A DNA stretch of 64,000 bases from NCBI GenBank assembly GCA_040218535.1, contig JAVJRG010000012.1:1364001-1428000 (forward strand). Direction: 5' to 3'. Shown here in pieces: positions 1 through 64,000 of this stretch; position 1 is the stretch's first letter; every line of letters starts with the position of its first letter. Made by a program: the position numbers and the translations under genes. The stretch is from Lacipirellulaceae bacterium. Lineage in GTDB: Bacteria > Planctomycetota > Planctomycetia > Pirellulales > Lacipirellulaceae. A model generated the notes under the pieces. The model saw only the letters and a program-made list of their open reading frames with translations. It was not told where the DNA came from and did no database searches.

Positions 1-769
1 CGTCGCTGCATCCGCACGAGGCTTCGCAGCAGTTGTCACCGCAGCAGCCATCGCCACAGCAGTCGTCGGCACATCCGCAAGAAGCTTCGCAGCAGCAGTC
101 GTCACCGCAGCAGCCATCGCCGCAGCAGTTGTCTGAGCAGCCACAGCTTGCTTCGCAGCAGCAGCTTTTCTTGCGATTGAAGAGCTTGCTCAAGCAGCAG
201 GTACGCTTCTTCTTGCAGCAGCAGCTTTGAGCAGCGCAACCGCAGGAAGCTTCGCAGCAGCTGTCACCGCAGCAGCCATCGCCGCAGCAGTCGTCAGCAC
301 ATCCGCAAGAGGCTTCGCAGCAACCGTTACCACAGCAGCCATCGCCGCAGCAGTCGTCGGCGCAACCGCAGGAAGCTTCGCAGCATCCGTCACCGCAGCA
401 GCCATCACCACAGCAGTCGTCTGAGCATCCGCACGAGGCTTCGCAGCAGCACTTGCTCTTACGGCTGAAGAGCTTGCTCAAGAAGCAGCTACGCTTCTTC
501 TTGCAGCAGCAGCTCGAAGCGCAACCGCAGGAAGCTTCGCAGCAGTTGTCGCTGCATCCGCAAGAGGCTTCGCAGCATCCATCGCCACAGCATCCATCGT
601 CACAGCCGCAGCAGTCGTCGGCACAGCCACACGACTTCTCGCAGCAACATTGGGGCTCACAGGAGTCGCAGCCACAGCCGCAACCGAGCATTTTGTCCAT
701 CAAGCCGCCGTAGCTTTGGCTTGTCAGACAGATGCTCAACATGAGCGCTCCTAACAGTTTACCTTTCAT
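1..769 (-). CDS. Secreted cysteine-repeat protein (C-terminus off the window)
   Basis: Reads from an ATG at 769, with AGGAG ten bases upstream, to the window edge without a stop, so the C-terminus is missing. About 256 residues are visible. The first ~22 form a signal peptide ([16 protein letters not shown] core). The next ~230 carry roughly 80 cysteines. The repeat unit is CCEASCGC followed by S/A-D-D/N and CCGDGCCGD-type steps; I count nine EASCG copies plus one EKSCG variant. Two basic inserts ([17 protein letters not shown] and [17 protein letters not shown]) break the array, each flanked by CCC triplets. Such density suggests a metal-binding or disulfide-crosslinked extracytoplasmic protein, but no family is recognised and the function is inferred. 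The two other minus-strand frames give low-complexity Ala/Val text and are not coding. Coding is supported by start, RBS, signal peptide and residue periodicity. Confidence 0.85.
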
Positions 770-1507
770 CGATCAACGTCTCCTATAACGTTGGGGACAC
801 TTAAGGTGGGTGTGTCGGAAGTCGTCGACTTCGCTGGTATGCTCCGCACTCTCGCGTTGGTGTGTCGTGTTGACTTTGAGCGAGTGGCGTGGCGCCTTAT
901 GGGTTGGCAGAGCGGCGGGAGTCGGGCTACCCAGCTCAAGTGGGCAACTTCGACACGTGGTTCTCATTGCGGCCGTCCCCGGGCAGTGTGTCGAACCTGG
1001 TCGAGCCAATCCATGACTCGAAACTCATCTGGGCCAGGAGTCCAACACTCGCAATGAGAGGTGGGCGTCGCCTCGTTCCTTTGCTGCACCTCGCTGTGAA
1101 CTAACGGTGCACCATGAAGCGACATCACGGACTATCGGCCCTGAGAAAGCAGGCGCTTGAGGATGCGGAAGTAATTTTCAGCAAGTGGTTTAGGTCAACT
1201 GTTGGGTAAACTTTGCCGGTCCGCGAAGCGGTTCTTGCGATACTGGTTGTCCGTTGGCGGAGCTGTGCGAGCGAGTAGAAATAGGGCGGAAAAGCTGCTA
1301 TGGTTTACCTAAGTTGACGTGCAGATTCGATCGTCTTTGTCAGTTTACGCAGCAGTCGGAAGAGTCGACTTCCGGGGAAACCATGCCCTAATCGTCACAG
1401 CTTCTCACTAGCAGCACGTCCGCTTGTCGAGTCATGCACCAACCAAGACAATAGTCCCTCCGGCATTCACGCCCCCGCCTTACCTACCTCTCCCCGAAGA
1501 GCTTGCA
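770..1507. other. Long intergenic region without a convincing gene
   Basis: About 740 bases between the divergent Cys-repeat gene and the first PQQ gene. Short open frames here lack signal peptides, recognisable motifs and ribosome sites. An imperfect inverted repeat is visible, with arms 1193-1211 and 1303-1318 (GTCAACTGTTGGGTAAAC against GTTTACCTAAGTTGAC). It could be the ends of a small decayed element. Promoters for both flanking genes must lie here, but none stands out. Confidence 0.5.
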
Positions 1508-3784
1508 GTGATCGAGTCACTTCCTCGCTACGCTAATCTTTGTTTACGAATCCTCATTCTCGGCTTGCTATTAAGCCCGACGAGCGACGCGTTCGCTGAG
1601 TCGTCTGCTGGTGGTTGGGCGACAGTCCGTGGCCCTCAACAGAATCGCAGTTCGACAGCCAAAGGTCTACCGACCAAGTGGAGCCCTCGCGGTGGCGAGG
1701 GGAGCAACTTACTCTGGAAGCGCGAGGACTTAGGGAGCCGAAGCACGCCGGTAGTTTTTGATGGCAAGCTTTACACGCTGGTGCGTGATAAACCGGGTAC
1801 GAAGAACGAGGGAGAGAAAGTCATCTGCGTTGACGCGAAGACGGGCGAGGATATCTGGGAACATGCGTTTAACGTTTACGCCGCCGATGTCCCTGATACC
1901 CGCGTCGCTTGGTCCTCGTGCGTGGTGGATCCCGAAACGGGTCGCGTCTACGCGATGGGCGTCGGTAACTATTTTTGTTGCTTGGAAGGCGATACCGGCA
2001 AAGTTGTTTGGGACCGCAGTCTGCAAGAAGAATTTGGCTTTCTCAACACCTTCGGCGGGCGCACGAATCTGCCGCTGGTGTTTGAAGATACCGTGCTCAT
2101 TAGTGCCGTGGTGATTGGCTGGGGCGATACGCCGGAGTTCGGCTCGCTGGCGAAGCCGGCTCACCGCTTCTTATGCTTTGACAAAGCCAACGGCGACCTA
2201 CGCTGGCTCAACGGGACGGGCATTTCGCCGTACGATACGACCTACAGCACGCCGACGATCGCGGTAGTGGGCGGCGTGCAGCAGTTGATCTTTGGCTCGG
2301 GCGATGGTGGCGTGTGGGGCTTCCAGCCGCGCACCGGCGTCCGACTGTGGAATTATCCCTTCTCGCGACGCGGGCTTGATGCGACACCACTGGTGGTCGG
2401 CAACACGGTTTACATGTCGCAGAATCAAGAGAACACAGTCGGCACCGCGATGGGGGCGGTCGTGGCGCTGGATGCAACGCAACGTGGCGATCTGACCGGT
2501 AAAGAGCTTTGGAAACGCTACCAGATCATGGCGGGGAAGTGTTCGCCGGTGTTGATCGCCGATCAACTCTGGGTCGTTGACGACGGGGCCAAGCTTCATA
2601 CGCTTGATCCCAAAACGGGAAAGCCAATCGGACGCCGTCAGAGCTTGGGCCGCGTGCAACGTAGCTCGCCCATCGTGTCAGACGGCAAAGTCTATGTCTG
2701 CACCAACGGCGGTCGCTGGTACGTGCTGGAGCCCGACGGTCAGCGAGTGAAAATCCTTGACCGTGTGCAACTCCCGGGGCAGGCTTCGAATGACGGTTCG
2801 CCCATCATTGCCGAGGGGCGGATTTATCTGCCGACTTCCGATTCGCTCTATTGCATTTCCGACGGCAAAGAAGCAAGCTACGATCCCTTGCCCGAATTGC
2901 CGCAAGAGGACCCAATCACCGACAAGACGCCAGCCGTGGTGCAAGTGATTCCCTACGATGCTTTGCTTAAGCCGGGTGAGAGTCTCACCTACACGGTCCG
3001 CACCTATAATGCTGCGGGGCAGTTTCTCGGTGAAGCGAACGGCGAAGAAGCAAGCTTTACGGTCAGTGGCCCTGGGGAGATTGATGCCAGCGGCAACTTT
3101 ATGGCCTCAACCAGCGCACACCACACTGCCGCCCTGATCAAATGCAAGGTGGGCGACGTCGAGGGGACTGCCCGTGTGCGTATCATTCCACCGCTGCCTT
3201 GGGAGTTCGACTTTGAGAGCGGCGATAAGATGCCGCTCTCTTGGGTTGGCGGTCGCGTCAGGTACGTTCCTGAGGAGGTTGATGGCGAGCGAGTGGCTTT
3301 CAAGCCGGATGTGCTTCCCGTACCACGCAAGGCAGACAACAAGCTGGGTACCCGCAGCGACATGTGGATGGGGCCTTCCGACATGAGCGACTATACGATC
3401 CAAGCCGACGTCCGTTTGACCGAGAAGGATAGCAGTTTGGGTGACTTCGGCGTTTACAACTGTGGTTACACACTGACCGTACGTTCCTCGAATGAGGAAC
3501 TTCGGCTTTACAGTTGGAGCCCACACGATCATCGCACATTTGCGACGGTGAACTTTGAGCCTGAGCCGGATGTTTGGTATCGGTTGAAGCTGAAAGTCGT
3601 TGCGGACGAATATTCAGCGAATGTCCAAGGCAAGGTTTGGCCTCGCGATGAGGAAGAACCCACCAAGTGGACCGTCGAGATGACCGATGAGCGACCCATC
3701 AGCAAGGGCAGTCCGGGCCTCTACGGCAATGCCGGACCAGCGCCGTTTTATGTGGACAACGTGACCGTGACACCGAATGAATAG
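1508..3784 (+). CDS. Secreted PQQ-type beta-propeller protein with C-terminal lectin-like domain
   Basis: Predicted exported protein of about 758 residues. The GTG at 1508 (GAAGAG six bases upstream) puts a good signal peptide at the N-terminus, with hydrophobic core LRILILGLLL and a likely cut after DAFA. A TTG at 1424 would add 28 proline-rich residues before it. Residues ~35-450 hold repeated blades of the PQQ/BamB-like type, such as GKLYTL, GKVYVC, GRIYLPT and LDPKTGKP. A short Ig-like stretch follows, rich in A-S-G-x-F, and the last ~200 residues resemble the concanavalin A-like/3-keto-disaccharide hydrolase fold (WEFDFESG at its start, FYVDNVTV at its end). No enzymatic activity can be assigned; PQQ binding itself is not shown. 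It probably forms a pair with the similar gene 111 bases downstream. The fold call is confident and the role unknown. Confidence 0.85.
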   Translation: MIESLPRYANLCLRILILGLLLSPTSDAFAESSAGGWATVRGPQQNRSSTAKGLPTKWSPRGGEGSNLLWKREDLGSRSTPVVFDGKLYTLVRDKPGTKNEGEKVICVDAKTGEDIWEHAFNVYAADVPDTRVAWSSCVVDPETGRVYAMGVGNYFCCLEGDTGKVVWDRSLQEEFGFLNTFGGRTNLPLVFEDTVLISAVVIGWGDTPEFGSLAKPAHRFLCFDKANGDLRWLNGTGISPYDTTYSTPTIAVVGGVQQLIFGSGDGGVWGFQPRTGVRLWNYPFSRRGLDATPLVVGNTVYMSQNQENTVGTAMGAVVALDATQRGDLTGKELWKRYQIMAGKCSPVLIADQLWVVDDGAKLHTLDPKTGKPIGRRQSLGRVQRSSPIVSDGKVYVCTNGGRWYVLEPDGQRVKILDRVQLPGQASNDGSPIIAEGRIYLPTSDSLYCISDGKEASYDPLPELPQEDPITDKTPAVVQVIPYDALLKPGESLTYTVRTYNAAGQFLGEANGEEASFTVSGPGEIDASGNFMASTSAHHTAALIKCKVGDVEGTARVRIIPPLPWEFDFESGDKMPLSWVGGRVRYVPEEVDGERVAFKPDVLPVPRKADNKLGTRSDMWMGPSDMSDYTIQADVRLTEKDSSLGDFGVYNCGYTLTVRSSNEELRLYSWSPHDHRTFATVNFEPEPDVWYRLKLKVVADEYSANVQGKVWPRDEEEPTKWTVEMTDERPISKGSPGLYGNAGPAPFYVDNVTVTPNE

Positions 3785-3794
3785 TGGTGTGTTC

Positions 3795-3862
3795 AGCGGC
3801 GAGCCGAAGGCGACCCGTAACATGAAGCAATTCTGAAAAACCGTCGCCTGCGGCTTCGGGCT
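3795..3862. repeat. Intergenic palindrome between the two PQQ genes
   Basis: Arms 3795-3814 and 3843-3862 (AGCGGCGAGCCGAAGGCGAC against GTCGCCTGCGGCTTCGGGCT) pair imperfectly over about 20 bases. The right arm resembles the inner arms of the nested palindrome at 15765-15826, which suggests one dispersed family. As RNA it would form a hairpin between the two genes and could modulate read-through. Confidence 0.6.
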
Positions 3863-3895
3863 AAACGATCAAAAACGCAAGCAGCAATAACCTCA

Positions 3896-5671
3896 ATGAA
3901 TACAAAACCAAAGAAGATTCTCGCCCTCACACTTGCTGCAACCGCAGGTTGGTTAAGCAGTTTCAGCCTAGACCTCGTCGTTGGTAAGACGGTCACAGCA
4001 GCCAACGCGATTGACACGGAGCAGACCGGTGATTGGCCTCAGTGGGGCGGCACGCCCCAACGGAACAACGTCCCCGTCGCGTCAGGCATTCCCACCGAAT
4101 GGGAGATCGGCGACTTCGACTACGAGACGGGCGAGTGGGATTCCACGAACGCGAAGAACATCAAGTGGGTCGCCAAACTCGGTTCGCAGTCTTACGGCAA
4201 TGCGGTTGTGGCTGATGGACGAATCTTCATTGGTACCAACAACAGTGGCGGTTGGCTGAAACGTTATCCTTCGGACGTCGACCTCGGCTGCTTGCTCTGT
4301 TTCGATCTAGAAACGGGCAAATTCCTTTGGCAGCACAGTAGCGAGAAGCTCCCTTCGGGCCGCGTCCACGATTGGCCTTTGCAAGGGATTTGTTCCGCGA
4401 GCTACGTCGAAGGCGATCGACTGTGGTTTGTGACCAGTCGTGGTGAAGTTCGCTGTGTCGATACTGCCGGATTCCACGACGACGAGAACGATGGTCCGTT
4501 CAAAGAAGAAGAGGCGATCATCAAGGAGAAGGGGCACGAGTACAACATGAAGGAAGAGTCGGATGTCGTCTGGGTATTCGACATGATGGAAAAGCTGAAG
4601 ATCTCGCAGCACAACATGTGTAGCTGCTCGGTGACTGCCGCGGGCGATGTGTTGTTTGTGAACACCTCCAATGGCGTTGATGTCGAGCACAACTACATTC
4701 CTGCGCCTGAGGCCCCCAGCTTCTTTGCGATGAACAAGAACACCGGCGAGGTTCTGTGGACCGATAATTCACCGGGCCTGAACATCCTCCACGGCCAGTG
4801 GTCTTCGCCCACTTACGCGGAAATCAATGGCCAAGCGCAGGTGATTTTCGGCGGCGGCGATGGCTGGGTTTATAGTTTTGACCCTGCTGGTGACGGGAAG
4901 GGTGGTCCGAAACTGCTATGGCGATTTGACGCGAATCCCAAGGAATCGAAATGGGAACTTATGGGCAAGGGAACGCGGAATAACATCATCGCAACACCCG
5001 TTGTGTACGAAGGGAACGTTTACGTTGCCGTCGGCCAAGACCCAGAACACGGCGAGGGCGTCGGTCATCTTTGGTGCATCGACCCCAATAAAGAAGGCGA
5101 TGTTAGTCCCGAGTTGGCTTACAACTCGGAGGACCCCGACAAGATCATCCCTCACAAACGCGTGCAAGCGGTGATCCCTGAGGAGGGAGACTTCGCTCGA
5201 CCGAACCCTAACAGCGCGGTGATCTGGCACTATGAAGGGTTCGACAAGAACGGCGACGGCGAACTTGAATTCGGAGAGACCATGCACCGCAGTTGCGGTA
5301 CGGTCGCCATCAAGGACGACGTCCTCTACATCGCCGACTTTAGTGGCCTGTTCCACTGCCTCGACGCCAAGACTGGCAAGTTCAATTGGAACTACGACAT
5401 GCTCTCAGCGGCTTGGGGCTCGCCATTGATCGTTGACGGCAAGGTCTTCATTGGCGACGAGGATGGCGAGATGGCAATCTTCAATCATTCAGCCGACCCC
5501 AAAAAAGCCATGAAGCCCGAGTACGAAGATGACCCTGAGAGCGAGATGGTTCCGTTCTACGGGCAACCTTACATGGGGGCAACGGTTTACAGCACACCGA
5601 TTGTTTCTGGCGGAGTGCTGTACATAAGCAGTCAGTCGCATCTGTTCGCGATTGAAGCTGATCAAGAGTAG
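3896..5671 (+). CDS. Secreted PQQ-type beta-propeller protein with an EF-hand loop
   Basis: 591 residues from ATG 3896. The N-terminus (MNTKPKKILALTLAATAGW) is a signal peptide. Propeller blades recur along the length: DLETGKFLWQ, NKNTGEVLWT, LWCIDP, DAKTGKFNWN and a final GGVLYISSQSHLFAIE. Residues 450-461 read DKNGDGELEFGE, a canonical EF-hand calcium loop with acidic or oxygen ligands at positions 1, 3, 5, 9 and 12. It lies between blades, next to MHRSCG. The family is common in planctomycetes and is usually annotated as PQQ-binding-like or quinoprotein-like, but there is no dehydrogenase catalytic signature, so I infer a structural or binding role outside the cytoplasm. It follows a sister gene on the same strand, with a palindrome in the 111-base gap. 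Confidence 0.88.
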   Translation: MNTKPKKILALTLAATAGWLSSFSLDLVVGKTVTAANAIDTEQTGDWPQWGGTPQRNNVPVASGIPTEWEIGDFDYETGEWDSTNAKNIKWVAKLGSQSYGNAVVADGRIFIGTNNSGGWLKRYPSDVDLGCLLCFDLETGKFLWQHSSEKLPSGRVHDWPLQGICSASYVEGDRLWFVTSRGEVRCVDTAGFHDDENDGPFKEEEAIIKEKGHEYNMKEESDVVWVFDMMEKLKISQHNMCSCSVTAAGDVLFVNTSNGVDVEHNYIPAPEAPSFFAMNKNTGEVLWTDNSPGLNILHGQWSSPTYAEINGQAQVIFGGGDGWVYSFDPAGDGKGGPKLLWRFDANPKESKWELMGKGTRNNIIATPVVYEGNVYVAVGQDPEHGEGVGHLWCIDPNKEGDVSPELAYNSEDPDKIIPHKRVQAVIPEEGDFARPNPNSAVIWHYEGFDKNGDGELEFGETMHRSCGTVAIKDDVLYIADFSGLFHCLDAKTGKFNWNYDMLSAAWGSPLIVDGKVFIGDEDGEMAIFNHSADPKKAMKPEYEDDPESEMVPFYGQPYMGATVYSTPIVSGGVLYISSQSHLFAIEADQE

Positions 5672-5686
5672 CGATGCCAAAGTTAG

Positions 5687-5763
5687 CCACGGATCGCACG
5701 GATGACACAAATTTGAAGAACAGAAGGCACGATTTCCATCCGTGTTCTCCGTGCAATCCGTGG
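5687..5763. repeat. Dispersed palindrome of the CCACGGAT family
   Basis: The left arm starts CCACGGATCGCACGGATGACAC at 5687. The right arm, ending at 5763, reads in reverse complement CCACGGATTGCACGGAGAACAC. It lies between two convergent genes, where the hairpin could end transcripts from both sides. The same text recurs at 15711-15873. Confidence 0.75.
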
Positions 5764-5791
5764 CCTAATGTTTACGTTATCAGCTTGAAGA

Positions 5792-7597
5792 CTATCCGCT
5801 GAAGTAAACATACGCCCCGATAATCGCGGCAACTACCGTTGCCGAGGCAACCACATCGAGCCCGCTCCAACTTGCGCGCGTTTTCGAGAGGTCTTCTTCC
5901 GAGACTTCGCCGTAGGTCAGGCCTTTTATCTGCTGGTAATTGGGAGCTGCCGTGAGCCAACTGACGATCGCCATGACGGCTGCGCTCACCAGAAAGATCA
6001 GCAGGCTGAAATACTGGAAGTACATGTTGTTGATGACATAGTTCAGGCTTCCTGGTGCATAACCGTCTTCGTAGCCTTTCCAGCCGAGGCTCACGGGGGT
6101 GTCGATAGCCAGCCGCCATAGGCCCAGAGCAAAGCCAACGATCAAAGCGGCTAGGCAGCCTTTCGAGTTTGCCCTGCGAAAGAAGATGCCGCCGAAGAAT
6201 ACGACGAAGATCGGCGGGGCAAGATACGCTTGAACGCTTTGTAGATATCCGTAGAGGCCCGACTGGTTGGCGATTACCGGCACCCAAGCCAATCCGAGAG
6301 CAACCATCACTGCCGTCGCGACACGGCCGATCCACACGAGTTGGCTCTGCGTGGCATCGGGGCGCAGCTTGCTATAGAGGTCAATGGTAAACAACGTCGA
6401 GCAGGCATTGAAGACACCCGCGAGCGAACTCATCAACGCTGAAAGCAGCCCGGCAACGACAATGCCGCGGATGCCGGCAGGCAGGACATTCATCACCATC
6501 ATCGGGAAGGCCGCTTGGGCTTCGCCCCGCACGACTTGGCCGCTCTCATCGATCAAAACATCAAGTCCGGCGGTTTCGCCCTGTTTGGCCAGTGCAAAGC
6601 AGATCATCCCTGGGATGATGAAAATGAAGACCGGCAGCAGCTTTAGAAAGGCCGCGAAGATACTCCCACGGCGGGCCTGCGTTTCGTTGCGGGCACCCAA
6701 GACCCGCTGAACGATGTATTGGTCGGTACACCAATACCAGAGACCAATGATCGGTGCGCAGAACAGCATGCCGACCCAAGGGTAAACACCTCGATCGCCA
6801 TAGATGGATTGCGAAGGTGAATTGTCGAAGTACCAAGCCGCACGGGTCTCTTCGCGAACGGGCTCCCAGGTCGCTTCGACCTCCTCAGGCATCATTGGCT
6901 GCCAGAGGTTGAACATCTCGCTACCGCAGACTTCGCGCAGTTTCGACCAGCCGCCGAGTTCCTGTAAACCGTAGTACGTGACGAGAACCGAGCCGAGAAT
7001 CAGCACCAAGGTTTGCACGGCTTCCGTATAGGCGACAGCGCGGAACCCACCCAAGACGGTGTAAAGGCCAGTCATCAGGATCACGAGGATCGAGCCGACC
7101 CAGAAGCTATCGATGTTCAGCTCGCCAACGGTGAAACCGAAATCCGGCAGGAGGGTGCGAAACACGATTCCCCCGGCGAAGATGCCCACGGCAATTTTCG
7201 TTAGCACGTATGCGACTAACGAGATCACCGAAAGCATCCAACGCGAGGTCGCGGAGAAACGCTTTTCTAAGAACTCCGGCATCGTGAATACTTGCGACCG
7301 CATGTAGAACGGCACAAGGATCCAGCCTAGCACCAGCAAACACCACGCATGAAGCTCGTAATGCGCGAAGATCACACCATCAGTAGCCCCCGAGCCAGCT
7401 AGGCCAACGAGATGCTCAGAGCCGATGTTCGAAGCGAAGATCGACGCTCCGACGATGAACCAACCTAGGTGCCGACCTGCAAGAAAGTAATCGTCAGTGG
7501 TATCCTTGCTTTGACGAATGACCCACCAAGCTAGCAGGCCGAGCAAAGCAAAGTAGCCACCGATAACCAGCCAGTCGAGCGTTTCCAGCGATTGCAT
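5792..7597 (-). CDS. Sodium:solute symporter (SSS/SLC5 family)
   Basis: 601 residues from ATG 7597, with AGGCGG six bases upstream. A multi-pass membrane protein with about 14 hydrophobic segments. The N-terminal block has the SSS hallmarks: a first helix LVIGGYFALLGLLAWWV, then DDYFLAGRHLGW, then GASIFASNIGSEHLVGLAG, where the first helices line the sodium and substrate site in SLC5 transporters. SRVATAVMVALGLAW-type helices and a long hydrophobic C-terminus follow. It probably co-transports sodium with a sugar or other organic solute; the substrate cannot be read from the sequence. It converges with the upstream PQQ gene and shares no operon with the helicase, whose end is about 100 bases before its start. 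Confidence 0.92.
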   Translation of the reverse strand: MQSLETLDWLVIGGYFALLGLLAWWVIRQSKDTTDDYFLAGRHLGWFIVGASIFASNIGSEHLVGLAGSGATDGVIFAHYELHAWCLLVLGWILVPFYMRSQVFTMPEFLEKRFSATSRWMLSVISLVAYVLTKIAVGIFAGGIVFRTLLPDFGFTVGELNIDSFWVGSILVILMTGLYTVLGGFRAVAYTEAVQTLVLILGSVLVTYYGLQELGGWSKLREVCGSEMFNLWQPMMPEEVEATWEPVREETRAAWYFDNSPSQSIYGDRGVYPWVGMLFCAPIIGLWYWCTDQYIVQRVLGARNETQARRGSIFAAFLKLLPVFIFIIPGMICFALAKQGETAGLDVLIDESGQVVRGEAQAAFPMMVMNVLPAGIRGIVVAGLLSALMSSLAGVFNACSTLFTIDLYSKLRPDATQSQLVWIGRVATAVMVALGLAWVPVIANQSGLYGYLQSVQAYLAPPIFVVFFGGIFFRRANSKGCLAALIVGFALGLWRLAIDTPVSLGWKGYEDGYAPGSLNYVINNMYFQYFSLLIFLVSAAVMAIVSWLTAAPNYQQIKGLTYGEVSEEDLSKTRASWSGLDVVASATVVAAIIGAYVYFSG

Positions 7598-7701
7598 GAG
7601 TGCCGCCTAACTTCAAGAAGAGGTTGTTCGTTGAAGTGGCAGTGTACTGAAAAACTCAGTAAGTGCGAATCGGCTAGTGAAGGCCAGCGAAATCCAGCGA
7701 G

Positions 7702-9327
7702 CTAGCCCTTCTTCGCAGCTCGCTCGCGACGGCCGGGACGGTTTTTTCGCTTACGCGAACCGTTCTTGCTGCCTTCGGCAGTTTTGTTTTTCTTGCCTTT
7801 GAAGTTCGCGGGAGGTTCCGTGCTCCCTTTCCGGCGGCGCGGCTTGGTCTTCGTGGTCGAACTTGATTCGTTCTTCTCACCTTTGTCGTTAACGTCGGTT
7901 CGTGGAGCGTATCGCTTCTTCTTGGCGCCCAGGTTGTCGTTCTTACCGTCGTTGCTCGCGGGCCGCCGTTTTCCTCCGCCGAAGCGTTTTCCACCACCGC
8001 GTTTAGGAGGGCCATTTCCCCGACTTCTTTGTCCTCGCTTAGCGGGTGCCGTGATGGGATCGGTCGGTTCAAATCCTTCGATGCTCGGCTCGACAGGGAT
8101 CGTTCGCTTGGTGAGCCTTTCGATTTGCTTCAGCAAACCTCGTTCGTCACCGGCACAAAACGAAACGGCCACGCCCTCGGCACCGGCTCGGGCTGTGCGG
8201 CCAATCCGATGGACGTAGACTTCGGGTGTTTCGGGAAGGTCGTAGTTCACCACATGCGAAACGCTATCGATGTCCAGCCCGCGAGCAGCGATGTCCGTGG
8301 CGATCAGCACCGGCGGATTGTTGCTCTTGAATTGGGCGAGCGCGCGATTACGCGCTCCTTGACTCTTGTCACCGTGGATAGCGGCAGCACGATGGCCATC
8401 TTTGCGTAGCCGCTTGACCAGTTTGTCCGCACCATGTTTTGTGCGACTGAACACAAGCGTTCTTCCTCGCGGCGTTTCGGTGAGGAAGTGAGCTAGGAAC
8501 TCGGGCTTACGGCGTTTATCAACCAAGTGCACCGATTGCTCGATCCGGTCTGCCGGCTTCGAGTTTGGGGCAACTTGTATCGATTCTGGCTTCTTGAGCC
8601 ACTGTTGAGCCAGCTTGCGAATCTCTCCAGGCATGGTGGCCGAAAACATCAACGTTTGCCGCTTCTCAGGAACCTTGGCGACAATGCGTTTGAGGTCCGG
8701 CAAGAAACCCATGTCGAGCATCTGATCGGCTTCATCAAAGACGAGGATCTCGATTTTCGAGAGATCAATGTGGCCTTGGTTCATCAGATCGAGCAACCGG
8801 CCAGGTGTGGCGACCAACGCATCGACGCCGTGCCGAAGGGCCTTCACTTGTGCATGTTGTCCGACACCGCCATAGACGACCGTCTGTCGAAGCGGCGTAT
8901 ATCTGCCATACTTCTTTAAGCTCTCTTCAATCTGGGCGGCCAATTCTCGTGTCGGTGAAAGTACTAGAGCTCGTAGCGTGCGGGGCTTGGGCTTCCCGCC
9001 GCGTGGGCGTTTCTGTTTATTTTTCGGATCGCGCCGCGGACCTGACTGTGATTTTGGCGGCAGGTTTTGCAGTAGGCGATCAAGCATCGGCAAAGTAAAA
9101 GCCGCTGTCTTGCCGGTGCCCGTTTGGGCGCAACCGATGAGGTCTTTGCCAGCCAGAACAACCGGGATCGCTGCGGCTTGGATCGGCGTTGCCGTCTCGT
9201 AGCCGAGCTCGCTGGTCGCCCGCAGGAAAGGCTCTGCCAGTCCAAGTTGAGTGAAATCCTGTGAGGTTGCTTCTGAGGGAGCGTCTTTCAATGTCACTAA
9301 TCTATTTCTTTCGTGTTGCGATGACAT
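7702..9327 (-). CDS. DEAD-box ATP-dependent RNA helicase, RhlE-like
   Basis: About 541 residues from ATG 9327 (AGGCGG just upstream); a TTG at 9345 would add six residues. All core motifs are present in order: Q motif region after FTQLGLAEPF, motif I AQTGTGKTAAF, Ia PTRELAAQ, Ib TPGRLLDL, II DEAD, III SAT, IV TLVFSRT, V ATDIAARGLDI and VI HRIGRTARAG. The final ~140 residues form a Lys/Arg/Gly-rich low-complexity tail typical of RNA-binding extensions in this family. It unwinds RNA duplexes with ATP, in ribosome assembly or mRNA decay. The 5' region is long (nearly 700 bases to the next gene), so a long leader, as often seen for cold-induced helicases, is possible but not shown. Confidence 0.95.
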   Translation of the reverse strand: MSSQHERNRLVTLKDAPSEATSQDFTQLGLAEPFLRATSELGYETATPIQAAAIPVVLAGKDLIGCAQTGTGKTAAFTLPMLDRLLQNLPPKSQSGPRRDPKNKQKRPRGGKPKPRTLRALVLSPTRELAAQIEESLKKYGRYTPLRQTVVYGGVGQHAQVKALRHGVDALVATPGRLLDLMNQGHIDLSKIEILVFDEADQMLDMGFLPDLKRIVAKVPEKRQTLMFSATMPGEIRKLAQQWLKKPESIQVAPNSKPADRIEQSVHLVDKRRKPEFLAHFLTETPRGRTLVFSRTKHGADKLVKRLRKDGHRAAAIHGDKSQGARNRALAQFKSNNPPVLIATDIAARGLDIDSVSHVVNYDLPETPEVYVHRIGRTARAGAEGVAVSFCAGDERGLLKQIERLTKRTIPVEPSIEGFEPTDPITAPAKRGQRSRGNGPPKRGGGKRFGGGKRRPASNDGKNDNLGAKKKRYAPRTDVNDKGEKNESSSTTKTKPRRRKGSTEPPANFKGKKNKTAEGSKNGSRKRKNRPGRRERAAKKG

Positions 9328-10020
9328 CCGCCTGCCGTGGTCCAAGCCGCTAGACGAACGCCTAGTGACAGACCCTTAGCGACAGAGGTCACCCGAGAGC
9401 TTCGTGGGGTTCGAAGCTGATGCCAAATTGCCGACCTTATTCTTCTGGCTAACTCGCGAACGTCACGAGAGACGAAGAATCAACGCAAGCCAATCAATCT
9501 GGCTGGCGGCGGTCGCAAGGGGCAAGAAAATCAGTCGCGGTCGAGAGTCAGAAAGCCTGCCTTCCTAATCCTAGCAGATTGGAGGCGGCGAACCGCTTGC
9601 TTCGAGCTTCGAATGAACACAACCGTTGTGCCAGTCAGATTGCCGCAGTAATTGTCAGAACTACGCTGCTTGGCCGGAAGGTCTCACACCTTTGTATGAC
9701 CTACAGGATAGCAGGCCAGACGTCGTGGGCAAGTCGAAATTGGACAAAGGCATGTGTTCCTAGCACCTCGAACTTCTTGTCATTCCGAAGGGAGGCTCGC
9801 CGACCGAGGAATCTGGGCTCAACTAGAGTGCGTTCCCGATTTCTCCGGTGCCGAGACACCTGTCGAAATGACACGAAGTGCGGAGTCGTGGTCAAGTCGT
9901 CCTAGGCTTTGATTTTATGGATAACTATTGATCCTAAACGCCTCGCCAGCTAGCTTGTCGAGCACCAACCTTATCTTTTCTAGCGATTTTGCAGCCAGTT
10001 CTGGGCGGAAACAGCATCGA
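9328..10020. other. Long divergent intergenic region
   Basis: Separates the helicase (minus) from the EIIA-SLC4 fusion gene (plus). The frames that run through it have no coding character. The main feature is the large palindrome at 9773-9878; otherwise I see no convincing RNA gene or promoter. Confidence 0.5.
9773..9878. repeat. Large imperfect palindrome (TTGTCATTCCG family)
   Basis: Arms 9773-9816 and 9835-9878 of about 44 bases each pair with roughly ten mismatches. The left arm begins CTTCTTGTCATTCCGAAGG; the right arm in reverse complement begins CTTCGTGTCATTTCGACAGG. The short loop favours a stable cruciform or RNA hairpin. It resembles dispersed bacterial palindromic elements and explains the spurious open frames on both strands here. 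Confidence 0.7.
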
Positions 10021-12081
10021 ATGGAAATCCTTCAACAAGCATTCGAGAAGGAAGCTTTTTTGCTCGACGTCGAGGCTTTCGACGTCGAGCAGGTCATCGA
10101 GAAGACCATTGATGGTTTAATCGCCAAAGGGCTCCTTACCGAGGAGGTTCGCGACGAGGTTGCTGCTGGGCTGATCAAAAGGGAGCAGCAGTCCTCGACG
10201 GCAATCGGTCATGCGGTGGCCGTACCGCATTGCTACCTCGACTGTTTAACCGACCCGATGGTCGTTTTTGTGCGGCTCGACCACGCGCTGAACCTTGGTG
10301 CACCTGACGGGATTCCGACGCGTTACTTTTTCACACTGCTCGGACCGAAAGAAGCAACCGCGGAGCATCTTGATACACTGGCCACGATCGCGCGGGCGAC
10401 TTCAGATGGTGAGTTCCGCTACGATCTGCGCCGAGCCCGCAATCAAAACGATCTGCTGGAGTCGCTTACCCGATTCGACCAGCGTAGCTCCCAAGTCGTC
10501 GTTACCCTGCGAGACCCGGCAGAGGCACTCATCCATTCGGGGCAACTCTTTGGCGGTATCAAGCAAGATATCGCTCGTCGGCTGCCGCACTATCTGAGCG
10601 ACTTTGTCGACGGCTTCAATTTCAAAACCCTCTCAGCGATCATCTTTCTGTTCTTCGCGTGCCTGGCTCCGTGCATTACTTTCGGTGGCCTGATGGGCGC
10701 TGCGACCAACAACGACATTGGCGTCGTGGAAATGCTGCTCGCGACCGCCATCTGCGGCACGGTCTATGCCTTCGTGGCAGGGCAACCCATGATCATTCTC
10801 GGCGGGATCGGGGCGCTCTATCTCTTCACAGCAATCCTCTACCAACTGTGCACTGATATGGAGCTGCCATTCTTGGCAACCTATGCCTGGGTTGGTTTCT
10901 GGACTTCTTTGCTGCTGATCTTGCTTGCTGTTTTCGAAGCGAGCGTGCTCATGCGGTATTTCACACGGTTTACCGATGAGATCTTCGCGGGTCTTATGTC
11001 CGTACTGTTTATCTATGAAGCGGTCCGAGCAATCGTCGGTCGTTTTAGAGTGAGCTTTGCAGCCGAGGAAGATAACCACGACGCCGCGTTCCTGACGTTG
11101 GTACTTGCGATCGGCACATTCTATATCGCGATGAATCTGTCTCGCTTTCGAAGTAGCCGCTATCTAGCGCCCTGGATGCGCGAATTCCTGTCAGACTTTG
11201 GCCCCACAATCGCATTGGGTTCCATGACGATTGTCGCAATAGCCATCATGGACGAAGTGAAGCCCGACATGCTCCAGCCGCCTGAGAAGTTTACCGGTAC
11301 GACATCAGGGCGGGCCCTATTAGTGGATCCCTTTGTCGGCCCGAAATGGTCGTGGTTTGCTGCGCTGGTCCCTGCGCTCCTGGCGACTCTTCTGATTGTG
11401 CTTTCGCACAATATTACTGGCCGCCTGTTGAACAGTCCCGATAATCGGCTCCACAAAGGGGCCGCGTATCACTGGGATCTTGCAGTGGTCGGGATTTTGG
11501 TGGGCGTCTGTTCGCTGTTCGGTTGGCCGTGGTTTGTCGCCGCCACGGTCCGGACGCTCGCTCATGTGCGTTCACTGGCGACCTTTGAAGGTTCGGTTTC
11601 CACGGGAGGTGAACGCAGCCAACGGGTGATTCACGTTCAAGAGACACGTATGACGGGCCTAGTCGTTCATCTGCTGATCGGCACCTCGCTCGCACTTCTC
11701 TCCTGGTTGGAATACGTGCCGCTGGCAGTCCTCTACGGTGTGTTCCTTTACATGGGCGTGGTGTCGTTGGGTGGGAACCAGTTATTCGAACGGTTGCTGC
11801 TGCTGTTTGTTGAGCCCTCGCTCTACCCCCGCACGCACTACATGCGACAAGCACCCGTCAAAGTGATTCACAAGTTTACCGCCATTCAGCTCATCTGCTT
11901 TGTCGCCTTGACGGTGATCAGTCTCGCACCGTTTCCGACGCTGCAACTTCTGTTTCCTCTGTTCATCGCTCTCCTCGTACCCTTCCGTTTGTACTTGGGA
12001 CGATTCTTTCAGAAGCAGCATCTAGACGCGTTGGACGCGGAGGAGACACCGGGAGAAGAAGAGGATCACTGGTCGGGGTAG
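10021..12081 (+). CDS. PTS EIIA-like domain fused to an SLC4/Band 3-type anion transporter
   Basis: About 686 residues from ATG 10021; a TTG at 9928 would only add a non-conserved stretch. Residues ~1-150 match the PTS EIIA-2 (mannitol/fructose type) fold: a helical start, then STAIGHAVAVPH with the phospho-acceptor-type histidine at residue 70. From residue ~190 the protein is a polytopic membrane domain with SLC4 hallmarks: FACLAPCITFGGLMG, GQPMIILGGIGALYLF and FTDEIFAGLMSVLFIYEA, close to the conserved helices of Band 3 and sodium-bicarbonate transporters. The likely substrate is bicarbonate or another anion, by family inference. Eukaryotic Band 3 has an N-terminal cytoplasmic domain of the same EIIA-like fold, so the architecture is shared, but here the histidine is retained and regulation by phosphorylation is conceivable. 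Confidence 0.88.
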   Translation: MEILQQAFEKEAFLLDVEAFDVEQVIEKTIDGLIAKGLLTEEVRDEVAAGLIKREQQSSTAIGHAVAVPHCYLDCLTDPMVVFVRLDHALNLGAPDGIPTRYFFTLLGPKEATAEHLDTLATIARATSDGEFRYDLRRARNQNDLLESLTRFDQRSSQVVVTLRDPAEALIHSGQLFGGIKQDIARRLPHYLSDFVDGFNFKTLSAIIFLFFACLAPCITFGGLMGAATNNDIGVVEMLLATAICGTVYAFVAGQPMIILGGIGALYLFTAILYQLCTDMELPFLATYAWVGFWTSLLLILLAVFEASVLMRYFTRFTDEIFAGLMSVLFIYEAVRAIVGRFRVSFAAEEDNHDAAFLTLVLAIGTFYIAMNLSRFRSSRYLAPWMREFLSDFGPTIALGSMTIVAIAIMDEVKPDMLQPPEKFTGTTSGRALLVDPFVGPKWSWFAALVPALLATLLIVLSHNITGRLLNSPDNRLHKGAAYHWDLAVVGILVGVCSLFGWPWFVAATVRTLAHVRSLATFEGSVSTGGERSQRVIHVQETRMTGLVVHLLIGTSLALLSWLEYVPLAVLYGVFLYMGVVSLGGNQLFERLLLLFVEPSLYPRTHYMRQAPVKVIHKFTAIQLICFVALTVISLAPFPTLQLLFPLFIALLVPFRLYLGRFFQKQHLDALDAEETPGEEEDHWSG

Positions 12082-12174
12082 TAGAGAGTGCTGCGGGCGG
12101 CTGCGAGATACGCATGAGCCAAGTTTTTGATTCGTGCATCCACAAAATTACCGCGAAGCGATTACGCAACATAG

Positions 12175-12223
12175 CCCAGGGTTCGATCATCACGAGCCCC
12201 AGCGAGTGTGATCGTACCCTGGG
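12175..12223. repeat. CCCAGGGT palindrome, copy 1
   Basis: Left arm 12175-12197 and right arm 12202-12223: CCCAGGGTTCGATCATCAC pairs with GTGATCGTACCCTGGG, with small mismatches and a very short loop. Confidence 0.65.
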
Positions 12224-12388
12224 TTAATGGGTCCAAACAAACATCGACCGAGCAAGATGCCATGAGTACCGAAGAACTCAGCCGAGGTCGAAATCGAAAC
12301 GGCATGCCTCGGCTCTTTGCGACCTCGCTTTGGTGCCGCCGGTTGTCTTGCCTTTCCGCTCGGTCGCTTCTTTGCGGTCGCTTGTTTT

Positions 12389-12437
12389 CCCAGGTTAGGT
12401 CAAAGCTCGCTGGGGCTCGCTATTGACCAACCCTGGG
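12389..12437. repeat. CCCAGGGT palindrome, copy 2
   Basis: Left arm 12389-12406 (CCCAGGTTAGGTCAAAGC) pairs with right arm 12419-12437 (GCTATTGACCAACCCTGGG). Same end motif as copy 1, with a different stem and loop. Confidence 0.65.
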
Positions 12438-12479
12438 CTATGGGATGAAACGCCTTCGGCGTAATTATCGCAATCGCCG

Positions 12480-15400
12480 CTACCCCAGTGCTGGCTCGAA
12501 CGACATCCGAGTTTGCCGTACCGGTACGCTCACCTCTTCCCGGCACCCGCGGCACATCAACAGGACGTACAGACTCGGCGCGAAGATGAGCGCCATGATC
12601 GTGGCCCCGCTTACGCCGCCGGCAATGGTTGTCGCTAGGGGCGGCCAGAAGCCGCCGCCGCCAATGATTAACGGTAAGAAACCGGCAATCGTCGTGAAGG
12701 TTGTAGAGAGCACATGACGCGTCGCGCGGACGACCACATCGCGCACCGCAGCCGGATCGCCAGTGGCGGCCTGTTCATCTTCTCGCAGGGCGGCGAGCAC
12801 GACGATCGTGTCGTTGATCGCCACACCGATGAGGCCCATCGTGCCGACGATACCCATGAATCCAAACGGGTATTGGAACAGCGCAAGTGCCCCCAGGCTT
12901 AAGCCCACTGAGAGCATCGCGACCACGCCGATGATGCCCGCCATGCGAAAGCTACCAAAGCTGAGCACCAGGGTCGCCACCATCATCACACCAAGCACGC
13001 CGACGCTGGAGAGCAGGTTGCCGATGGCGTCGTCACGCTTCGAGGCTTCACCGCCGAATTCATAGCGGTAACCTGCGGGGAGTTCAAAGTCAGAATCGGC
13101 GAGCCGTTGTTGGAAATCCGCCAAGACGCCCGCGGGCAGTTCTTCCGCCGTGATGTAGGCCTGCACTTCGTTCATGCGAATCGTGTTAAAGTGCGGGATG
13201 ACGGAGACTTCGGGCTTGAGGTTGATCTCAGCGATTGAAGAGAGGGGGATCCGTGCCGCTGAAGCGGCACGGCCATTTTGGTCTGGAGACTGGGGGCCCG
13301 CCGAAAGTAAGTCCAGCGAACCGACGGTGCTGAGTTGCCCGCGCTTTTCATTCTGAATTCGCACGCGCACAGGCAGCTCTTCGGTTGCTTCCAAGAGCGA
13401 TCCGCCGATGGCCCCTTCGAGCGAGGCGTCTAGCTGGCGTGCGATCGTTGCGTTGTCGAGGCCCGCGAGGCGTGCTTGCTCTTCGTCGACATCAATCGCC
13501 AATTTCGGCAGAGCCTCGGCGAGGCTGGCGGTGGTGTGAATCACCTCGGGGGTTTCGGAGAGGACCGCACGAACTTCGTCGCCTAACTCACGCAGGACGT
13601 CTAAGTCTGGGCCGTAGAGCCGCAATTCAATCGGCGCTTCATACGGCGGTCCTTGGGCAAGCTGACGGACAAGAAAACGTGCCTCGGGGAACGCATCACT
13701 CAGCTCTGTTTGCAGCGAGCGAATCAGCTCGCCAACGCCCTCGGCACTCTCAGCCTGCACCAAGGCTTGAGCGTATTGCGGCGTGCCTTTCTTGTTGGAA
13801 AGCATGTTGTAGTAGAACGGTGGAGCGCTTTCGCCGATGAACCACTCGACCGCTTTGATCGACTTGTTCTTCAGCAAAATATCACGCGCTGCGAGTGCTG
13901 TTTCGGCGGTGTAACCAATCGAAGCCTGGGAAGGGAGCGTCAATTGGATCTGGAACTGATTGCGGTCCGCTGGTGGGAAGAACTGGTCGGTGAGAGTGCT
14001 GGCAGCAATGAATCCAGCAATCGGCAGGAACATTCCCAATGCTACGCCGATCAGTGGGCGATGAAAAACAGAGTCGAGCATGCCGCGATACAAAGTGGTA
14101 AGGCCAGCGTTGGAGAAGCCGCTCGACCACCAGTGACGCTTGCGTGTTTTTTCGGTCGTTTCGCTTTCGTCGCGACTCATTAGGGCCATCAATGAAGGAG
14201 TCACCGTCATCGCCAGCAGAAACGAACTGGCGACGGCCAGGATCACGCTCGTGGCGATCGACCCGACGAATTCTCCCGCAGGGCCAGGCATGAGCGAAAT
14301 CGGCGCGAAGGAGAGCGCCGTCGTCACGGTCGAACCAAGCAATGGAACGGCTAAGTGCTTCACGCTACCAGCAACGGCGCTGCCTGGCTTTTCGCCAGCG
14401 GTAATCCGCTCGCGCACTTCATCGACCATCACAATCGCATTGTCGATCAGCAGTCCCAGTGCGATGATCAGTCCCGTGATCGACATCTGGTGCATCGGGA
14501 CGCCCATCAATCGCATCCCGGCAAGCACCATGAGCGACGCAAGGGGTAACGCGGTTCCCACGACGATGGCACTTCGCCAACCCATCATGAACCAGACAAC
14601 CACAATCACCGCGGTCGCTCCGACAACGAGGTTCCCCAAAAGGGTTGTCAGACGCGTTTCCACGTAGCGGTTTTGTTCGAACAACACCTTCAAGCGGACA
14701 CCACTGGGCAGCGAGGATTCAAACTCGGCAAGCGTCTCCTTCAATGAATCTGTCCAGTGGTCGACACGTTTCTCTTCTTTCACGAGCGAGCCCAATGCGA
14801 CCGCCGGTTTTCCATCGACGATGGCAAGCGAGCTTTGCGGCTCAGCAAACGCTTTGGAGACCTCGGCGATATCTCCCAAGGCAACGAATCGACCGGCTCC
14901 TTGAGTGCTTCGATTGTCGACGGCAATGGGCAGGCTCCGAACACGCTCGACCGAGTCGATTTCCGCATCGACTTCGAAAACAAGATTGCGAGTCTCTGAA
15001 CGCAACAGGCCGGCGGAGACTTTCGCATCGCTGGCGGCGACGAGTTGAGCCACTTGCTCAACGGTTAAGCCGAGCGTCGACAGTTCGTCCTGTCGTATTT
15101 CGACGACAATCTCTTCGCGCGGATCGCCAAAGGTATCGACTTCGCGGGTGCCATTAATCGCTCTTAGGCGATCCTCCAATGCCTCGGCCTGACGTCGAAG
15201 GATTGCGTAGCTGGGCTCCTCGGGGAGGTCCCAAACGAGTGCAACGATGGAAGCGTATGCGGTAACCTCGAGTAAATCGAAGTCAGGGTCACTTGCTCCA
15301 GTTGGTAGTAGGGGCGTCGCGTCGTCGATTTTGTCTCGCACGCGAGACCAGACTTCATCGACAGCGTAGACGTTGTCCTTCAGTTCGATCGTGACGGTCG

Positions 15401-15689
15401 AAATGCCGCTGAGGCTGGAAGAACGCAGTTCTTTGATCTCTTCGATTTCCTGCAGCTCGGTTTCGAGCTTTTCGGTAACGAGGGCTTCAACACGTTCCGC
15501 ACTCGCCCCAGGAAACTGCGTATTGATGATCGCCGCCCGCTGTGAAAGCACGGGATCTTCCATCCGCGGCAAAATGTAGTAGGACGAAAGTCCTGCCACC
15601 AAAATCAGACAGATCGCCAACATCAGCAAACGGCTGTTGTCGAAGAACAGACTGGCGAGCTGTCGATTTTCTTTGTCGGCGTCGTGCAT
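12480..15689 (-). CDS. RND efflux transporter, AcrB/HAE1-type inner-membrane pump
   Basis: 1069 residues from ATG 15689. It has the two-fold RND layout: TM1 near residues 18-38, a large periplasmic loop starting with VLSQRAAIINTQFPGAS, a block of helices at ~340-490, a second periplasmic loop and a final helix block ending in GGVSGATIMALIFAPSLYVL. TM4 carries GLLIDNAIVMVDEV, where AcrB has two adjacent aspartates (DD); here the pair is DN, so one proton-relay acid remains. It would export drugs, toxins or lipids with the adaptor encoded just upstream and an outer-membrane channel not present in this operon. It is the third gene of the TetR-adaptor-pump operon. A 205-base gap with a nested palindrome separates it from the adaptor, which may lower pump expression. 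Confidence 0.93.
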   Translation of the reverse strand: MHDADKENRQLASLFFDNSRLLMLAICLILVAGLSSYYILPRMEDPVLSQRAAIINTQFPGASAERVEALVTEKLETELQEIEEIKELRSSSLSGISTVTIELKDNVYAVDEVWSRVRDKIDDATPLLPTGASDPDFDLLEVTAYASIVALVWDLPEEPSYAILRRQAEALEDRLRAINGTREVDTFGDPREEIVVEIRQDELSTLGLTVEQVAQLVAASDAKVSAGLLRSETRNLVFEVDAEIDSVERVRSLPIAVDNRSTQGAGRFVALGDIAEVSKAFAEPQSSLAIVDGKPAVALGSLVKEEKRVDHWTDSLKETLAEFESSLPSGVRLKVLFEQNRYVETRLTTLLGNLVVGATAVIVVVWFMMGWRSAIVVGTALPLASLMVLAGMRLMGVPMHQMSITGLIIALGLLIDNAIVMVDEVRERITAGEKPGSAVAGSVKHLAVPLLGSTVTTALSFAPISLMPGPAGEFVGSIATSVILAVASSFLLAMTVTPSLMALMSRDESETTEKTRKRHWWSSGFSNAGLTTLYRGMLDSVFHRPLIGVALGMFLPIAGFIAASTLTDQFFPPADRNQFQIQLTLPSQASIGYTAETALAARDILLKNKSIKAVEWFIGESAPPFYYNMLSNKKGTPQYAQALVQAESAEGVGELIRSLQTELSDAFPEARFLVRQLAQGPPYEAPIELRLYGPDLDVLRELGDEVRAVLSETPEVIHTTASLAEALPKLAIDVDEEQARLAGLDNATIARQLDASLEGAIGGSLLEATEELPVRVRIQNEKRGQLSTVGSLDLLSAGPQSPDQNGRAASAARIPLSSIAEINLKPEVSVIPHFNTIRMNEVQAYITAEELPAGVLADFQQRLADSDFELPAGYRYEFGGEASKRDDAIGNLLSSVGVLGVMMVATLVLSFGSFRMAGIIGVVAMLSVGLSLGALALFQYPFGFMGIVGTMGLIGVAINDTIVVLAALREDEQAATGDPAAVRDVVVRATRHVLSTTFTTIAGFLPLIIGGGGFWPPLATTIAGGVSGATIMALIFAPSLYVLLMCRGCREEVSVPVRQTRMSFEPALG

Positions 15690-15710
15690 TGTGAAGACTT
15701 TCTAGCGCTA

Positions 15711-15873
15711 ATTTTGGCCACGGATCCACACGGATTTCACGGATGATTTTTCTAGACTTCTCATAGCCCGAAGTGTTAGTGAGGGAGAAAACTGATTAGT
15801 GGAATCCCTCGCTTGCGCTTCGTGCTGTGATTCTTAATCATCCGTGCAATCCGTGTTCATCCGTGGCAAAATT
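15711..15873. repeat. Nested palindrome inside the RND operon
   Basis: Outer arms (about 15711-15750 and 15836-15873) are of the CCACGGAT family: TTGGCCACGGATCCACAC against a right arm that reads TTGCCACGGATGAACAC in reverse complement. Inside lies a second palindrome, arms 15765-15786 (AGCCCGAAGTGTTAGTGAGGGA) and 15805-15826 (reverse complement AGCACGAAGCGCAAGCGAGGGA). Two different dispersed families are thus nested one within the other, between adaptor and pump genes. Confidence 0.75.
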
Positions 15874-15894
15874 CAGGCTTGCACTTTCTTGTGG

Positions 15895-17307
15895 CTACTT
15901 TGCATTGGAGGGAGAATCAGTTTCGGGTAATTTTACGAGAGAAGCCGGATCGACGACGACTCGCTGACCGACGACCACACGATGCGTTCCGCTTGTCACG
16001 ACTTGGTCGCCAGGGCGAAGTGTGCCGCGGACAAAACTGCGATCGTCGACGTTGTCGAGTAGTTCCACATCGCGGCGGGCGATTTTTCCTTGGCGGCTGC
16101 CGGCGGTCGACGTGCCCTCTTCGGCAGGTTCCACGACGAACACCGACCAAAGACCGCGAGTACTGCGTGAGAGGGCAGTCGTTGGAACCCAGTAGCCGTT
16201 CTTCTCGACGCGCTGCTCGGCCGCAAAGCGAAAGACCTGACCGGGCAAGGGTCCACTCTCGCCAGACCCGGCGTCTGCGACGAGATCGAGAATGACGTTC
16301 CGCGTTCGCGTGGTACGATCGACCTCAGGAGCCAAAGAACTGACTTCCGCTTGGACGGAATAACCGTCGACAAGCAGGGTATGCGTGCTGCCTTTCGAAA
16401 GTGTGGCGGCTGTGCTGGCTGGCAGTCCGACCCAGGCTTCGAGATGCGTGTCATCGACAATTTCTACGACAGGCGTGCCTGCTTGGATAACGATTCCCTC
16501 GTCAACCATCCGCGAAGCGATTCGGCCCGCATAGGGGGCACGAAGCAATGCATCTTCAGCATCGTGATCAAGGTCTTCGAGAAGCGCGTTGATCTGATCG
16601 AGCCGCGCTTGCTGTGCTGTTTTCTTTTCTTGACGCGTCCCGACGACAAGCTCTTCCAACTGCCGTTCGACCATGGTGACGCGTGCAGCGGCAGCCTCTG
16701 TTTCATGGAGGTACGTTTCGTACTCTTCCTGAGAAACGGAGGCCCCTTGAACAAGCTTCGCTCGCCGAGCTAGTTGCTTTTCCAAGACTTTCAATTGAGC
16801 CCGAAGTGTTTCAAGCTCGGCACGCTTAGCTGCGATCGTTTCTTTTCGCGGTCCGTTGACTAGTTCGAGCAGTATCGCTTCCGCCTCGAGACGCTGGGCT
16901 TTAAGATGTTCTCTGCGGGCTTCGATGTGCCGCGTGTCGAGTTTGCCAATGACTTGATCCGCTTCGACCCGATCCCCTTCGTCAACGGAAAGTTCAACGA
17001 CCTCACCGCCGCGTTGAAAACCTAGCTGGCTGCGGCGGGATTCACGGAGGATACCCGTGTAGTCGCGCTGGCGAACATAGCTGTTGATCTGCTCGACGGT
17101 GAAAGTGCTAACCGGAAGCGGTGTGTTCGTCTCAATTTCTTCCGATTCCGCTGAGGCTGCTGTACTTCCCGCTTTGGTTGCTGCGAAAGCTCCGCCAACA
17201 GTCAGAGCGACCAAAGTTAAGAGGATCAAGTTGCGTTTCGTCAAAAATTGACGTTGCGTCAAATTCTTGGCAAAAAAAGAGTGTTCGGTGGCGGTGCTAG
17301 AACTCAT
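15895..17307 (-). CDS. RND/HlyD-type periplasmic adaptor (membrane fusion protein)
   Basis: 470 residues from ATG 17307. An N-terminal anchor (RNLILLTLVALTVGGAFAA) is followed by the barrel/lipoyl half-motif ESRRSQLGFQRGGEVVELSVDEGDRV, a long alpha-hairpin of heptad-rich Glu/Arg/Leu sequence (~residues 125-235), the second lipoyl half APYAGRIASRMVDEGIVIQAG and C-terminal beta-barrel domains ending in VVTSGTHRVVVGQRV. This order is standard for AcrA/MacA-like adaptors, which bridge the inner-membrane pump to an outer-membrane channel. The start overlaps the stop of the TetR gene by 11 bases, so the two are translationally linked, and the pump gene follows. The assignment is secure; the substrate is unknown. 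Confidence 0.93.
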   Translation of the reverse strand: MSSSTATEHSFFAKNLTQRQFLTKRNLILLTLVALTVGGAFAATKAGSTAASAESEEIETNTPLPVSTFTVEQINSYVRQRDYTGILRESRRSQLGFQRGGEVVELSVDEGDRVEADQVIGKLDTRHIEARREHLKAQRLEAEAILLELVNGPRKETIAAKRAELETLRAQLKVLEKQLARRAKLVQGASVSQEEYETYLHETEAAAARVTMVERQLEELVVGTRQEKKTAQQARLDQINALLEDLDHDAEDALLRAPYAGRIASRMVDEGIVIQAGTPVVEIVDDTHLEAWVGLPASTAATLSKGSTHTLLVDGYSVQAEVSSLAPEVDRTTRTRNVILDLVADAGSGESGPLPGQVFRFAAEQRVEKNGYWVPTTALSRSTRGLWSVFVVEPAEEGTSTAGSRQGKIARRDVELLDNVDDRSFVRGTLRPGDQVVTSGTHRVVVGQRVVVDPASLVKLPETDSPSNAK

Positions 17308-18013
17308 CGGAAAATGCCTCTTCTCGGACCCGGTCCATCAAAGCTTGGTAGTCAACTTCATGCGAAAACGGACGCCAGCCATAGCCATCCAACATGAAGC
17401 TCTGATTATCTCTTAATGCCGCCACTGGTTCAGCGATGCCGTTGTCGCCCAGTGAATCGCTGGTTGCCATGATCGTGTACGCCCCGAAATTCAACGACCA
17501 GAGACCGAACACTAGGTCTTCAGGTGTCCGTCCTTCGGGCATTGTTAGGTCTCCATGAGCGAGTCCATCGCGAACAATGCCACTAATGATCTGCATGCAG
17601 CGAGATTCGCAGGACTGCATCATTTGTTGGCGTTCTTCGCTGGTTTTCTCCCAAATTGAGGCGGAACGAACGATCTGCTCCACGGCGAAATGAAGCGGAA
17701 ACCGGTCTACAAACTCTTCAGCCGCCGCACCTACAGCAGCCATTCGCTCACGCGAATTACCGTTCCAAGTGGCTGCGACTTCAAACATCCGTAGGCGGGT
17801 TTCCAGCGCATCATTCGCCAAGGCGAGAATGATTTCTTCCTTGTTGCGGAAGTGCTGGTAGATCGTACCTTTGGAGTATTCCATTTCCGCGGCAATCCGG
17901 TCCATACTCAGACCGAGATAGCCCGACTCGCGCAACATTACGCGGGCAAGTTCGAGGATGCGAACTTCCCGCTCTTGTTTCTCGCGTTCTTTTCTTGTGA
18001 GGGTTGCGACCAT
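17297..18013 (-). CDS. TetR/AcrR-family transcriptional regulator
   Basis: 238 residues from ATG 18013. The N-terminal TetR helix-turn-helix is clear at residues ~18-65: ILELARVMLRESGYLGLSMD, RIAAEMEYSKGTIYQHF and RNKEEIILAL, where SKGTIYQHF is the recognition-helix signature. The rest is a helical ligand-binding domain, with cysteines in QSCESRCMQ. It is the first gene of an operon with a periplasmic adaptor and an RND pump, so it most likely represses the efflux operon and itself. A perfect 7-bp inverted repeat sits over the -35 element just upstream. The -10 element lies so close to the ATG that the message may be leaderless. The inducer cannot be inferred. Confidence 0.93.
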   Translation of the reverse strand: MVATLTRKEREKQEREVRILELARVMLRESGYLGLSMDRIAAEMEYSKGTIYQHFRNKEEIILALANDALETRLRMFEVAATWNGNSRERMAAVGAAAEEFVDRFPLHFAVEQIVRSASIWEKTSEERQQMMQSCESRCMQIISGIVRDGLAHGDLTMPEGRTPEDLVFGLWSLNFGAYTIMATSDSLGDNGIAEPVAALRDNQSFMLDGYGWRPFSHEVDYQALMDRVREEAFSDEF

Positions 18014-18019
18014 GATTCA

Positions 18020-18057
18020 ATTCTAACATCCTGTCGAAAATTGACAAGACGTCAATT
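18020..18057 (-). promoter_or_regulatory. Candidate promoter and TetR operator of the efflux operon
   Basis: On the minus strand, TTGTCA (18047-18042) and TAGAAT (18025-18020) are 16 bases apart, a good sigma-70-type match. A perfect inverted repeat AATTGAC-n5-GTCAATT at 18039-18057 overlaps the -35 box, as expected for an autorepressing TetR operator. The -10 box ends six bases before the ATG, so transcription would start at about the start codon. Confidence 0.6.
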
Positions 18058-18169
18058 ATGCTTTTCGGCCTTTTCCATCCAGAACCTTAATGTGCCGTAA
18101 GTGCATTGTAGAGAACGCCTTATGGCGCCTGCGGCAGGCCTTTGGGGAATGCTAAGAGAGTTTTTACTG

Positions 18170-20257
18170 CTAATGCAACCGTTGGCCGGGCTTTGCACCC
18201 TCGTCGGGCGTCAGCAGATAAACCTCGCCGCCTCCGGGTCCGGCAGCAGCGACCATGCCTTCGCTGAGGCCGAACTTCATCTGACGCGGCTTCAAGTTGG
18301 CGACGCAGACGACGAGACGGCCGACGAGTTTCTCGGGTTCGTAAGCCGCTTTGATGCCGGCGAAGACTTGTTTGTAAACGCCCCCACCGAGGCTGAGCCG
18401 CAGTTTCAAGAGCTTACGTGCTTCGGGGACTTCTTCCGCCTCGACAATCCGCGCGACTCGAAGGTCGACCTTCATGAAGTCGTCGATAGTGCATTCTTCG
18501 GCCAGCGGTTCGTTGGCGAGTGCCTCGCCGCCATCTGCCCAAGGATCGGTAACGGTTTGATCGCCACCGGTCGCGGCATTCGCATCTTGTTCGTTTTCTT
18601 CTTTGCTTTCTTCAATCATGGCATTCACTTTCGATTCTTCGATACGCTGAAGCATGTGTTTGAACTTGTTGACGGGCGTTCCCACAAGTGGCTTCGATGC
18701 TTGATCCCAACTCACAATGGGCTCACCAAGTAATTCTCCCGTTTGCTCCGCCAACTTCGGCAGCACGGGAGCTAGGCAGATGACGATTTGTCGGAAAAGA
18801 TTCAACGCGATCGTGCAGACGTCTTGCAGTCGCTGTGCGTTGTCGGGATCTTTGCGGAGTTCCCAAGGCTTATTCTCTTCGACAAACGGATTAGCCGCAT
18901 CGGCGAGACTCATGATCAGCCGCATCGCTTGGCTGTAGTTACACGACTCGTACGCGGCAGCGATTTCTTCACCGAGCTTCACGCCGTTCTCGAAAAGCCC
19001 GCCATCGTCCGGATAGGTTTCAGAAAGGCCCGTCTTGGCCAGGAACTTCGCACTTCGGCTCGCTAGGTTGACGACCTTGCCGACGAGGTCGGTGTTGACT
19101 TTGGCGATAAACTCATTGAGCGAAAGATCGATGTCGTCGACTTTGCTGGAGAGTTTGGCAGCGTAAAAGTAACGTAAATAGGCGGGGTCGAGGTGATTCA
19201 GGTACGTCCGCGCTTTGATGAACGTGCCCTTGCTTTTGCTCATCTTCTCGCCATCGACGGTCAGGAATCCGTGGATGTGGACCTTCGTCGGCAGACTGAA
19301 CCCGGCGGTCTTGAGCATGCCTGGCCAGAAAAGTGTGTGGAAGTAGGTGATGTCCTTGCCGATGAAGTGATGCACTTCGCAGTCGGGGCTCTTCCACCAG
19401 TCGTCGAAGTTCTCCCCAGTGCGATCGCACCACTGTTGGGTCGATGCCATGTAGCCGATCGGGGCGTCGAACCAGACATACCAGTAGTTGCCGGGGCTGT
19501 CAGGGATTTCGAAGCCGAAGTAGGGTGCAGGTCGCGAGATATCCCAATCACGCAACGGCTCGATCTTGCCCGCCTCGTCTTTGGCTTCGAGAAAGTGCCC
19601 TTTCAAATAGTTCGCGACTTCCGGCTGGAGGGCACCGCTGGATTGCGTCCAGTGGTTGAGGAACTCGTGCAACTGTTCCAACTCAATGAACAGGTGCAGT
19701 GCCGAGCGCACCTCCGGCGTCGCACCGCTGAGCGTGCTCACTGGATCGATCAGATCTGCGGGGCTGTAGGTCGAGCCGCATTTATCGCAATTATCGCCGT
19801 ATTGCTCGGGCGAGTTGCACTTGGGGCAGGTTCCTTTGACGAACCGGTCCGCGAGGAACGTGTTCGCCTCGGGGTCAAACAATTGCTCGACTTTCTTCTC
19901 TTTGACGAGTCCCGCTTTGCGGATCGACGCCCAGATTTCGTGGCACTTTTGGCGATTCTCTTCGCTGTTCGTGCTGCCGTAATTGTCGAACTCGATGCCA
20001 AAATCCGCGAAGTCCTGCTCATGCTCGGCCTGCATTGCCGCGATCAGTTCTTCCTCGCTGCGGCCTTCTTGCTTGGCACGAATCATGATCGCCGTGCCAT
20101 GCGTGTCGTCAGCGCACATGTAGCGGCAATCATTGCCACGCAGTTTTTGGAAGCGCACCCAGATGTCAGTCTGTAGGTACTCGACCAAGTGCCCGATATG
20201 GATCGAGCCGTTGGCGTATGGTAGGGCGGAGGTGACAAGGAGGCGGCGTTGGGTCAT
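18170..20257 (-). CDS. metG: Methionyl-tRNA synthetase with C-terminal tRNA-binding domain
   Basis: 695 residues from ATG 20257. This class I synthetase charges tRNA-Met in the cytoplasm. The HIGH motif is HIGH at residues 20-23, after TSALPYANG. The zinc knuckle [18 protein letters not shown] lies at ~142-160. KMSKSKGT is at ~336. The anticodon-binding helical domain follows. The last ~100 residues ([14 protein letters not shown] to [12 protein letters not shown]) are the Arc1p/EMAPII-like OB-fold that aids tRNA binding and dimerisation. Length and domain order match the long bacterial MetRS type. Open frames on the opposite strand are complementary shadows. It is probably monocistronic. Confidence 0.98.
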
Positions 20258-20690
20258 CTGCTAGCAGTGCTGGCGGTTGATTGGAATTTGAGACCGTATT
20301 GTATTTGAACCGCCAAGGACGCCAAGAGCGCCAACTTAGGAACCACAGATGGACACTGATAAACGCAGATAGGTCAAACGACGCCGCTCTGGAATCAAAT
20401 GTCTTGCTTAAGATATCCGTGTGTATCTGTGTCCATCTGTGGTTTCAATATTCGCCTCGGCTAGCGAAAAATGCTAGCACTCTCGGCTGGTATTGCGGCT
20501 ATGATGCATCTTGCCGACACTCCCGACCCGCGTTGGAAGAACTATCTCTTGGTGAAGAAGGAATCTCGCCAGAGAAGGTTCACCGGCGTTCCCGTGAGTT
20601 ATTGATGCCCCGTAATTAAAGCCCCGTAATCCAACCGGCGCGATCGACCCAATGATCGCAACGTAGCCCGAACGTCCATGGAGGGACGCA
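20258..20690. other. Divergent intergenic region with a palindrome
   Basis: About 430 bases between metG (minus) and the thioredoxin-trypsin gene (plus). It holds a direct CGCCAAG repeat run near 20311 and the palindrome at 20341-20444. The last 60 bases contain the partial duplication GCCCCGTAATTAAAGCCCCGTAAT (20607-20630). No gene is apparent. Confidence 0.5.
20341..20444. repeat. Palindrome of the ACCACAGATGGACAC type
   Basis: Arms 20341-20370 and 20415-20444, 30 bases each, pair with about five mismatches (AACCACAGATGGACACTGAT; the right arm reads AACCACAGATGGACACAGAT in reverse complement). The text resembles dispersed palindromes known from planctomycete and other genomes. It may form a hairpin in the 5' region of metG. 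Confidence 0.7.
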
Positions 20691-22295
20691 ATGGTTCGTT
20701 GTACTGCTTTTCTCTGCCTGCTTTTCTCAGCCGGCATCGTGCATGCCCAGGCGCAAAACCCGACGCCTGGCGTGACCTTGCTGCAATTCTCTTCACCAAG
20801 TTGCGGACCTTGTCGCTCGATGCGTCCCAAAGTGCGTCGCCTTCATCAGGCCGGTTACGCCGTGCGAGAAATCGACGTTACTCGTGAACCGCAACTTGCT
20901 GAGCGGTACCGCGTTCGAAGCCTGCCGACCTTTGTCACGGTTGTTGGCAATCGCGAAGAGGGTCGTCTCGTTGGAGCAACTTCGCAAGCGCAACTCCAGG
21001 AGATGATGCACAAGTCGTTGCGGATCGCTCAAGCAAGAACTGGAAACGCTCTGAGTGAGCGGTCGAGTAACCCAGAATTTGAATTGGTAGGCTCCCCACA
21101 ACCATCGCGAACGGTGCCGCAGAATCGGATTGTCGACGTGAGTTCTCGGCAAGGGGATGCCGCCAACCAGGGGGCTACGGTTCAGCAACCGGCACAGACA
21201 AGGGAGAACTTAGGGGCGGCTAAGCCGCGAGCGGCTTGGCCACCTACTGCGTCGTCGCAGAATGCCAACGCCACGAGGATCAGTCCCGATCAACTGATCG
21301 CTGCCAGTGTTCGATTGACCGTTGAAGATCGCGATGGCCAGTCAACGGGAACCGGCACCGTTGTTGATTCGCGTGAGGGAGCCTCGCTAGTGCTGACTTG
21401 CGGACACATTTTTCGTAGCTCGGGTGGCAAGGGGCCGATCTCGGTGACCTTCTTTCAGTCCGGCCCGAACGGTGCCGTTGTGAAAGAAACATTGCCAGGT
21501 GAGCTGGTCGATTTCGATTTGGAACGCGACTTGGCATTAGTCAGCGTTTGGACGAAGAACCAAGTAACCGTTGCACCAATCGCCCCTCCAGCTGTACAAG
21601 TGACACGCGCCGATGCCGTGACCACCGTGGGTTGCAACGAAGGGGCCAACCCCACGGCAATCAACACCCAAGTGACCGCGATCAATCGCTACCAGGGAGC
21701 CCCCAACGTCGAGGCAGCAGGTGCGCCGATTGAAGGACGCTCCGGCGGGGGCATGTTCAACAGTGCTGGACAACTCGTGGGCGTTTGCTTTGCAGCAGAT
21801 CATGAAGGGAATGAAGGGCTCTACGCGGCATTGGGTTCGATCTATGCGAAACTCGACGAGTTGAAACTCTCCAACGTTTATCGCAATCCCCGAGTTGGAA
21901 ACATGGCTCAATTGAGCCAAGAGGAATCGACGCCGGTCGTACCGCCGACTCAAAACCAAGTTGCTGTTGCCGCGGCTCCAACGCCCCCGCTGACCATTCG
22001 CGGGCAGCAGCCGACGTCGACTTCAAGCTCTACGTCTCCAAACTCGATGACTCCCGATTGGCCGCCAAGGGAAGCGCCCGTTACGCCTGAGGTTGTCCAA
22101 GGCCCGGCTGCCAGCGCGACGCCTCTGTCGCAAGAAGAGCAGGCCGCTTTCGAGGAGATCCAGCGGCTTGGCGCCGATTCGGAAGTCGTCTGCATCATTC
22201 GGCCGAAGACGCCCGATGGGAAAAGCCAAGTGATCCGCTTGGAGAACGCTTCGCCGAGCTTCGTGTCGAAGCTTCGGGAACAGGCACCGCGGTAG
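20691..22295 (+). CDS. Secreted thioredoxin-fold / trypsin-like serine protease fusion
   Basis: 534 residues from ATG 20691, with GGAGGG five bases upstream. A signal peptide (CTAFLCLLFSAGIVHA) leads into a thioredoxin domain with CGPC at residues 38-41 and the cis-proline region RSLPTFVTV. After a Gln/Pro-rich linker comes a trypsin-like domain. The catalytic triad is readable as His239 in TCGHIF, Asp280 in LERDLALV and Ser351 in GRSGGGMFN, spaced as in HtrA-type proteases. The C-terminal ~140 residues are low-complexity Pro/Thr/Ser with a short conserved-looking end. The protein probably acts in the periplasm or outside the cell, joining redox and proteolytic functions, perhaps in protein quality control; that role is inferred. 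No PDZ domain is seen. It appears to be transcribed alone. Confidence 0.88.
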   Translation: MVRCTAFLCLLFSAGIVHAQAQNPTPGVTLLQFSSPSCGPCRSMRPKVRRLHQAGYAVREIDVTREPQLAERYRVRSLPTFVTVVGNREEGRLVGATSQAQLQEMMHKSLRIAQARTGNALSERSSNPEFELVGSPQPSRTVPQNRIVDVSSRQGDAANQGATVQQPAQTRENLGAAKPRAAWPPTASSQNANATRISPDQLIAASVRLTVEDRDGQSTGTGTVVDSREGASLVLTCGHIFRSSGGKGPISVTFFQSGPNGAVVKETLPGELVDFDLERDLALVSVWTKNQVTVAPIAPPAVQVTRADAVTTVGCNEGANPTAINTQVTAINRYQGAPNVEAAGAPIEGRSGGGMFNSAGQLVGVCFAADHEGNEGLYAALGSIYAKLDELKLSNVYRNPRVGNMAQLSQEESTPVVPPTQNQVAVAAAPTPPLTIRGQQPTSTSSSTSPNSMTPDWPPREAPVTPEVVQGPAASATPLSQEEQAAFEEIQRLGADSEVVCIIRPKTPDGKSQVIRLENASPSFVSKLREQAPR

Positions 22296-22533
22296 CCCAG
22301 CTTCTCTTGGAACAAGAAAGCTAGCGCCCGTATAACCAGCACGACCGGTAGATGCCGATTCGCCCTCGTGGAATCCCTAGGGTCTACGCGAGACTTATGA
22401 TTACAAAGCGCCTGTTTATTGGCGCGAAAATCGACACGTGGACAGTGAGCAAACTACCTTTAGAAGTGCAGAAAACTGCTCCAGCCACCTGGCTGCCATC
22501 GTGCCGTTTGTTTCTTGCGTTTGATGCTTCGTC

Positions 22534-23478
22534 GTGCTCACCTTCTTTTTTATCATTTCAGTGCTGAACCTTGCCCTCGGGTACGGGCTCGCTCTGTACT
22601 TGGGTAATCCGCTGGCGAGCAAACAGCCAGCACCCCAAATCGATGAGGAGAGGCCTGCGGTCGCTTCAGAGGAAGAGATTCACAAACTCCTTAACGATCA
22701 AGTTGAAGAGTCAGCCTCGGATGACCCTGCACAGGCTGAGCTTCCCGAGCCTACAGCAGTAGTTGAACCAACCCCGGCAGTTTCCGAAATCCCGATACAA
22801 GCTTCGCCAGTTGAGCCAATACCTCAAGCCTCAATAGAACAGGAACAAGAAGAGGTAACTGCTGAGGTTGCCAAGCCGCAGGCTTCTTTAGAACCACAGC
22901 CAGCCCCACCTACCGCTGAGGCCAACGGTGAGCCTGAGTTGACGGATGACCATGAGAAGAGCGAAGCGGAGACGCCTGCCCCTGATATCGCTGCTTGGCA
23001 AGAACAGCTTCGGGAGCAAGCCCAGAAGAATCAGGCGGGCGAATTAAATGACACTCTGTCGAGGCGAACGGGCACCATCGAAGAGCAGCAGCCGACTCTT
23101 GAGGAATTCGTGGGACGCCAGGACCAGGCGAACATTGAATCCTCCCAGGAGGCCAAAGTAGAGCCTGAAGCCACCGAGCCCGAAGCAGAGGTCTTGGCAG
23201 GGATCGAAGCTTTTCGGGACCAACTTTCGCAGAATCTCCCACAGCCGCTGGAGCCGCAGTCTGCTGAGCAACCATCAGCAGCAGACGCTGGCTCGTCAAA
23301 GCCAGCGATTCCTTCGGATTCACCCGCGACAGACTCTGGGGAGTCTGAGCCAGCGAACGAAGAGGCGACTCCAGAGGAAACCGTCTCGACGGAGGGTGAG
23401 GTCGAAAACGTAGATGCCGATGTAATGGCCGGTATCGATGCGTTCCGGCAGCAGCTTGCTGCCATGCGGGGCGAATGA
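22534..23478 (+). CDS. Membrane-anchored acidic, proline-rich protein of unknown function
   Basis: 314 residues from GTG 22534, the first start after an in-frame stop at 22522. A single N-terminal helix (LTFFFIISVLNLALGYGLAL) is followed by ~290 residues rich in Glu, Pro, Ala and Gln, with no recognised domain. A short helical motif recurs: DIAAWQEQLREQ near the middle, EVLAGIEAFRDQLSQNL about 80 residues later, and DVMAGIDAFRQQLAAM at the very end. The pattern suggests an anchored, extended protein that presents small docking helices, either to the cytoplasm or the periplasm. The gene converges with ridA, with 14 bases between the stops. Function is unknown; the coding call rests on length, codon pattern and the repeated motif. 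Confidence 0.75.
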   Translation: MLTFFFIISVLNLALGYGLALYLGNPLASKQPAPQIDEERPAVASEEEIHKLLNDQVEESASDDPAQAELPEPTAVVEPTPAVSEIPIQASPVEPIPQASIEQEQEEVTAEVAKPQASLEPQPAPPTAEANGEPELTDDHEKSEAETPAPDIAAWQEQLREQAQKNQAGELNDTLSRRTGTIEEQQPTLEEFVGRQDQANIESSQEAKVEPEATEPEAEVLAGIEAFRDQLSQNLPQPLEPQSAEQPSAADAGSSKPAIPSDSPATDSGESEPANEEATPEETVSTEGEVENVDADVMAGIDAFRQQLAAMRGE

Positions 23479-23492
23479 AAGCGGAGTCGCTG

Positions 23493-23954
23493 TTAGGCAA
23501 GTTCGAAAACGGCCTCGATCTCAACAACCCAGCCACCGGGCAGCGAAGCTGCACCGAAAGCACTGCGTGCTGCCACGCCCTGCTCTTCGCCAAAAACGTC
23601 GCGCATCAATTCGCTGAAGCCATTGATGACGGCCGGTTGATCTTTGAAGTCAGCAGCGGTCTGCACGAGACCGACGGTTTTTACGAGCCTAGCAATTCGG
23701 TCGAGGCTACCGCAGTATTCGCGAAGCGATGCAAGCATCGCAAGCCCCGTCTGCCGCGCGGCTGCCTTAGCTGACTCAAGATCAATGTCGTCGCCGGCTC
23801 TCCCACAGGTTAGCGTGCCATCAGGCTGAAGTGGGCCATGCCCCGAGGTATAGAGCAGACCCTGGCATTCAACGACTGGTTTGTAGAGTCCAATTGCTTT
23901 AGGGGCGGGAGGAAGCGTTAGGTTTAACGCGCTGATGCGTGCTTCGTGACTCAT
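23493..23954 (-). CDS. RidA family protein (enamine/imine deaminase-like)
   Basis: 153 residues from ATG 23954. It belongs to the YjgF/YER057c/UK114 family, small trimeric proteins that hydrolyse reactive enamines and imines made by PLP enzymes. Family marks seen: LYTSGHGPLQPDG near residue 34, the helix QTGLAMLASLREYCGSLDRI, and the C-terminal ARSAFGAASLPGGWVVEIEAVFEL block, where the family's conserved arginine (in ARSAFG) and glutamate (VEIEA) are both present. At 153 residues it is slightly longer than RidA proper and fits a related subfamily. It begins 18 bases after the hisI stop, so the two genes are probably co-transcribed. Confidence 0.93.
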   Translation of the reverse strand: MSHEARISALNLTLPPAPKAIGLYKPVVECQGLLYTSGHGPLQPDGTLTCGRAGDDIDLESAKAAARQTGLAMLASLREYCGSLDRIARLVKTVGLVQTAADFKDQPAVINGFSELMRDVFGEEQGVAARSAFGAASLPGGWVVEIEAVFELA

Positions 23955-23972
23955 GATAGATTCCTGATTGGG

Positions 23973-24353
23973 CTAAATATCGTAGACGTCCGACGGATCG
24001 AACTTGCGCTCGCCTTCAACTTTCCAATCGTCACTCTCGCGACGGCGAAAAAAACAACTGACATATCCCTCATGGCAGGCGGCACCTCCTACCTGTTCAA
24101 CTTTTAGCAAGATCGTGTCGGCGTCGCAGTCGATGAAGACTTCCCGAACATGTTGAATGTTTCCGCTCTGCTCGCCTTTCTTCCAAAGCCGCTGACGGCT
24201 GCGACTGTAGTAGACAGCTTCTCCCTCAGCCAAAGTTTTCTCCCATGCCTCGCGGTTCATGTAGGCCAGCATAAGAACCGTGTTGGTTGCGTGGTCTTGC
24301 GCAATGACTGGTAAGAGTGTATTTGCATCTGTGAAGGCGGGCAGGTCAGACAT
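23973..24353 (-). CDS. hisI: Phosphoribosyl-AMP cyclohydrolase
   Basis: 126 residues from ATG 24353; an upstream TTG at 24416 would add 21 unconserved residues. It opens the purine ring of phosphoribosyl-AMP in histidine biosynthesis. The family signature is complete: [28 protein letters not shown], then [13 protein letters not shown] and [16 protein letters not shown], which supply the cysteine zinc ligands and the aspartates for magnesium. It is a single-domain HisI without the HisE pyrophosphohydrolase half. No other his gene is nearby; the operon partner is a RidA protein. Confidence 0.97.
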
Positions 24354-24589
24354 CGCGTTGAACTTGTTGCAGGGTCGATTGGGTAAAGGTGATTCCGCCG
24401 AGCAAAATTCGTGCAATTGGACTAATCGGAGCGAAGCATACGGTCGGCTTATTGCGGAAGATTTTGCCTAGTGTCGTCAGTCGGCCTCACCGTTGACGAT
24501 CCATGATACTACGGAGAAGCCGTTCGTGAAGCGTCGCGACTTCGTAAGAATCCTCCAGGCGAGCCTATCACAAACAAGGAGCTGCGATC

Positions 24590-25174
24590 GTGGACCATCC
24601 TGCAACCGTCGTTCTGCCGATTCACAATGGTGAACGGCGTATCCGATCGCTCATCTTCAAGATGCTGGAGATCGCGGAGACCCTTCAGTGCGACCTTCGG
24701 ATCGTCATCGTCGATGATGGTTCAACCGACGAGACCTTTGAGACGGCTTGTGAGCTCTCAGTTGCTTATCCCCAAATAAGTGTGCTGCATCAGCCCGTAC
24801 AACGAGGCTTAGGGCCCGCGCTGGATCGGGTACGCCGGATCGTGAATTCAGATCGCGTGATTGTGCATGATGGCGTTTCGCCTCTTGAGGTCAGCGAACT
24901 GGTTGCGATGCTCCGAGAGGACCAACGTGAAAAGGCTGTCGCCACGCCGCAGTCTGCTTCGGAAGCTCGCGGCTCGAGGCGATTTGCGTCGGTTACTGCT
25001 CTTCATGCGGCGATGGAACGCGCCCATCAGCCCCTTACGGCCTTCCGTTGGTTGGAGCTTGGTGACTACCTCTCGCCACGTCGGTTGACAACAGCACGTA
25101 TTCCGCACGGGACGAAAGCGTTTGCAGTGAATGAAGGAGAGAAATCACCGATCACGACTCTCGAAAAAGTGTGA
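24590..25174 (+). CDS. Short GT2-like glycosyltransferase-fold protein
   Basis: 194 residues from GTG 24590 (AAGGAG nine bases upstream). The N-terminal half is a GT-A family 2 nucleotide-binding fold: VVLPIHNGERRI, then IVIVDDGSTDETFE, then QRGLGPALDRVRRI. Where GT2 enzymes have a DxD metal site, this protein has VIVHDGVSP, and the sequence ends soon after. The acceptor-binding half and any membrane helix are missing. It could be a reduced enzyme or a non-catalytic relative. The final 60 residues show no known domain. It has no obvious operon partner. Confidence 0.7.
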   Translation: MDHPATVVLPIHNGERRIRSLIFKMLEIAETLQCDLRIVIVDDGSTDETFETACELSVAYPQISVLHQPVQRGLGPALDRVRRIVNSDRVIVHDGVSPLEVSELVAMLREDQREKAVATPQSASEARGSRRFASVTALHAAMERAHQPLTAFRWLELGDYLSPRRLTTARIPHGTKAFAVNEGEKSPITTLEKV

Positions 25175-25756
25175 TTGCTTTGTCAAAGAACTGGACACTT
25201 CAGGCTTCACAAAGTTCCTGTTCGAGAGCCGATGCTACGCTGACGGTAAACTCCTCTGAATTAAGCTAGTTACGGGCATTTCTTTTGGAAATATCAGAGA
25301 GAGATGTGCAAGTATCGATCGAGTAGCTGAAGCACCCGGTGGGAAGGAAAACCGCTACTTTTCACTTAGTTATCGATAAAATCGAAATCTAGTTGCCGTC
25401 TGGCGTTCGTAAGCCTACCATGTTGTTGGCGTCAAGAATTCTGTTGATGTTTCTGGGCCAGATAGCCTCAACAGACCCACACAGGGGAGACCCACAGCGG
25501 GGAGCGACGCCTTAGCCACTGCCATGGCATGATTCAACACGGCAAGTTGAGTTGGTCAGTGGTCGGAACAAAATGTCGACTTCTCACGAAAGCTTCGTCG
25601 AAGGTCGCGCTCATCTTTTCTTTTGCCAGCAACAGCACAACCGGAATCTAGTGTGAGGACTGTCGGAATTTCGTCGGTCCTCGAACAAGCTGAAGGGAGC
25701 GGGGCATGTTGGCATGTAGATGCTTACTAAGACAAGCAGAGGAGGCGCATCTTATC
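25175..25756. other. Long 5' region of the HTH regulator with repeats and a hairpin
   Basis: About 580 bases. Two tandem 15-base units lie at 25474-25488 and 25489-25503 (GACCCACACAGGGGA and GACCCACAGCGGGGA). At 25655-25682 GAGGAC and GTCCTC enclose a 16-base segment that contains an inner CGGAATTTCG, forming a stem-loop about 75 bases before the regulator's start. No reading frame in the region has coding character. It may be a long structured leader or hold operator sites for the regulator. Confidence 0.45.
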
Positions 25757-26314
25757 ATGGAAATGACGAATTTCGGTTACGACCACACCTCCAATGGAAA
25801 CACCCCGCTGCCAAGTCAAAGTTCTTTGGCGAGCGAGGATGCCATCCTGAAAGTGGTCGCTCCGCCGGCGGTAACGCATCGCTTGGCGGAAGTGAGACAG
25901 CAACAGGGCGTTTCAGTTCGTTCGGTGGCTCGGAAAATGGGCATCACGATGCAAGAGGTCCGTGCCCAAGAGGACCCGAGCAGTGACCTTCGCCTTTCTG
26001 ATCTGTTGTGGTGGCAACAAGTGCTTGATGTTCCCTTGGCAGATTTGCTGGTCGACAACAACGCTCCGCTCTCGCCAACGGTGAATCAGCGGGCAAGTCT
26101 GCTACGCGTGATGAAAACCGCCAAGGCCTTGAGCGACAATGTGAAAGAGCCGAAAGCGAAACGCATGGCCGATATGCTTGTCGAACAGCTTGTTGAGGTG
26201 ATGCCAGAACTCAAGGAAGTTTCTGCTTGGCATTCGGTGGGTCAGCGAAGAACTCAAGAAGAGATCGGCAGAATCGCTGAAAAAACGATTCCCGATAGCC
26301 TGTTTGGCGACTGA
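25757..26314 (+). CDS. XRE-type helix-turn-helix regulator
   Basis: About 185 residues from ATG 25757, with GAGGAGG 11 bases upstream. An ATG at 25706 would add 17 Cys/Leu-rich residues and has a GGGAG in front; either is possible. Residues ~40-95 form a Cro/cI-like helix-turn-helix: THRLAEVRQQQGVSVRSVAR, KMGITMQEVRAQE, then LRLSDLLWWQQVLDVPLADL. The C-terminal half is helical and charged (VMKTAKALSDNVKEPKAKRM) and could mediate oligomerisation. No metabolite-binding domain is seen. Its target is unknown; the long structured 5' region suggests self-control. A possible mini-gene overlaps its stop codon. Confidence 0.75.
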   Translation: MEMTNFGYDHTSNGNTPLPSQSSLASEDAILKVVAPPAVTHRLAEVRQQQGVSVRSVARKMGITMQEVRAQEDPSSDLRLSDLLWWQQVLDVPLADLLVDNNAPLSPTVNQRASLLRVMKTAKALSDNVKEPKAKRMADMLVEQLVEVMPELKEVSAWHSVGQRRTQEEIGRIAEKTIPDSLFGD

Positions 26315-26426
26315 GGCGGCTTACGAGAATTGCGAAACGGTACGCCAAACTCTGTCGGCGAAAGATCGATTTCTGTTACGTGAAGCGTTGAAGCAGGTGG
26401 AAAGTGCCGCCCGTGCATTGTCTTGA
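26304..26426 (+). CDS. Possible overlapping mini-gene, 40 residues
   Basis: A +1 frame opens at TTG 26304, overlaps the last 11 bases of the HTH regulator and ends at 26426. The peptide (MATEAAYENCETVRQTLSAK then DRFLLREALKQVESAARALS) is strongly amphipathic-helical and uses codons like its neighbours, unlike the shadow frames. There is no ribosome site, so translation would depend on coupling to the regulator. It could instead be the C-terminus of the regulator reached by a frameshift, or chance. Low confidence. Confidence 0.3.
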   Translation: MATEAAYENCETVRQTLSAKDRFLLREALKQVESAARALS

Positions 26427-26461
26427 AGGGAGTAGTTTCCCTTGGCTACTTTCGGAGGGGG

Positions 26462-29400
26462 TCATGGCGACGCGGGCTGGTGGGCGGTGCTTTCCATCGC
26501 ATGTTGTTGCCTCTGACGACTGCGTTTAAGTAGGGCGACCGAATTTCGGAGCAGTGTCGCTGCCGCTAGGCAAGCCATGAGAGCTCCGACAAAGTGGGGC
26601 TCGAGAAAATACCACCAGCAGAGCCCCAGCAGCAAAACGATTATCTGCGAACCGCGTTGCCACTTCTGGGGCTCGACCGACTGGATGCTGAACCAAAGCT
26701 GGTCAACGTGTTTCCTGCCGTAGTAAAAGACGACCAGAAGGAAGCCCAAGGCGATCCAACGAGGAGTGCCTGGCCAGTCGCTCCGTTGAATCAGTAGAAG
26801 TCCGCTTGCGCCTTCGGAAACCAAGTGAACTGATCTGGTCGCGGACGCTTTAGAAACGAGGCCAGTCGTTGGCGATTCGGTTTCTACAACACCACTTGCC
26901 GTGACATTCCGCTCGACGTCATCCTCTGCGCTGAAGAGCGTTTGCAACTCTTCCCAAGTCTTGAGTCGTTCGACGGTATCTCTGACGCTCTCCGAATTCG
27001 TCCAGTTCTGAACGTTTTCGGAGGTCTCCTCACGAAGGCCCAAGACAGAATCTTCTAGCAGCTTCGAGATGCTTTCTTTCCAAGGCCTTAACCAATTGCG
27101 ACTCTCCCAGGGATGAAGCTGTAAGGCGAGAGGAGTCGCTTGAGAGACAGCCGCGATGCGGGCGGCAATTCTTTGCTCGTGGAATTCCGTTGACTTAAGC
27201 TGCTGGGCGTTTGGGGCAATCTCATAGGTTCGCCCGGCCTGTCGAATTTGCCAGTGCATTTTTCTAAGCGGCAAATTGCGATTGGCCATTGTGATTTGAG
27301 GTGGCTGCAGACGAGGTGCTGGAGCATCGAGCACAACCATTTGGCGATAGGTGACGACAATCTCAACGGGCAAGTACGGCGGGCCAAATGTTACGAACTT
27401 GGATTCGACAGAGGTATTTGGCATCGCAAGAGATTGCCCGGCAACTTGAATACTGATGAGTTCCGCGTCCCGTGGAGCTTTCACCATGCAATTAGTAGCA
27501 CGCCCAGGTTGCAGGAGAAAACGTGTCGTGCCGATCCAATCCCCGGTGGCATCTAAGACTCCATCGGTTTCGGCATAACGGATACGAGCTCGACGAAGTT
27601 CATTTGGGAAGATACGCTGCTCAGCAAGATAGTTCTCGTTCGTGACGATGAAGGATTGCCAATCAGTCAATCCCTTTGTGGCCTCACTCAATCGTGGACC
27701 TAACGGTTTTCGCCGCAAACCACTTAATTGCCAGGAGATCGATTTCTCGTTGACAATTGTCGGAATCACTAGAAATCGTTGCTCGATTTGTGCCTCAGCG
27801 AGGTCGATCTTAGGGGCCCGAATGCGATAGGCATTGGCATTAGCCAGGTCTCCGCGGACGATGAGCATTTGGTGATCGCCAGCTTTGAGGACGTCATTCA
27901 AAAGTATTTCGAATTGACGTAAGCCTTGAGCGTTCTGGCCGATCGGAACGACCTCAAAGAAGCCTCCCTCTTCACTGCGCGGAGTCCAATGTTGATCAGC
28001 TAGGATCGTGAGCCGATCTACCCTGCCCGAGATCACTCGTAGATCAACAGCGTATTCAGCCAACGATTCATCTCGCGAGACTGTAGCTGTCCGGGCGACA
28101 AACTGAGAATCGTTGGTAGAAATCCGCAACTTTGCCTCTGCGAGTTCAGCTGGGTTTAGTGAGTACTCGCCCAGATTCACCCTTGAGTTTGAGGTCATTC
28201 GGCGTTTTGAAACCGTGGTCGATTGAATCACTTCGCCACCGGAATCGAGAAGCTCAGCATGGATCTCCGAGCCTCGCGAAAGTTTGACAATGGGAGCGGG
28301 TTGCTCGGCATCGCGAATCTCGATCTTAGGGCAACTGAATTCACGCGACTTGGGATAGGTCAGAGTGCCCAATAAGCGGATCGTGCAAGGTTCTGAAAGC
28401 GGTTGTTTGAGGAAAAGATCGAGACGATTGGCCGAAGGGCGTGTCCAACGGAGAGGAATGTTGTTGTTCTCGTCGATGGAGATCTCAACGAGATCAACGA
28501 CGAGTTCACTAGGTACGTTGAGTACGTGATGAAGTGATTGCAGGGAATCGATAAAGGTGGAGCGATATTCCAGGTCAGCGTGCCCGGCAGCGCAGTGGAG
28601 AGCCATCCTGGCGTCCAACATCACAAGTTGGCCACTGGGTCGTACCGAGACGGACCAATCTGGGTACTTGCTTTGCATTGCGTAGGCTAAATCGGGCTTC
28701 GGTGCGTTTTCGCTCCACAATGCACTGAATTCTTCCGGTGAAATCGGTCTCAACTTTTGGCGCCGACCCTCTCTGAAGCTTAGCTGTTCCGCTACCGATA
28801 CCGCGAACAGTCTCCGAATGCGTTGGAGCCCTTTGATGTGAAGATACGGAAATGAGATCCGTCCAAGTGCAGGGCGGTCCAATTCAAACGAGATCTTAAG
28901 ATCGAGTGGTAACGTGGAGCCTGCAGGTAACTGTAGTAGCGACTCCTCTCCACTTGCTTTCGGTAGAACTTCCAGGCTAGCTCCCTGTTGGTCCCAGACG
29001 GAATCGATTTGCATAATAGGGGAGTGGACCAGAGTCACCGTCTCAGGAAGATCCTCTCCGATGAGTCGCAGCTTCGCCTCGCCTGTGACTCGTTCAGGGG
29101 CAATGTCTAACCATTCGAATTGCTCGACACGCAACTTGGCAGAATCCGGCATTGCTTGGGAACTCCAAGCGAGGGCGAGCTGATCGCTTGCCCCCAATGT
29201 CGCTCTTATAAACTGGCCCTCACGGCGAGAATCGAGCCTCGTGGCACCTGGCAACGACAAATTCTTAAGTGCCTCTGGTTTAATGACTTCAAGTTGAGCT
29301 CCAGGAAATCTGGGGACGGATAAAGTGACTTCTGCCAGTTCATTGTGAAGCTCGACTTCGGGCGTCATCACCAGTCTTAGCTCATGGATGCCAGCCTCTT

Positions 29401-32400
29401 GTACTTGGAGTTGTAGGTTCTCTTGGTCCTTCGTCCAAACGGCCCGCAATGCTCCGCCGTTGAAGGAACTGTTCACGAGGTTCCAGTTTGCATCCTGCTT
29501 CTTCAGCGGCAATTTGACTGTAGTGCTTGTAAGATGTGTTCGGATGCGAAACGCCAGTACCGACTCGCCCGCAGAGATGCGTCCGTCCGCTTCACTGCGG
29601 TCAAGAACAATCGAGTATCTAGCGCCGAGCAACGCCCAGTCCGTGCCATTGTGCTCGCTTAGTTGGGCAGCACGTTGAAGACGCTGCAGTAGCGACTGGG
29701 GGACGTAGACCTCTCCTTCAGGCTCAAGTTCTCGCACTTCATAGGGGATGAGCACCGCCGGAGGCACTTCCGTTGCGCTGACCTTTCTTCCTTGATTAGC
29801 GAGGCTAGCAAATGTTGCAATAAAGATCACCGCGACTCGCAGGGCTTTCTTTTGGATTTCTGGGGGAGAGTCGTGGCGAAATAGTGTTCCTTGAAAAGCT
29901 GCTTGAACAATGACTCCTGAGAGGCAGCCGAGAAAAAGTGCCTGCAGCACGCTGATCGACATCGGAGGCAGAAGCAGACAGGCAGCACCCAGCCCGACGG
30001 CAATCATAAGCAAGAGTCGTGGCCTGTTGACGAGCAACCAGCAAGAAAAAAGTGCGGAGGCAAACCACGCAGCGCCCCAAAAGCTACTTCTCTGCTCTGG
30101 GAGCTGGACGGTTACAGGTGCTGGACGGGTCCCGAATTCGACAGTTGTCACTTGCGAAGTATGGAAGACTCCAGACACTTCGTTGGATTTGCTTGTCTTG
30201 GTTGTTTCCGGTTCTAAGAGCAATGGACCAAGGAGCCGCTGGAAAACATCTGGGCGAGATTCGTCGAGCCCGAGGCCCCCCGATCGATGAGATTCAACAA
30301 CTTCGTAGCCAGGAGGTGTTCGCATGGTCCACCAGCCGTGGAGGGTCGGAAATGAAACACGCGGAAGACACGCTTCGAGTTGTTCGTCGTGCGATAGCGG
30401 TTTCGACTCGGCTTCGTACCGCAACTCGACCATGAAGTTCTGTTTCGGAGGTGTGGCAAAATGAAAGGCTCGGCCGGATGCTTGCTGAAAACGATCGCTC
30501 TCGAGGCTGATCACCTTTCCGTCAACTTCTGCTGAGAGCAACTGAGCCTCTTCAGGGAAGGTGAAGGCCACCTCGCCGACCGGATCCTTGCCAAGACGTT
30601 GCTCTAGCCGATAACTAACCGTACCCCGCAAGGCACCTGACGGCGCGTGTTCTGTGACCACGTTGACCTCAGAACAAACAATACTACGGTTCGGAGATCG
30701 CTTGCTCGACCCTACCACTCCCTCATTGCTCGCCGCTTGGTAGATAACTGGCAGCTTTCTCACGAGCAACGGACTCTCCTGGGGAAGGCGGTAGCAACCG
30801 AGCAGGGTGGCGTCTGTCGAATCCAATGACGGAGGGGTGACCGGTACGCTGCCGCTGGGATCGACTTGGTAATTCCCACCATTTCGGCTGCTGTTGGGAG
30901 ACGCATCGAGGATGAGTGCCCAAGATTGCCACTGATTGGCAGAAGGTGAGTGGAAGCTATCGATCACCTGCCGCTCATCGACGATTTCGCGATGGTAATC
31001 CAGGCTGAGCGTGAACTCGCTTTCCATTGGATTTGCAAATTGAATTCGACAAGCCACGGGACGCGAGCGACGCCCTCTTCCTTCTGGAAGCGGTGATTCT
31101 GTTCCCGCTAACAGTTCTTCGACAACTAGATTCGCACTCTCGGATCCTAAAATCCATGAGGCTCGCCTGGGAAGTTCCTGAGAACTAACAACAATCAATT
31201 CGTTTAAAGGTCTTTCCTGCGGAGTCACCCGAAAATCGACCCGATAGTTGACCTTATTATTACTTATCGTTCCCTTGATCATTGCGTTTGATTCGTACGA
31301 GGGAGCCGACTGGCGAAGCTCGATGAAACGCTCGCCCTCCAGTGCTAGTAGATCGGTGATCAGGCGATTCGGATTGGGCTCTGCCCAAGTGAAGTCAGCG
31401 TCTAAATCCGCTGGTCCACTCGTAGGAGATGGGGAGCGCTTAAACTGAAGAGTCGTGCCAGAGAACCTGCCCGATTGAATTGCTAAAATATTCTCTGTAA
31501 GCCGATGATCGGGAAAGGAGAGCCAATTCAGTCTCTCCAAAGGCAGAGGAAGTGCCGAGGACTTCACTGTCCCACGTCCAAGAATCTTAAGAAGCACGGG
31601 TTCCTCGTTGCTTGGAGCGCGATGCAGCTGTATGCGTAGCTTGGGCGAACCGGTCGACTTATCGACATGCCAATGAGCTAGGTCCCCTGCCACCTCAGTC
31701 TGGACAGATTCGATGTCCCAACTTGGAAGTAGCTCCGCGTTAAGCCGAAAAGCGTTGGCTTGTGACGCTGATAGAGCGACTCGTACTTCTGAGTTCGAAC
31801 GATTCTCGTCTATTTCGACAAGACTGACTTGTTCGATGAGAAACTGGCGACTGCGAGGAGCAACGCTTACCTCAAGAGAGGCTTGTTCGCTAAAGTATTG
31901 GAACTCGTACGCTTCAACGCGAGCATCCCGACTGTTCGAATTACCTGATTCAACCACATCGAATGTTTCAACGCTTATCAGACGAGCGTCCTCTGGCGAG
32001 AGAGATTGAAGTTCGAATCTGCGATCGAGCCGGACTACACAGCTCCCTTTTGTCCAACTCTCAAAGGGAACGATCAGCTTCGGTAACCGCCAAGCACGCC
32101 CATTGACTAGTTGGCTAGACGCTTTGACCACGATTTCATGGGTGGTCGAGTTATTCGGTAGCTCAATCATTAGTCGCTGCTTTATCTTTGCATCCCGACG
32201 CCAGGAAGCCGGCTGGCCATCGACTTGAATCTCGAGATGCCTGAATGAATCGGTGCTCAGCAAAGAAAGCGTACTGGCTTCGTCGACGCGCGCTATCTGG
32301 AAGGTTGCTTGGTAATCCAAGCCAATTGGACTCAAATGATAATCGTCGTGCTGGGAGACACGCAGGTTCCCTTGATCCAAACCTAGTTGTTCCTTTTCAT

Positions 32401-33199
32401 CCGTAGCCCGAAAGAGATGTGTTGTGCTGGGGCGCAGATTGCAATACCAGACGCTCTCATCAACGGTCTTCTTCTCCAACTTGATCTTGGAGAGCGATTG
32501 AGAGGAGAGTTGGTAACCGGTAGGCAAGGCTAAGAAAAGCTCCTGGACAGCTGCATCGGAGAGACGAAATTTCCATGACGAACTCCCATCCTCGGTTGGG
32601 TCAGCAGCCAATCTCCACTTCAAGAGCAAGGTTCCACTGCGAGGAACCAGCAAGCCAAGTTGAGGCTGCCCGTCCGCTCGGGTCTTGCTCGGGATATGCC
32701 AACTGGCGACGATGGCCCGGCGTTCGGAATCTCCTTCCCACTGCGCATCGAGGATCGCGATGGCAGAGCAGGGAAGCAAGAGAAGTTGAGGTTGCTTCCC
32801 GTGGAGCCGGATTCTTAGCTCGGAAGTGCCCTCTAATTCGCCAAGCTCAGTTTGTTTGTCGACATTGACTCCTCCTCTTGCCCGATGGCTCGCGCTGACA
32901 ACTTCAACGCGTTGTTTTCCACTAGTTGCACGCTGTGCGTCTTGAACAAGGTGATCGAAAGTTTCTCGGTCAATCGGCAAATACTTCTTTCCACCCGTCG
33001 GCCAAGATTCGGGGCGATTCTCGGGGACGTAGATGGTCCGAAACTCAACGCCCTGCCCTTTACCTTCAGTGGCCACTTGGGCGATCGCAGGGGCAATCCA
33101 AGAGCAGGAGAGCAGTGTCACGAAACCTAGAACTCGTGGCACCCCAAGTCGCTCTTTCGTGATAGGGTGCCGATTCTTGCCGAAGGTTAACGACATCAT
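26462..33199 (-). CDS. Giant two-module envelope protein (2245 residues), function unknown
   Basis: 2245 residues from ATG 33199. The N-terminus has a signal-type segment (LGFVTLLSCSWIAPAIAQ). Residues ~45-1040 are a beta-rich ectodomain with no family I recognise. A cluster of membrane helices lies at ~1043-1140 (WFASALFSCWLLV, LLLMIAVGLGAACLLL, VLQALFLGCLSGVIVQA and VAVIFIATFASLANQG). A second ectodomain of ~1000 residues follows, and the C-terminus has further helices (~2146-2225: WIALGFLLVVFYYG, IIVLLLGLCWWYF, FVGALMACLAAAT) and a short basic tail. The two halves open alike (KKYLPIDRETFDHLVQDAQR and GEVYVPQSLLQRLQRAAQ), as does the upstream gene product, so this looks like a fused duplicate. 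Its start overlaps the upstream stop by ATGA, giving coupled translation. Coding is certain; function is not. Confidence 0.88.
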   Translation of the reverse strand: MMSLTFGKNRHPITKERLGVPRVLGFVTLLSCSWIAPAIAQVATEGKGQGVEFRTIYVPENRPESWPTGGKKYLPIDRETFDHLVQDAQRATSGKQRVEVVSASHRARGGVNVDKQTELGELEGTSELRIRLHGKQPQLLLLPCSAIAILDAQWEGDSERRAIVASWHIPSKTRADGQPQLGLLVPRSGTLLLKWRLAADPTEDGSSSWKFRLSDAAVQELFLALPTGYQLSSQSLSKIKLEKKTVDESVWYCNLRPSTTHLFRATDEKEQLGLDQGNLRVSQHDDYHLSPIGLDYQATFQIARVDEASTLSLLSTDSFRHLEIQVDGQPASWRRDAKIKQRLMIELPNNSTTHEIVVKASSQLVNGRAWRLPKLIVPFESWTKGSCVVRLDRRFELQSLSPEDARLISVETFDVVESGNSNSRDARVEAYEFQYFSEQASLEVSVAPRSRQFLIEQVSLVEIDENRSNSEVRVALSASQANAFRLNAELLPSWDIESVQTEVAGDLAHWHVDKSTGSPKLRIQLHRAPSNEEPVLLKILGRGTVKSSALPLPLERLNWLSFPDHRLTENILAIQSGRFSGTTLQFKRSPSPTSGPADLDADFTWAEPNPNRLITDLLALEGERFIELRQSAPSYESNAMIKGTISNNKVNYRVDFRVTPQERPLNELIVVSSQELPRRASWILGSESANLVVEELLAGTESPLPEGRGRRSRPVACRIQFANPMESEFTLSLDYHREIVDERQVIDSFHSPSANQWQSWALILDASPNSSRNGGNYQVDPSGSVPVTPPSLDSTDATLLGCYRLPQESPLLVRKLPVIYQAASNEGVVGSSKRSPNRSIVCSEVNVVTEHAPSGALRGTVSYRLEQRLGKDPVGEVAFTFPEEAQLLSAEVDGKVISLESDRFQQASGRAFHFATPPKQNFMVELRYEAESKPLSHDEQLEACLPRVSFPTLHGWWTMRTPPGYEVVESHRSGGLGLDESRPDVFQRLLGPLLLEPETTKTSKSNEVSGVFHTSQVTTVEFGTRPAPVTVQLPEQRSSFWGAAWFASALFSCWLLVNRPRLLLMIAVGLGAACLLLPPMSISVLQALFLGCLSGVIVQAAFQGTLFRHDSPPEIQKKALRVAVIFIATFASLANQGRKVSATEVPPAVLIPYEVRELEPEGEVYVPQSLLQRLQRAAQLSEHNGTDWALLGARYSIVLDRSEADGRISAGESVLAFRIRTHLTSTTVKLPLKKQDANWNLVNSSFNGGALRAVWTKDQENLQLQVQEAGIHELRLVMTPEVELHNELAEVTLSVPRFPGAQLEVIKPEALKNLSLPGATRLDSRREGQFIRATLGASDQLALAWSSQAMPDSAKLRVEQFEWLDIAPERVTGEAKLRLIGEDLPETVTLVHSPIMQIDSVWDQQGASLEVLPKASGEESLLQLPAGSTLPLDLKISFELDRPALGRISFPYLHIKGLQRIRRLFAVSVAEQLSFREGRRQKLRPISPEEFSALWSENAPKPDLAYAMQSKYPDWSVSVRPSGQLVMLDARMALHCAAGHADLEYRSTFIDSLQSLHHVLNVPSELVVDLVEISIDENNNIPLRWTRPSANRLDLFLKQPLSEPCTIRLLGTLTYPKSREFSCPKIEIRDAEQPAPIVKLSRGSEIHAELLDSGGEVIQSTTVSKRRMTSNSRVNLGEYSLNPAELAEAKLRISTNDSQFVARTATVSRDESLAEYAVDLRVISGRVDRLTILADQHWTPRSEEGGFFEVVPIGQNAQGLRQFEILLNDVLKAGDHQMLIVRGDLANANAYRIRAPKIDLAEAQIEQRFLVIPTIVNEKSISWQLSGLRRKPLGPRLSEATKGLTDWQSFIVTNENYLAEQRIFPNELRRARIRYAETDGVLDATGDWIGTTRFLLQPGRATNCMVKAPRDAELISIQVAGQSLAMPNTSVESKFVTFGPPYLPVEIVVTYRQMVVLDAPAPRLQPPQITMANRNLPLRKMHWQIRQAGRTYEIAPNAQQLKSTEFHEQRIAARIAAVSQATPLALQLHPWESRNWLRPWKESISKLLEDSVLGLREETSENVQNWTNSESVRDTVERLKTWEELQTLFSAEDDVERNVTASGVVETESPTTGLVSKASATRSVHLVSEGASGLLLIQRSDWPGTPRWIALGFLLVVFYYGRKHVDQLWFSIQSVEPQKWQRGSQIIVLLLGLCWWYFLEPHFVGALMACLAAATLLRNSVALLKRSRQRQQHAMESTAHQPASP

Positions 33200-36100
33200 G
33201 ACCCACCGCCGATGTTCGAAACGCCCGAAGCTGGAACTTCCGGCGTTAGTTTCTGGGCAATCGTCGCCGCGGGATCCAGGTTCTCAGGCTCGTTCCAGAT
33301 TCCTGTAGATACGGTTTGGATATCGATCGATCCGTCGTTGTAAGCAGAACTCTGCAGGGCTGGCTCAACGGTTAGCCAACGTCGGAGCAAAGCTGTTGCG
33401 GCAACAAGTCCAGCGGCGACGATCACGAGCTGCGATGCTGCGAATGCCAAGTCGGGTTGGGTGAGGACAACAAGAATTAGAAGGCTACTCAAAACCAACC
33501 AGAACAGAGCACGCCGCCAGAGGGCGGTGTAGATCGAGAGAACCCCGAGAGCGAAGATGACAGCGACAGTCAGGCACTGAGGTATCAGTGCGGAGATAAA
33601 GTATCCCTCCACGAAAGAGGGTGCGGCTAGTGAACTGAATACATACTGGCTCGTTCCCACACCGGGCTCAATTGGTGCACGCAACGCGCCAGCCCACTGT
33701 TCGAGGTCGCTTTGGCTCTGCAAAGGTTGCCTCCCCCATCGCAAATTCCTCCAACCAAGTTGATATTCCCCGCTTATGTTTTTCGAACTCCCTGAGAGAA
33801 CCAATGAACCAGGAGCGACGATGTGCCAATAAAAAGGAGCATTTGCGGACGTGTTGAGAATCTTCGGAATCCTTAGTTCCAAGCTTCGCCATCCGCTAGA
33901 AGCAGCCTGACGCATGATTCGCAATTCAATCGTATGCGGCAAAGCCTGGTCGGACTCAGGCAGATCGACGACCAAATTAGATCCGTCCAACTCAATCGAA
34001 TCCTGCACTTGGCCATCAAGAGCAACTTCGAGTTGTTGATTGATCCAGGTTTCAGGTAGCGACAGAGTGACCTTTTGTCGGTTGGTCGTGATTCGATAAG
34101 CGAGACGATCTTGCTTCGTTCTGCCTGCAAGCCAAGTCTGCGCCCAAACCCGATCTAGTCGAAGTTTGCCCTTATCCCGGAAGAGTTTCTTGCCGATTTC
34201 GATCGGCAATGAGCTCGGCACTCCTGCGTACTCTACTTTGAGGGGATCCAGGCTTGCGGCTTTCGCTTCCACGGACGTCCATGCCGATCCATTGTTTCCA
34301 GTATCGATGGCGACGTACAAATCACCTACGTTGGAAATTCGAGCAATAGTGCTTTCTAAGGGTGCGAGAGGCTCAATGAGAGGTAGGTCGATCGAAGCAC
34401 TAGAATTCGTAGGTCGAACGTCGCGCGGAATCGAGTACTGAATCTCGAGCAATCCTTCTCCCTTGAGCAGCCTTGGTAGTGCGATCTCTAACTTAATCTT
34501 CCTGGCATCGGTAAGCGGTGAATCTATCTCGGAAGAAGGGGCAGCGACGAATTCCTTAACCGCATCGGTTGCTAGTTCTTGACCATCCCAACGGAACCCA
34601 AGGGCTCCATTCTCCCACAGAGCTCTTGGAGCAATAACCCCAACCTGTTGTAGTGACTTGAAGCGAGCGAGATAGCCGAGGGATTGCTTCACGAGCACTT
34701 CCTCACTTCGAACACTCACGTCCAACTCTGAGGACACTTGGACTTCACCAGGACGATCCGTGACGCTGATTGCCAGCTCAGCTTGCGGTGAAAAGACAGC
34801 AAACTGCATCGCTGTCTCGGAAGAATCCTCAATGCCGTTTCGTCGGGTGGCCGTATTGCTGTCCAAAGCTTCGCTCTTGTTGGCGATGGCAATTCCCTTC
34901 GTCTCATCAAGCTGCGGTGTTACTTTCAGTGCACTTGCAGCTGTCATGGAAAGCTTGCCTGGGAGCGCAAAGGTTCCCAGGGGTTGGGGGAGCGAGAACC
35001 GATTCAGCCCGCGGGAAACTGGTCGACGCAAGGTGAAGCGAACCCTGGCTGTTTCTTCAGCCGGGCTTGCAAACGGAAGAATCAGTATTCCGTCGTTGTT
35101 AACATGCAGCCGACTACTTTCGACAAGTCCCCCTGACTCCACAGGTTCTTCGGTAAGTTCCCAATCCTTCAGGTCGATGCGAAGCGAAAAGAGCCTTGCT
35201 GCGGAGATCTCATATCCCAAATCGACAGCCAAAGTTGCGTCCTCATTCTCAATCGAAAGCTTGTATTGAGGACGGACTCTTATCCGCTCGATCCGCGGCT
35301 GAGTATGGGCCACAACTTCCCCTGAAGTCCCAGCGTACCGAAACGCCGCTGCGACTTCTGCCACGGAGAGTTCTTCGGGCAATTGGCTAGCGGCGATCTG
35401 TTCAACGGAGCCTGCGAGGTCATAGTAGCTTTGCAATCGATCACTGGTGGCAACACTAAGGAAGCCAGATTGTCGATGGATTCCTAAGATCCGAGGTACA
35501 GCCAACACCATCCTGTGAGAAGATCGATCTGATCGGACTGCTTTTATTGCGCTAAAGACGACGAGTGGAGGCTCAGACACCGGTGCTGGAAAGCGAATCT
35601 CGACGAGCGTTTCGCCTTGCTTCGGATTCTCCCGGCTAGGTTCCGTTTTCGCGGCACTCACTTTGCGGACACGATAAGATTCGTCGGAAACCTCCTCTGC
35701 AAGCTCAAAGCCAACTGGCAGTTCAATGCGGTAGCTTTCAATGGGTCGGCTATTCGTTGTCGCACTTATGAGGCAGTAGTAGCTAATCTCTTCAGGCGTC
35801 AGTTTGGCTCGGATGTTGAGTTCCGCTTCGATCTGACTTGGTTTGTTGCCTCCAGCAGAGACCGGCAGCCAGCTAATGTCTATGACTCCCGCGACGCCTG
35901 AAACCTCAAGGCGAGACCCGTTCTCGCGTCGTCGCTTCTTCGTAACCATTCGGACACTAGGAGCCATAATATCCAAGTCGGTCCCCGGAACCTCGATTTC
36001 GAGTTCGGACTTCGCCGCTTGTGGCAGATTGAGAGCGAACCTGCGAAGGTTCGCTAGATTTTCGACCGGCGTTGTGAATTTTATCTCAACGTTGAAGCGT

Positions 36101-36744
36101 CCATGCAATTGCTTGCTCAGCCAAAGTTCGTAGGCGTTTCGCTCCGCATTGAAGGTAACGGAGCTTTCGTTCGCTTCATTAGGAAAACGAACCTCCTCCA
36201 GCACCGCACCTCCTAGGTCAATCGGTACGCCAGTTCGTGATCGGCTCGACTTCACAATCGTCAGCTTCGCCAAGAGTTCGGCATGGTCGCCAACGACCTT
36301 GCCGCTGACCCTCAGCGATTCAATGATCGCTCCAGCGCTTTCTTCTGAATGCTGCAGGCCTTGATCTTTCAGAAAATCCTCATATCGATAGCCGATCACT
36401 CTTCGCAAGTTGCCGTCGGAATCGGGCAGATAAAAGACTGCCGGTTCGTCGGCGGGGGACATGAGAATTTGCCTGGGAAGACCCCTGTCCCTCGGCGACT
36501 TCGTAGGAGCAGATTCTCGCGTGTCGGATTTCTCAGGGGTACTGTTCACAGGAGGCGCTTCTGGCTCCTCCGAGCCAGAGTCGGCACGAGACCGGGAAGA
36601 CTTCTCTTGGCCGTCGGCTTCTTGTGATACGGCCAGTGATCCCGTCGTCACCCATCCAATCAGCCAGCAGTAGACAAGGGCTAAGAACCCTTGAGCAGCG
36701 ACCTTAGTAAAGGCTTTCGGTTTATGGCTTAGAAAGCGCAACAC
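33196..36744 (-). CDS. Large envelope protein, one-module paralogue (1182 residues)
   Basis: 1182 residues from GTG 36744. A signal or anchor segment (AAQGFLALVYCWLIGWVTT) is followed by a Ser/Glu/Arg-rich linker, then ~950 residues of beta-rich ectodomain starting PAVFYLPDSDGNLRRVIGYR. Near the C-terminus lie four membrane helices (~1065-1150: FISALIPQCLTVAVIFALGV, YTALWRRALFWLVLS, LLILVVLTQPDLAF, LVIVAAGLVAATALL) and a ~50-residue tail. The layout equals each half of the 2245-residue product encoded next, and the order of short motifs after the opening (a G-x-V strand, a L-x-x-L-x-I strand, then a long L-W-L-x-K strand) recurs there. The genes form a two-gene operon with a 4-base overlap. 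A surface or cell-envelope complex is plausible; no catalytic motif is seen. Confidence 0.87.
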   Translation of the reverse strand: MLRFLSHKPKAFTKVAAQGFLALVYCWLIGWVTTGSLAVSQEADGQEKSSRSRADSGSEEPEAPPVNSTPEKSDTRESAPTKSPRDRGLPRQILMSPADEPAVFYLPDSDGNLRRVIGYRYEDFLKDQGLQHSEESAGAIIESLRVSGKVVGDHAELLAKLTIVKSSRSRTGVPIDLGGAVLEEVRFPNEANESSVTFNAERNAYELWLSKQLHGRFNVEIKFTTPVENLANLRRFALNLPQAAKSELEIEVPGTDLDIMAPSVRMVTKKRRRENGSRLEVSGVAGVIDISWLPVSAGGNKPSQIEAELNIRAKLTPEEISYYCLISATTNSRPIESYRIELPVGFELAEEVSDESYRVRKVSAAKTEPSRENPKQGETLVEIRFPAPVSEPPLVVFSAIKAVRSDRSSHRMVLAVPRILGIHRQSGFLSVATSDRLQSYYDLAGSVEQIAASQLPEELSVAEVAAAFRYAGTSGEVVAHTQPRIERIRVRPQYKLSIENEDATLAVDLGYEISAARLFSLRIDLKDWELTEEPVESGGLVESSRLHVNNDGILILPFASPAEETARVRFTLRRPVSRGLNRFSLPQPLGTFALPGKLSMTAASALKVTPQLDETKGIAIANKSEALDSNTATRRNGIEDSSETAMQFAVFSPQAELAISVTDRPGEVQVSSELDVSVRSEEVLVKQSLGYLARFKSLQQVGVIAPRALWENGALGFRWDGQELATDAVKEFVAAPSSEIDSPLTDARKIKLEIALPRLLKGEGLLEIQYSIPRDVRPTNSSASIDLPLIEPLAPLESTIARISNVGDLYVAIDTGNNGSAWTSVEAKAASLDPLKVEYAGVPSSLPIEIGKKLFRDKGKLRLDRVWAQTWLAGRTKQDRLAYRITTNRQKVTLSLPETWINQQLEVALDGQVQDSIELDGSNLVVDLPESDQALPHTIELRIMRQAASSGWRSLELRIPKILNTSANAPFYWHIVAPGSLVLSGSSKNISGEYQLGWRNLRWGRQPLQSQSDLEQWAGALRAPIEPGVGTSQYVFSSLAAPSFVEGYFISALIPQCLTVAVIFALGVLSIYTALWRRALFWLVLSSLLILVVLTQPDLAFAASQLVIVAAGLVAATALLRRWLTVEPALQSSAYNDGSIDIQTVSTGIWNEPENLDPAATIAQKLTPEVPASGVSNIGGGS

Positions 36745-37019
36745 AGGGCTAGCCTAAGTGAATAGAGAATTAACCAGACAACAGGACGGGAACGAGTAGG
36801 CGTCGAGGAAAAGGCTCCGCCTCTGCCCAAATGAGTAGGAAGATTCCTCTTGCTGAATGGATCAGCTCAGAGGATTGCGAATCAGCCTAGACCCTATTGT
36901 AAACAACGCTTTTTACGCTCTAAATGCATCTTGGGTTCTTGCTCGGATCTCGGCAAACAATGTCCTGGATAAGTGAGTTAACCGTCATAAACGGACCGGA
37001 TTTACCCCGAAAACCTCGG

Positions 37020-37820
37020 CTAATATCCACTCGTAGTCAGACTTAGGAGCGAGCGATGAAGTTCGCTAGTCGCGGCTGTGAAATAGCTGGCCTCAGCCAG
37101 GTCGAATTCTCCCCCCCGACTAGCTGTGACCGTGCCGCCAGCCTCCTTAACAAGCAGAGCTCCCGCAGCCGCGTCCCAAGGATGGATCTGGTGTGCCCAG
37201 TGAGCGTCTAACCTTCCACAAGCCACGTAAGATAGATTGAGCGCTGCCGAGCCAGTTCGTCGGACGGCTCGGCATCGTGTTGCGACATCGAGAAAAGACT
37301 TGAGATCAGGCGAATCGCGCGATAATTGTGGCGGAAAGCTAACCGCCACGAGCGATTTCTCAACGTTCTTCGCCTCACTTACCCGAATCGGCTCGCCATT
37401 GAGGGTGGCTCCTTCTCCTCGGCTGGCGGCGAACTTTTCGTTGAGTAGAGGATCAATGATCACGCCTGCCTGTAGCTCTCCGTCAGCGACCAGGCCAACC
37501 GATACCGCGAACAAAGGGAATTGATGCAGGTAATTGGTTGTGCCATCAAGAGGATCAATAACCCAGCAGAATGGTTCCGCCAGCAACTCGGCAGCCGGGG
37601 CCGACTTGGCGGCCGACTCTTCGCCCAGGATCGCGTGATCAGAGTAGTGGTGAGAAATAACCTGGCGAATAGCCTTCTCCGAGGCTAGATCAGCGTCGGT
37701 CACGAAGTCGCGACTCGCTTTTTCGCGAGCCCGGAAACGATTCCTCCATGCAAGTAGCTGCTCGGCCCCAGCTTGAGCCGCCAGATCGCAGATCGCTAAT
37801 AATTCAGCCGGAGTTGGCAT
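37020..37820 (-). CDS. Inositol monophosphatase family protein
   Basis: About 266 residues from ATG 37820; a TTG at 37871 would add 17 residues. It belongs to the lithium-sensitive magnesium-dependent phosphatases (IMPase/SuhB/CysQ group). Metal and catalytic residues are readable: DFVTDADLASE near 38, Glu67 in LGEES, Asp89 and Asp92 in WVIDPLDGTTNY, and a C-terminal WDAAAGALLVKEAGG with the third metal aspartate. It removes phosphate from inositol phosphate or a related small substrate; SuhB-like or histidinol-phosphatase roles cannot be told apart here. It lies upstream of the giant envelope operon on the same strand, but 275 bases apart, so probably independent. Confidence 0.94.
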   Translation of the reverse strand: MPTPAELLAICDLAAQAGAEQLLAWRNRFRAREKASRDFVTDADLASEKAIRQVISHHYSDHAILGEESAAKSAPAAELLAEPFCWVIDPLDGTTNYLHQFPLFAVSVGLVADGELQAGVIIDPLLNEKFAASRGEGATLNGEPIRVSEAKNVEKSLVAVSFPPQLSRDSPDLKSFLDVATRCRAVRRTGSAALNLSYVACGRLDAHWAHQIHPWDAAAGALLVKEAGGTVTASRGGEFDLAEASYFTAATSELHRSLLSLTTSGY

Positions 37821-37967
37821 ATTGCGAGAAATGGGGTGTTTGAGCCATCGGCAGCATACAGAAAGCCGCAATGACGTAAAACATTATGGGTTAGGTAATA
37901 ACGACGAATGCTGCCAGAATTGTAGAGGAAATCTCGAAAAGTTTCTTGCTATGGCCGCTGAAAAAGC

Positions 37968-37995
37968 TGGACACGAGGGCAAAACCGGGTAGGAT
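37968..37995 (+). promoter_or_regulatory. Candidate promoter for a small RNA
   Basis: TGGACA (37968-37973) and TAGGAT (37990-37995) are 16 bases apart, a fair sigma-70 match. Transcription would begin near 38001, where a run of stable stem-loops starts. Confidence 0.4.
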
Positions 37996-38000
37996 ACGTA

Positions 38001-38160
38001 GTGAGCAGAAAAAGAGGATAGAGTGTTTTGCTCAGACGAGACCCGCTGCGATTTGCAGCAGGCGATTGCCTGATCTTCTTTATCCCCCCACAGCAGACAT
38101 TCGGCCTCTTCTCTGTTCCGGCCCCGTCGCTTCACCTCGCGTGTTCGGCGGGGTTTTTTA
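38001..38160 (+). ncRNA. Candidate structured small RNA or attenuated leader (~160 nt)
   Basis: Between a promoter-like pair and a rho-independent terminator, the strand folds into successive hairpins: GAGCA...TTTTGCTC near 38003-38032, GCTGC-GATTT-GCAGC at 38045-38059, and CAGGC-GATT-GCCTG at 38059-38072 (they share one C). It then runs through pyrimidine-rich sequence to the terminator. There is no convincing open frame. It could be a stand-alone sRNA or a leader that controls the gene starting at 38221. I do not recognise it as SRP RNA, tmRNA or RNase P; 6S-like RNA is not excluded. Confidence 0.4.
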
Positions 38161-38162
38161 TT
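38122..38162 (+). terminator. Rho-independent terminator
   Basis: CCCCGTCG (38122-38129) pairs with CGGCGGGG (38146-38153), eight pairs including one G-U, followed directly by six T residues. It lies 60 bases before the next start codon, so it either ends a small RNA or attenuates the next gene. Confidence 0.7.
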
Positions 38163-38220
38163 GCGCTGTATTCACCTGGCTTCTTAAAGCTTTTCATGCT
38201 GACTTCGTGCCAAGGAAATC

Positions 38221-38991
38221 ATGGAAGAATCAATTTGGAAAATTGACGGAAATCAAACCACACTTCGGTTGCAAGGGTTTGCCGCAGGTCTTGATCTGAG
38301 CCGTTTTGATCTGGGTTTCACGAACTTAGAGATTGATGGTAGTAGTGCATCCGGCAAGATCCTTGGCGTCACAGTCGATAGCGGTGTTCCAGGTAGAACG
38401 GTGGACGATAGACGTAATGATGCACCGATGGAAGCCTATGTACGAGGTAGCCAGCTCGTAGCTACCTACGCGGCAACAGTCGATCGCCCCGTTGGCTTTC
38501 AGATTGAGTGGGAAGCTCAGTCTAGTGAGAGTGGCTTGGTGATACTCGACGTGATGATCTCGGTGCAAACTCCTCTGTTAGAAACTTATCCGGAAGTGAC
38601 CGTCACCTCGGATTTGCGATGTCGAGAATTATCTTTCAACGCGAATGGCTCAACGACTGACGGCCTTGCTTTGCAAGATAAGGAGCTTCAATCCGAAGAC
38701 TCAGGAATCTCTCTTGCGAGTTTATCTGAAGACGATTCGGAGGGTGGTCTCTTCTATTCAGAAATGGTTCACCCGACAGACTTTCTTTCGTGGCAAGGTC
38801 TCCCACAGGCAGACGGCGTCACTACCACCTGGAAACTCTGCGACCACTTCATGGAAAAGGGCGTCATTCGCCGATTACGAGCTCGTGGAATCTTGGTCCT
38901 TGATCGGACATGCTCTCGTGAATTCGCCTTGGAGCTTGCGCGAAAGGAATTCCGAAGACTTGAAGCAGAGCAGCCGCCGCTTACAGCTTAG
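38221..38991 (+). CDS. Conserved-looking protein of unknown function
   Basis: 256 residues from ATG 38221, with AAGGA five bases upstream. There is no signal peptide or membrane helix, so it is probably cytoplasmic. The first ~140 residues alternate in a beta-strand pattern (WKIDGNQTTLRLQGF, GKILGVTVDSGVPGR, VGFQIEWEAQ, LVILDVMISVQTP). A short Ser/Asp/Glu-rich linker comes next, then FSWQGLPQ-like and VTTTWKLCDHFMEKGVIRR segments and a helical end. I recognise no family. The strand pattern resembles a carbohydrate-binding or galactose-mutarotase-like sandwich, but that is a guess. It follows a terminator-bearing leader and converges with the ClpP-like gene, with 12 bases between stops. Confidence 0.75.
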   Translation: MEESIWKIDGNQTTLRLQGFAAGLDLSRFDLGFTNLEIDGSSASGKILGVTVDSGVPGRTVDDRRNDAPMEAYVRGSQLVATYAATVDRPVGFQIEWEAQSSESGLVILDVMISVQTPLLETYPEVTVTSDLRCRELSFNANGSTTDGLALQDKELQSEDSGISLASLSEDDSEGGLFYSEMVHPTDFLSWQGLPQADGVTTTWKLCDHFMEKGVIRRLRARGILVLDRTCSREFALELARKEFRRLEAEQPPLTA

Positions 38992-39003
38992 CCGTGCATT
39001 CTA

Positions 39004-39624
39004 CTAATTGGCGGACGTTGCCGCAGCTCTTTTGGCTGAACTTGCTTGAACCGAGTGGCCGTTTTTGCTGACTTCCGGCAGTGGCGACAGGTTGGTCAAT
39101 TGACCTACGGGAATGATTTCCGCCAGGCCCGCGTCGGCCATCTCTTGGCCGCTTACGTAGCGGCCCGGATTGATCCACTTGTCCATCATTTCCAGGGAAA
39201 CGCCAAACAAGTCAGCCAGCAGTGAGTCCATGTCTTTTTCAAGCGAACCAAAGTGGCGTGCCCATTCCGCTGCTTCGGCTAAGCCGACGTTTTCTTCGCT
39301 TTGCCAGCGCATGGGATGGAAGAGCAGCACACTGTAGGGTGTGACGAGGCGTCTCTGGCAGGCCGCAAAGGGCCACAGGGCCGCTGAGGAACATTCTCCC
39401 GTGACAATGCCGGTTGCGCGCAAGCCACGCAAGCGAATGAGCGTCATCAACGAGGTTGCGCAGTAGGGCGAGCCACCCGGCGAATCGAAGTAAATCGTGC
39501 ACTCACCGCCCGGCTCGATATCCAATAATCGTTCGGTGAGTTCCGACTCATGTTCGGTCAGATCGCCAACGATCGCGATCTCTCGTCGTTCAGGTTTCTC
39601 AGTGTCGTGCGGATCTTGTTGCAT
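39004..39624 (-). CDS. ClpP-like serine peptidase with altered catalytic aspartate
   Basis: About 206 residues from ATG 39624; a TTG at 39666 would add 14. It has the ClpP/crotonase fold pattern: EIAIVGDLTEHESELTERLL, YFDSPGGSPYCATSLMTLI, then GECSSAALWPFAAC with the nucleophile serine in the ClpP position, and SVLLFHPMRW with the histidine. In the usual ClpP position of the third triad residue (RDxF before the MSAEEA helix) this protein reads NPGRYVSGQEMADAGL, so the aspartate appears replaced by glycine. It may be a weakly active or regulatory ClpP relative, or act without a Clp ATPase. No clpX or clpA gene is adjacent. Confidence 0.85.
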   Translation of the reverse strand: MQQDPHDTEKPERREIAIVGDLTEHESELTERLLDIEPGGECTIYFDSPGGSPYCATSLMTLIRLRGLRATGIVTGECSSAALWPFAACQRRLVTPYSVLLFHPMRWQSEENVGLAEAAEWARHFGSLEKDMDSLLADLFGVSLEMMDKWINPGRYVSGQEMADAGLAEIIPVGQLTNLSPLPEVSKNGHSVQASSAKRAAATSAN

Positions 39625-39865
39625 TCGTAGCCCAACCACGGAAAAAATTCGTTCCCCCAACTGCAAACATTGTCTTCCATTGTAAAGAGAAATTCACAAA
39701 TCGCCTAGCTTTCTGATTTCCTCCAGCTACTGCCTTTGAGAAGCTTTGCCGCTGGAAAAGCCCTATGTTTCAAGTGCGAATCCTCACCAAGGCCGAGAAT
39801 TGTCGGCAATGCTGATTCTAGGAGATGGTAAGGCTCGTCCCGAACTTGCCGGTTGGAAGCACCGC

Positions 39866-40894
39866 CTAAGCCAGGTGCTCGCGTCGTGCTAGCCCTGCTG
39901 AACCAATATAGCCCGCGTCCCCTCCAAGCGTGGCGAACTCGATCGCGATCTTCCCGGGTAGGCTTTGAATCATCCGACGCGTTGCCTCGTCGCGAACGGC
40001 TTGCAGGAAACGCTCGCCTAGCGGGTGCCCTGCTCCGCCAAAGGTCACGCCCCCTCCAACTACCACGTTCTCGGGGTCGATCGTATGCACGACGGTCGCT
40101 ATTCCGATTCCCAGATAGCGTGCTGTCTCCATTACAATATGGTCTGCAAGATCGTCTCCTGCCTCGGCTTCTTGAGCGAGTAGCAATGGCGTGAATTCCT
40201 CACCTTCATCCATACGCTTGCGAACGCTACTGGCGTCACCGGCAGCAAGTGCCTCGTGGACGCGGCGTTCGATCGCGTATGAACCACAATACGCTTCCAA
40301 AACCCCGGGCAAACCGATCGAAGCTTTGGGGGCGTCTTCGCTCGGGTCGATGATCAAATAGCCTAGCTCGGCTCCGCAACTATGGTTGCCTGCAATGAGA
40401 TTTTCTTCAACGATGATCCCACCCCCGACCCCCGTGCCAAGGGTAAACATCACCATGCTGCGGTACTTCTCACCCGCTCCCCTCCAATACTCTCCGTAAG
40501 CGGCGGCGTTGGCGTCGTTGGCAAAGGTCACCGGCAAGTCGCACGCGGTGCTGACCAGTCCGCGGATGGGGCTGTTATGCCACTCAGGAAGATTGCCTGG
40601 ATTGAGCAGCATCCCTGCTGGTACGTCCATTGGGCCGGGCGTTGCGAGTCCCGCACGCGCGAGGTCTGAGCGAACCGCGCCGGCTTCCACGATTAGTTCT
40701 TGCAGAGCTCTCCCGATGCGTATCGCCGCGTCCTCAGGTCCGTTTTTTGCCTCGGTGGCAATCGAACGAAAAACGAGCGTTCCGCCGTGGTTGTCGACGA
40801 TGCCGAGCTTGATATTCGTGCCTCCCACGTCGATGCCGACGTATAAGGGGCCTTGGGCATCGTTTATAGAAATGAATGTTTTGGGGTCAGGCAT
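39866..40894 (-). CDS. ROK-family sugar kinase (glucokinase-like)
   Basis: 342 residues from ATG 40894. It belongs to the ROK (repressor, ORF, kinase) family of hexose kinases. The phosphate loop is GIDVGGTNIKLGIVD, followed by GLATPGPMD, NDANAAAYGEYWRGAG with the catalytic aspartate, and TLGTGVGGGIIV. The ROK zinc motif (CxCGxxGC before LE) is degenerate: the corresponding stretch reads KASIGLPGVLEAY without the cysteines, though the histidine-containing NHSCGAELGY just before it is kept. The C-terminus has GIGIATVVHTIDPENVVVGGG. It would phosphorylate glucose or another hexose with ATP; substrate specificity is inferred from the family. It lies upstream of the ClpP-like gene on the same strand. 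Confidence 0.92.
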   Translation of the reverse strand: MPDPKTFISINDAQGPLYVGIDVGGTNIKLGIVDNHGGTLVFRSIATEAKNGPEDAAIRIGRALQELIVEAGAVRSDLARAGLATPGPMDVPAGMLLNPGNLPEWHNSPIRGLVSTACDLPVTFANDANAAAYGEYWRGAGEKYRSMVMFTLGTGVGGGIIVEENLIAGNHSCGAELGYLIIDPSEDAPKASIGLPGVLEAYCGSYAIERRVHEALAAGDASSVRKRMDEGEEFTPLLLAQEAEAGDDLADHIVMETARYLGIGIATVVHTIDPENVVVGGGVTFGGAGHPLGERFLQAVRDEATRRMIQSLPGKIAIEFATLGGDAGYIGSAGLARREHLA

Positions 40895-41112
40895 AACTGG
40901 CTAGAGAGGCTTTCCATATCATTCGGTCAAGTTCAGAAACCGCTCATTGTAGCAACTCTTTTGAAGCGTGCGCCAACGCCTTCGGACAACCGCGCCCCAA
41001 TCTACCACGTCCCCTGGCCAAGTAGCTCGGCATCAATCAGACTAAAAATTGCCGATCTGAATTTCGCCAATACGAGCAACCGTAGTCAGCAATCAACTGA
41101 AGTCGTCACTCC

Positions 41113-41256
41113 ATGGGCTGCCTTGAAGACAAACCGAAGAAGTGGATTCTTCCCGGGAAATACGCGTGCGATAAGTGCTTCGCAACGCACGACAAGAAGG
41201 GCAAGCTTTGCAAGCCCATGAAGAATGAGAAACGCAAGAAGGACAAGAAGAAGTAG
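41113..41256 (+). CDS. Small lysine-rich CxxC protein (47 residues)
   Basis: Opens at ATG 41113 and stops at 41254-41256. The peptide begins MGCLEDKPKKWILPGKY, then has ACDKCFATHDKKGKLCKPMK and a Lys/Arg-rich end. The CDKC pair plus the later histidine and cysteine could bind one zinc ion. The basic ends suggest nucleic-acid or ribosome contact. Its amino-acid pattern is clearly protein-like and similar short CxxC proteins are common in planctomycetes and deltaproteobacteria, as I recall. The minus-strand frames across it are shadows. It converges with the secreted protein gene, with ten bases between the stops. Confidence 0.65.
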   Translation: MGCLEDKPKKWILPGKYACDKCFATHDKKGKLCKPMKNEKRKKDKKK

Positions 41257-41266
41257 CAGGAACGTC

Positions 41267-42775
41267 CTACTTGCCGCCTCCCATGAGCTGCAATCGATAA
41301 GTCTTCGCCACAGTATGACCATCGCTGAAGGGCAGATCGAGAATCGCGTCCTTGCCTTCGAGGCGATAGACAAAGGGCTCGCCTGTTGAGGGGTTTTCCG
41401 GCACGGGGACGCATTTCACTTTCTCAAGTATTTCCGGGAACTGGCCTGTTTCAGCAGCGTGCATTCTGAGGGCTTCGATGAGCCGCATTGCTGCGATATC
41501 TCGAACCAACCTTGCTTCCGCTTTGCGGACCGCTTTGAGGGCAGGAAGGGCAACTTGTGCTAGGAGGGCACCGTAACTGTCGAGATTGCTTGGCCGGTTG
41601 TCTGTTTTGCCCTTATTCCAGTCAGCATGTTTGACCAGTTCGGGAAAAGGAAGCGTACTCCAAGTGGTGACATCGTCGAGTACACGGTGGTACTCCTGAG
41701 AAGCATCAACGAGGATTGCCTGTTCAGGAGGCATGACGCTTAGGTCCCATGCGGGCACGTTCTTCGTTTCCAGTCGACGTTTAGCAGCAGGGTAAACGTC
41801 GGCCATTTGATCGGTGTCAATTAGCTTTTGTAATGCAACCCGTAACGGTTCGTCGTTGTTCCCCAAAAGCTCCTGGAACTTGCCGAGGTCCTCGCGGAAC
41901 TTTTGAAACTCAAGCCGCCAACGAGCCGCGTCGTACTGCTGTGCCTCAGGTGCTTGCAGAACCGGAAAGGAACGCAGGCCGAGTGACAGATCAAAGCGAA
42001 TGGCATCACGCATGGGCACTGGCGGCTGGGGAAGTTCTGTTAATGGCCAGTACAGATTGGGTGACAAGGGAGAAGCCATTAATCGCACGATTTGTTCGTT
42101 CATCATGTTGAGTTCGGCGATGCCGATGAGCCGACAGACGAGCAGTTCAGGCTTGCTCATCGAGAGGGCGAACTCAGTGTGAAGCTTGATCGTTTCTAAT
42201 GCTGTGTCATAGTCCCGAGTTGCGATTTGGTGACAGGCGAGCAGCGTGATGAACCGTGTGAGTTGTCGAGATTCTTGATGATCTTCGAGCGTGAAGTTGA
42301 TGATCTCCACGCCCGTCATGTCATGGAGCTCGAACTGCCAATCACACTCGCTTCGCAAAGAGGCTTCTTGCAGTTGAGCCAGCATCCGGTCGAAGGGAAG
42401 CGTTTCGACAATCTCTCGTAGGGCTGGCTTGCCCAGATCGCGGTTGGCGAGACCTTCGAACAAATCGCTCGCGTCACGTCCATCGGGGCGACGGAATAAG
42501 AGCGGTTTGTGATCTCGCCAAGCTTGTTGCGACTCGTTAAGTGCCTTCAGAATAAAGGGCACGCAATTGCCTGACTTCTTCTCAACTTCCGGTTGCAACA
42601 AGCGATACTTCAATAAGGGTGTCGACGCAGCCGCGGGAGTCACCGTCAAGCGATAAGTCCACTTGTGGCCCTCTTCGGTTTTTTCTTCCGTGAAGTAGAT
42701 GTCGGCGCTCGTGGGCCTTGAGGCAATGGTTGCCAGAGAGAAAGCAAGCAGTGATATGAAGGAGCGAGAGAACAT
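41267..42775 (-). CDS. Secreted protein of unknown function
   Basis: About 502 residues from ATG 42775, chosen because it starts a clean signal peptide (MFSRSFISLLAFSLATIAS, cut near TSA). A GTG at 42838 would place 21 residues before it. The body is largely helical, with no enzyme motif recognised: WRDHKPLLFRRPDGRDASDL, a CDWQFELHDMTG strand pair, QLTRFITLLACHQIATRDYD, and a C-terminal RDIAAMRLIEALRMHAAETG. The final part (FPEILEKV..VPVPENPSTGEPFVYR) recalls the end of planctomycete secreted proteins that carry pilin-like or structural domains. Function unknown; the start and export call are good. Confidence 0.8.
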   Translation of the reverse strand: MFSRSFISLLAFSLATIASRPTSADIYFTEEKTEEGHKWTYRLTVTPAAASTPLLKYRLLQPEVEKKSGNCVPFILKALNESQQAWRDHKPLLFRRPDGRDASDLFEGLANRDLGKPALREIVETLPFDRMLAQLQEASLRSECDWQFELHDMTGVEIINFTLEDHQESRQLTRFITLLACHQIATRDYDTALETIKLHTEFALSMSKPELLVCRLIGIAELNMMNEQIVRLMASPLSPNLYWPLTELPQPPVPMRDAIRFDLSLGLRSFPVLQAPEAQQYDAARWRLEFQKFREDLGKFQELLGNNDEPLRVALQKLIDTDQMADVYPAAKRRLETKNVPAWDLSVMPPEQAILVDASQEYHRVLDDVTTWSTLPFPELVKHADWNKGKTDNRPSNLDSYGALLAQVALPALKAVRKAEARLVRDIAAMRLIEALRMHAAETGQFPEILEKVKCVPVPENPSTGEPFVYRLEGKDAILDLPFSDGHTVAKTYRLQLMGGGK

Positions 42776-42907
42776 GAAGCGGCTTTCATGTGGAATGGCA
42801 GTTGGACCCTTAAAGATCGCCTTCAAGCGGATTTTCACTCAGGATAAGCGAGAATCGAAGACTGAAAGCCGAGCCATTGGAAACCGAGCGTCGAGCAAGC
42901 TCGGCGG

Positions 42908-44095
42908 CTAACTCGCCAACGCTTTGCGCGCCTCACGCACCAGTTGTTCGGCCTCCGTCGGCGAATCCGCTAGTGCGGTGATATGCCCCATCTTCCGTCC
43001 TGGGCGAGGCTCTGCCTTGCCGTAAAGGTGGAGCCTCAGTTGCGGATGGGCGAGCACCGCCGTCCAGTTGGGCTCGCGACGGGAGCCGTCTTGGAACCAC
43101 AGGTCACCCAGGAGGTTGGCCATGGCCGAGCAGGGGCCGATTCGATCAAACGAGCCCAGCGGTACGTTGCAGACCGCGCGGACTTGTTGCTCGAACTGAG
43201 AGCTGAGGCACGCTTCGATGGTCAAGTGGCCCGAGTTGTGCGGGCGGGGCGCTATTTCATTGACGAGGATTCTGCCGTCGGTCGTCAGGAAGAACTCGAC
43301 GCAGATGAGGCCGATTGCGTCGAGCTGTTCAGCGACACTTCGAGCGATTTCAGCGGCTTCTGTGGCTAAGGCCGCGAGTGGCTCACTGGCTGAGGCTGCG
43401 GGAAGCGTGGTGACGTCGAGGATATGATTAGCGTGGTCGTTTTGCAGCGGGCCGCAAGTTTGGACTTCGCCGTTGGGATTGCGCGCCACGAGCATCGAGA
43501 ACTCACATTCAAAATCGACCAAGCCTTCGAGAATCGCCGACTGGCGACCCATGGCTTCCCAGGCTGCGGCAAGTTCTTCGGACGTACTGACCCGCGATTG
43601 TCCCTTGCCGTCGTATCCCCAAGCGCTCGTCTTAATGATTGCTGGGAGACCGATCTGCTCGGCTGCAGCGGTAAGCTCTTCTTCGTTGGTGATGGGAGCG
43701 AACGGCGTGCAGGGAATTCCCGATTCACGCAGGAAGGTCTTCTCGCGGAGTCGCTCTTGCGTGGTATGCAGAACGTGAGCACTGGGCCTGACAAACGCGT
43801 GAGTTTCTGCCGTTTTGACGGTGGCGGAAGGAATGTTCTCGAACTCGAGCGTTACGACATCCACGCTTCGAGCGAATTCCGCGACAGCTTCAAGATCGTC
43901 GTACTCGGCGACCGTTTGCCACTGGGCAACACCGCCTGCGGGAGAAGGTTCTTTGAGGAGCCGGCTTTCAGGTGCAAACACGCGGACGCGATAGCCCATG
44001 CGTGTGGCGGTGTGCGCGAGCATGCGCCCCAGCTGGCCGCTGCCGAAGACGCCAATCGTGGCGCCGGGGAGGATTGACTTCTTGTCTTCACTCAT
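42908..44095 (-). CDS. purK: N5-carboxyaminoimidazole ribonucleotide synthase
   Basis: 395 residues from ATG 44095. It uses ATP and bicarbonate to carboxylate AIR in purine synthesis; PurE then rearranges the product. The ATP-grasp enzyme opens with IGVFGSGQLGRMLAHTATRM, has TLEFENIPS, the flexible ATP lid KTSAWGYDGKGQSRV, and the metal-binding LICVEFFLTTDGRILVNEIA followed by PRPHNSGHLTIEACLSSQFE. It begins 13 bases after the purE stop, in a purEK operon. A longer upstream reading of the frame runs through purE and is not the gene. Domain content and length are standard. Confidence 0.97.
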   Translation of the reverse strand: MSEDKKSILPGATIGVFGSGQLGRMLAHTATRMGYRVRVFAPESRLLKEPSPAGGVAQWQTVAEYDDLEAVAEFARSVDVVTLEFENIPSATVKTAETHAFVRPSAHVLHTTQERLREKTFLRESGIPCTPFAPITNEEELTAAAEQIGLPAIIKTSAWGYDGKGQSRVSTSEELAAAWEAMGRQSAILEGLVDFECEFSMLVARNPNGEVQTCGPLQNDHANHILDVTTLPAASASEPLAALATEAAEIARSVAEQLDAIGLICVEFFLTTDGRILVNEIAPRPHNSGHLTIEACLSSQFEQQVRAVCNVPLGSFDRIGPCSAMANLLGDLWFQDGSRREPNWTAVLAHPQLRLHLYGKAEPRPGRKMGHITALADSPTEAEQLVREARKALAS

Positions 44096-44108
44096 GGGGC
44101 GAGTCCAC

Positions 44109-44618
44109 TTATTCGGGCAGCTTTGTCTCACGTACTGTTTGAGTTTGCTTGTCCTGGTAGCTTTGCAGCTTCTCGCGGAGCTTCGGATCCGAGATCGCCA
44201 GGATTCGCACCGCCAACAGCCCGGCGTTCTTAGCCCCGGCGATACCGATGGCAAGCGTCCCCACCGGAACGCCCCCTGGCATTTGGGCAATCGAGAGCAG
44301 CGAGTCGAGCCCATTGAGTGCCTTGCTCTGCACCGGCACGCCCAGCACAGGCAGCGTAGTCATCGAGGCGACCATTCCCGGCAAGTGGGCCGCCCCGCCA
44401 GCTCCGGCGATGATCACCTGGAGATTTCTTTTCTCGGCTGCGGTGGCGTACTCGACCATCCACTGAGGCGTGCGATGCGCGGAAACGATCTCCCGCTCGT
44501 GGGCGACACCAAACTCCTCAAGGATATCAGCCCCGGCCTGCATGGTTTCCCAATCACTTTGGCTGCCCATGATCAGGCCAACCTGAGGTTGTGCGACTTG
44601 AGCTGAGCTATCAGGCAT
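44109..44618 (-). CDS. purE: 5-(carboxyamino)imidazole ribonucleotide mutase
   Basis: 169 residues from ATG 44618 (AAGGA nine bases upstream); a GTG at 44636 would add six. It isomerises N5-CAIR to CAIR in de novo purine synthesis. The family signature is clear: [14 protein letters not shown], then [62 protein letters not shown]. The active-site GSQSDW and SAHRTP are intact. It is the first gene of the purEK pair. A perfect 8-bp inverted repeat lies 34 bases upstream of the start and may be involved in control. Confidence 0.97.
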
Positions 44619-44652
44619 AGATTCAATTCCTTGCACCCGGAGAGCATTTCCA

Positions 44653-44674
44653 CGAAGCTAGCATTGTAGCTTCG
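44653..44674. promoter_or_regulatory. Perfect inverted repeat upstream of purE
   Basis: CGAAGCTA-GCATTG-TAGCTTCG, 8-bp perfect arms, lies 34 bases upstream of purE and 63 upstream of the divergent VOC gene. Candidate operator or leader hairpin; a purine regulator is possible but not shown. Confidence 0.4.
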
Positions 44675-44737
44675 ATGCCTGTTCTCCTGTAGTGCTTCAA
44701 GCCAGCTAGTTTTTACTCACTCATTTAGCTCATTCGA

Positions 44738-45130
44738 ATGAAGCAACATCTGACCCATGTTTCGCTGCTGGTTCGCGACTACGACGAAGCAATCGAGTTC
44801 TTTACCGGGAAACTTGATTTCATCGTGACGGAAGATACCCCTGTTCCTGAGCAATCGAAAAGGTGGGTGACGGTACGGCCACCCGGCGAGGGGCAGGCAT
44901 CCTTGGTTCTTGCCCGGGCGGCTGACAGAAATCAGAAATCCTTCATCGGGAACCAGGCCGGTGGTCGGGTGTTCCTGTTTCTCTCAACCGATGACTTTTG
45001 GAGAGATTACCAGCTCATGGTTGAGCGGGGAATTGTTTTCGTTCGGGATCCTGTCGAACACGATTACGGCACGGTGGCCGTATTCAAAGACCTGTACGGA
45101 AACCTGTGGGATCTGATTCAGCATAAGTGA
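44738..45130 (+). CDS. VOC-family (glyoxalase/dioxygenase superfamily) protein
   Basis: 130 residues from ATG 44738. A single vicinal-oxygen-chelate module: LTHVSLLVRDYDEAIEFFTG opens the first beta-alpha-beta-beta-beta unit and VAVFKDLYGNLWDLIQ closes the second. The histidine in LTHVSLL and the glutamate-rich closing strand are where VOC metal ligands usually sit, though the closing Glu appears as Asp (WDLIQ). These proteins bind metals and act as glyoxalases, dioxygenases or antibiotic-resistance proteins; the substrate is not predictable. A DinB-type gene begins seven bases later, so the two form an operon. Confidence 0.9.
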   Translation: MKQHLTHVSLLVRDYDEAIEFFTGKLDFIVTEDTPVPEQSKRWVTVRPPGEGQASLVLARAADRNQKSFIGNQAGGRVFLFLSTDDFWRDYQLMVERGIVFVRDPVEHDYGTVAVFKDLYGNLWDLIQHK

Positions 45131-45137
45131 GGGGAGC

Positions 45138-45665
45138 ATGCTTGAGGCTTATAAGCGACTGATCGCCAACCAGTATGAAGCTGCTCTCTGCATGCTCGAT
45201 CGTTGTGTGGAACAATGTCCGCAAGACAAGTGGCATGAGCCGGTAGCTAATTTGAAGTTCTGCCAAGCTGTCTTTCACACGCTCTTCTTCACGGACTTGT
45301 ATCTGGGTGAGGATGTTCCCTCGCAACGCACGCAACCATTTCATCAAGAGCATGTTGCGATCTTCAAAGACTATGAGGAGATCGGCGGCGGCTTGCAGAA
45401 GAATACTTATGAGAAGCCGTTCATCAAAGCCTATTTGCAGCACTGCCGCGAGAAGGCAGCGAGAGTTGTCGCAGCAGAGACGGAAGAAACTTTAGCCGAG
45501 CGACCGGGGTTTGAGTGGATCACCGTGGTGAAGTCTCGCGACGAGTTTCACCTTTACATTATTCGCCACATCCACCATCACGCGGCTCAACTCAGCCTGC
45601 GGCTACGACTTGATACGGGTGAAGGCGTCGGTTGGGTCGGCTCGGGTTGGCGAAACGAGTGGTAA
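45138..45665 (+). CDS. DinB-like helical metal-binding protein
   Basis: 175 residues from ATG 45138, with GGGGAG just upstream. It fits the DinB/YfiT four-helix bundle family: helix 1 LEAYKRLIANQYEAALCMLD, FCQAVFHTLFFTDLYL with the first metal-type histidine, and IIRHIHHHAAQLSLRLRLD with the HxxxH pair at the end. Family members bind a divalent metal with three histidines; some are thiol transferases (bacillithiol or mycothiol dependent), others unknown. Seven bases separate it from the VOC gene, so the pair may act together in detoxification, which is inferred from family habits. Confidence 0.88.
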   Translation: MLEAYKRLIANQYEAALCMLDRCVEQCPQDKWHEPVANLKFCQAVFHTLFFTDLYLGEDVPSQRTQPFHQEHVAIFKDYEEIGGGLQKNTYEKPFIKAYLQHCREKAARVVAAETEETLAERPGFEWITVVKSRDEFHLYIIRHIHHHAAQLSLRLRLDTGEGVGWVGSGWRNEW

Positions 45666-45770
45666 TTCGATTTGATACCGTGAACGCATTATTGACCTTG
45701 GTAATCGAAGCTAGAATAATTTGGGCTCTGGCACGCCTAGTGCTGCAACCACAAACAAAGGTTTGATTCG

Positions 45771-46412
45771 ATGGACAAACTGTTGCGAGGAGTCAAGGAT
45801 TTCCAAGAGAACGTCTTCGAATCGTTGAAAGATACCTTCGATACGCTTGCCAAAGGCCAACAGCCGGAAACCCTGTTCATTACCTGCAGCGATTCGCGAA
45901 TCGATCCGAATCTGGTCACGCAAACCAAGCCGGGCGAGTTGTTCGTCATTCGTAATGCGGGAAATATGATTCCTCCCTATTCGCCATCAAGTGCGACGGG
46001 CGAAGCGGCTACTGTCGAATATGCTGTTTCGGCCCTCGGGGTCAAAGAAATCATTGTCTGTGGTCATTCCCAATGCGGTGCGATGGGCGGACTGCTGGAT
46101 CTTGGGAATCTTGATGCGCTGCCGACGGTGAAGGCTTGGCTGGGAAATGCCGCTTCGACGCTCAGTACTGTCAAGCAGAAGTACCCCGACGCCACCGGTG
46201 ACGATCTCTTGGCTCATACGATCCAGTCGAATGTGCTGGCACAACTAGACAACCTGCGTACGCATCCATCGGTGGCTGCTGCCGTGGCGACTGGCAGCCT
46301 GAAGCTGACGGGTTGGGTCTATCGTTTCGAGACGGGTGAGGTTTTTCGTTATGACGAAGAGTCGAGACTCTACACCACCGTCTTTGGCGGTGATGGGGAC
46401 TTGCTTGCCTAG
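45771..46412 (+). CDS. Beta-class carbonic anhydrase
   Basis: 213 residues from ATG 45771. It interconverts carbon dioxide and bicarbonate with a zinc ion. Zinc ligands are readable: Cys39 in TCSDSRIDP and His99/Cys102 in CGHSQCGAMGG; the Asp41-Arg43 dyad is also present. The family pattern IRNAGNMIPPY and VEYAVSALGVKEIIVCGHS is complete. The length matches bacterial plant-type beta enzymes. Though near the secretion-like operon, it is separated by ~95 bases and probably independent. It may work with the bicarbonate-type SLC4 protein encoded 34 kb away, which is a loose inference. Confidence 0.97.
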   Translation: MDKLLRGVKDFQENVFESLKDTFDTLAKGQQPETLFITCSDSRIDPNLVTQTKPGELFVIRNAGNMIPPYSPSSATGEAATVEYAVSALGVKEIIVCGHSQCGAMGGLLDLGNLDALPTVKAWLGNAASTLSTVKQKYPDATGDDLLAHTIQSNVLAQLDNLRTHPSVAAAVATGSLKLTGWVYRFETGEVFRYDEESRLYTTVFGGDGDLLA

Positions 46413-46479
46413 TTTCTCTATTTGTAGATTTCGAAACGATGTACGATCGGCGATTGCACAGATATTTCACCGATAATAA

Positions 46480-46498
46480 CACGCCATTTTCCGGCGTG
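46480..46498 (+). promoter_or_regulatory. Hairpin next to the exporter start
   Basis: CACGCC-ATTTTCC-GGCGTG, 6-bp perfect stem, ends ten bases before the ATG of the ABC exporter gene, where a ribosome site would be expected. It could mask initiation. Confidence 0.35.
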
Positions 46499-46508
46499 AC
46501 GATGGTCT

Positions 46509-48620
46509 ATGTCCGACGAAGCACCGCAATCTCAGCCCCCGCGATTACAGTTTGACTTTGCAGCGATACTCGTGCGCATTACGCGAGAGTTGGGCATAGG
46601 AATTGAACATCTGCGAGCGGAGCAGTTGTTGACGGAGGCCCGCGCTGCGGAGCCCGGCGATCCTGCTGAAATGTGGGCGGAGTGGCTGACGCAGGGTGTC
46701 CGAGGGCTGGGGCTCCAAGGGAAGCAGAAGAAGCTTACGTTGGAACAGGCGCTCACCCTAGCGCAAGATGGCGCGCTGATTGTTGGAACGCCACTGGCAC
46801 CCGGCGAGCCCAACATTCTGCTTGACTTCGATGGTGACTGCGCGGAAATTGCCAGTGCTGATGATGATACGTGTCAGCGTGTCGAGCGGGAGATACTTTT
46901 CAAAAAGTTGCCCGCAGATAAAGAGTTGCTCTGGCTGATCGTCAGCGATTTGGAATTCAGCCACACCAACGCTTCAAAGTTCGCAGACAATCCCGTCAGG
47001 CGATTCTTTTCGATCTTGCGTCCCGAATGGTCAGACATTTGGGTCGTGGCTGTCTTCGCGTTTTTCGCGGGTGTCTTAGGACTGGCGACACCGATTGCCG
47101 TCGAAGCATTAGTAAACATGGTAGCCTTTGGTCGGCTCATCCAACCGTTGTTGGTGTTGTCGATTTTGCTGTTCGGATTCCTCGCGTTCGCGGCAATGAT
47201 GCGTGCTCTGCAGACCTTCGTTGTGGAGATCATCCAGCGACGATTATTCGTGCGTATCGCAGCGGATTTGGCGTATCGTTTTCCGCGTGTGACTCAAACC
47301 TCGCTGCATGGTGAGTACGGACCCGAGTTAGCGAATCGCTTCTTTGATGTGGTGACACTGCAGAAAGTGGTGGCTCAACTCTTGTTCGACGGCTTGGCAA
47401 TTGTTTTGACGACCATTGTTGGTATGGCTGTCCTGGCGTTTTACCATCCGTGGTTGCTGGGATTTGACGTGCTTCTGTTGGCGATCGTCACCGCTGGTAT
47501 CTGGCTGCTCGGGCGAGGAGCGATTAGTACGGGGATTGATGAGTCCAAGAAGAAGTACCGATTGGCGGCTTGGTTAGAAGATGTTATCCGCTGCGAGGTG
47601 AGTTTCAAGACTGCCGGTGGCGGGGAGTTTGCCCTCGATCGAGCGAACCTGATCACCGCAGAGTACCTCCGTGCCCGTCGCCGCCACTTCGCGCTGTTGT
47701 TCCGCCAAATTCTCTTCATCTTGAGTTTGCAGGCGTTGGCAGGAACCATTTTGCTGGGCTTTGGCGGCTGGCTGGTGATTCAAAGACAACTGACCTTGGG
47801 GCAATTGGTTGCGGCAGAATTGATTGTCGCGACGATTCTCAGCTCACTGGCAAAACTTGGTAAGCATATCGAAGGTTTTTACGACGTCATCGCGGGAGTC
47901 GACAAACTGGGGCACCTGTTCGACTTAAAGATCGATCATCAAGATGGGCTCCTTTCGATCAATCCTGGGAAAGGGGCACGTCTACGACTTACTGATGTAG
48001 CCCATTCTTCAGGCGGGCCATTGCTGCGAAAGGGAATCACCCTGAGTGTCGATCCGTTGGAGCAGGTTGCCGTGCACATGCCACAAGAGGCAGGTTGCTG
48101 CATTCTGTTTGATATCTTGTATGGCTTGCGTACTCCTGAAAAAGGTCACGTTGAGATAGAGCATGCCGACCCGCGTGACCTCAGCCCCGAAACTCTACGG
48201 GCGGCCGTCTCGTTGGTGCGTGGCATCGAACTGTTCGAGGGAACCGTCGTCGAGAACATTCATCTGGGACGCCCTCATGTTTGTATGAGCGATGTCCGCT
48301 GGGCACTTCAGTCAGTTGGGCTTTTGGACGATATCTTGCGCCTACCGCAGGGACTAGATACACCGATGAATGCGACCGGCATCCCCTTAAACCGTTCCCA
48401 GCAAACGCTGTTGATGATCGCACGCGGGATCTGCGGCCATCCGCGCGTCCTTCTCCTGGATGGAACGCTAGATGGACTGAGCGACGATGCATTTGAAACC
48501 GTTTATCAGTTTTTGTCTGAAGAAAGAGAAGCATGGACCCTTCTAGTTTCCACGTCACGTTCGCAAGTTGCCCTGCGATTTGATCGGATGGTGGAAATGG
48601 AGTCAGAGGTAAAAGTATGA
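46509..48620 (+). CDS. ABC exporter-like protein with a degenerate ATPase domain
   Basis: 703 residues from ATG 46509. An N-terminal domain of ~160 residues (FDFAAILVRITRELGIGIEH, LTLEQALTLAQDGALIVG) may correspond to the C39-like domain of secretion ABC proteins. Six membrane helices follow (residues ~175-460), then an NBD-like domain from ~485. In that domain the Walker A position reads MPQEAGCCIL (524-533) instead of GxxGxGKST, the signature reads LNRSQQ instead of LSGGQ, Walker B is LLLDGTLDG so the catalytic Glu is Gly652, the Q-loop residue is Arg in LVRGIELF, and the H-loop is STSRS (Ser683). The fold layout is kept while every key residue is lost, so this is probably a pseudo-ATPase. 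It is the first gene of an operon with HlyD and TolC-like genes. Confidence 0.88.
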   Translation: MSDEAPQSQPPRLQFDFAAILVRITRELGIGIEHLRAEQLLTEARAAEPGDPAEMWAEWLTQGVRGLGLQGKQKKLTLEQALTLAQDGALIVGTPLAPGEPNILLDFDGDCAEIASADDDTCQRVEREILFKKLPADKELLWLIVSDLEFSHTNASKFADNPVRRFFSILRPEWSDIWVVAVFAFFAGVLGLATPIAVEALVNMVAFGRLIQPLLVLSILLFGFLAFAAMMRALQTFVVEIIQRRLFVRIAADLAYRFPRVTQTSLHGEYGPELANRFFDVVTLQKVVAQLLFDGLAIVLTTIVGMAVLAFYHPWLLGFDVLLLAIVTAGIWLLGRGAISTGIDESKKKYRLAAWLEDVIRCEVSFKTAGGGEFALDRANLITAEYLRARRRHFALLFRQILFILSLQALAGTILLGFGGWLVIQRQLTLGQLVAAELIVATILSSLAKLGKHIEGFYDVIAGVDKLGHLFDLKIDHQDGLLSINPGKGARLRLTDVAHSSGGPLLRKGITLSVDPLEQVAVHMPQEAGCCILFDILYGLRTPEKGHVEIEHADPRDLSPETLRAAVSLVRGIELFEGTVVENIHLGRPHVCMSDVRWALQSVGLLDDILRLPQGLDTPMNATGIPLNRSQQTLLMIARGICGHPRVLLLDGTLDGLSDDAFETVYQFLSEEREAWTLLVSTSRSQVALRFDRMVEMESEVKV

Positions 48621-50068
48621 GCACGACCGTTAACGAGCAACAGCCATTGCTGCCACTCACCGATGCCGCGTATAGCGAGATTGATTTCCCCTCGCTGCGG
48701 CTGGCACGTTCGTCGCGTAAGGCACGTCGCGTTGCTAAGTGGCTGATGGTTTTTTTGGCGGTTTGTTTTATTGCCATGATTTTTGCGCCGTGGCAACAGA
48801 CCGTCAGTGGTGAAGGTTCGGTAGCTGCTTTCGATCCGGTCGATCGACCGCAAGCGGTGAAGTCCCCGATCAAAGGAATCGTCGCTGAAATTGGCGAAGG
48901 CATTTACGAGAACGCCCAGGTCAAGAAGGGTCAGCTCGTCTACCGAATTACCGATCAGGACCGAAAGTACTTGGATCGGATTCGTGGGCAGGTTTTCAAT
49001 ACGCAAGAAATCCTTAGGGTGGCTAAGCAACGGTTTGATCGAACGAACGACCAACTCGCATCGCTTCGGGTAGTCGTCACTGCGATGGAGGATCAGCTTA
49101 ATTCGATTCGATTAGCTCAAGCAGCTGCACTCGAGGCGGCTGACTTTGGTGTGCTAATGGCCGATAACAAACTTGTAGCGGAGCGAGCAGCTTTGCAAGC
49201 TGCGAAAGACGTCGTCTGGCAAGCGAAGTTAGACTTTGAACGAAAGAAGAAACTGAACGAGAAGGGTCTGGAAACAGGTTTGAAGTTTCAAGAAGTGGAA
49301 TTGAAGCTTCGGCAGGCGCTTGCGAAACAGGAAATGGCACAACAGTATGTCCAGTCAGCGATCAACGGGGTTGAAGAGAAGAAGAAGGCGCGAGATTCAA
49401 AACGTGAAGAATGGCAGAGCAAAATTGACGAAGTGAACTCGAAGCTCGCCAAGGCGAACAGCGACACCTCGAAGGCCGAAGTCGATCTCGCGAAAACGCG
49501 GGAAGAGATCAGCAAGACAAAGAACGATTTAGCGAAGCTCGAAACCCAAGAGGCACGTCAAGAAACCCAAGAGGTTCGGGCTCCGCGTGACGGCTTCATC
49601 ATGCGTCTGATTGCCTATGACGAATCAACAATCGTCAAGCAAGGGGACACCCTCTTTACGATTGTTCCACAAACCGATGATCTGGCCGTGCAGATTTGGG
49701 TCAGCGGCCTTGATCAACCTCTGATCTCCCCCGGAAGGCACGTGCGTTTGCAGTTTGAGGGGTGGCCAGCGGCTCAGTTTTCTGGCTGGCCTAGCGTTGC
49801 GATCGGCACCTTTGGGGGCAAAGTGGCAATCGTCGATCCCACAGACGACGGGGATGGTCGATTCCGAATCGTCGTGGTCCCCGATCCCGATGACGAGCCT
49901 TGGCCTGAGCATCCCTATCTGCGTCAGGGAGTGCGAGCCAATGGTTGGGTGCTGCTTGATCAAGTCGCTCTCGGCTACGAAGTCTGGCGACGCATGAACG
50001 GCTTCCCGCCATCGCTCAAATCGAAAGCGAAAGCCAAGGAGCCGAAGCCTCCGAAGATTAAGATCTGA
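48617..50068 (+). CDS. HlyD-family secretion adaptor
   Basis: 483 residues from ATG 48617, overlapping the ABC gene stop by four bases (ATGA). An inner-membrane anchor (AKWLMVFLAVCFIAMIF) is followed by a lipoyl half (AVKSPIKGIVAEIGEGIYE), a very long coiled coil (~residues 110-320) rich in Lys/Glu/Ala/Gln heptads, and the second lipoyl half VRAPRDGFIMRLIAYDESTI, ending in barrel-type strands and a Lys/Pro-rich tail. The order is typical of type I secretion adaptors, which couple an ABC exporter to an outer-membrane channel. The partner genes lie on either side. The assignment is firm; the cargo is unknown and no obvious secreted substrate gene is adjacent. Confidence 0.93.
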   Translation: MSTTVNEQQPLLPLTDAAYSEIDFPSLRLARSSRKARRVAKWLMVFLAVCFIAMIFAPWQQTVSGEGSVAAFDPVDRPQAVKSPIKGIVAEIGEGIYENAQVKKGQLVYRITDQDRKYLDRIRGQVFNTQEILRVAKQRFDRTNDQLASLRVVVTAMEDQLNSIRLAQAAALEAADFGVLMADNKLVAERAALQAAKDVVWQAKLDFERKKKLNEKGLETGLKFQEVELKLRQALAKQEMAQQYVQSAINGVEEKKKARDSKREEWQSKIDEVNSKLAKANSDTSKAEVDLAKTREEISKTKNDLAKLETQEARQETQEVRAPRDGFIMRLIAYDESTIVKQGDTLFTIVPQTDDLAVQIWVSGLDQPLISPGRHVRLQFEGWPAAQFSGWPSVAIGTFGGKVAIVDPTDDGDGRFRIVVVPDPDDEPWPEHPYLRQGVRANGWVLLDQVALGYEVWRRMNGFPPSLKSKAKAKEPKPPKIKI

Positions 50069-50200
50069 GATTCGAGCCGCAACTTAGCCAGCTTCGCCAT
50101 TCCCCCAAGTCTCCGGTGAACTTCGAGGATAAATTCTCGATTCACCACGGACCGCGACTTTGCATTCCGATGTATTGAATAACCATTGGTTTGTCTTGTC

Positions 50201-50221
50201 GCACTCTCAGGCGGGGAGTGC
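50201..50221 (+). promoter_or_regulatory. Hairpin upstream of the TolC-like gene
   Basis: GCACTC-n9-GAGTGC, a 6-bp perfect stem, lies about 18 bases before the GTG start, in a 170-base gap that follows the HlyD gene. It could adjust translation or mRNA stability. Confidence 0.35.
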
Positions 50222-50239
50222 TAGCAGTGGAAGCTTTTC

Positions 50240-52090
50240 GTGAGTTCTCGTTTTCTCGTTTTGATCGCAGCGATATCGTTCTGCGCCGTTGGCTGCCGAA
50301 GTGGCAAGGAGCAAGCGCCGCGCGCTGAGCTGGCTTGGTCTCCGCCGCCAGGGCTGAAGGTCGCAGCGCAAGAAGCGCCGACGGAAATTCAGCAAGCTGC
50401 CTACGCTCAATCCAACGTCAGCGGGGTGGCTGGTCGCCAATCAGAGGCTGCCCTCAACGAACTAGAGCCTGAGGCGACGCAGTCAGAAGGTTCGCAGTCT
50501 GGGGGCTCTCAGAGCTCGTCCCCAGCCACCCAGCAAGAAGCAGCCACTTCGGAAGAAAGAACCACTGATCAAAGCAATTCGAATCAGCCAGACGACGAGA
50601 CCGAAGAACTCCTGCGACTACCCCCGGCAGTCGTGGCTGAGGAGATTCCGCAGCCCGATGGCGCCGACACGGTTGCATCGCTGGATCTTCAAGAGGTCGT
50701 CGTCTCGGTCCGAAATCACTTTCCGCTGATTCAGCAGGCTGTGGCGGCCCGAGCTATAGCCTCTGGTGAGATTCTGTCTGCTCAAGGCGCCTTCGATCAT
50801 AAGCTGGAAGGCTTCAGCGAATCGCAGCCGTTGGATTTCTACGAGAATTACCGATCGGAGCTTGGTGTCAAACGGGATACCTTTTGGGGCGGCAGCACCT
50901 TCGCGAAGTACAAAATTGGGCGTGGGATTTTCGAACCTTGGTACGAGGAGCGAGAAACGAATAAGGGTGGCGAATTCAAAACTGGCTTCATGGCCCCAGT
51001 CATTCGTGATCGTTGGATTGACTCAAACCGTGCCGAGCTATGGCAAGCTCAGTTGGAACGGCGTCGCATTGAGCCAGTGATCCTGGCAGAAGTGATCGCC
51101 TCGGTACGCGATGGGAGCGTTGCGTACTGGAACTGGGTCGCTGCAGGAGCGAATTATCGTGTGGCAGAAGGACTACTCGAGTTGGCTCAGATTCGAACCG
51201 ATGGCCTTGAGACGCAGGTGGAACTCGAGCAAAAGGCTCCGATTGATCTCGTCGATAACCAGCGGATTATAGTTTCGCGCGAAGCCAAGTTAATCGATGC
51301 ACGACGAAAGCTTGAGCAGGCAGCCGTCAAGCTCTCTCTCTTTCTACGTACGCCTGATGGGGTGCCACTGTTGACCGATCCGGCGACGTTGCCTGCGGAG
51401 TTGCCCGTACCGACGGGATTACCCGCGCCAGAGCTGCTTGCCAACGAACAAGATACGCAGATGAGCGAAGCAGAGCGTGAATCGGTAGCTCGTGCCGAAC
51501 TGCTGCCCGAAGATGTCGATCTCGCACTCGCGCAACGTCCGGAACTCTACGAATTGCAACTAGTACGTCGCCAGTTGAACGTGGCATTGCGTCAGGCTAA
51601 CAATGAACTGCAACCTGATATCGACGCAGGGGTTCTTGTTGGCCAAGATGTTGGCGAGCCGACCAGTAGTAAGCGTGATAAGTCGGAGTTCGAGGTCGAA
51701 GCGCTCATCACTCTAGAGGTGCCTCTGCAGCGGAGCAAAGCACGTGGTAAGATCCGCAGCCTACGCGGCAAGCTCGCGAGTGTTTCGGCCAAAACGCGTT
51801 TCGCTTCGGATAAAATCGTCGCCAGTGTCCGACTCGCCCGGGCCGCTCTCATCGCCTCGATTGAACGCGTCGAACGGGCGACGGAGAGTTATGAACTAGC
51901 CCAACAAATGCTTGAGGCCGAGCAGGAGCTATTGGACAATGGCCAAAGCAACCTATTCCTCATCAACGCTCGAGAGAAACAAGCCGCCGACGCCGCTGTA
52001 GAACGGATCTCGGCCTTGTTTGAATACCATGTCGCACGTGCCGACTACGCGGCGGCGATGGGATTTGAAGGCCCCATCGATCAGAATTAA
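50240..52090 (+). CDS. TolC-type outer-membrane channel lipoprotein
   Basis: 616 residues from GTG 50240. A signal peptide ends in a lipobox (FCAVGC, cysteine 19), so the mature protein is a lipoprotein. A Ser/Gln/Glu-rich linker runs to ~residue 140. The rest matches the OEP/TolC family: a first unit with LQEVVVSVRNHFPLIQQ, AYWNWVAAGANYRVAEGLLELAQIR, and a second unit with DVDLALAQRPELYELQLVRRQ, ending in ERATESYELAQQMLEAEQEL and NLFLINAREKQAADAAVERI. TolC trimers form the outer-membrane exit duct. It is the third gene of the pseudo-ABC/HlyD operon. It converges with the MacA-like gene, four bases between the stops. Confidence 0.9.
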   Translation: MSSRFLVLIAAISFCAVGCRSGKEQAPRAELAWSPPPGLKVAAQEAPTEIQQAAYAQSNVSGVAGRQSEAALNELEPEATQSEGSQSGGSQSSSPATQQEAATSEERTTDQSNSNQPDDETEELLRLPPAVVAEEIPQPDGADTVASLDLQEVVVSVRNHFPLIQQAVAARAIASGEILSAQGAFDHKLEGFSESQPLDFYENYRSELGVKRDTFWGGSTFAKYKIGRGIFEPWYEERETNKGGEFKTGFMAPVIRDRWIDSNRAELWQAQLERRRIEPVILAEVIASVRDGSVAYWNWVAAGANYRVAEGLLELAQIRTDGLETQVELEQKAPIDLVDNQRIIVSREAKLIDARRKLEQAAVKLSLFLRTPDGVPLLTDPATLPAELPVPTGLPAPELLANEQDTQMSEAERESVARAELLPEDVDLALAQRPELYELQLVRRQLNVALRQANNELQPDIDAGVLVGQDVGEPTSSKRDKSEFEVEALITLEVPLQRSKARGKIRSLRGKLASVSAKTRFASDKIVASVRLARAALIASIERVERATESYELAQQMLEAEQELLDNGQSNLFLINAREKQAADAAVERISALFEYHVARADYAAAMGFEGPIDQN

Positions 52091-52094
52091 ATTC

Positions 52095-53339
52095 CTAACC
52101 CCGCTCCCGCACCTCGACACCAGCCAAGATTGCGTCGCTCGGGTGCGTCACCACTCGGTCTCCCTCCTCGAGCCCCTCGATGACTTCGGCTTCGAGACCG
52201 TTCTGTAGTCCGATCTTCAAAATGCGCTCCTTCACCACGCCATTCACCACCGCGAACGCGGCCCATTGGTCGCCAATGCGGAAGAGAGCACTCGTGGGGA
52301 CTTTCAAAACCGGAGATGCTTGGGCGATCACGATGCGTGCTTCAACGCGGTAGCCGTCTTTTAGCTCGGCACGCTCTGAGGGTGGGTCGAGTAAGTCGAC
52401 GATCACATTCACGCGTTGCTCTTCAACACCTAGTGTGGAGATTTTGGTGAAGGCTGAGGGTTCCACCAGTCGCACACGTCCACGCAGTGGTTGCTCACCG
52501 CCCCAATGCTCCAACGAAACGGTCGCCCCAGGGGCGATCTTCACAGCATCACGCGAGAGGACATCGATTTCGACCTCCAGATCAAGGGCGTCGCCAAGTT
52601 CCAACAGGTTGGTGCCCGCGTTGACGAACCCGCTGCTTTCTTGAAAGACACGCAACACGAGGCCGTTGATGGGCGAGCGGATATTGAAGTTACGGCCATT
52701 GCTGGCAGTCTTCTCCTGGGAATCACCGACGTTGTTTCCGGAAGTGGGGCTCTCGGGAGGCAGCGAACGCATCAAGGCCGCCTCGGCTTGGTCGAGCTCG
52801 AACTTGGCGATTTCTTGGGCGTAGCGAGCAGAGCGGACACGCTCGACGTTGGTTCGGTCGGTCATTTCTAGCCGCTCGATTTCACTTTCCGACACCGCAC
52901 TCGTGTTCTTGCGTCTTGTCTCACGTTTGCGCCGCAATTCACTCTCGCTAAGTGCCTGCGCTGCGAGAGCCTCTTCGAGCAGAGGGGTCATCTTCTGCAG
53001 ATTTGCTTCGGCGGCTTTCACACGCGCTTCAGCCTGGGCGATGGCGCGGTCGTCCAGAAGTTCAGGATCGCGAGGCTCGATCGAAGCGAGAAGCGTTTCA
53101 CCCGCGACGGCGGCGTCCCCAGGATCGTGGTCGATTCTCGTCAGCCGTCCAGCCAGAGGTGCAGAAACGACATAGCGTTCGCGGATCCGCGTTTTGCCAT
53201 CTTGATCCACGGTGACGCGGATTTCTCCAATGGTGACCTCCGCCAAGTCCGCTTCAACGGGGGCCGGCATCAATCCGTAGCCGATGGCACCAGCGATGGC
53301 GGCTAAAAAGAGGATCAGCAGGAGACGACGAGCAAGCAT
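52095..53339 (-). CDS. Periplasmic adaptor of MacA/HlyD type
   Basis: 414 residues from ATG 53339. The N-terminal anchor (LLLILFLAAIAGAIGYGL) precedes RYVVSAPLAGRLTRIDHDPGD, a coiled-coil region (~90-200) with repeated Ala/Glu/Lys/Arg heptads, then FNIRSPINGLVLRVFQESSG and C-terminal strand-rich domains (KVPTSALFRIGDQWAAFAVV, GLEEGDRVVTHPSDAIL). This is a membrane fusion protein of the efflux or ABC-export class. It begins 19 bases after the stop of an intact ABC ATPase gene, so the two are one transcript, yet no permease gene follows. The permease may be encoded elsewhere, or the parts may serve another membrane protein. Confidence 0.93.
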   Translation of the reverse strand: MLARRLLLILFLAAIAGAIGYGLMPAPVEADLAEVTIGEIRVTVDQDGKTRIRERYVVSAPLAGRLTRIDHDPGDAAVAGETLLASIEPRDPELLDDRAIAQAEARVKAAEANLQKMTPLLEEALAAQALSESELRRKRETRRKNTSAVSESEIERLEMTDRTNVERVRSARYAQEIAKFELDQAEAALMRSLPPESPTSGNNVGDSQEKTASNGRNFNIRSPINGLVLRVFQESSGFVNAGTNLLELGDALDLEVEIDVLSRDAVKIAPGATVSLEHWGGEQPLRGRVRLVEPSAFTKISTLGVEEQRVNVIVDLLDPPSERAELKDGYRVEARIVIAQASPVLKVPTSALFRIGDQWAAFAVVNGVVKERILKIGLQNGLEAEVIEGLEEGDRVVTHPSDAILAGVEVRERG

Positions 53340-53358
53340 GAAAGTGGTTTTTCAAGAA

Positions 53359-54240
53359 TCAACTTGAGTTGGCTGGGTGAAGTCGTTCGTAGACCGTCTT
53401 CAAGCCGATGGGTTCGATGGAAAGCTCATCAATGGGTTGTGCGGCTAGCCAGCCAAGCAGTTTGGCAAGTTCGACGTCGGCAACTATGGTTGCCTTGTCA
53501 TTACCATCGTAGTCGATTGTGAGATTCTTCCCCAATTCTCGCGAGGGGGCGGTTAGCTCGCCTTCGACGAGCGCTTCGATGCGATGCTGTCGGCGAATGT
53601 CGGCGATGCGTACTGTGTCGACAAGTTTACCATCGCGTAGCAGGACGGCTCGATCACAGACCTCTTCGACCTCAGAAAGCACATGCGACGAGAAGATGAC
53701 CGTCTTCCCCGCTTCGCGTGTCTCTCGCACCAACTCCAGCACGTCGCGTCGGGCATTGGGATCGAGATTCGCGGTCGGTTCGTCAAGAATTACCAACTGC
53801 ACGTCCGCAGCAAGTGTTGCCGCAAGTGCGAGCTTCTGTCGCATGCCGGTGGACATCTTACGTACCTGGCGGGTGAGATCGAGCTTCAATCGCTCGGCGA
53901 TCTCTAATGACTTGGTGAGTGAAGTGCCAACACGTAGATTTGCGAAGAACTTGAGCGTTTGATGTCCCGAGAGCCCACGAAACAGGCGGGCCTCGCCGGG
54001 CAGATAGGAGAGTAGCTTGTGGACTTCGACGGACTGCCGATAGCAATCGTGCCCCTCGATCTCCGCCGAACCTGCCGACGGTTTGAGGAAGCCCAGCAGC
54101 AGGCGAAGCAGCGTCGTTTTCCCAGCGCCGTTGGGGCCTAGTAGACCGAGAATTTCGCCACGTTCAACTGTAAAGCTACAGTCAGAGAGTGCGGTGAGCT
54201 TGCCGTAGCGCTTCGTGAGCGACTTGGTTTCGAGCAACAT
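53359..54240 (-). CDS. ABC transporter ATP-binding protein
   Basis: 293 residues from ATG 54240; upstream extensions run into gltA and are not used. A stand-alone ABC-2-type ATPase: Walker A GPNGAGKTTLLR (~residue 35), Q-loop region LSYLPGEARLF, signature KMSTGMRQKLALA, Walker B LVILDEPTANLDP and H-loop FSSHVLSEV, all intact. The C-terminal ~75 residues carry the extra domain often found in the ABC-2 exporter ATPases. It starts 31 bases after the gltA stop and is followed 19 bases later by a MacA-type adaptor gene, but no permease is encoded in this stretch. It would energise export of an unknown substrate. Confidence 0.95.
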   Translation of the reverse strand: MLLETKSLTKRYGKLTALSDCSFTVERGEILGLLGPNGAGKTTLLRLLLGFLKPSAGSAEIEGHDCYRQSVEVHKLLSYLPGEARLFRGLSGHQTLKFFANLRVGTSLTKSLEIAERLKLDLTRQVRKMSTGMRQKLALAATLAADVQLVILDEPTANLDPNARRDVLELVRETREAGKTVIFSSHVLSEVEEVCDRAVLLRDGKLVDTVRIADIRRQHRIEALVEGELTAPSRELGKNLTIDYDGNDKATIVADVELAKLLGWLAAQPIDELSIEPIGLKTVYERLHPANSS

Positions 54241-54271
54241 AGGTTTCAAGCAAACTAGGAGGCGTTCGCGG

Positions 54272-55606
54272 CTACGATCGTTTGTCAATCGCAACGAAAT
54301 CGCGCACGTTGTGCCCGGTGTAGATTTGTCGCGGGCGACAGATTCGCTTGTGAGGATCTGCGTGCAGTTCGCGCCAGTGGGCGATCCATCCTGGGAGACG
54401 ACCAATCGCGAATAAGGCGGTGAACATCTTCTCGGGGATGCCGATGGCTCGGTAGATTACGCCAGAGTAGAAGTCGACATTCGGATAGAGGTTCCGTTCA
54501 ATGAAATATTCGTCTTTCAGAGCGGCCTCTTCAAGCTGGCGAGCGATGTCGAAAATCGGATCGTCGATCTTCTGCTTTTCGAGCACTCGATGGCAGGCTT
54601 CTTTGATAATCGTCGCACGCGGGTCAAAGTTTTTGTAGACGCGGTGTCCAAAACCCATCAGGCGGAACCCGTCTTCTTTGTCCTTAGCCATGTCGACATA
54701 TTTCTGGACGTTGCAACCATCGTCGCGGATGCGTGTGAGCATGTTGACGCAGGCCTCATTAGCCCCGCCGTGCAGCGGTCCCCAGAGCGCGCTGATCCCT
54801 GCAGAGATCGAGGAGAAAATGTTCGCGTTTGACGAACCGACCATACGCACCGTTGAGGTGCTGCAGTTCTGCTCGTGATCCGCATGCACGATCAGCAGCA
54901 AGTTGAGAGCGTCGGCAAAAACAGGGTCGACTTCGTACTCCTCGCTGGGGAGCGAGAACATCATGCGAAGGAAGTTCTCGGAGTAATTGAGCTTGTTCTT
55001 GGGATAGGTGAACGGCTGACCGCTCGACTTCTTATAAGCCCAAGCAGCAATCGTCGGAAGCTTGGCTAACAAGCGGACCATCGAGACTTCAACGTGCCAA
55101 TCGTCGTGCGGATCGAGCGAGTCCTGGTAGAAGGTGCTCATTGCGCCGACGACGGAGCTGAGGATCGCCATCGGGTGGGCGTCACGAGGAAAGCCATCGT
55201 AGAACAGTCGCAGATCCTCATGAAGCATCGTGTGCTTGCGAATGATGTTGCGGTAGTCCTCTAATTGCTCCTTTGTCGGTAGCTCGCCGTAAATAAGCAA
55301 GTAAGCAACTTCGACGAAGTCGCAGTTGGCAGCCAGTTGTTCGATTGGGTAGCCCCGATAGCGAAGGATGCCTTCTTCGCCATTGAGAAAGGTGATCGCG
55401 CTGGTGGTTGAGCCGGTGTTTACGTAGCCTTGGTCGAGAGTGACGACACCTGTCGCGCTCCGCAGCTTGCCGATGTCGATGCCGCGTTCCTGCTCCGTTC
55501 CTTCGACAATGGGTAACTCCAGTTCATTCCCGTCCACGGTCAATGTGGCGGAACCGGAATCGACGGTCTGTGGGGTCGGAGGTTGGGTCGTCGCAGAGTT
55601 ACTCAT
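54272..55606 (-). CDS. gltA: Citrate synthase
   Basis: 444 residues from ATG 55606, with AAGGA about 12 bases upstream; a longer frame to 55699 adds an unconserved leader. It condenses acetyl-CoA and oxaloacetate, the entry step of the TCA cycle. Type II hexameric citrate synthase features: GILRYRGYPIEQLA, the histidine-bearing VHADHEQNCSTSTVRMVGSS and WGPLHGGANEACVNML, and MGFGHRVYKNFDPRA. The catalytic His-His-Asp residues fall in the LIVHADHEQN, LHGGANE and VDFYSG segments. The C-terminus has GRLPGWIAHWRE and RPRQIYTG. It is the first gene of a transcript that may also include the ABC ATPase and MacA-type adaptor. Confidence 0.97.
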   Translation of the reverse strand: MSNSATTQPPTPQTVDSGSATLTVDGNELELPIVEGTEQERGIDIGKLRSATGVVTLDQGYVNTGSTTSAITFLNGEEGILRYRGYPIEQLAANCDFVEVAYLLIYGELPTKEQLEDYRNIIRKHTMLHEDLRLFYDGFPRDAHPMAILSSVVGAMSTFYQDSLDPHDDWHVEVSMVRLLAKLPTIAAWAYKKSSGQPFTYPKNKLNYSENFLRMMFSLPSEEYEVDPVFADALNLLLIVHADHEQNCSTSTVRMVGSSNANIFSSISAGISALWGPLHGGANEACVNMLTRIRDDGCNVQKYVDMAKDKEDGFRLMGFGHRVYKNFDPRATIIKEACHRVLEKQKIDDPIFDIARQLEEAALKDEYFIERNLYPNVDFYSGVIYRAIGIPEKMFTALFAIGRLPGWIAHWRELHADPHKRICRPRQIYTGHNVRDFVAIDKRS

Positions 55607-55807
55607 ATCGATGGATTTCCTTCCACTGCACCGGCTGTCAATTGCGCGATCTGAGAGAAAGTCGCAATCGGAGAAGTCACCCGCAGAAGCTAGGCTCACC
55701 CGCCTCTAGAAAGCTGCCCCTACGGTCCCATAAGTGTACCGCTGCGGAGGAAACCATTCAATTGGGGGCTCAGCGTGAGCACGTCTTGCCTGAACGGAAA
55801 CTATTTC

Positions 55808-56746
55808 TTACTGGGCCTGCGTTTCTAAGTGGACATCCATCTGTGGGAATGGGATTCCGATCCCTGCGCCGTCAAGCGACTTCTTTACCGAGCGGATGAT
55901 GCCTTGTTTAGCCGCGAGGAAGTCGTCGTTGGTGGCCCAACCACGGACGGTCCAATTGATGCTCGATCCGCCCAGTTCTTGCAGCACCACATCGGGTTCT
56001 GGGTCGGACAGTACTTCCGGTACGCTCCTGACCGCTGCTTCGAGAATTTCCCGGGTCTCATCAAGGTCGGCCGAGTAGTCAGTTCCCACGGCAACGTCCG
56101 CACGACGTTTGGGATGGTAGGTGATGTTCTCGATGACCGCACCGAAGATTCCGCTGTTGGGGATGATAAAGCGGCGATTGTCGAAGGTGTCGATTGAAGT
56201 AGTGAAGAGTTCAATCTCGTAGACTTTCCCGAGGCTGCCCGCGATATTGACGACATCACCAACCTTGTAAGGACGGAAGATCAACAACATGGCCCCCGCT
56301 GCGAAGTTCGAGAGGGTACCTTGAAAAGCGAGGCCAACGGCCAAGCCGGCAGCACCGATCACGGCGGCGAAGCTGGTTGTTTGGACGCCAAAGTAACTAA
56401 GGCAAGAAAGAGCCGCCATCAACAGGATGCCCCAGCGGACAAGCTTCGAGAGAAACTTGGTGAGCGTTTCGTCGAACTTCACCCGCCGCATCCCACGGCC
56501 AACCATCGAAGAGGCCCAGCCTGAAACTGTCCAAGCCAGAATCATCAGCACCAAGACGAATGCGGCTCGCAGGCCGTAATATTCGGCCGCCGAGATCCAC
56601 TCCTCCTTGGTCATCGCGGTAAACTGAAGCTTGTGGACATGCTCCAACATGCTTCGGCGAATTTGGTCGGCAGAGGATAAAGTGGTTTCCGGGTCGACAG
56701 CAGGAGCGGTTGAGTCGGCAGCTTGTGCCAGCAGCAGAAAGTTCAT
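55808..56746 (-). CDS. Small-conductance mechanosensitive channel (MscS family)
   Basis: About 312 residues from ATG 56746; an in-frame GTG at 56803 would add 19 residues. After a short N-terminal segment come TM1 (LRAAFVLVLMILAWTVSGWA), TM2 (VRWGILLMAALSCLSYFGV) and TM3 (FAAVIGAAGLAVGLAFQGTLSNFAAGAML), which has the glycine/alanine-rich pore helix of MscS. The soluble beta domain follows (RPYKVGDVVNIAGSLGKVYEI, TTSIDTFDNRRFIIPNS) and an alpha/beta end. It opens as a safety valve on osmotic downshock. Length and layout are close to E. coli MscS. It lies upstream of gltA on the same strand but 200 bases apart. Confidence 0.95.
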   Translation of the reverse strand: MNFLLLAQAADSTAPAVDPETTLSSADQIRRSMLEHVHKLQFTAMTKEEWISAAEYYGLRAAFVLVLMILAWTVSGWASSMVGRGMRRVKFDETLTKFLSKLVRWGILLMAALSCLSYFGVQTTSFAAVIGAAGLAVGLAFQGTLSNFAAGAMLLIFRPYKVGDVVNIAGSLGKVYEIELFTTSIDTFDNRRFIIPNSGIFGAVIENITYHPKRRADVAVGTDYSADLDETREILEAAVRSVPEVLSDPEPDVVLQELGGSSINWTVRGWATNDDFLAAKQGIIRSVKKSLDGAGIGIPFPQMDVHLETQAQ

Positions 56747-56787
56747 GGTGTTGTTCAAAGCTAGGCAGCGATGGTGAGCGAAGTTTC

Positions 56788-56809
56788 GCCGCGGTGCTGG
56801 CACCGCGGC
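56788..56809. promoter_or_regulatory. Perfect 10-bp inverted repeat in a divergent promoter region
   Basis: GCCGCGGTGC-TG-GCACCGCGGC has no mismatch and a two-base spacer. It lies between mscS (start 56746, minus) and the gene at 56886 (plus). Such symmetry suits a dimeric repressor site or a compact hairpin. Confidence 0.4.
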
Positions 56810-56885
56810 CGGTGATATCTAAGCGGTTCTCACCAAACCAGGCCAGAGCAGTTTCCAGACGTTCAATTCAGCCAACCTCTAATTA

Positions 56886-57545
56886 ATGAACTACTTCGCC
56901 CACGCTTTGCATTGCCTTGATGATCCTTACCAGTGTGCTGGCGTAGCGACACCAGATTGGCTGGCGATCTTCAAGCCGCGAGTTCGATGTCGTTCACGCC
57001 ACGCAGAGCCGTTTCTTGAAGCGAGTGATAGCAACGTCGCTGCTCTCGCTCAGGGCATCGTTCGCCACCACGCGGATGATGGGTGGTTTCACGAAACGGC
57101 CGCTTTCGCCCAACTCTCCGTCGATTTCGCAGGCCGAATCCGCCGGGCGACGCGCGACACCGATGGCATGCGACCCAGCTTTGTGGGGCATATTCTTGTG
57201 GAGCTGCTGCTCGACGCCACGCTCATTGAAGATCATCCAGGGGCATTAGACACCTACTACGAGAGTCTCGCGAAGGTTTCTCCTGCACTGGTAGCAAAGC
57301 AGGTGAGTGAGATGAGCGGGCAGGATGCTGGCAACCTGGAAACCTTAATCCCCAAGTTCATCGAAACAAGATTCTTGGAGGATTATCAGGATGATGAGCG
57401 GCTCTGCTATCGATTGAACCAAGTGATGCGACGGGTTGGCCTTAACGAGTTGCCCGAAGAATTTGCGGAGTTGCTGCCAGCGGCACGAGAAGATGTCAGG
57501 AAGCGACAGGTAGAATTGCTCGGTCGCCAAAGTGCTAGCATCTAA
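56886..57545 (+). CDS. Conserved protein, possibly related to ACP phosphodiesterase
   Basis: 219 residues from ATG 56886. It opens MNYFAHALHCLDDPYQCAG and continues with VATPDWLAIFKPRVRCRSRH, then IVRHHADDGWFHETAAF, all-helical with several conserved-looking His and Asp residues (NYFAHA, RHHADDGWFH, GHILVELLLDATL). The His/Asp pattern resembles an HD-domain-like or AcpH (acyl carrier protein phosphodiesterase) active site, and the opening recalls AcpH. That link is by eye and not firm. The protein appears soluble. It lies 62 bases upstream of scpB and may be co-transcribed with it. Confidence 0.8.
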   Translation: MNYFAHALHCLDDPYQCAGVATPDWLAIFKPRVRCRSRHAEPFLEASDSNVAALAQGIVRHHADDGWFHETAAFAQLSVDFAGRIRRATRDTDGMRPSFVGHILVELLLDATLIEDHPGALDTYYESLAKVSPALVAKQVSEMSGQDAGNLETLIPKFIETRFLEDYQDDERLCYRLNQVMRRVGLNELPEEFAELLPAAREDVRKRQVELLGRQSASI

Positions 57546-57607
57546 TAGCATACGTTCTAGGGCGAACGCTCTTGTTTGAACAGAGTCAATCTCGCTAGGC
57601 TCCGCAG

Positions 57608-58282
57608 ATGGAGGAAGCTCAATCACCACCCGCCCCTAAGCTTTCGTTGGCGCGCCTCTCGACGGCGTTTGCCAAGCTGATGAGTCCAGCGGGTGAGGGT
57701 CGGACGGCGGCGGAGACGGAAGAACCGTCAGCGGATCCTACTCGATTGTCTCCCAAGATGCTGATTGAAAGCATGCTGTTCGTGGGTGACGAACACGGCA
57801 AACCGCTTTCTGCCGAATCTCTGGCTGGGCCGATTCGCGATGTGTCGTCCGATGAGATCGAGAATCTCATCTCGGAACTGAACGACGACTACCGCCAAGC
57901 GGATTCCGCCTACGAAGTTGTTAGCAGTCGAGCTGGCTATCGCATGCAGTTGCGTAGCGAATTCGACAAACTCCGAAATCGATTCTCTGGAGACGTGCGA
58001 GAAGCGAAACTTACCCCGGCCGCGCTGGAGGTTCTCTCAATCGTCGCGTACCGGCAGCCCGTGACCGGAGATCAGGTCAGCAAGCTTCGTGGAACGAAGT
58101 GCCACGCTATTCTGGCATCTCTGGTGCGTCGGAATCTGCTTAGCCTTGAGACTCTAGAGCCAGAACCCGAATCTAGCGTGAGGAGGAAAAGGCAGTACGT
58201 GACGACGGAGCGCTTCAATAAGCTATTTGGAGTGTCTTCTTCCTCAGAGCTTCCAAAAGCCGCTGATCACTCAGATCGGTGA
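57608..58282 (+). CDS. scpB: Segregation and condensation protein B
   Basis: 224 residues from ATG 57608. ScpB dimers join the kleisin ScpA to load and regulate the SMC condensin. A ~45-residue Pro/Glu/Ala-rich lead is followed by the two winged-helix domains: MLIESMLFVGDEHGKPLS, SSDEIENLISELNDDYRQ and AYEVVSSRAGYRMQLRSEF, then LTPAALEVLSIVAYRQPVTG, QVSKLRGTKCHAILASLVRR, and a closing VTTERFNKLFG. The AYRQPVTGDQVSKLRG block is the family hallmark. No scpA gene is adjacent. It may be co-transcribed with the upstream AcpH-like gene. Confidence 0.95.
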   Translation: MEEAQSPPAPKLSLARLSTAFAKLMSPAGEGRTAAETEEPSADPTRLSPKMLIESMLFVGDEHGKPLSAESLAGPIRDVSSDEIENLISELNDDYRQADSAYEVVSSRAGYRMQLRSEFDKLRNRFSGDVREAKLTPAALEVLSIVAYRQPVTGDQVSKLRGTKCHAILASLVRRNLLSLETLEPEPESSVRRKRQYVTTERFNKLFGVSSSSELPKAADHSDR

Positions 58283-58433
58283 CTTCGCAAATTCGAGACG
58301 CATTTTCTGTAAGCCACGGCAGGATCGAGATTTGCGGCAATTCGTCGGGGTGTCTGCCCTAGCGTCGCCTGTGACGATGAGTAGAATCTGACGCCCGTTG
58401 CCCACTCTGCAAACCTTAATACGAATCGGCTCA

Positions 58434-59135
58434 ATGCCACGCGCTTGCCTTGCTCAACTCCGTTCCGGACCGCCGGCCGTTATGCCGTCGCTATTGCTGT
58501 GCGACTTTGCCAATTTGGCGGGAGAGATTCGCGCGGTCGAAGCGGCCGGTGCGAGAGGCTTGCACTTGGATGTCATGGACGGGTGTTTCGTTGATAACTT
58601 CACTTACGGCATGACTATTGTCCGCGCCGCGAAAGCCTCGACGGATTTGCCACTTGATGTGCATTTGATGATGGTTGAGCCGGCGAAGTACGTTGACGAC
58701 TTCGTCGATGCGGGCGCGGACATCCTGACGATCCATGCGGAAGCCGTTGAAGACCCCAAGCCCGTCCTTGAACAGATTCGCAACCGTGACATCGGAGCGG
58801 GACTCGCCATCAACCCACCGACACCACTTGAGAGCATCGCCGACGCTTTGCCATTGTGTGACCTAGTCCTCGCCATGAGCGTTACCCCGGGCCGTGGTGG
58901 ACAAGCCTTCAACCCGGTGGCGTTGGACAAACTCAAGTCCCTCAAAGATCAAGTCGCGAAGGAGACCTTGCTCGAAGTCGACGGCGGAGTCAACAAACAA
59001 ACCGCCGCCGCTTGCGGCTTAGCCGGAGCCCAACTTCTAGTCGTCGGATCAGGAATCTTCAAATACACCCAAGAAGAGTATGCAGCGAGAATCAACGAAC
59101 TCACTCTGCTGGCAACCGACGAAAACCAAAGCTAA
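58434..59135 (+). CDS. rpe: Ribulose-phosphate 3-epimerase
   Basis: 233 residues from ATG 58434; an upstream TTG at 58398 adds 12. It interconverts ribulose-5-phosphate and xylulose-5-phosphate in the pentose phosphate pathway. This TIM-barrel enzyme has the standard landmarks: MPSLLLCDFANL near the start, LHLDVMDGCFVDNFTYG with the metal-binding His and catalytic Asp, DVHLMMVEPAKY, INPPTPLESI, and the C-terminal LLEVDGGVNKQTAA and LVVGSGIF. The first loop reads LLCDF where many enzymes have LSADF, a small variation. It is followed 33 bases later by a phosphoglycerate-mutase-fold gene. Confidence 0.94.
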   Translation: MPRACLAQLRSGPPAVMPSLLLCDFANLAGEIRAVEAAGARGLHLDVMDGCFVDNFTYGMTIVRAAKASTDLPLDVHLMMVEPAKYVDDFVDAGADILTIHAEAVEDPKPVLEQIRNRDIGAGLAINPPTPLESIADALPLCDLVLAMSVTPGRGGQAFNPVALDKLKSLKDQVAKETLLEVDGGVNKQTAAACGLAGAQLLVVGSGIFKYTQEEYAARINELTLLATDENQS

Positions 59136-59168
59136 CAGCCGATCGCCAAAAGCCGACGGCCAATTTCT

Positions 59169-59756
59169 ATGCTGACGATCTACCTCATCCGTGCCGGAGA
59201 CACTGAATACGACGGGCAAGGTCGAATTCAGGGGACGCTCGACATTCCCTTGAGCGCCGATGGTCGCGTGCAGGTTGAGGCTGCTGCGATCGCACTTGCG
59301 GAAGAGCGACCGCCGATCACAACGCTCTACACAGGGCCGTGCCAGAGTGTCCGACAGACGGCCGAAGCGGTCGGTTCCAAGTTGAATCTGAAGCCCAAGA
59401 AGCTGACGAGCCTAGCGAACCTCGATCACGGACTTTGGCAGGGGATGCTGGTTGAGGAGGTCCGCTCCAACCAGCCAAAGGTCTACAAGAAATGGCAGGA
59501 GACCCCCGAGGCCGTTTGTCCGCCCGAGGGCGAAACGCTCGGCTCCGCCCGGGAGCGACTCGCTAAGGCGATTGCCAAGCTCGTCAAGAAACATAAGCAA
59601 GGGGTCATCGCTCTGGTCCTCCCGAATCCTCTGTCAGCCGTCCTGCAAAGTGAACTGAGCCACGAGAAACTCGGCGATCTCTGGCATGTCGAGGGGGAAG
59701 CATCGCAGTTGTGGAAGAAAATCGAGTACGCACCGGCGATCAAGACCGCGACTTGA
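59169..59756 (+). CDS. Histidine-phosphatase-fold protein lacking catalytic histidines
   Basis: 195 residues from ATG 59169. The fold of phosphoglycerate-mutase-like histidine phosphatases is evident: IYLIRAGDTEYDGQGRIQG, PLSADGRVQVEAAAIAL, QTAEAVGSKL, HGLWQGMLVEEVR, SARERLAKAI and VIALVLPNPLSAVLQSEL. The family's catalytic motif RHG is RAG here (Ala9 in place of the phosphorylated His), the second His (usually SHG) is Pro152 in LPN, and the second arginine of the RArQTA block is Ser. A phosphohistidine mechanism is therefore not possible in the usual way. It may be a binding or regulatory pseudoenzyme, perhaps tied to rpe just upstream. Confidence 0.85.
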   Translation: MLTIYLIRAGDTEYDGQGRIQGTLDIPLSADGRVQVEAAAIALAEERPPITTLYTGPCQSVRQTAEAVGSKLNLKPKKLTSLANLDHGLWQGMLVEEVRSNQPKVYKKWQETPEAVCPPEGETLGSARERLAKAIAKLVKKHKQGVIALVLPNPLSAVLQSELSHEKLGDLWHVEGEASQLWKKIEYAPAIKTAT

Positions 59757-59824
59757 ACGAATTTCAGACGCGTACTCTCCTCTTTGGCGGCATGGTCGGC
59801 GGCATGGTTGAGCGTGCCTCGGCC

Positions 59825-59833
59825 TGATACAAT
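59825..59833 (+). promoter_or_regulatory. Candidate extended -10 promoter of accD
   Basis: TGATACAAT at 59825-59833 is a TGn-TACAAT extended -10. The start site would be at about 59840, immediately before the 29-bp hairpin that forms the accD leader. A weak TTGAGC lies 14 bases upstream. Confidence 0.45.
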
Positions 59834-59840
59834 AATTCTG

Positions 59841-59932
59841 CGTCAAGCAAAAATTTTCAGGTTTGGTGCGTCTTAATTCGTTTCAGGTGCGGCACTTCGC
59901 AATGCACCAAACCCGAAAATATTTGTTTGACG
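59841..59932. repeat. 29-bp inverted repeat in the accD leader
   Basis: Arms 59841-59869 and 59904-59932: CGTCAAGCAAAAATTTTCAG and onward pairs with the right arm, which reads CGTCAAACAAATATTTTCGG in reverse complement, with three to four mismatches in 29 bases. The loop is 34 bases. It starts where the accD transcript probably begins and ends 60 bases before the start codon. Confidence 0.7.
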
Positions 59933-59992
59933 AACCCCAGGCCCACCCAGGCAACCCGTTCAAGTAACCACACGCTCAATAATTTGCGTTCC

Positions 59993-60847
59993 ATGGCAAC
60001 AGGCGAAACCGAAGCAACCAGCGAACAAGAGAAGCCAGCACGTGAGAAGCGTGGTGTGCCCAGTGGTTTATGGCTGCGTTGCCAGGGGTGCGGGGCGACG
60101 GTGTTTCGTAAGGAGGTCGAACAGCGTCTTAGTACGTGCCCCGAATGCGACTTCCACATGTACCTCAGTGCCCCTGGACGGATTGAGGCGGTTCTCGACA
60201 GCGGCACGTTCGAGGAATGGGACGGCCACCTCACGCCGACAGACCCACTCGAATTCGAGGACAAGAAGAAATACCGTGATCGGCTCGTGGCTGAGCAAAA
60301 GCGGACCGGCTTACGCGATGCGGTACTCACTGGTTCGGGCATGATTCGCGCTCGCCGCGTCGCGTTTGGCGTGACTGACTCTGCCTTCATCATGGGGAGC
60401 ATGGGTTCGGTTGTCGGCGAACGTCTGACACGATTGATCGAGCGAGCCACCGATCAAAAGCTGCCATTGATTATCGTCAGCGGATCCGGTGGCGGTGCCC
60501 GCATGCATGAGGGGATTCTTTCCTTGATGCAAATGGCCAAAGTGTCCGCGGCGTTAGCACGTTACAGTGAAGCGGGCGGCCTGTTTATCTCCGTACTCAC
60601 CAACCCCACCATGGGCGGTGTGGCAGCCAGTTTCGCCTCGCTGGGAAACATCATTTTCGCGGAGCCCAAAGCGCTCATCGGATTCGCCGGCCCGCGGACG
60701 ATCAAAGCAACGATCCGCATCGAACTGCCCGAAGGTTTTCAAACGAGTGAGTTTCTCCTTGAGCATGGCTACATCGATCGCATCGTTCGCCGGGCGGAGT
60801 TGAAGAGTGAAATCGCTCGTGTGATCGACTATTGCGAGTGGCAGTAG
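59993..60847 (+). CDS. accD: Acetyl-CoA carboxylase carboxyltransferase subunit beta
   Basis: 284 residues from ATG 59993; a TTG at 59927 would add 22 residues inside the hairpin. It forms the carboxyltransferase with AccA and makes malonyl-CoA for fatty acid synthesis. The N-terminal zinc ribbon is CQGCGATVF...CPECDFH (four cysteines, ~residues 31-53). The crotonase-like core follows: [40 protein letters not shown], and [16 protein letters not shown] and [13 protein letters not shown]. No accA or fabD gene is adjacent. The 5' leader holds a large hairpin, so expression may be tuned there. Confidence 0.97.
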
Positions 60848-61005
60848 AGCGTTTCGTTCAATAACGCGCAGTGAACAATAAGCACGAATACTGCTTAGGT
60901 TGATTGTCTCTACTCAGGGGCTTAGAGTGGAGAGTTCATTGCTGGTTGTGTTCCTTGCTTTCATTCTCGCACTGCCTTTTCCTTCCTTGCAGCAAGTTGT
61001 AAATC

Positions 61006-61881
61006 ATGGGCCTTAGTGGTTTTTTCAAATCGTTACTTGAAGGCGGCAAGGTCGACATCGCTAAGCGCTACGAGATCATGCGTGACGCGGTTTCAGGCAC
61101 CATGAGCGATTTCCACATGGCACGGGATCGCCAGACAGAGCAGATCGTGGGCCTGAAGATTCTGGACAAGGAGAAGACCGAGCAGCTTGAAATGCGTTTC
61201 CGCGGTCTCGACAAACCCTCTGAGGGCGAGATCTCGATGCTGATGAAGCACCCGCTGATCGTTACCACCCACGGCTACGGGATGACGAGCAAGGGTGAGC
61301 ACTTTGTGATCATGGAATTTCTTGATGGCCCGGGTCTGAACTCCTTGATCGTGGGTGAAAGCCCACTGCTGAACGGCAATCGTTTGAAACTCATGCGAGA
61401 GGCGGCTGAAGCGTTAGGCTTTGTGCATGAGTCCGGCTTCATCCATCGTGATATCTGCCCGCGGAACTTTGTCTGCGCAAAAGATGCAACTTCACTAAAG
61501 CTCATCGACTTTGGCCTGACCGTCCCCGCCAAGCGGGAATTCATGCAGCCGGGGATCCGCACCGGGACGCCCAACTACATGGCCCCCGAAATCGTCCGCC
61601 GTAAGCCGACGGACAAGACACTCGATATCTTCGCATTTGGCGTCTCGATGTATGAGATGTTTGCTTTTGAACTCCCCTGGCAACGCGGATCCGACGGCCT
61701 TGCTGCCATGAGTCACGGCCAAAGCGACCCGACTCCCCTAGCAAAACACTGCCCTGAAATCGATCCAACCCTCGCCGAAGCGATCCACAAGTGCATGCAG
61801 AATGACCCTAAGAATCGCTTTCAGTCGATGGGGGCGTTTCTCAACGCGATTCGCAATGTGAAGAGCGAAACCACTGGGTAG
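61006..61881 (+). CDS. Ser/Thr protein kinase, soluble single-domain
   Basis: 291 residues from ATG 61006. It is almost only a kinase domain and has no membrane helix. The ATP-binding lysine is Lys51 in IVGLKIL; the glycine loop is atypical (AVSGTMSDFHMARD). The catalytic loop is IHRDICPRNF (Asp149, Asn154), DFG is Asp168 in LIDFGL, and the activation segment ends TPNYMAPEIV. EMFAFELPW and CMQNDPKNRFQSM belong to the C-lobe. It should phosphorylate Ser/Thr residues in the cytoplasm; substrates are unknown. Planctomycetes encode many kinases, often with long sensor parts, so a minimal domain is less common. It is followed by the PVC small basic protein. Confidence 0.93.
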   Translation: MGLSGFFKSLLEGGKVDIAKRYEIMRDAVSGTMSDFHMARDRQTEQIVGLKILDKEKTEQLEMRFRGLDKPSEGEISMLMKHPLIVTTHGYGMTSKGEHFVIMEFLDGPGLNSLIVGESPLLNGNRLKLMREAAEALGFVHESGFIHRDICPRNFVCAKDATSLKLIDFGLTVPAKREFMQPGIRTGTPNYMAPEIVRRKPTDKTLDIFAFGVSMYEMFAFELPWQRGSDGLAAMSHGQSDPTPLAKHCPEIDPTLAEAIHKCMQNDPKNRFQSMGAFLNAIRNVKSETTG

Positions 61882-62035
61882 CGGCCAAAATCCCGCAAGC
61901 CAAGATCCTTAAAATCGGGGCCTTTTCCTTAGTAGAAGGGTTTCGTATACTCTGTGATTCTCAACAACACACCAAACATCGCTGTAAGGCTAACCCTCAG
62001 CGAATCCCTAGAATTCGAAGATCGCGAGACAAGTC

Positions 62036-62254
62036 ATGACGATCGACAAAAGCCTCAAAGTACGCCGCGGTGGTGTTAGCTCGCGGAGCGTTCTCACCCG
62101 GGCCGAGCGGATTGTTCAGCTCAAGGACAATGGCCGCTGGGAAGAAGGCGATTCCCCCCTTGGCCTGCCTAAAGTGCGTGTGAAGAAGCTTGTACTCAAG
62201 AAGAAAAAGAAGAAGGCCAAAGAAGAAGATGCTGGCGAAGAGAAGTCGGAATAG
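62036..62254 (+). CDS. PVC-type small basic protein
   Basis: 72 residues from ATG 62036. It opens MTIDKSLKVRRGGVSSRSV and continues LTRAERIVQLKDNGRW, then SPLGLPKVRVKKLVLKKKKK and an acidic tail. This pattern matches the small basic protein conserved in Planctomycetes, Verrucomicrobia and Chlamydiae, as I recall it, with a suspected ribosome or RNA role that is not established. The block of lysines would suit RNA binding. It uses a strong terminator at 62272-62319. A TATACT box at 61946-61951 may drive it. It is a useful marker for placing the organism in the PVC group. Confidence 0.85.
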   Translation: MTIDKSLKVRRGGVSSRSVLTRAERIVQLKDNGRWEEGDSPLGLPKVRVKKLVLKKKKKKAKEEDAGEEKSE

Positions 62255-62271
62255 GCTAGCTCTTCGATTTC

Positions 62272-62319
62272 AAAAAACAAAACGCCCGCCGAACAGATGC
62301 AGTTCGGCGGGCGTTTTTT
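62272..62319. terminator. Strong bidirectional rho-independent terminator
   Basis: AACGCCCGCCGAAC (62281-62294) pairs perfectly with GTTCGGCGGGCGTT (62302-62315) over 14 bases with a seven-base loop, with an A-rich run before and a T-run after. It serves the small basic protein gene (plus) and the convergent ilvB gene (minus). Confidence 0.92.
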
Positions 62320-62339
62320 GTTTGGGTTCGAGTAGTCGT

Positions 62340-64000
62340 CTACTCGGTGATGATGTCCTTGACCGTCTTTCCGCCAGGAATCATCGGCAGTACGTGCTCT
62401 TGGTAAGGCGTTTCGACGTCGAGAACATAAGGCCCATCGTAGGCGAGCATCTCTTCCAGGGCGGGGACGAGATCCTCTTTCTTGCGAACGTAGGCCGCAC
62501 CACAGCCAAAGCCACGGGCGATGCTGACGAAGTCGGGGTAGCGTTCCGGCGGACCGATGCCGTCCCCTTCGCCGCTCCACTCGGGATTGTCGATCGGGCC
62601 TAGGTAAGTGTGGGCGCGGTTGCCTTGCATGAAGCGATCTTCCCACTGCACAACCATGCCGAGGTGCTGGTTGTTAAGCAGCAAGACCTTCACGGGGAGC
62701 TTCTCGCAGGCACAGGTCGCCAGCTCTTGAATGTTCATCAAGAAGCTTCCGTCGCCATCGATGTCGATGACCAGCCGATCAGGAAACGCGGTCTGAGCAC
62801 CCATAGCGGCAGGTAGTCCAAAGCCCATCGTGCCTAGGCCGCTGCTGGAGAGCCACCTGCGGGGTTTGTTGAACTTATAGAATTGGGCCGCCCACATCTG
62901 ATGCTGGCCGACACCCACGGCAACGACAGGGTCTTTGTCCTTGGTGAGCTTCCATAGCTCTTCAATCGCCAATTGTTGGGTAATGCCGGGATAGGTACGG
63001 TCGAACTTAAACGGATGGTCCGCCTTGAGTTGCTTGCAGTGGGCGACCCAGTCCGAGATGTCCTCGGGTGGCTCGACGATCTTGTTGAGCTCGGTCAGAG
63101 CATGCTTTACGTCGCTGCAAACGGGAATGTGGGCTTCCTTGTTCTTATTGAGCTCAGAAGCGTCAATGTCTACGTGGATAATTTTGCCGTGCTTGCAGAA
63201 CTCCTCCACCTTGCCGGTCACGCGGTCGTCGAAGCGGACCCCCAAGGCGATCAGTAAATCGGCCTCATCAACCGCCTTGTTCGCGTAAACAGAACCGTGC
63301 ATGCCAAGCATGTCGAGCGAAAGCTCGTTTTCGCTAGGGTAGATACCCAGCCCCATGACGGTTGTCGTGATGGGAATTCCCGTCTTGTCAACGAGTTCGC
63401 GAAGCTCTTCACTCGCTTCGGCAATAATGATCCCACCACCGGCGTAGATGATCGGACGCTTCGCCAGTTTGATCGCAGCGGCAATCTGGTTGATTTGCTC
63501 GGGGCGAGCCAATGGCAAATCGAATGAGTAGCCCGGCAGGTCCAGTGTAGCATCGTAGTCTGGGACGCACGAGTCAAGCTGAACGTCCTTGGGGATGTCA
63601 ACCAGTACGGGGCCCGGGCGACCTGTCGCGGCAACTAAAAACGCTTCCTTGAAGACACGGGCCAAGTCGTTGACGTCGGTCACTAGGTAGTGATGCTTGG
63701 TGATGCCACGGCAGGCTTCGACAACTGGGGTTTCTTGAAACGCGTCAGTACCAATAACTTTCGTTGGAACCTGAGCGGTAATGGCCACCATGGGGATGCT
63801 GTCGAGCTTGGCATCGGCAATGGCGGTAATCAGATTCGTCGCGCCCGGGCCGCTCGTGGCCATACAGACGCCCACTTTGCCGGTGCTGCGTGAGATACCT
63901 TGTGCAGCGAACCCGCCACCCTGCTCGTGACGGGGCAGGATCGTGCGGATCTTGTCGCTGAAACGGGTAAGCGATTGGTGCAGCGGCATGCTGCATCCCC
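62340..64000 (-). CDS. ilvB: Acetolactate synthase large subunit (N-terminus off the window)
   Basis: At least 553 residues are visible; the frame is open past the ATG at 63989 to the window edge, and the residues there ([10 protein letters not shown]) match the family region after the PGG motif, so the true start lies outside. It condenses two pyruvates, or pyruvate and 2-ketobutyrate, in branched-chain amino acid synthesis, using ThDP and FAD. The catalytic Glu is in [16 protein letters not shown] and [17 protein letters not shown] follow. The ThDP motif is [17 protein letters not shown] with [11 protein letters not shown]. Length and motifs fit the catalytic subunit; ilvN is not within the window. 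Confidence 0.95.

Follow-up and report, generated by a model that had tools for sequence, protein, structure and literature searches.

Introduction

The N-terminal domain of M1 aminopeptidases (PF17900, Peptidase_M1_N), present in PepN, ERAP1 and LTA4H, provides the closest described fold to the proteins analysed here. This M1N-like fold also occurs in tandem in a chain of the OST complex (7oci_A), which we take to be Ost1 / ribophorin I (the structure tools give only the name of the complex); in this chain, two domains are followed by a transmembrane helix. For the arrangement of the genes, the closest system is the cytochrome b/c1 protein FbcH of Bradyrhizobium, in which one open reading frame encodes two membrane proteins and signal peptidase cuts at an internal signal sequence.

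To our knowledge, few proteins that shape the planctomycete periplasmic space are known. The abstract of PMC11958385 describes planctomycetes as having an enlarged periplasmic space. A literature search that covered few subscription papers found no account of the gene pair presented here, and passages of PMC4973528 deal with eukaryotic N-glycosylation, unrelated to this pair.

Results

The window, i.e. the whole stretch of 64,000 nucleotides analysed, carries on its minus strand two overlapping genes, and all features given below lie on that strand. Gene A (33196..36744, GTG start, 1182 residues) encodes one module, made of a signal peptide, five M1N-like beta domains, three transmembrane helices and an inferred cytoplasmic tail, while gene B (26462..33199, ATG start, 2245 residues) encodes two fused modules, B1 and B2. 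The stop codon of A and the start codon of B overlap in an ATGA (33196..33199); the two reading frames and their overlap are present as in the initial annotation. In 28 of 41 neighbourhoods, a start codon gives an overlap with the end of A, stop codon included, of precisely 4 bases. Together, A and B form a very large membrane-anchored protein set of about 3,400 residues.

The three modules are homologous over their whole length. Using orthologue profiles in hhalign, A aligned end to end with B1 (E 1.2e-43, 947 columns) and with B2 (E 3e-36, 952 columns), and B1 with B2 (E 6.5e-35, 930 columns), which places the three-copy layout proposed initially far above chance. The ectodomain of each module consists of five tandem beta repeats (D1 to D5) of about 180 residues, a feature absent from that first description. 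In a 15-domain profile matrix, kinship follows position, D1 with D1, D2 with D2 and so on, at 94-98% probability, and a tree of 108 modules clusters by position, with 6 label changes compared to a mean of 51.1 after shuffling and a least possible value of 2. The proposal that the modules were duplicated and fused is thus supported by the alignments, the matrix and the tree, and the triplication of the module and the domain fold are both well supported. The short opening motif noticed in the window is also real, since relatives start, by eye, with V-(F/Y)-x-(L/I/V)-P, and (F/Y)LP or something like it comes a second time shortly afterwards.

In A, the domains D1 (residues 124-294; 35863..36375), D2 (295-466; 35347..35862), D3 (467-650; 34795..35346), D4 (651-855; 34180..34794) and D5 (856-1052; 33589..34179) are followed by three transmembrane helices (residues ~1053-1124; 33373..33588; 964-983, 990-1006 and 1008-1035 in model numbering), with basic residues in the sequence on the presumed cytoplasmic side. 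The B1 ectodomain (residues ~75-1040; 30080..32977) has, on a profile basis, five domains colinear with those of A, and its three transmembrane helices (residues 1041-1102; 29894..30079) were placed from the sequence, with model helices from residue 1050 on. The B2 ectodomain (residues ~1165-2005; 27185..29707) precedes three helices seen in the model (residues ~2145-2236; 26492..26767; 1096-1125, 1128-1149 and 1154-1187 in model numbering). The initial annotation had counted four C-terminal helices per module, but the AlphaFold models of A and B2, with a pTM of 0.33-0.36, end in three. Three helices per module are nevertheless not universal, because B2 at one distant locus (L130) ends, by eye, in one.

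Ten domains were modelled with AlphaFold, five of A and five of B2, and half of them (A D1, D4 and D5; B2 D1 and D3) have the M1 aminopeptidase N-domain fold, with a best Z per domain of 11.9-13.6 and an rmsd of 3.0-4.1 over 147-164 residues. In A, the matches were M1 aminopeptidase N-domains for D1 (model 35-205; best Z 11.9, rmsd 3.7, 164 residues), the N-domain of LTA4 hydrolase for D4 (model 577-764; best Z 11.9, rmsd 4.1, 160 residues) and that of E. coli aminopeptidase N for D5 (model 769-961; Z 12.1, rmsd 3.8, 153 residues). B2 D1 matches the N-domains of PepN and LTA4H (Z 12.1-12.3, rmsd 2.9-3.2) and B2 D3 that of ERAP1 (Z 13.6, rmsd 3.5). For A D2 and D3, whose boundaries come from the model, no solved fold was matched among the rows shown; both are kin to the other domains by profile.

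Unlike the M1 enzymes, the A and B modules carry five tandem copies of the domain, are membrane-anchored, have no Pfam match and show a marginal sequence link. Neither HExxH nor GxMEN motifs were found in A or B, and the positions that never vary among 28 A sequences, 12 columns of G, P, W, Q, R and Y, form no catalytic set. Against a profile built from 15 M1 domains of planctomycetes, the probability was 84% for B1 D3, 44% for B1 D2, 33% for B2 D3, 27% for B2 D4 and below 6% for the other 11 of the 15 domains, compared to a maximum of 20% in 45 control comparisons with three unrelated profiles. Homology to M1 N-domains at the sequence level is suggestive only, and the M1 likeness therefore rests on the fold.

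No Pfam or NCBIfam family scored above cut-off for A or B, the A profile had no match among PDB sequences at E 10, and no family of the PADLOC anti-phage defence profiles was found at E up to 1. Among the 28 A orthologues, no Pfam family was common to more than five (best E 4.7e-5, in one member); TgpA_N, which gave this value, and DUF5693, found in five orthologues (best 0.014), were taken as membrane-helix noise. The claim that the proteins belong to no described family thus holds for the sequence, but the fold of the domains was already known.

The best Foldseek match for A was an OST chain (E 4.4e-9), and residues 577-984 of the A model, i.e. the last two domains and the first transmembrane helix, align to 7oci_A 29-463 with a Z of 12.7. 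This two-domain alignment is no better in Z than the single-domain matches. The A and B modules differ from the OST chain in having five domains and three helices each, and the rmsd of ~14-16 across two domains reflects a different domain orientation. PF04597 (ribophorin I / Ost1) was above cut-off in none of 29 genomes, and the genome of the window had no match even with the E limit set to 10. The models are thus consistent with a fold shared with the lumenal arms of eukaryotic Ost1, if the chain is correctly identified. Chains of integrin alpha legs, complement and alpha-2-macroglobulin gave Foldseek E values down to 1.9e-11 for B2 and are likewise strings of beta sandwiches, but with TM-scores of 0.06-0.17 and an rmsd of ~20 or more this likeness is generic to such strings and is no sign of kinship.

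Between the B1 helices and the B2 ectodomain lies a signal-peptide-like segment (residues 1117-1142; 29774..29851), with a candidate cleavage site after VSA (1142) or SLA (1134). What had been read as a fourth helix of the first cluster of B (~1122-1134) is this segment, which opens module 2. Junction sites were scored with a trained site matrix in 37 orthologues, B frames shorter than 1800 residues (4 of 41) having been left out beforehand; after too-short segments were dropped, the set comprised 39 of 41 A N-termini and, for B2, 36 first helices (TM1), 35 second helices (TM2) and 35 third helices (TM3). The junction median is 3.0, compared to 3.8 at the true N-termini of B (one-sided p 0.56 for a greater junction score) and 5.0 at those of A (p 0.96 in the same direction, A being scored with the B-derived matrix). 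The junction outscored all nine transmembrane controls, with p 0.046 against A TM2 and 3.4e-6 or lower against the other eight, and its score was above 0 in 30 of the 37 orthologues and 3.0 or more in 19. Residue-shuffled junctions already score 1.56, which means that composition accounts for some of the signal, and A TM2, at 2.03, is nearly as site-like. The junction of the window itself scores −2.3, with RK ahead of VSA, and that of Adhaeretor mobilis −0.3.

Judged by how long its hydrophobic stretch is, the junction could not be told apart from B1 TM1, B1 TM3 or B2 TM2 (p 0.91, 0.24 and 0.33). A simple pattern search for AxA also failed to discriminate (37 of 37 junctions compared to 32.4 expected after shuffling), because the proteins are alanine-rich, and in several orthologue rows a site other than AxA has the highest score. 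By eye, xAQ closes the hydrophobic stretch in 9 of the 17 junctions shown from wider lineages. At two distant loci (L130 and L132), A, B1 and B2 are three separate genes, assigned by their order and the 108-module tree, and each has, by eye, an N-terminal signal. The three helices ahead of the junction would also fit a topology in which the signal enters from the cytoplasmic side. The internal signal is thus supported across the 37 orthologues but weak in the window, and cleavage of B by signal peptidase is put forward as a likely prediction.

The search for the pair across Planctomycetota, proposed with the first description, matched the A profile in 64 of 196 genomes drawn across the phylum. 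In each of the 41 neighbourhoods looked at (40 picked for matching, plus the window), the gene after A is B. Lacipirellula limnantheis and A. mobilis are among the loci carrying the pair. The pair is not universally essential, as it is missing, even by profile, from 14 of 59 relatives, nor are three modules universal, since loci L158 and L159 show only two. Two apparently longer fusions (L160 and L146) were rejected as single three-module frames, their N-terminal stretches looking like spurious open frame in G+C-rich DNA. No match to A was found among 72,556 plasmid records.

Discussion

We tentatively favour, at somewhat less than even confidence, a reading in which A and B form a scaffold without enzymatic activity, made of three subunits and located in the inner membrane and periplasm, B being a polyprotein cut by signal peptidase so that A, B1 and B2 would be equimolar rods. 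At the pTM of the models the shape is tentative; each subunit would be a rod in which five tandem M1N-like beta sandwiches stand on an anchor of three membrane helices. A would be translated first and B by coupled translation; after the three helices of B1 the chain would be back in the cytoplasm, where Sec could engage the second signal sequence, and the cut would release B1 and B2 in a 1:1 ratio. Contacts between their helices and domains may then join the three paralogous rods side by side, in the putative large envelope complex that was proposed initially. Equal supply would thus come from a B polyprotein that has its cleavage signal concealed within it, and from coupled translation for the third paralogue, an account that we put forward with the same caution. 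Unlike in FbcH, whose electron-transfer proteins are unrelated to A and B, the two halves of B are paralogues and the cleavage is a predicted one. Translational coupling, to which the stoichiometry had been ascribed initially, is plausible given the 4-base overlap, but the B1:B2 ratio would be set more directly by the fusion of the frames, probably split again by signal peptidase.

The same scaffold could also form with the B1-B2 segment as an uncleaved transmembrane anchor, B remaining one chain whose fusion fixes the ratio. The weak site of the window, the fusion of the two modules at most sampled loci and a segment hydrophobic enough for a helix (best 10 residues mean 2.68) and as long as several true transmembrane helices would agree with this. 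We nevertheless consider it rather unlikely, as the orthologue sites score like the true signal peptide of B and unlike the other helices, and the residues past the segment are, by eye, polar or Pro/Ala-rich, as they are past cut signals.

Confirmed cleavage would make B a further case in which ordinary signal peptidase processes a bacterial polyprotein, here into paralogues at a fixed ratio. The signal-like score of the between-module segment in 37 orthologues and the separate A, B1 and B2 genes at two loci are new here. The set matches no family in the libraries searched, though it occurs in at least about a third of the genomes sampled phylum-wide, and the locus offers concrete targets, namely one deletable locus and one candidate cleavage site.

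The scaffold role is proposed in preference to three others. As a sensor or signalling assembly, the rods might bind a periplasmic ligand, with a VWA-bearing anti-sigma protein relaying the signal to an ECF sigma factor. In 6 of 40 wider loci a VWA-cluster protein lies upstream on the same strand, in 3 of those together with an ECF sigma gene, and a Pfam scan of two of the six found vWF_A, VWA and YfbK_C in both and the anti-sigma-type zf-HC2 in one (L135). In the genome of the window, however, the YfbK_C family is unlinked, on another contig, and co-occurrence with the pair failed in Pirellulales, where 27 of the 45 genomes that have the pair and 8 of the 14 that lack it carry the family, which makes such a sensor improbable. 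It is more improbable still that the modules are a multiplied offshoot of aminopeptidase N-domains whose arms bind substrates among secreted proteins or act as their chaperones: the fold is like that of M1 N-domains and of the presumed Ost1, which sits at the secretory translocon, but in sequence the modules are only weakly akin to the M1 N-domains of planctomycetes. The slightest chance is given to a machine for export or for bridging the envelope that would work with a TolC-like channel of the outer membrane (OEP). An OEP gene adjoins the pair in L132, L142 and L143 and lies ~1.5 kb from A, beyond the phosphatase gene, in A. mobilis (L071), but was found in only 4 of 81 neighbourhoods (a lower bound, as three of these four supplied the profile). 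L142 and L143 are of one genus, the link may be chance, and the window has at the matching place a 523-residue gene of no family.

The phosphatase gene, of the inositol monophosphatase family (PF00459, 6.6e-67), lies in the window upstream of A on the same strand (37020..37871), and its linkage to the pair is conserved: 28 of the 41 neighbourhoods from Pirellulales, and 8 of the 40 wider loci, have such a gene at most three genes upstream.

Three homologous modules in an overlapping gene pair

The two reading frames of the initial annotation, A (33196-36744, minus strand; 1182 residues) and B (26462-33199, minus strand; 2245 residues), were confirmed together with their ATGA overlap, in a source genome of 5.36 Mb. 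No Pfam or NCBIfam family scored above cut-off for either product, and a profile of 28 A orthologues matched none of the solved-structure sequences, even at E 10. The orthologue profiles were split into A (residues 90-1140) and into the first and second modules of B, B1 (residues 40-1145) and B2 (residues 1146-2245). Profile against profile, every module pair aligned end to end (A-B1, E 1.2e-43; A-B2, 3e-36; B1-B2, 6.5e-35), and self-comparison of the profiles revealed repeats within each module, spaced by about 165-185 residues or by multiples of that distance.

Divided at the borders of its model, A presents five domains, D1 to D5 from the N- to the C-terminus. The domain profiles of D1, D2, D3 and D5 find their best match colinear in B1 and B2, D4 being the exception, with best B1 and B2 matches at the places of other domains. 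When B1 and B2 are divided like A, the same-position domains match across the three modules with a probability of 94-98% (D1, 96-98%; D2, 96-97%; D3, 96-98%; D4, 94-97%; D5, 97-98%). Cross-position matches are also numerous, most of them among D2, D3 and D4. The simplest history is that of a single domain giving five copies, followed by a five-domain module giving three.

A tree of 108 modules, with long branches, was built with FastTree only, from 16 of the 41 Pirellulales neighbourhoods (40 and the window) and 20 of the 40 wider loci, i.e. 36 loci; L140, which could not be split, was left out. Its modules cluster by position, with 6 label changes for a possible minimum of 2 and a shuffled mean of 51.1, and because of this grouping the triplication probably predates the spread of the sampled lineages. 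Three clean clades were not obtained (label changes: A, 2; B1, 5; B2, 4), the two B modules of one locus, L138, pair together, and we are unsure of the deep branching order.

Predicted fold of the modules

AlphaFold models were obtained with nine sequences each for A residues 90-1182 (mean pLDDT 70.6, pTM 0.33) and B residues 1050-2245 (mean pLDDT 70.3, pTM 0.36). Many domain stretches of both reach a pLDDT of 80-90, the relative placement of the domains being without confident prediction. In these predicted models, D1, D4 and D5 of A superpose on the N-domains of M1 aminopeptidases (M1N), with best Z of 11.9, 11.9 and 12.1 and rmsd of 3.7-4.1, as do D1 and D3 of B2 (best Z 12.3 and 13.6; rmsd 3.0 and 3.5). 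The remaining domains were assigned to the M1N-like fold by their sequence kinship with the structurally matched ones. The domain fold of the modules is already known. The initial annotation had proposed three copies of one module; unrelated folds across them, which it named as evidence to the contrary, were not found, A and B2 being predicted to share the same fold and B1 being homologous to both by profile.

The top-ranked Foldseek matches of the A model are chains of the eukaryotic oligosaccharyltransferase (OST; E 4.4e-9), which we take to be Ost1/ribophorin I. This protein likewise has two M1N-like domains and a helix, but its two-domain alignment with A gave an rmsd of about 14-16 and a Z no better than for single domains; therefore, the OST chain is no closer to A than the aminopeptidases. 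The B2 model ranks integrin alpha chains first, at TM-scores close to 0.1, which amounts to a generic resemblance. The M1 catalytic motifs are absent from A and B, and an alignment of 28 A sequences has 12 invariant columns, all of them G, P, W, Q, R or Y, which suggests structure, not catalysis.

Membrane helices and putative internal signal of B

Three helices (TM1-TM3) close each modelled module, A and B2. With the ectodomain outside and the signal peptide inside, they would return the chain to the cytoplasm, and the basic residues of the A sequence, both in the segment linking helix 1 to helix 2 and past helix 3, are consistent with such a return. In the putative cytoplasmic tail of A (33196-33372, minus strand), T-x-x-W (residues 1147 and 1150) is invariant across one nine-sequence alignment and may be a docking site.

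Past the B1 helices, B runs through a basic segment into a short hydrophobic one, after which many orthologues show an AxA-like site and then polar or Pro/Ala-rich residues. These junctions were scored with a cleavage-site matrix trained on the N-terminal signal peptides of A, and the A N-termini with a matrix from B. The median site score was 3.0 for the junctions, 3.8 for the B N-termini and 5.0 for the A N-termini (B-derived matrix); nine control helices gave medians from 2.0 down to −3.5. In one-sided tests the junction lies above the controls (p 0.046 vs TM2 of A; ≤3.4e-6 vs the other eight), with a score above 0 in 30 of 37 junctions and of at least 3.0 in 19. Residue-shuffled junctions still score 1.56, the hydrophobic length is not separable from that of three of the nine control helices, and some best-scoring sites are other than AxA. 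The junction of the window's own B scores −2.3 and that of Adhaeretor mobilis −0.3; outside the scored set of 37, 9 of 17 junctions inspected in wider lineages carry an xAQ. Two loci, L130 and L132, encode A, B1 and B2 in three separate genes, all of which, as judged by eye, open with a signal. Given the junction site scores and these separate genes, we read the internal segment most readily as a signal peptide left over from a gene that once stood alone.

In the best reading, the A-B products would assemble jointly into a non-enzymatic scaffold of three rods anchored in the inner membrane, and the subunit supply would be balanced by translational coupling and by B acting as a putative polyprotein cut by signal peptidase. 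Module homology, the repeats and their fold, the gene order and the separate genes of other loci are shown; cleavage, joint assembly and the scaffold role are inferred. The sequence-family libraries and literature searched yielded no bacterial family in which five-domain rods form a triplicated and partly fused set. We rate the set as related to a known kind, the tandem M1N-like membrane proteins, and the proposed polyprotein as the boldest element of the reading.

Distribution and gene neighbourhood

A single-sequence search of 59 genomes, including the window's own, found A in 43 and B in 40; when the 16 genomes lacking A were searched again with a profile, 2 of them proved positive. A is absent even by profile from 14 of the 59, all of the window's own family, among which are four single-contig assemblies and three less than 75% complete. 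Across the phylum, the A profile matches at least 64 of 196 genomes, at most three candidates per genome being scored. In family f21, a further A-B locus is present in eight genomes; it is diverged, and its B measures about 2,660-2,720 residues. In three genomes of one genus (L141, L142 and L143), a second A-B locus adjoins genes for an HTTM-domain protein and a metallo-beta-lactamase-fold protein, and a TolC-like outer-membrane channel (OEP) gene also lies beside it in two of the three; only the L142 copies of these neighbours were scanned with Pfam.

B follows A on the same strand in 41 of 41 neighbourhoods (40 loci selected for matching, and the window); in six, A or B was assigned first by size and then confirmed by similarity clusters. 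Of the 41 Pirellulales neighbourhoods, 28 have an inositol monophosphatase gene on the same strand at most three genes upstream, as do 8 of the 40 wider loci. In its place, 6 of these 40 have a VWA-cluster protein, 3 of them together with an ECF sigma gene. Two VWA-cluster proteins scanned with Pfam both contain vWF_A, VWA and YfbK_C, and that of L135 also zf-HC2. The VWA/YfbK_C family occurs in 27 of 45 Pirellulales genomes with the pair vs 8 of 14 without; since its presence does not track the pair, this linkage was dropped as a functional clue and no inference is built on it. A 256-residue gene upstream, on the opposite strand (38221-38991, plus strand), has no match in Pfam or NCBIfam, and its similarity cluster is represented in 22 of the 41 neighbourhoods. 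At another locus (L136:15129-16298, minus strand), a transaldolase-type protein carries C-terminal EF-hand motifs.

Other genes in the window

The 717-residue product of 9928-12081 (plus strand) combines a PTS EIIA-type domain, overlapping a Band_3_cyto match, with a bicarbonate-transporter membrane domain (PF00955, E 1.8e-165), a layout that is, by its domain matches, SLC4/band 3-like. An RND efflux operon of TetR, HlyD-type and AcrB-type genes lies at 12480-18013 (minus strand), and 20691-22295 (plus strand) encodes a trypsin-like protease domain fused with a thioredoxin-like domain. At 46509-53339, consecutive ABC transporter, HlyD-type adaptor and OEP channel genes, with an extra HlyD gene on the opposite strand, form a cluster that is type-I-secretion-like as judged by its gene content.
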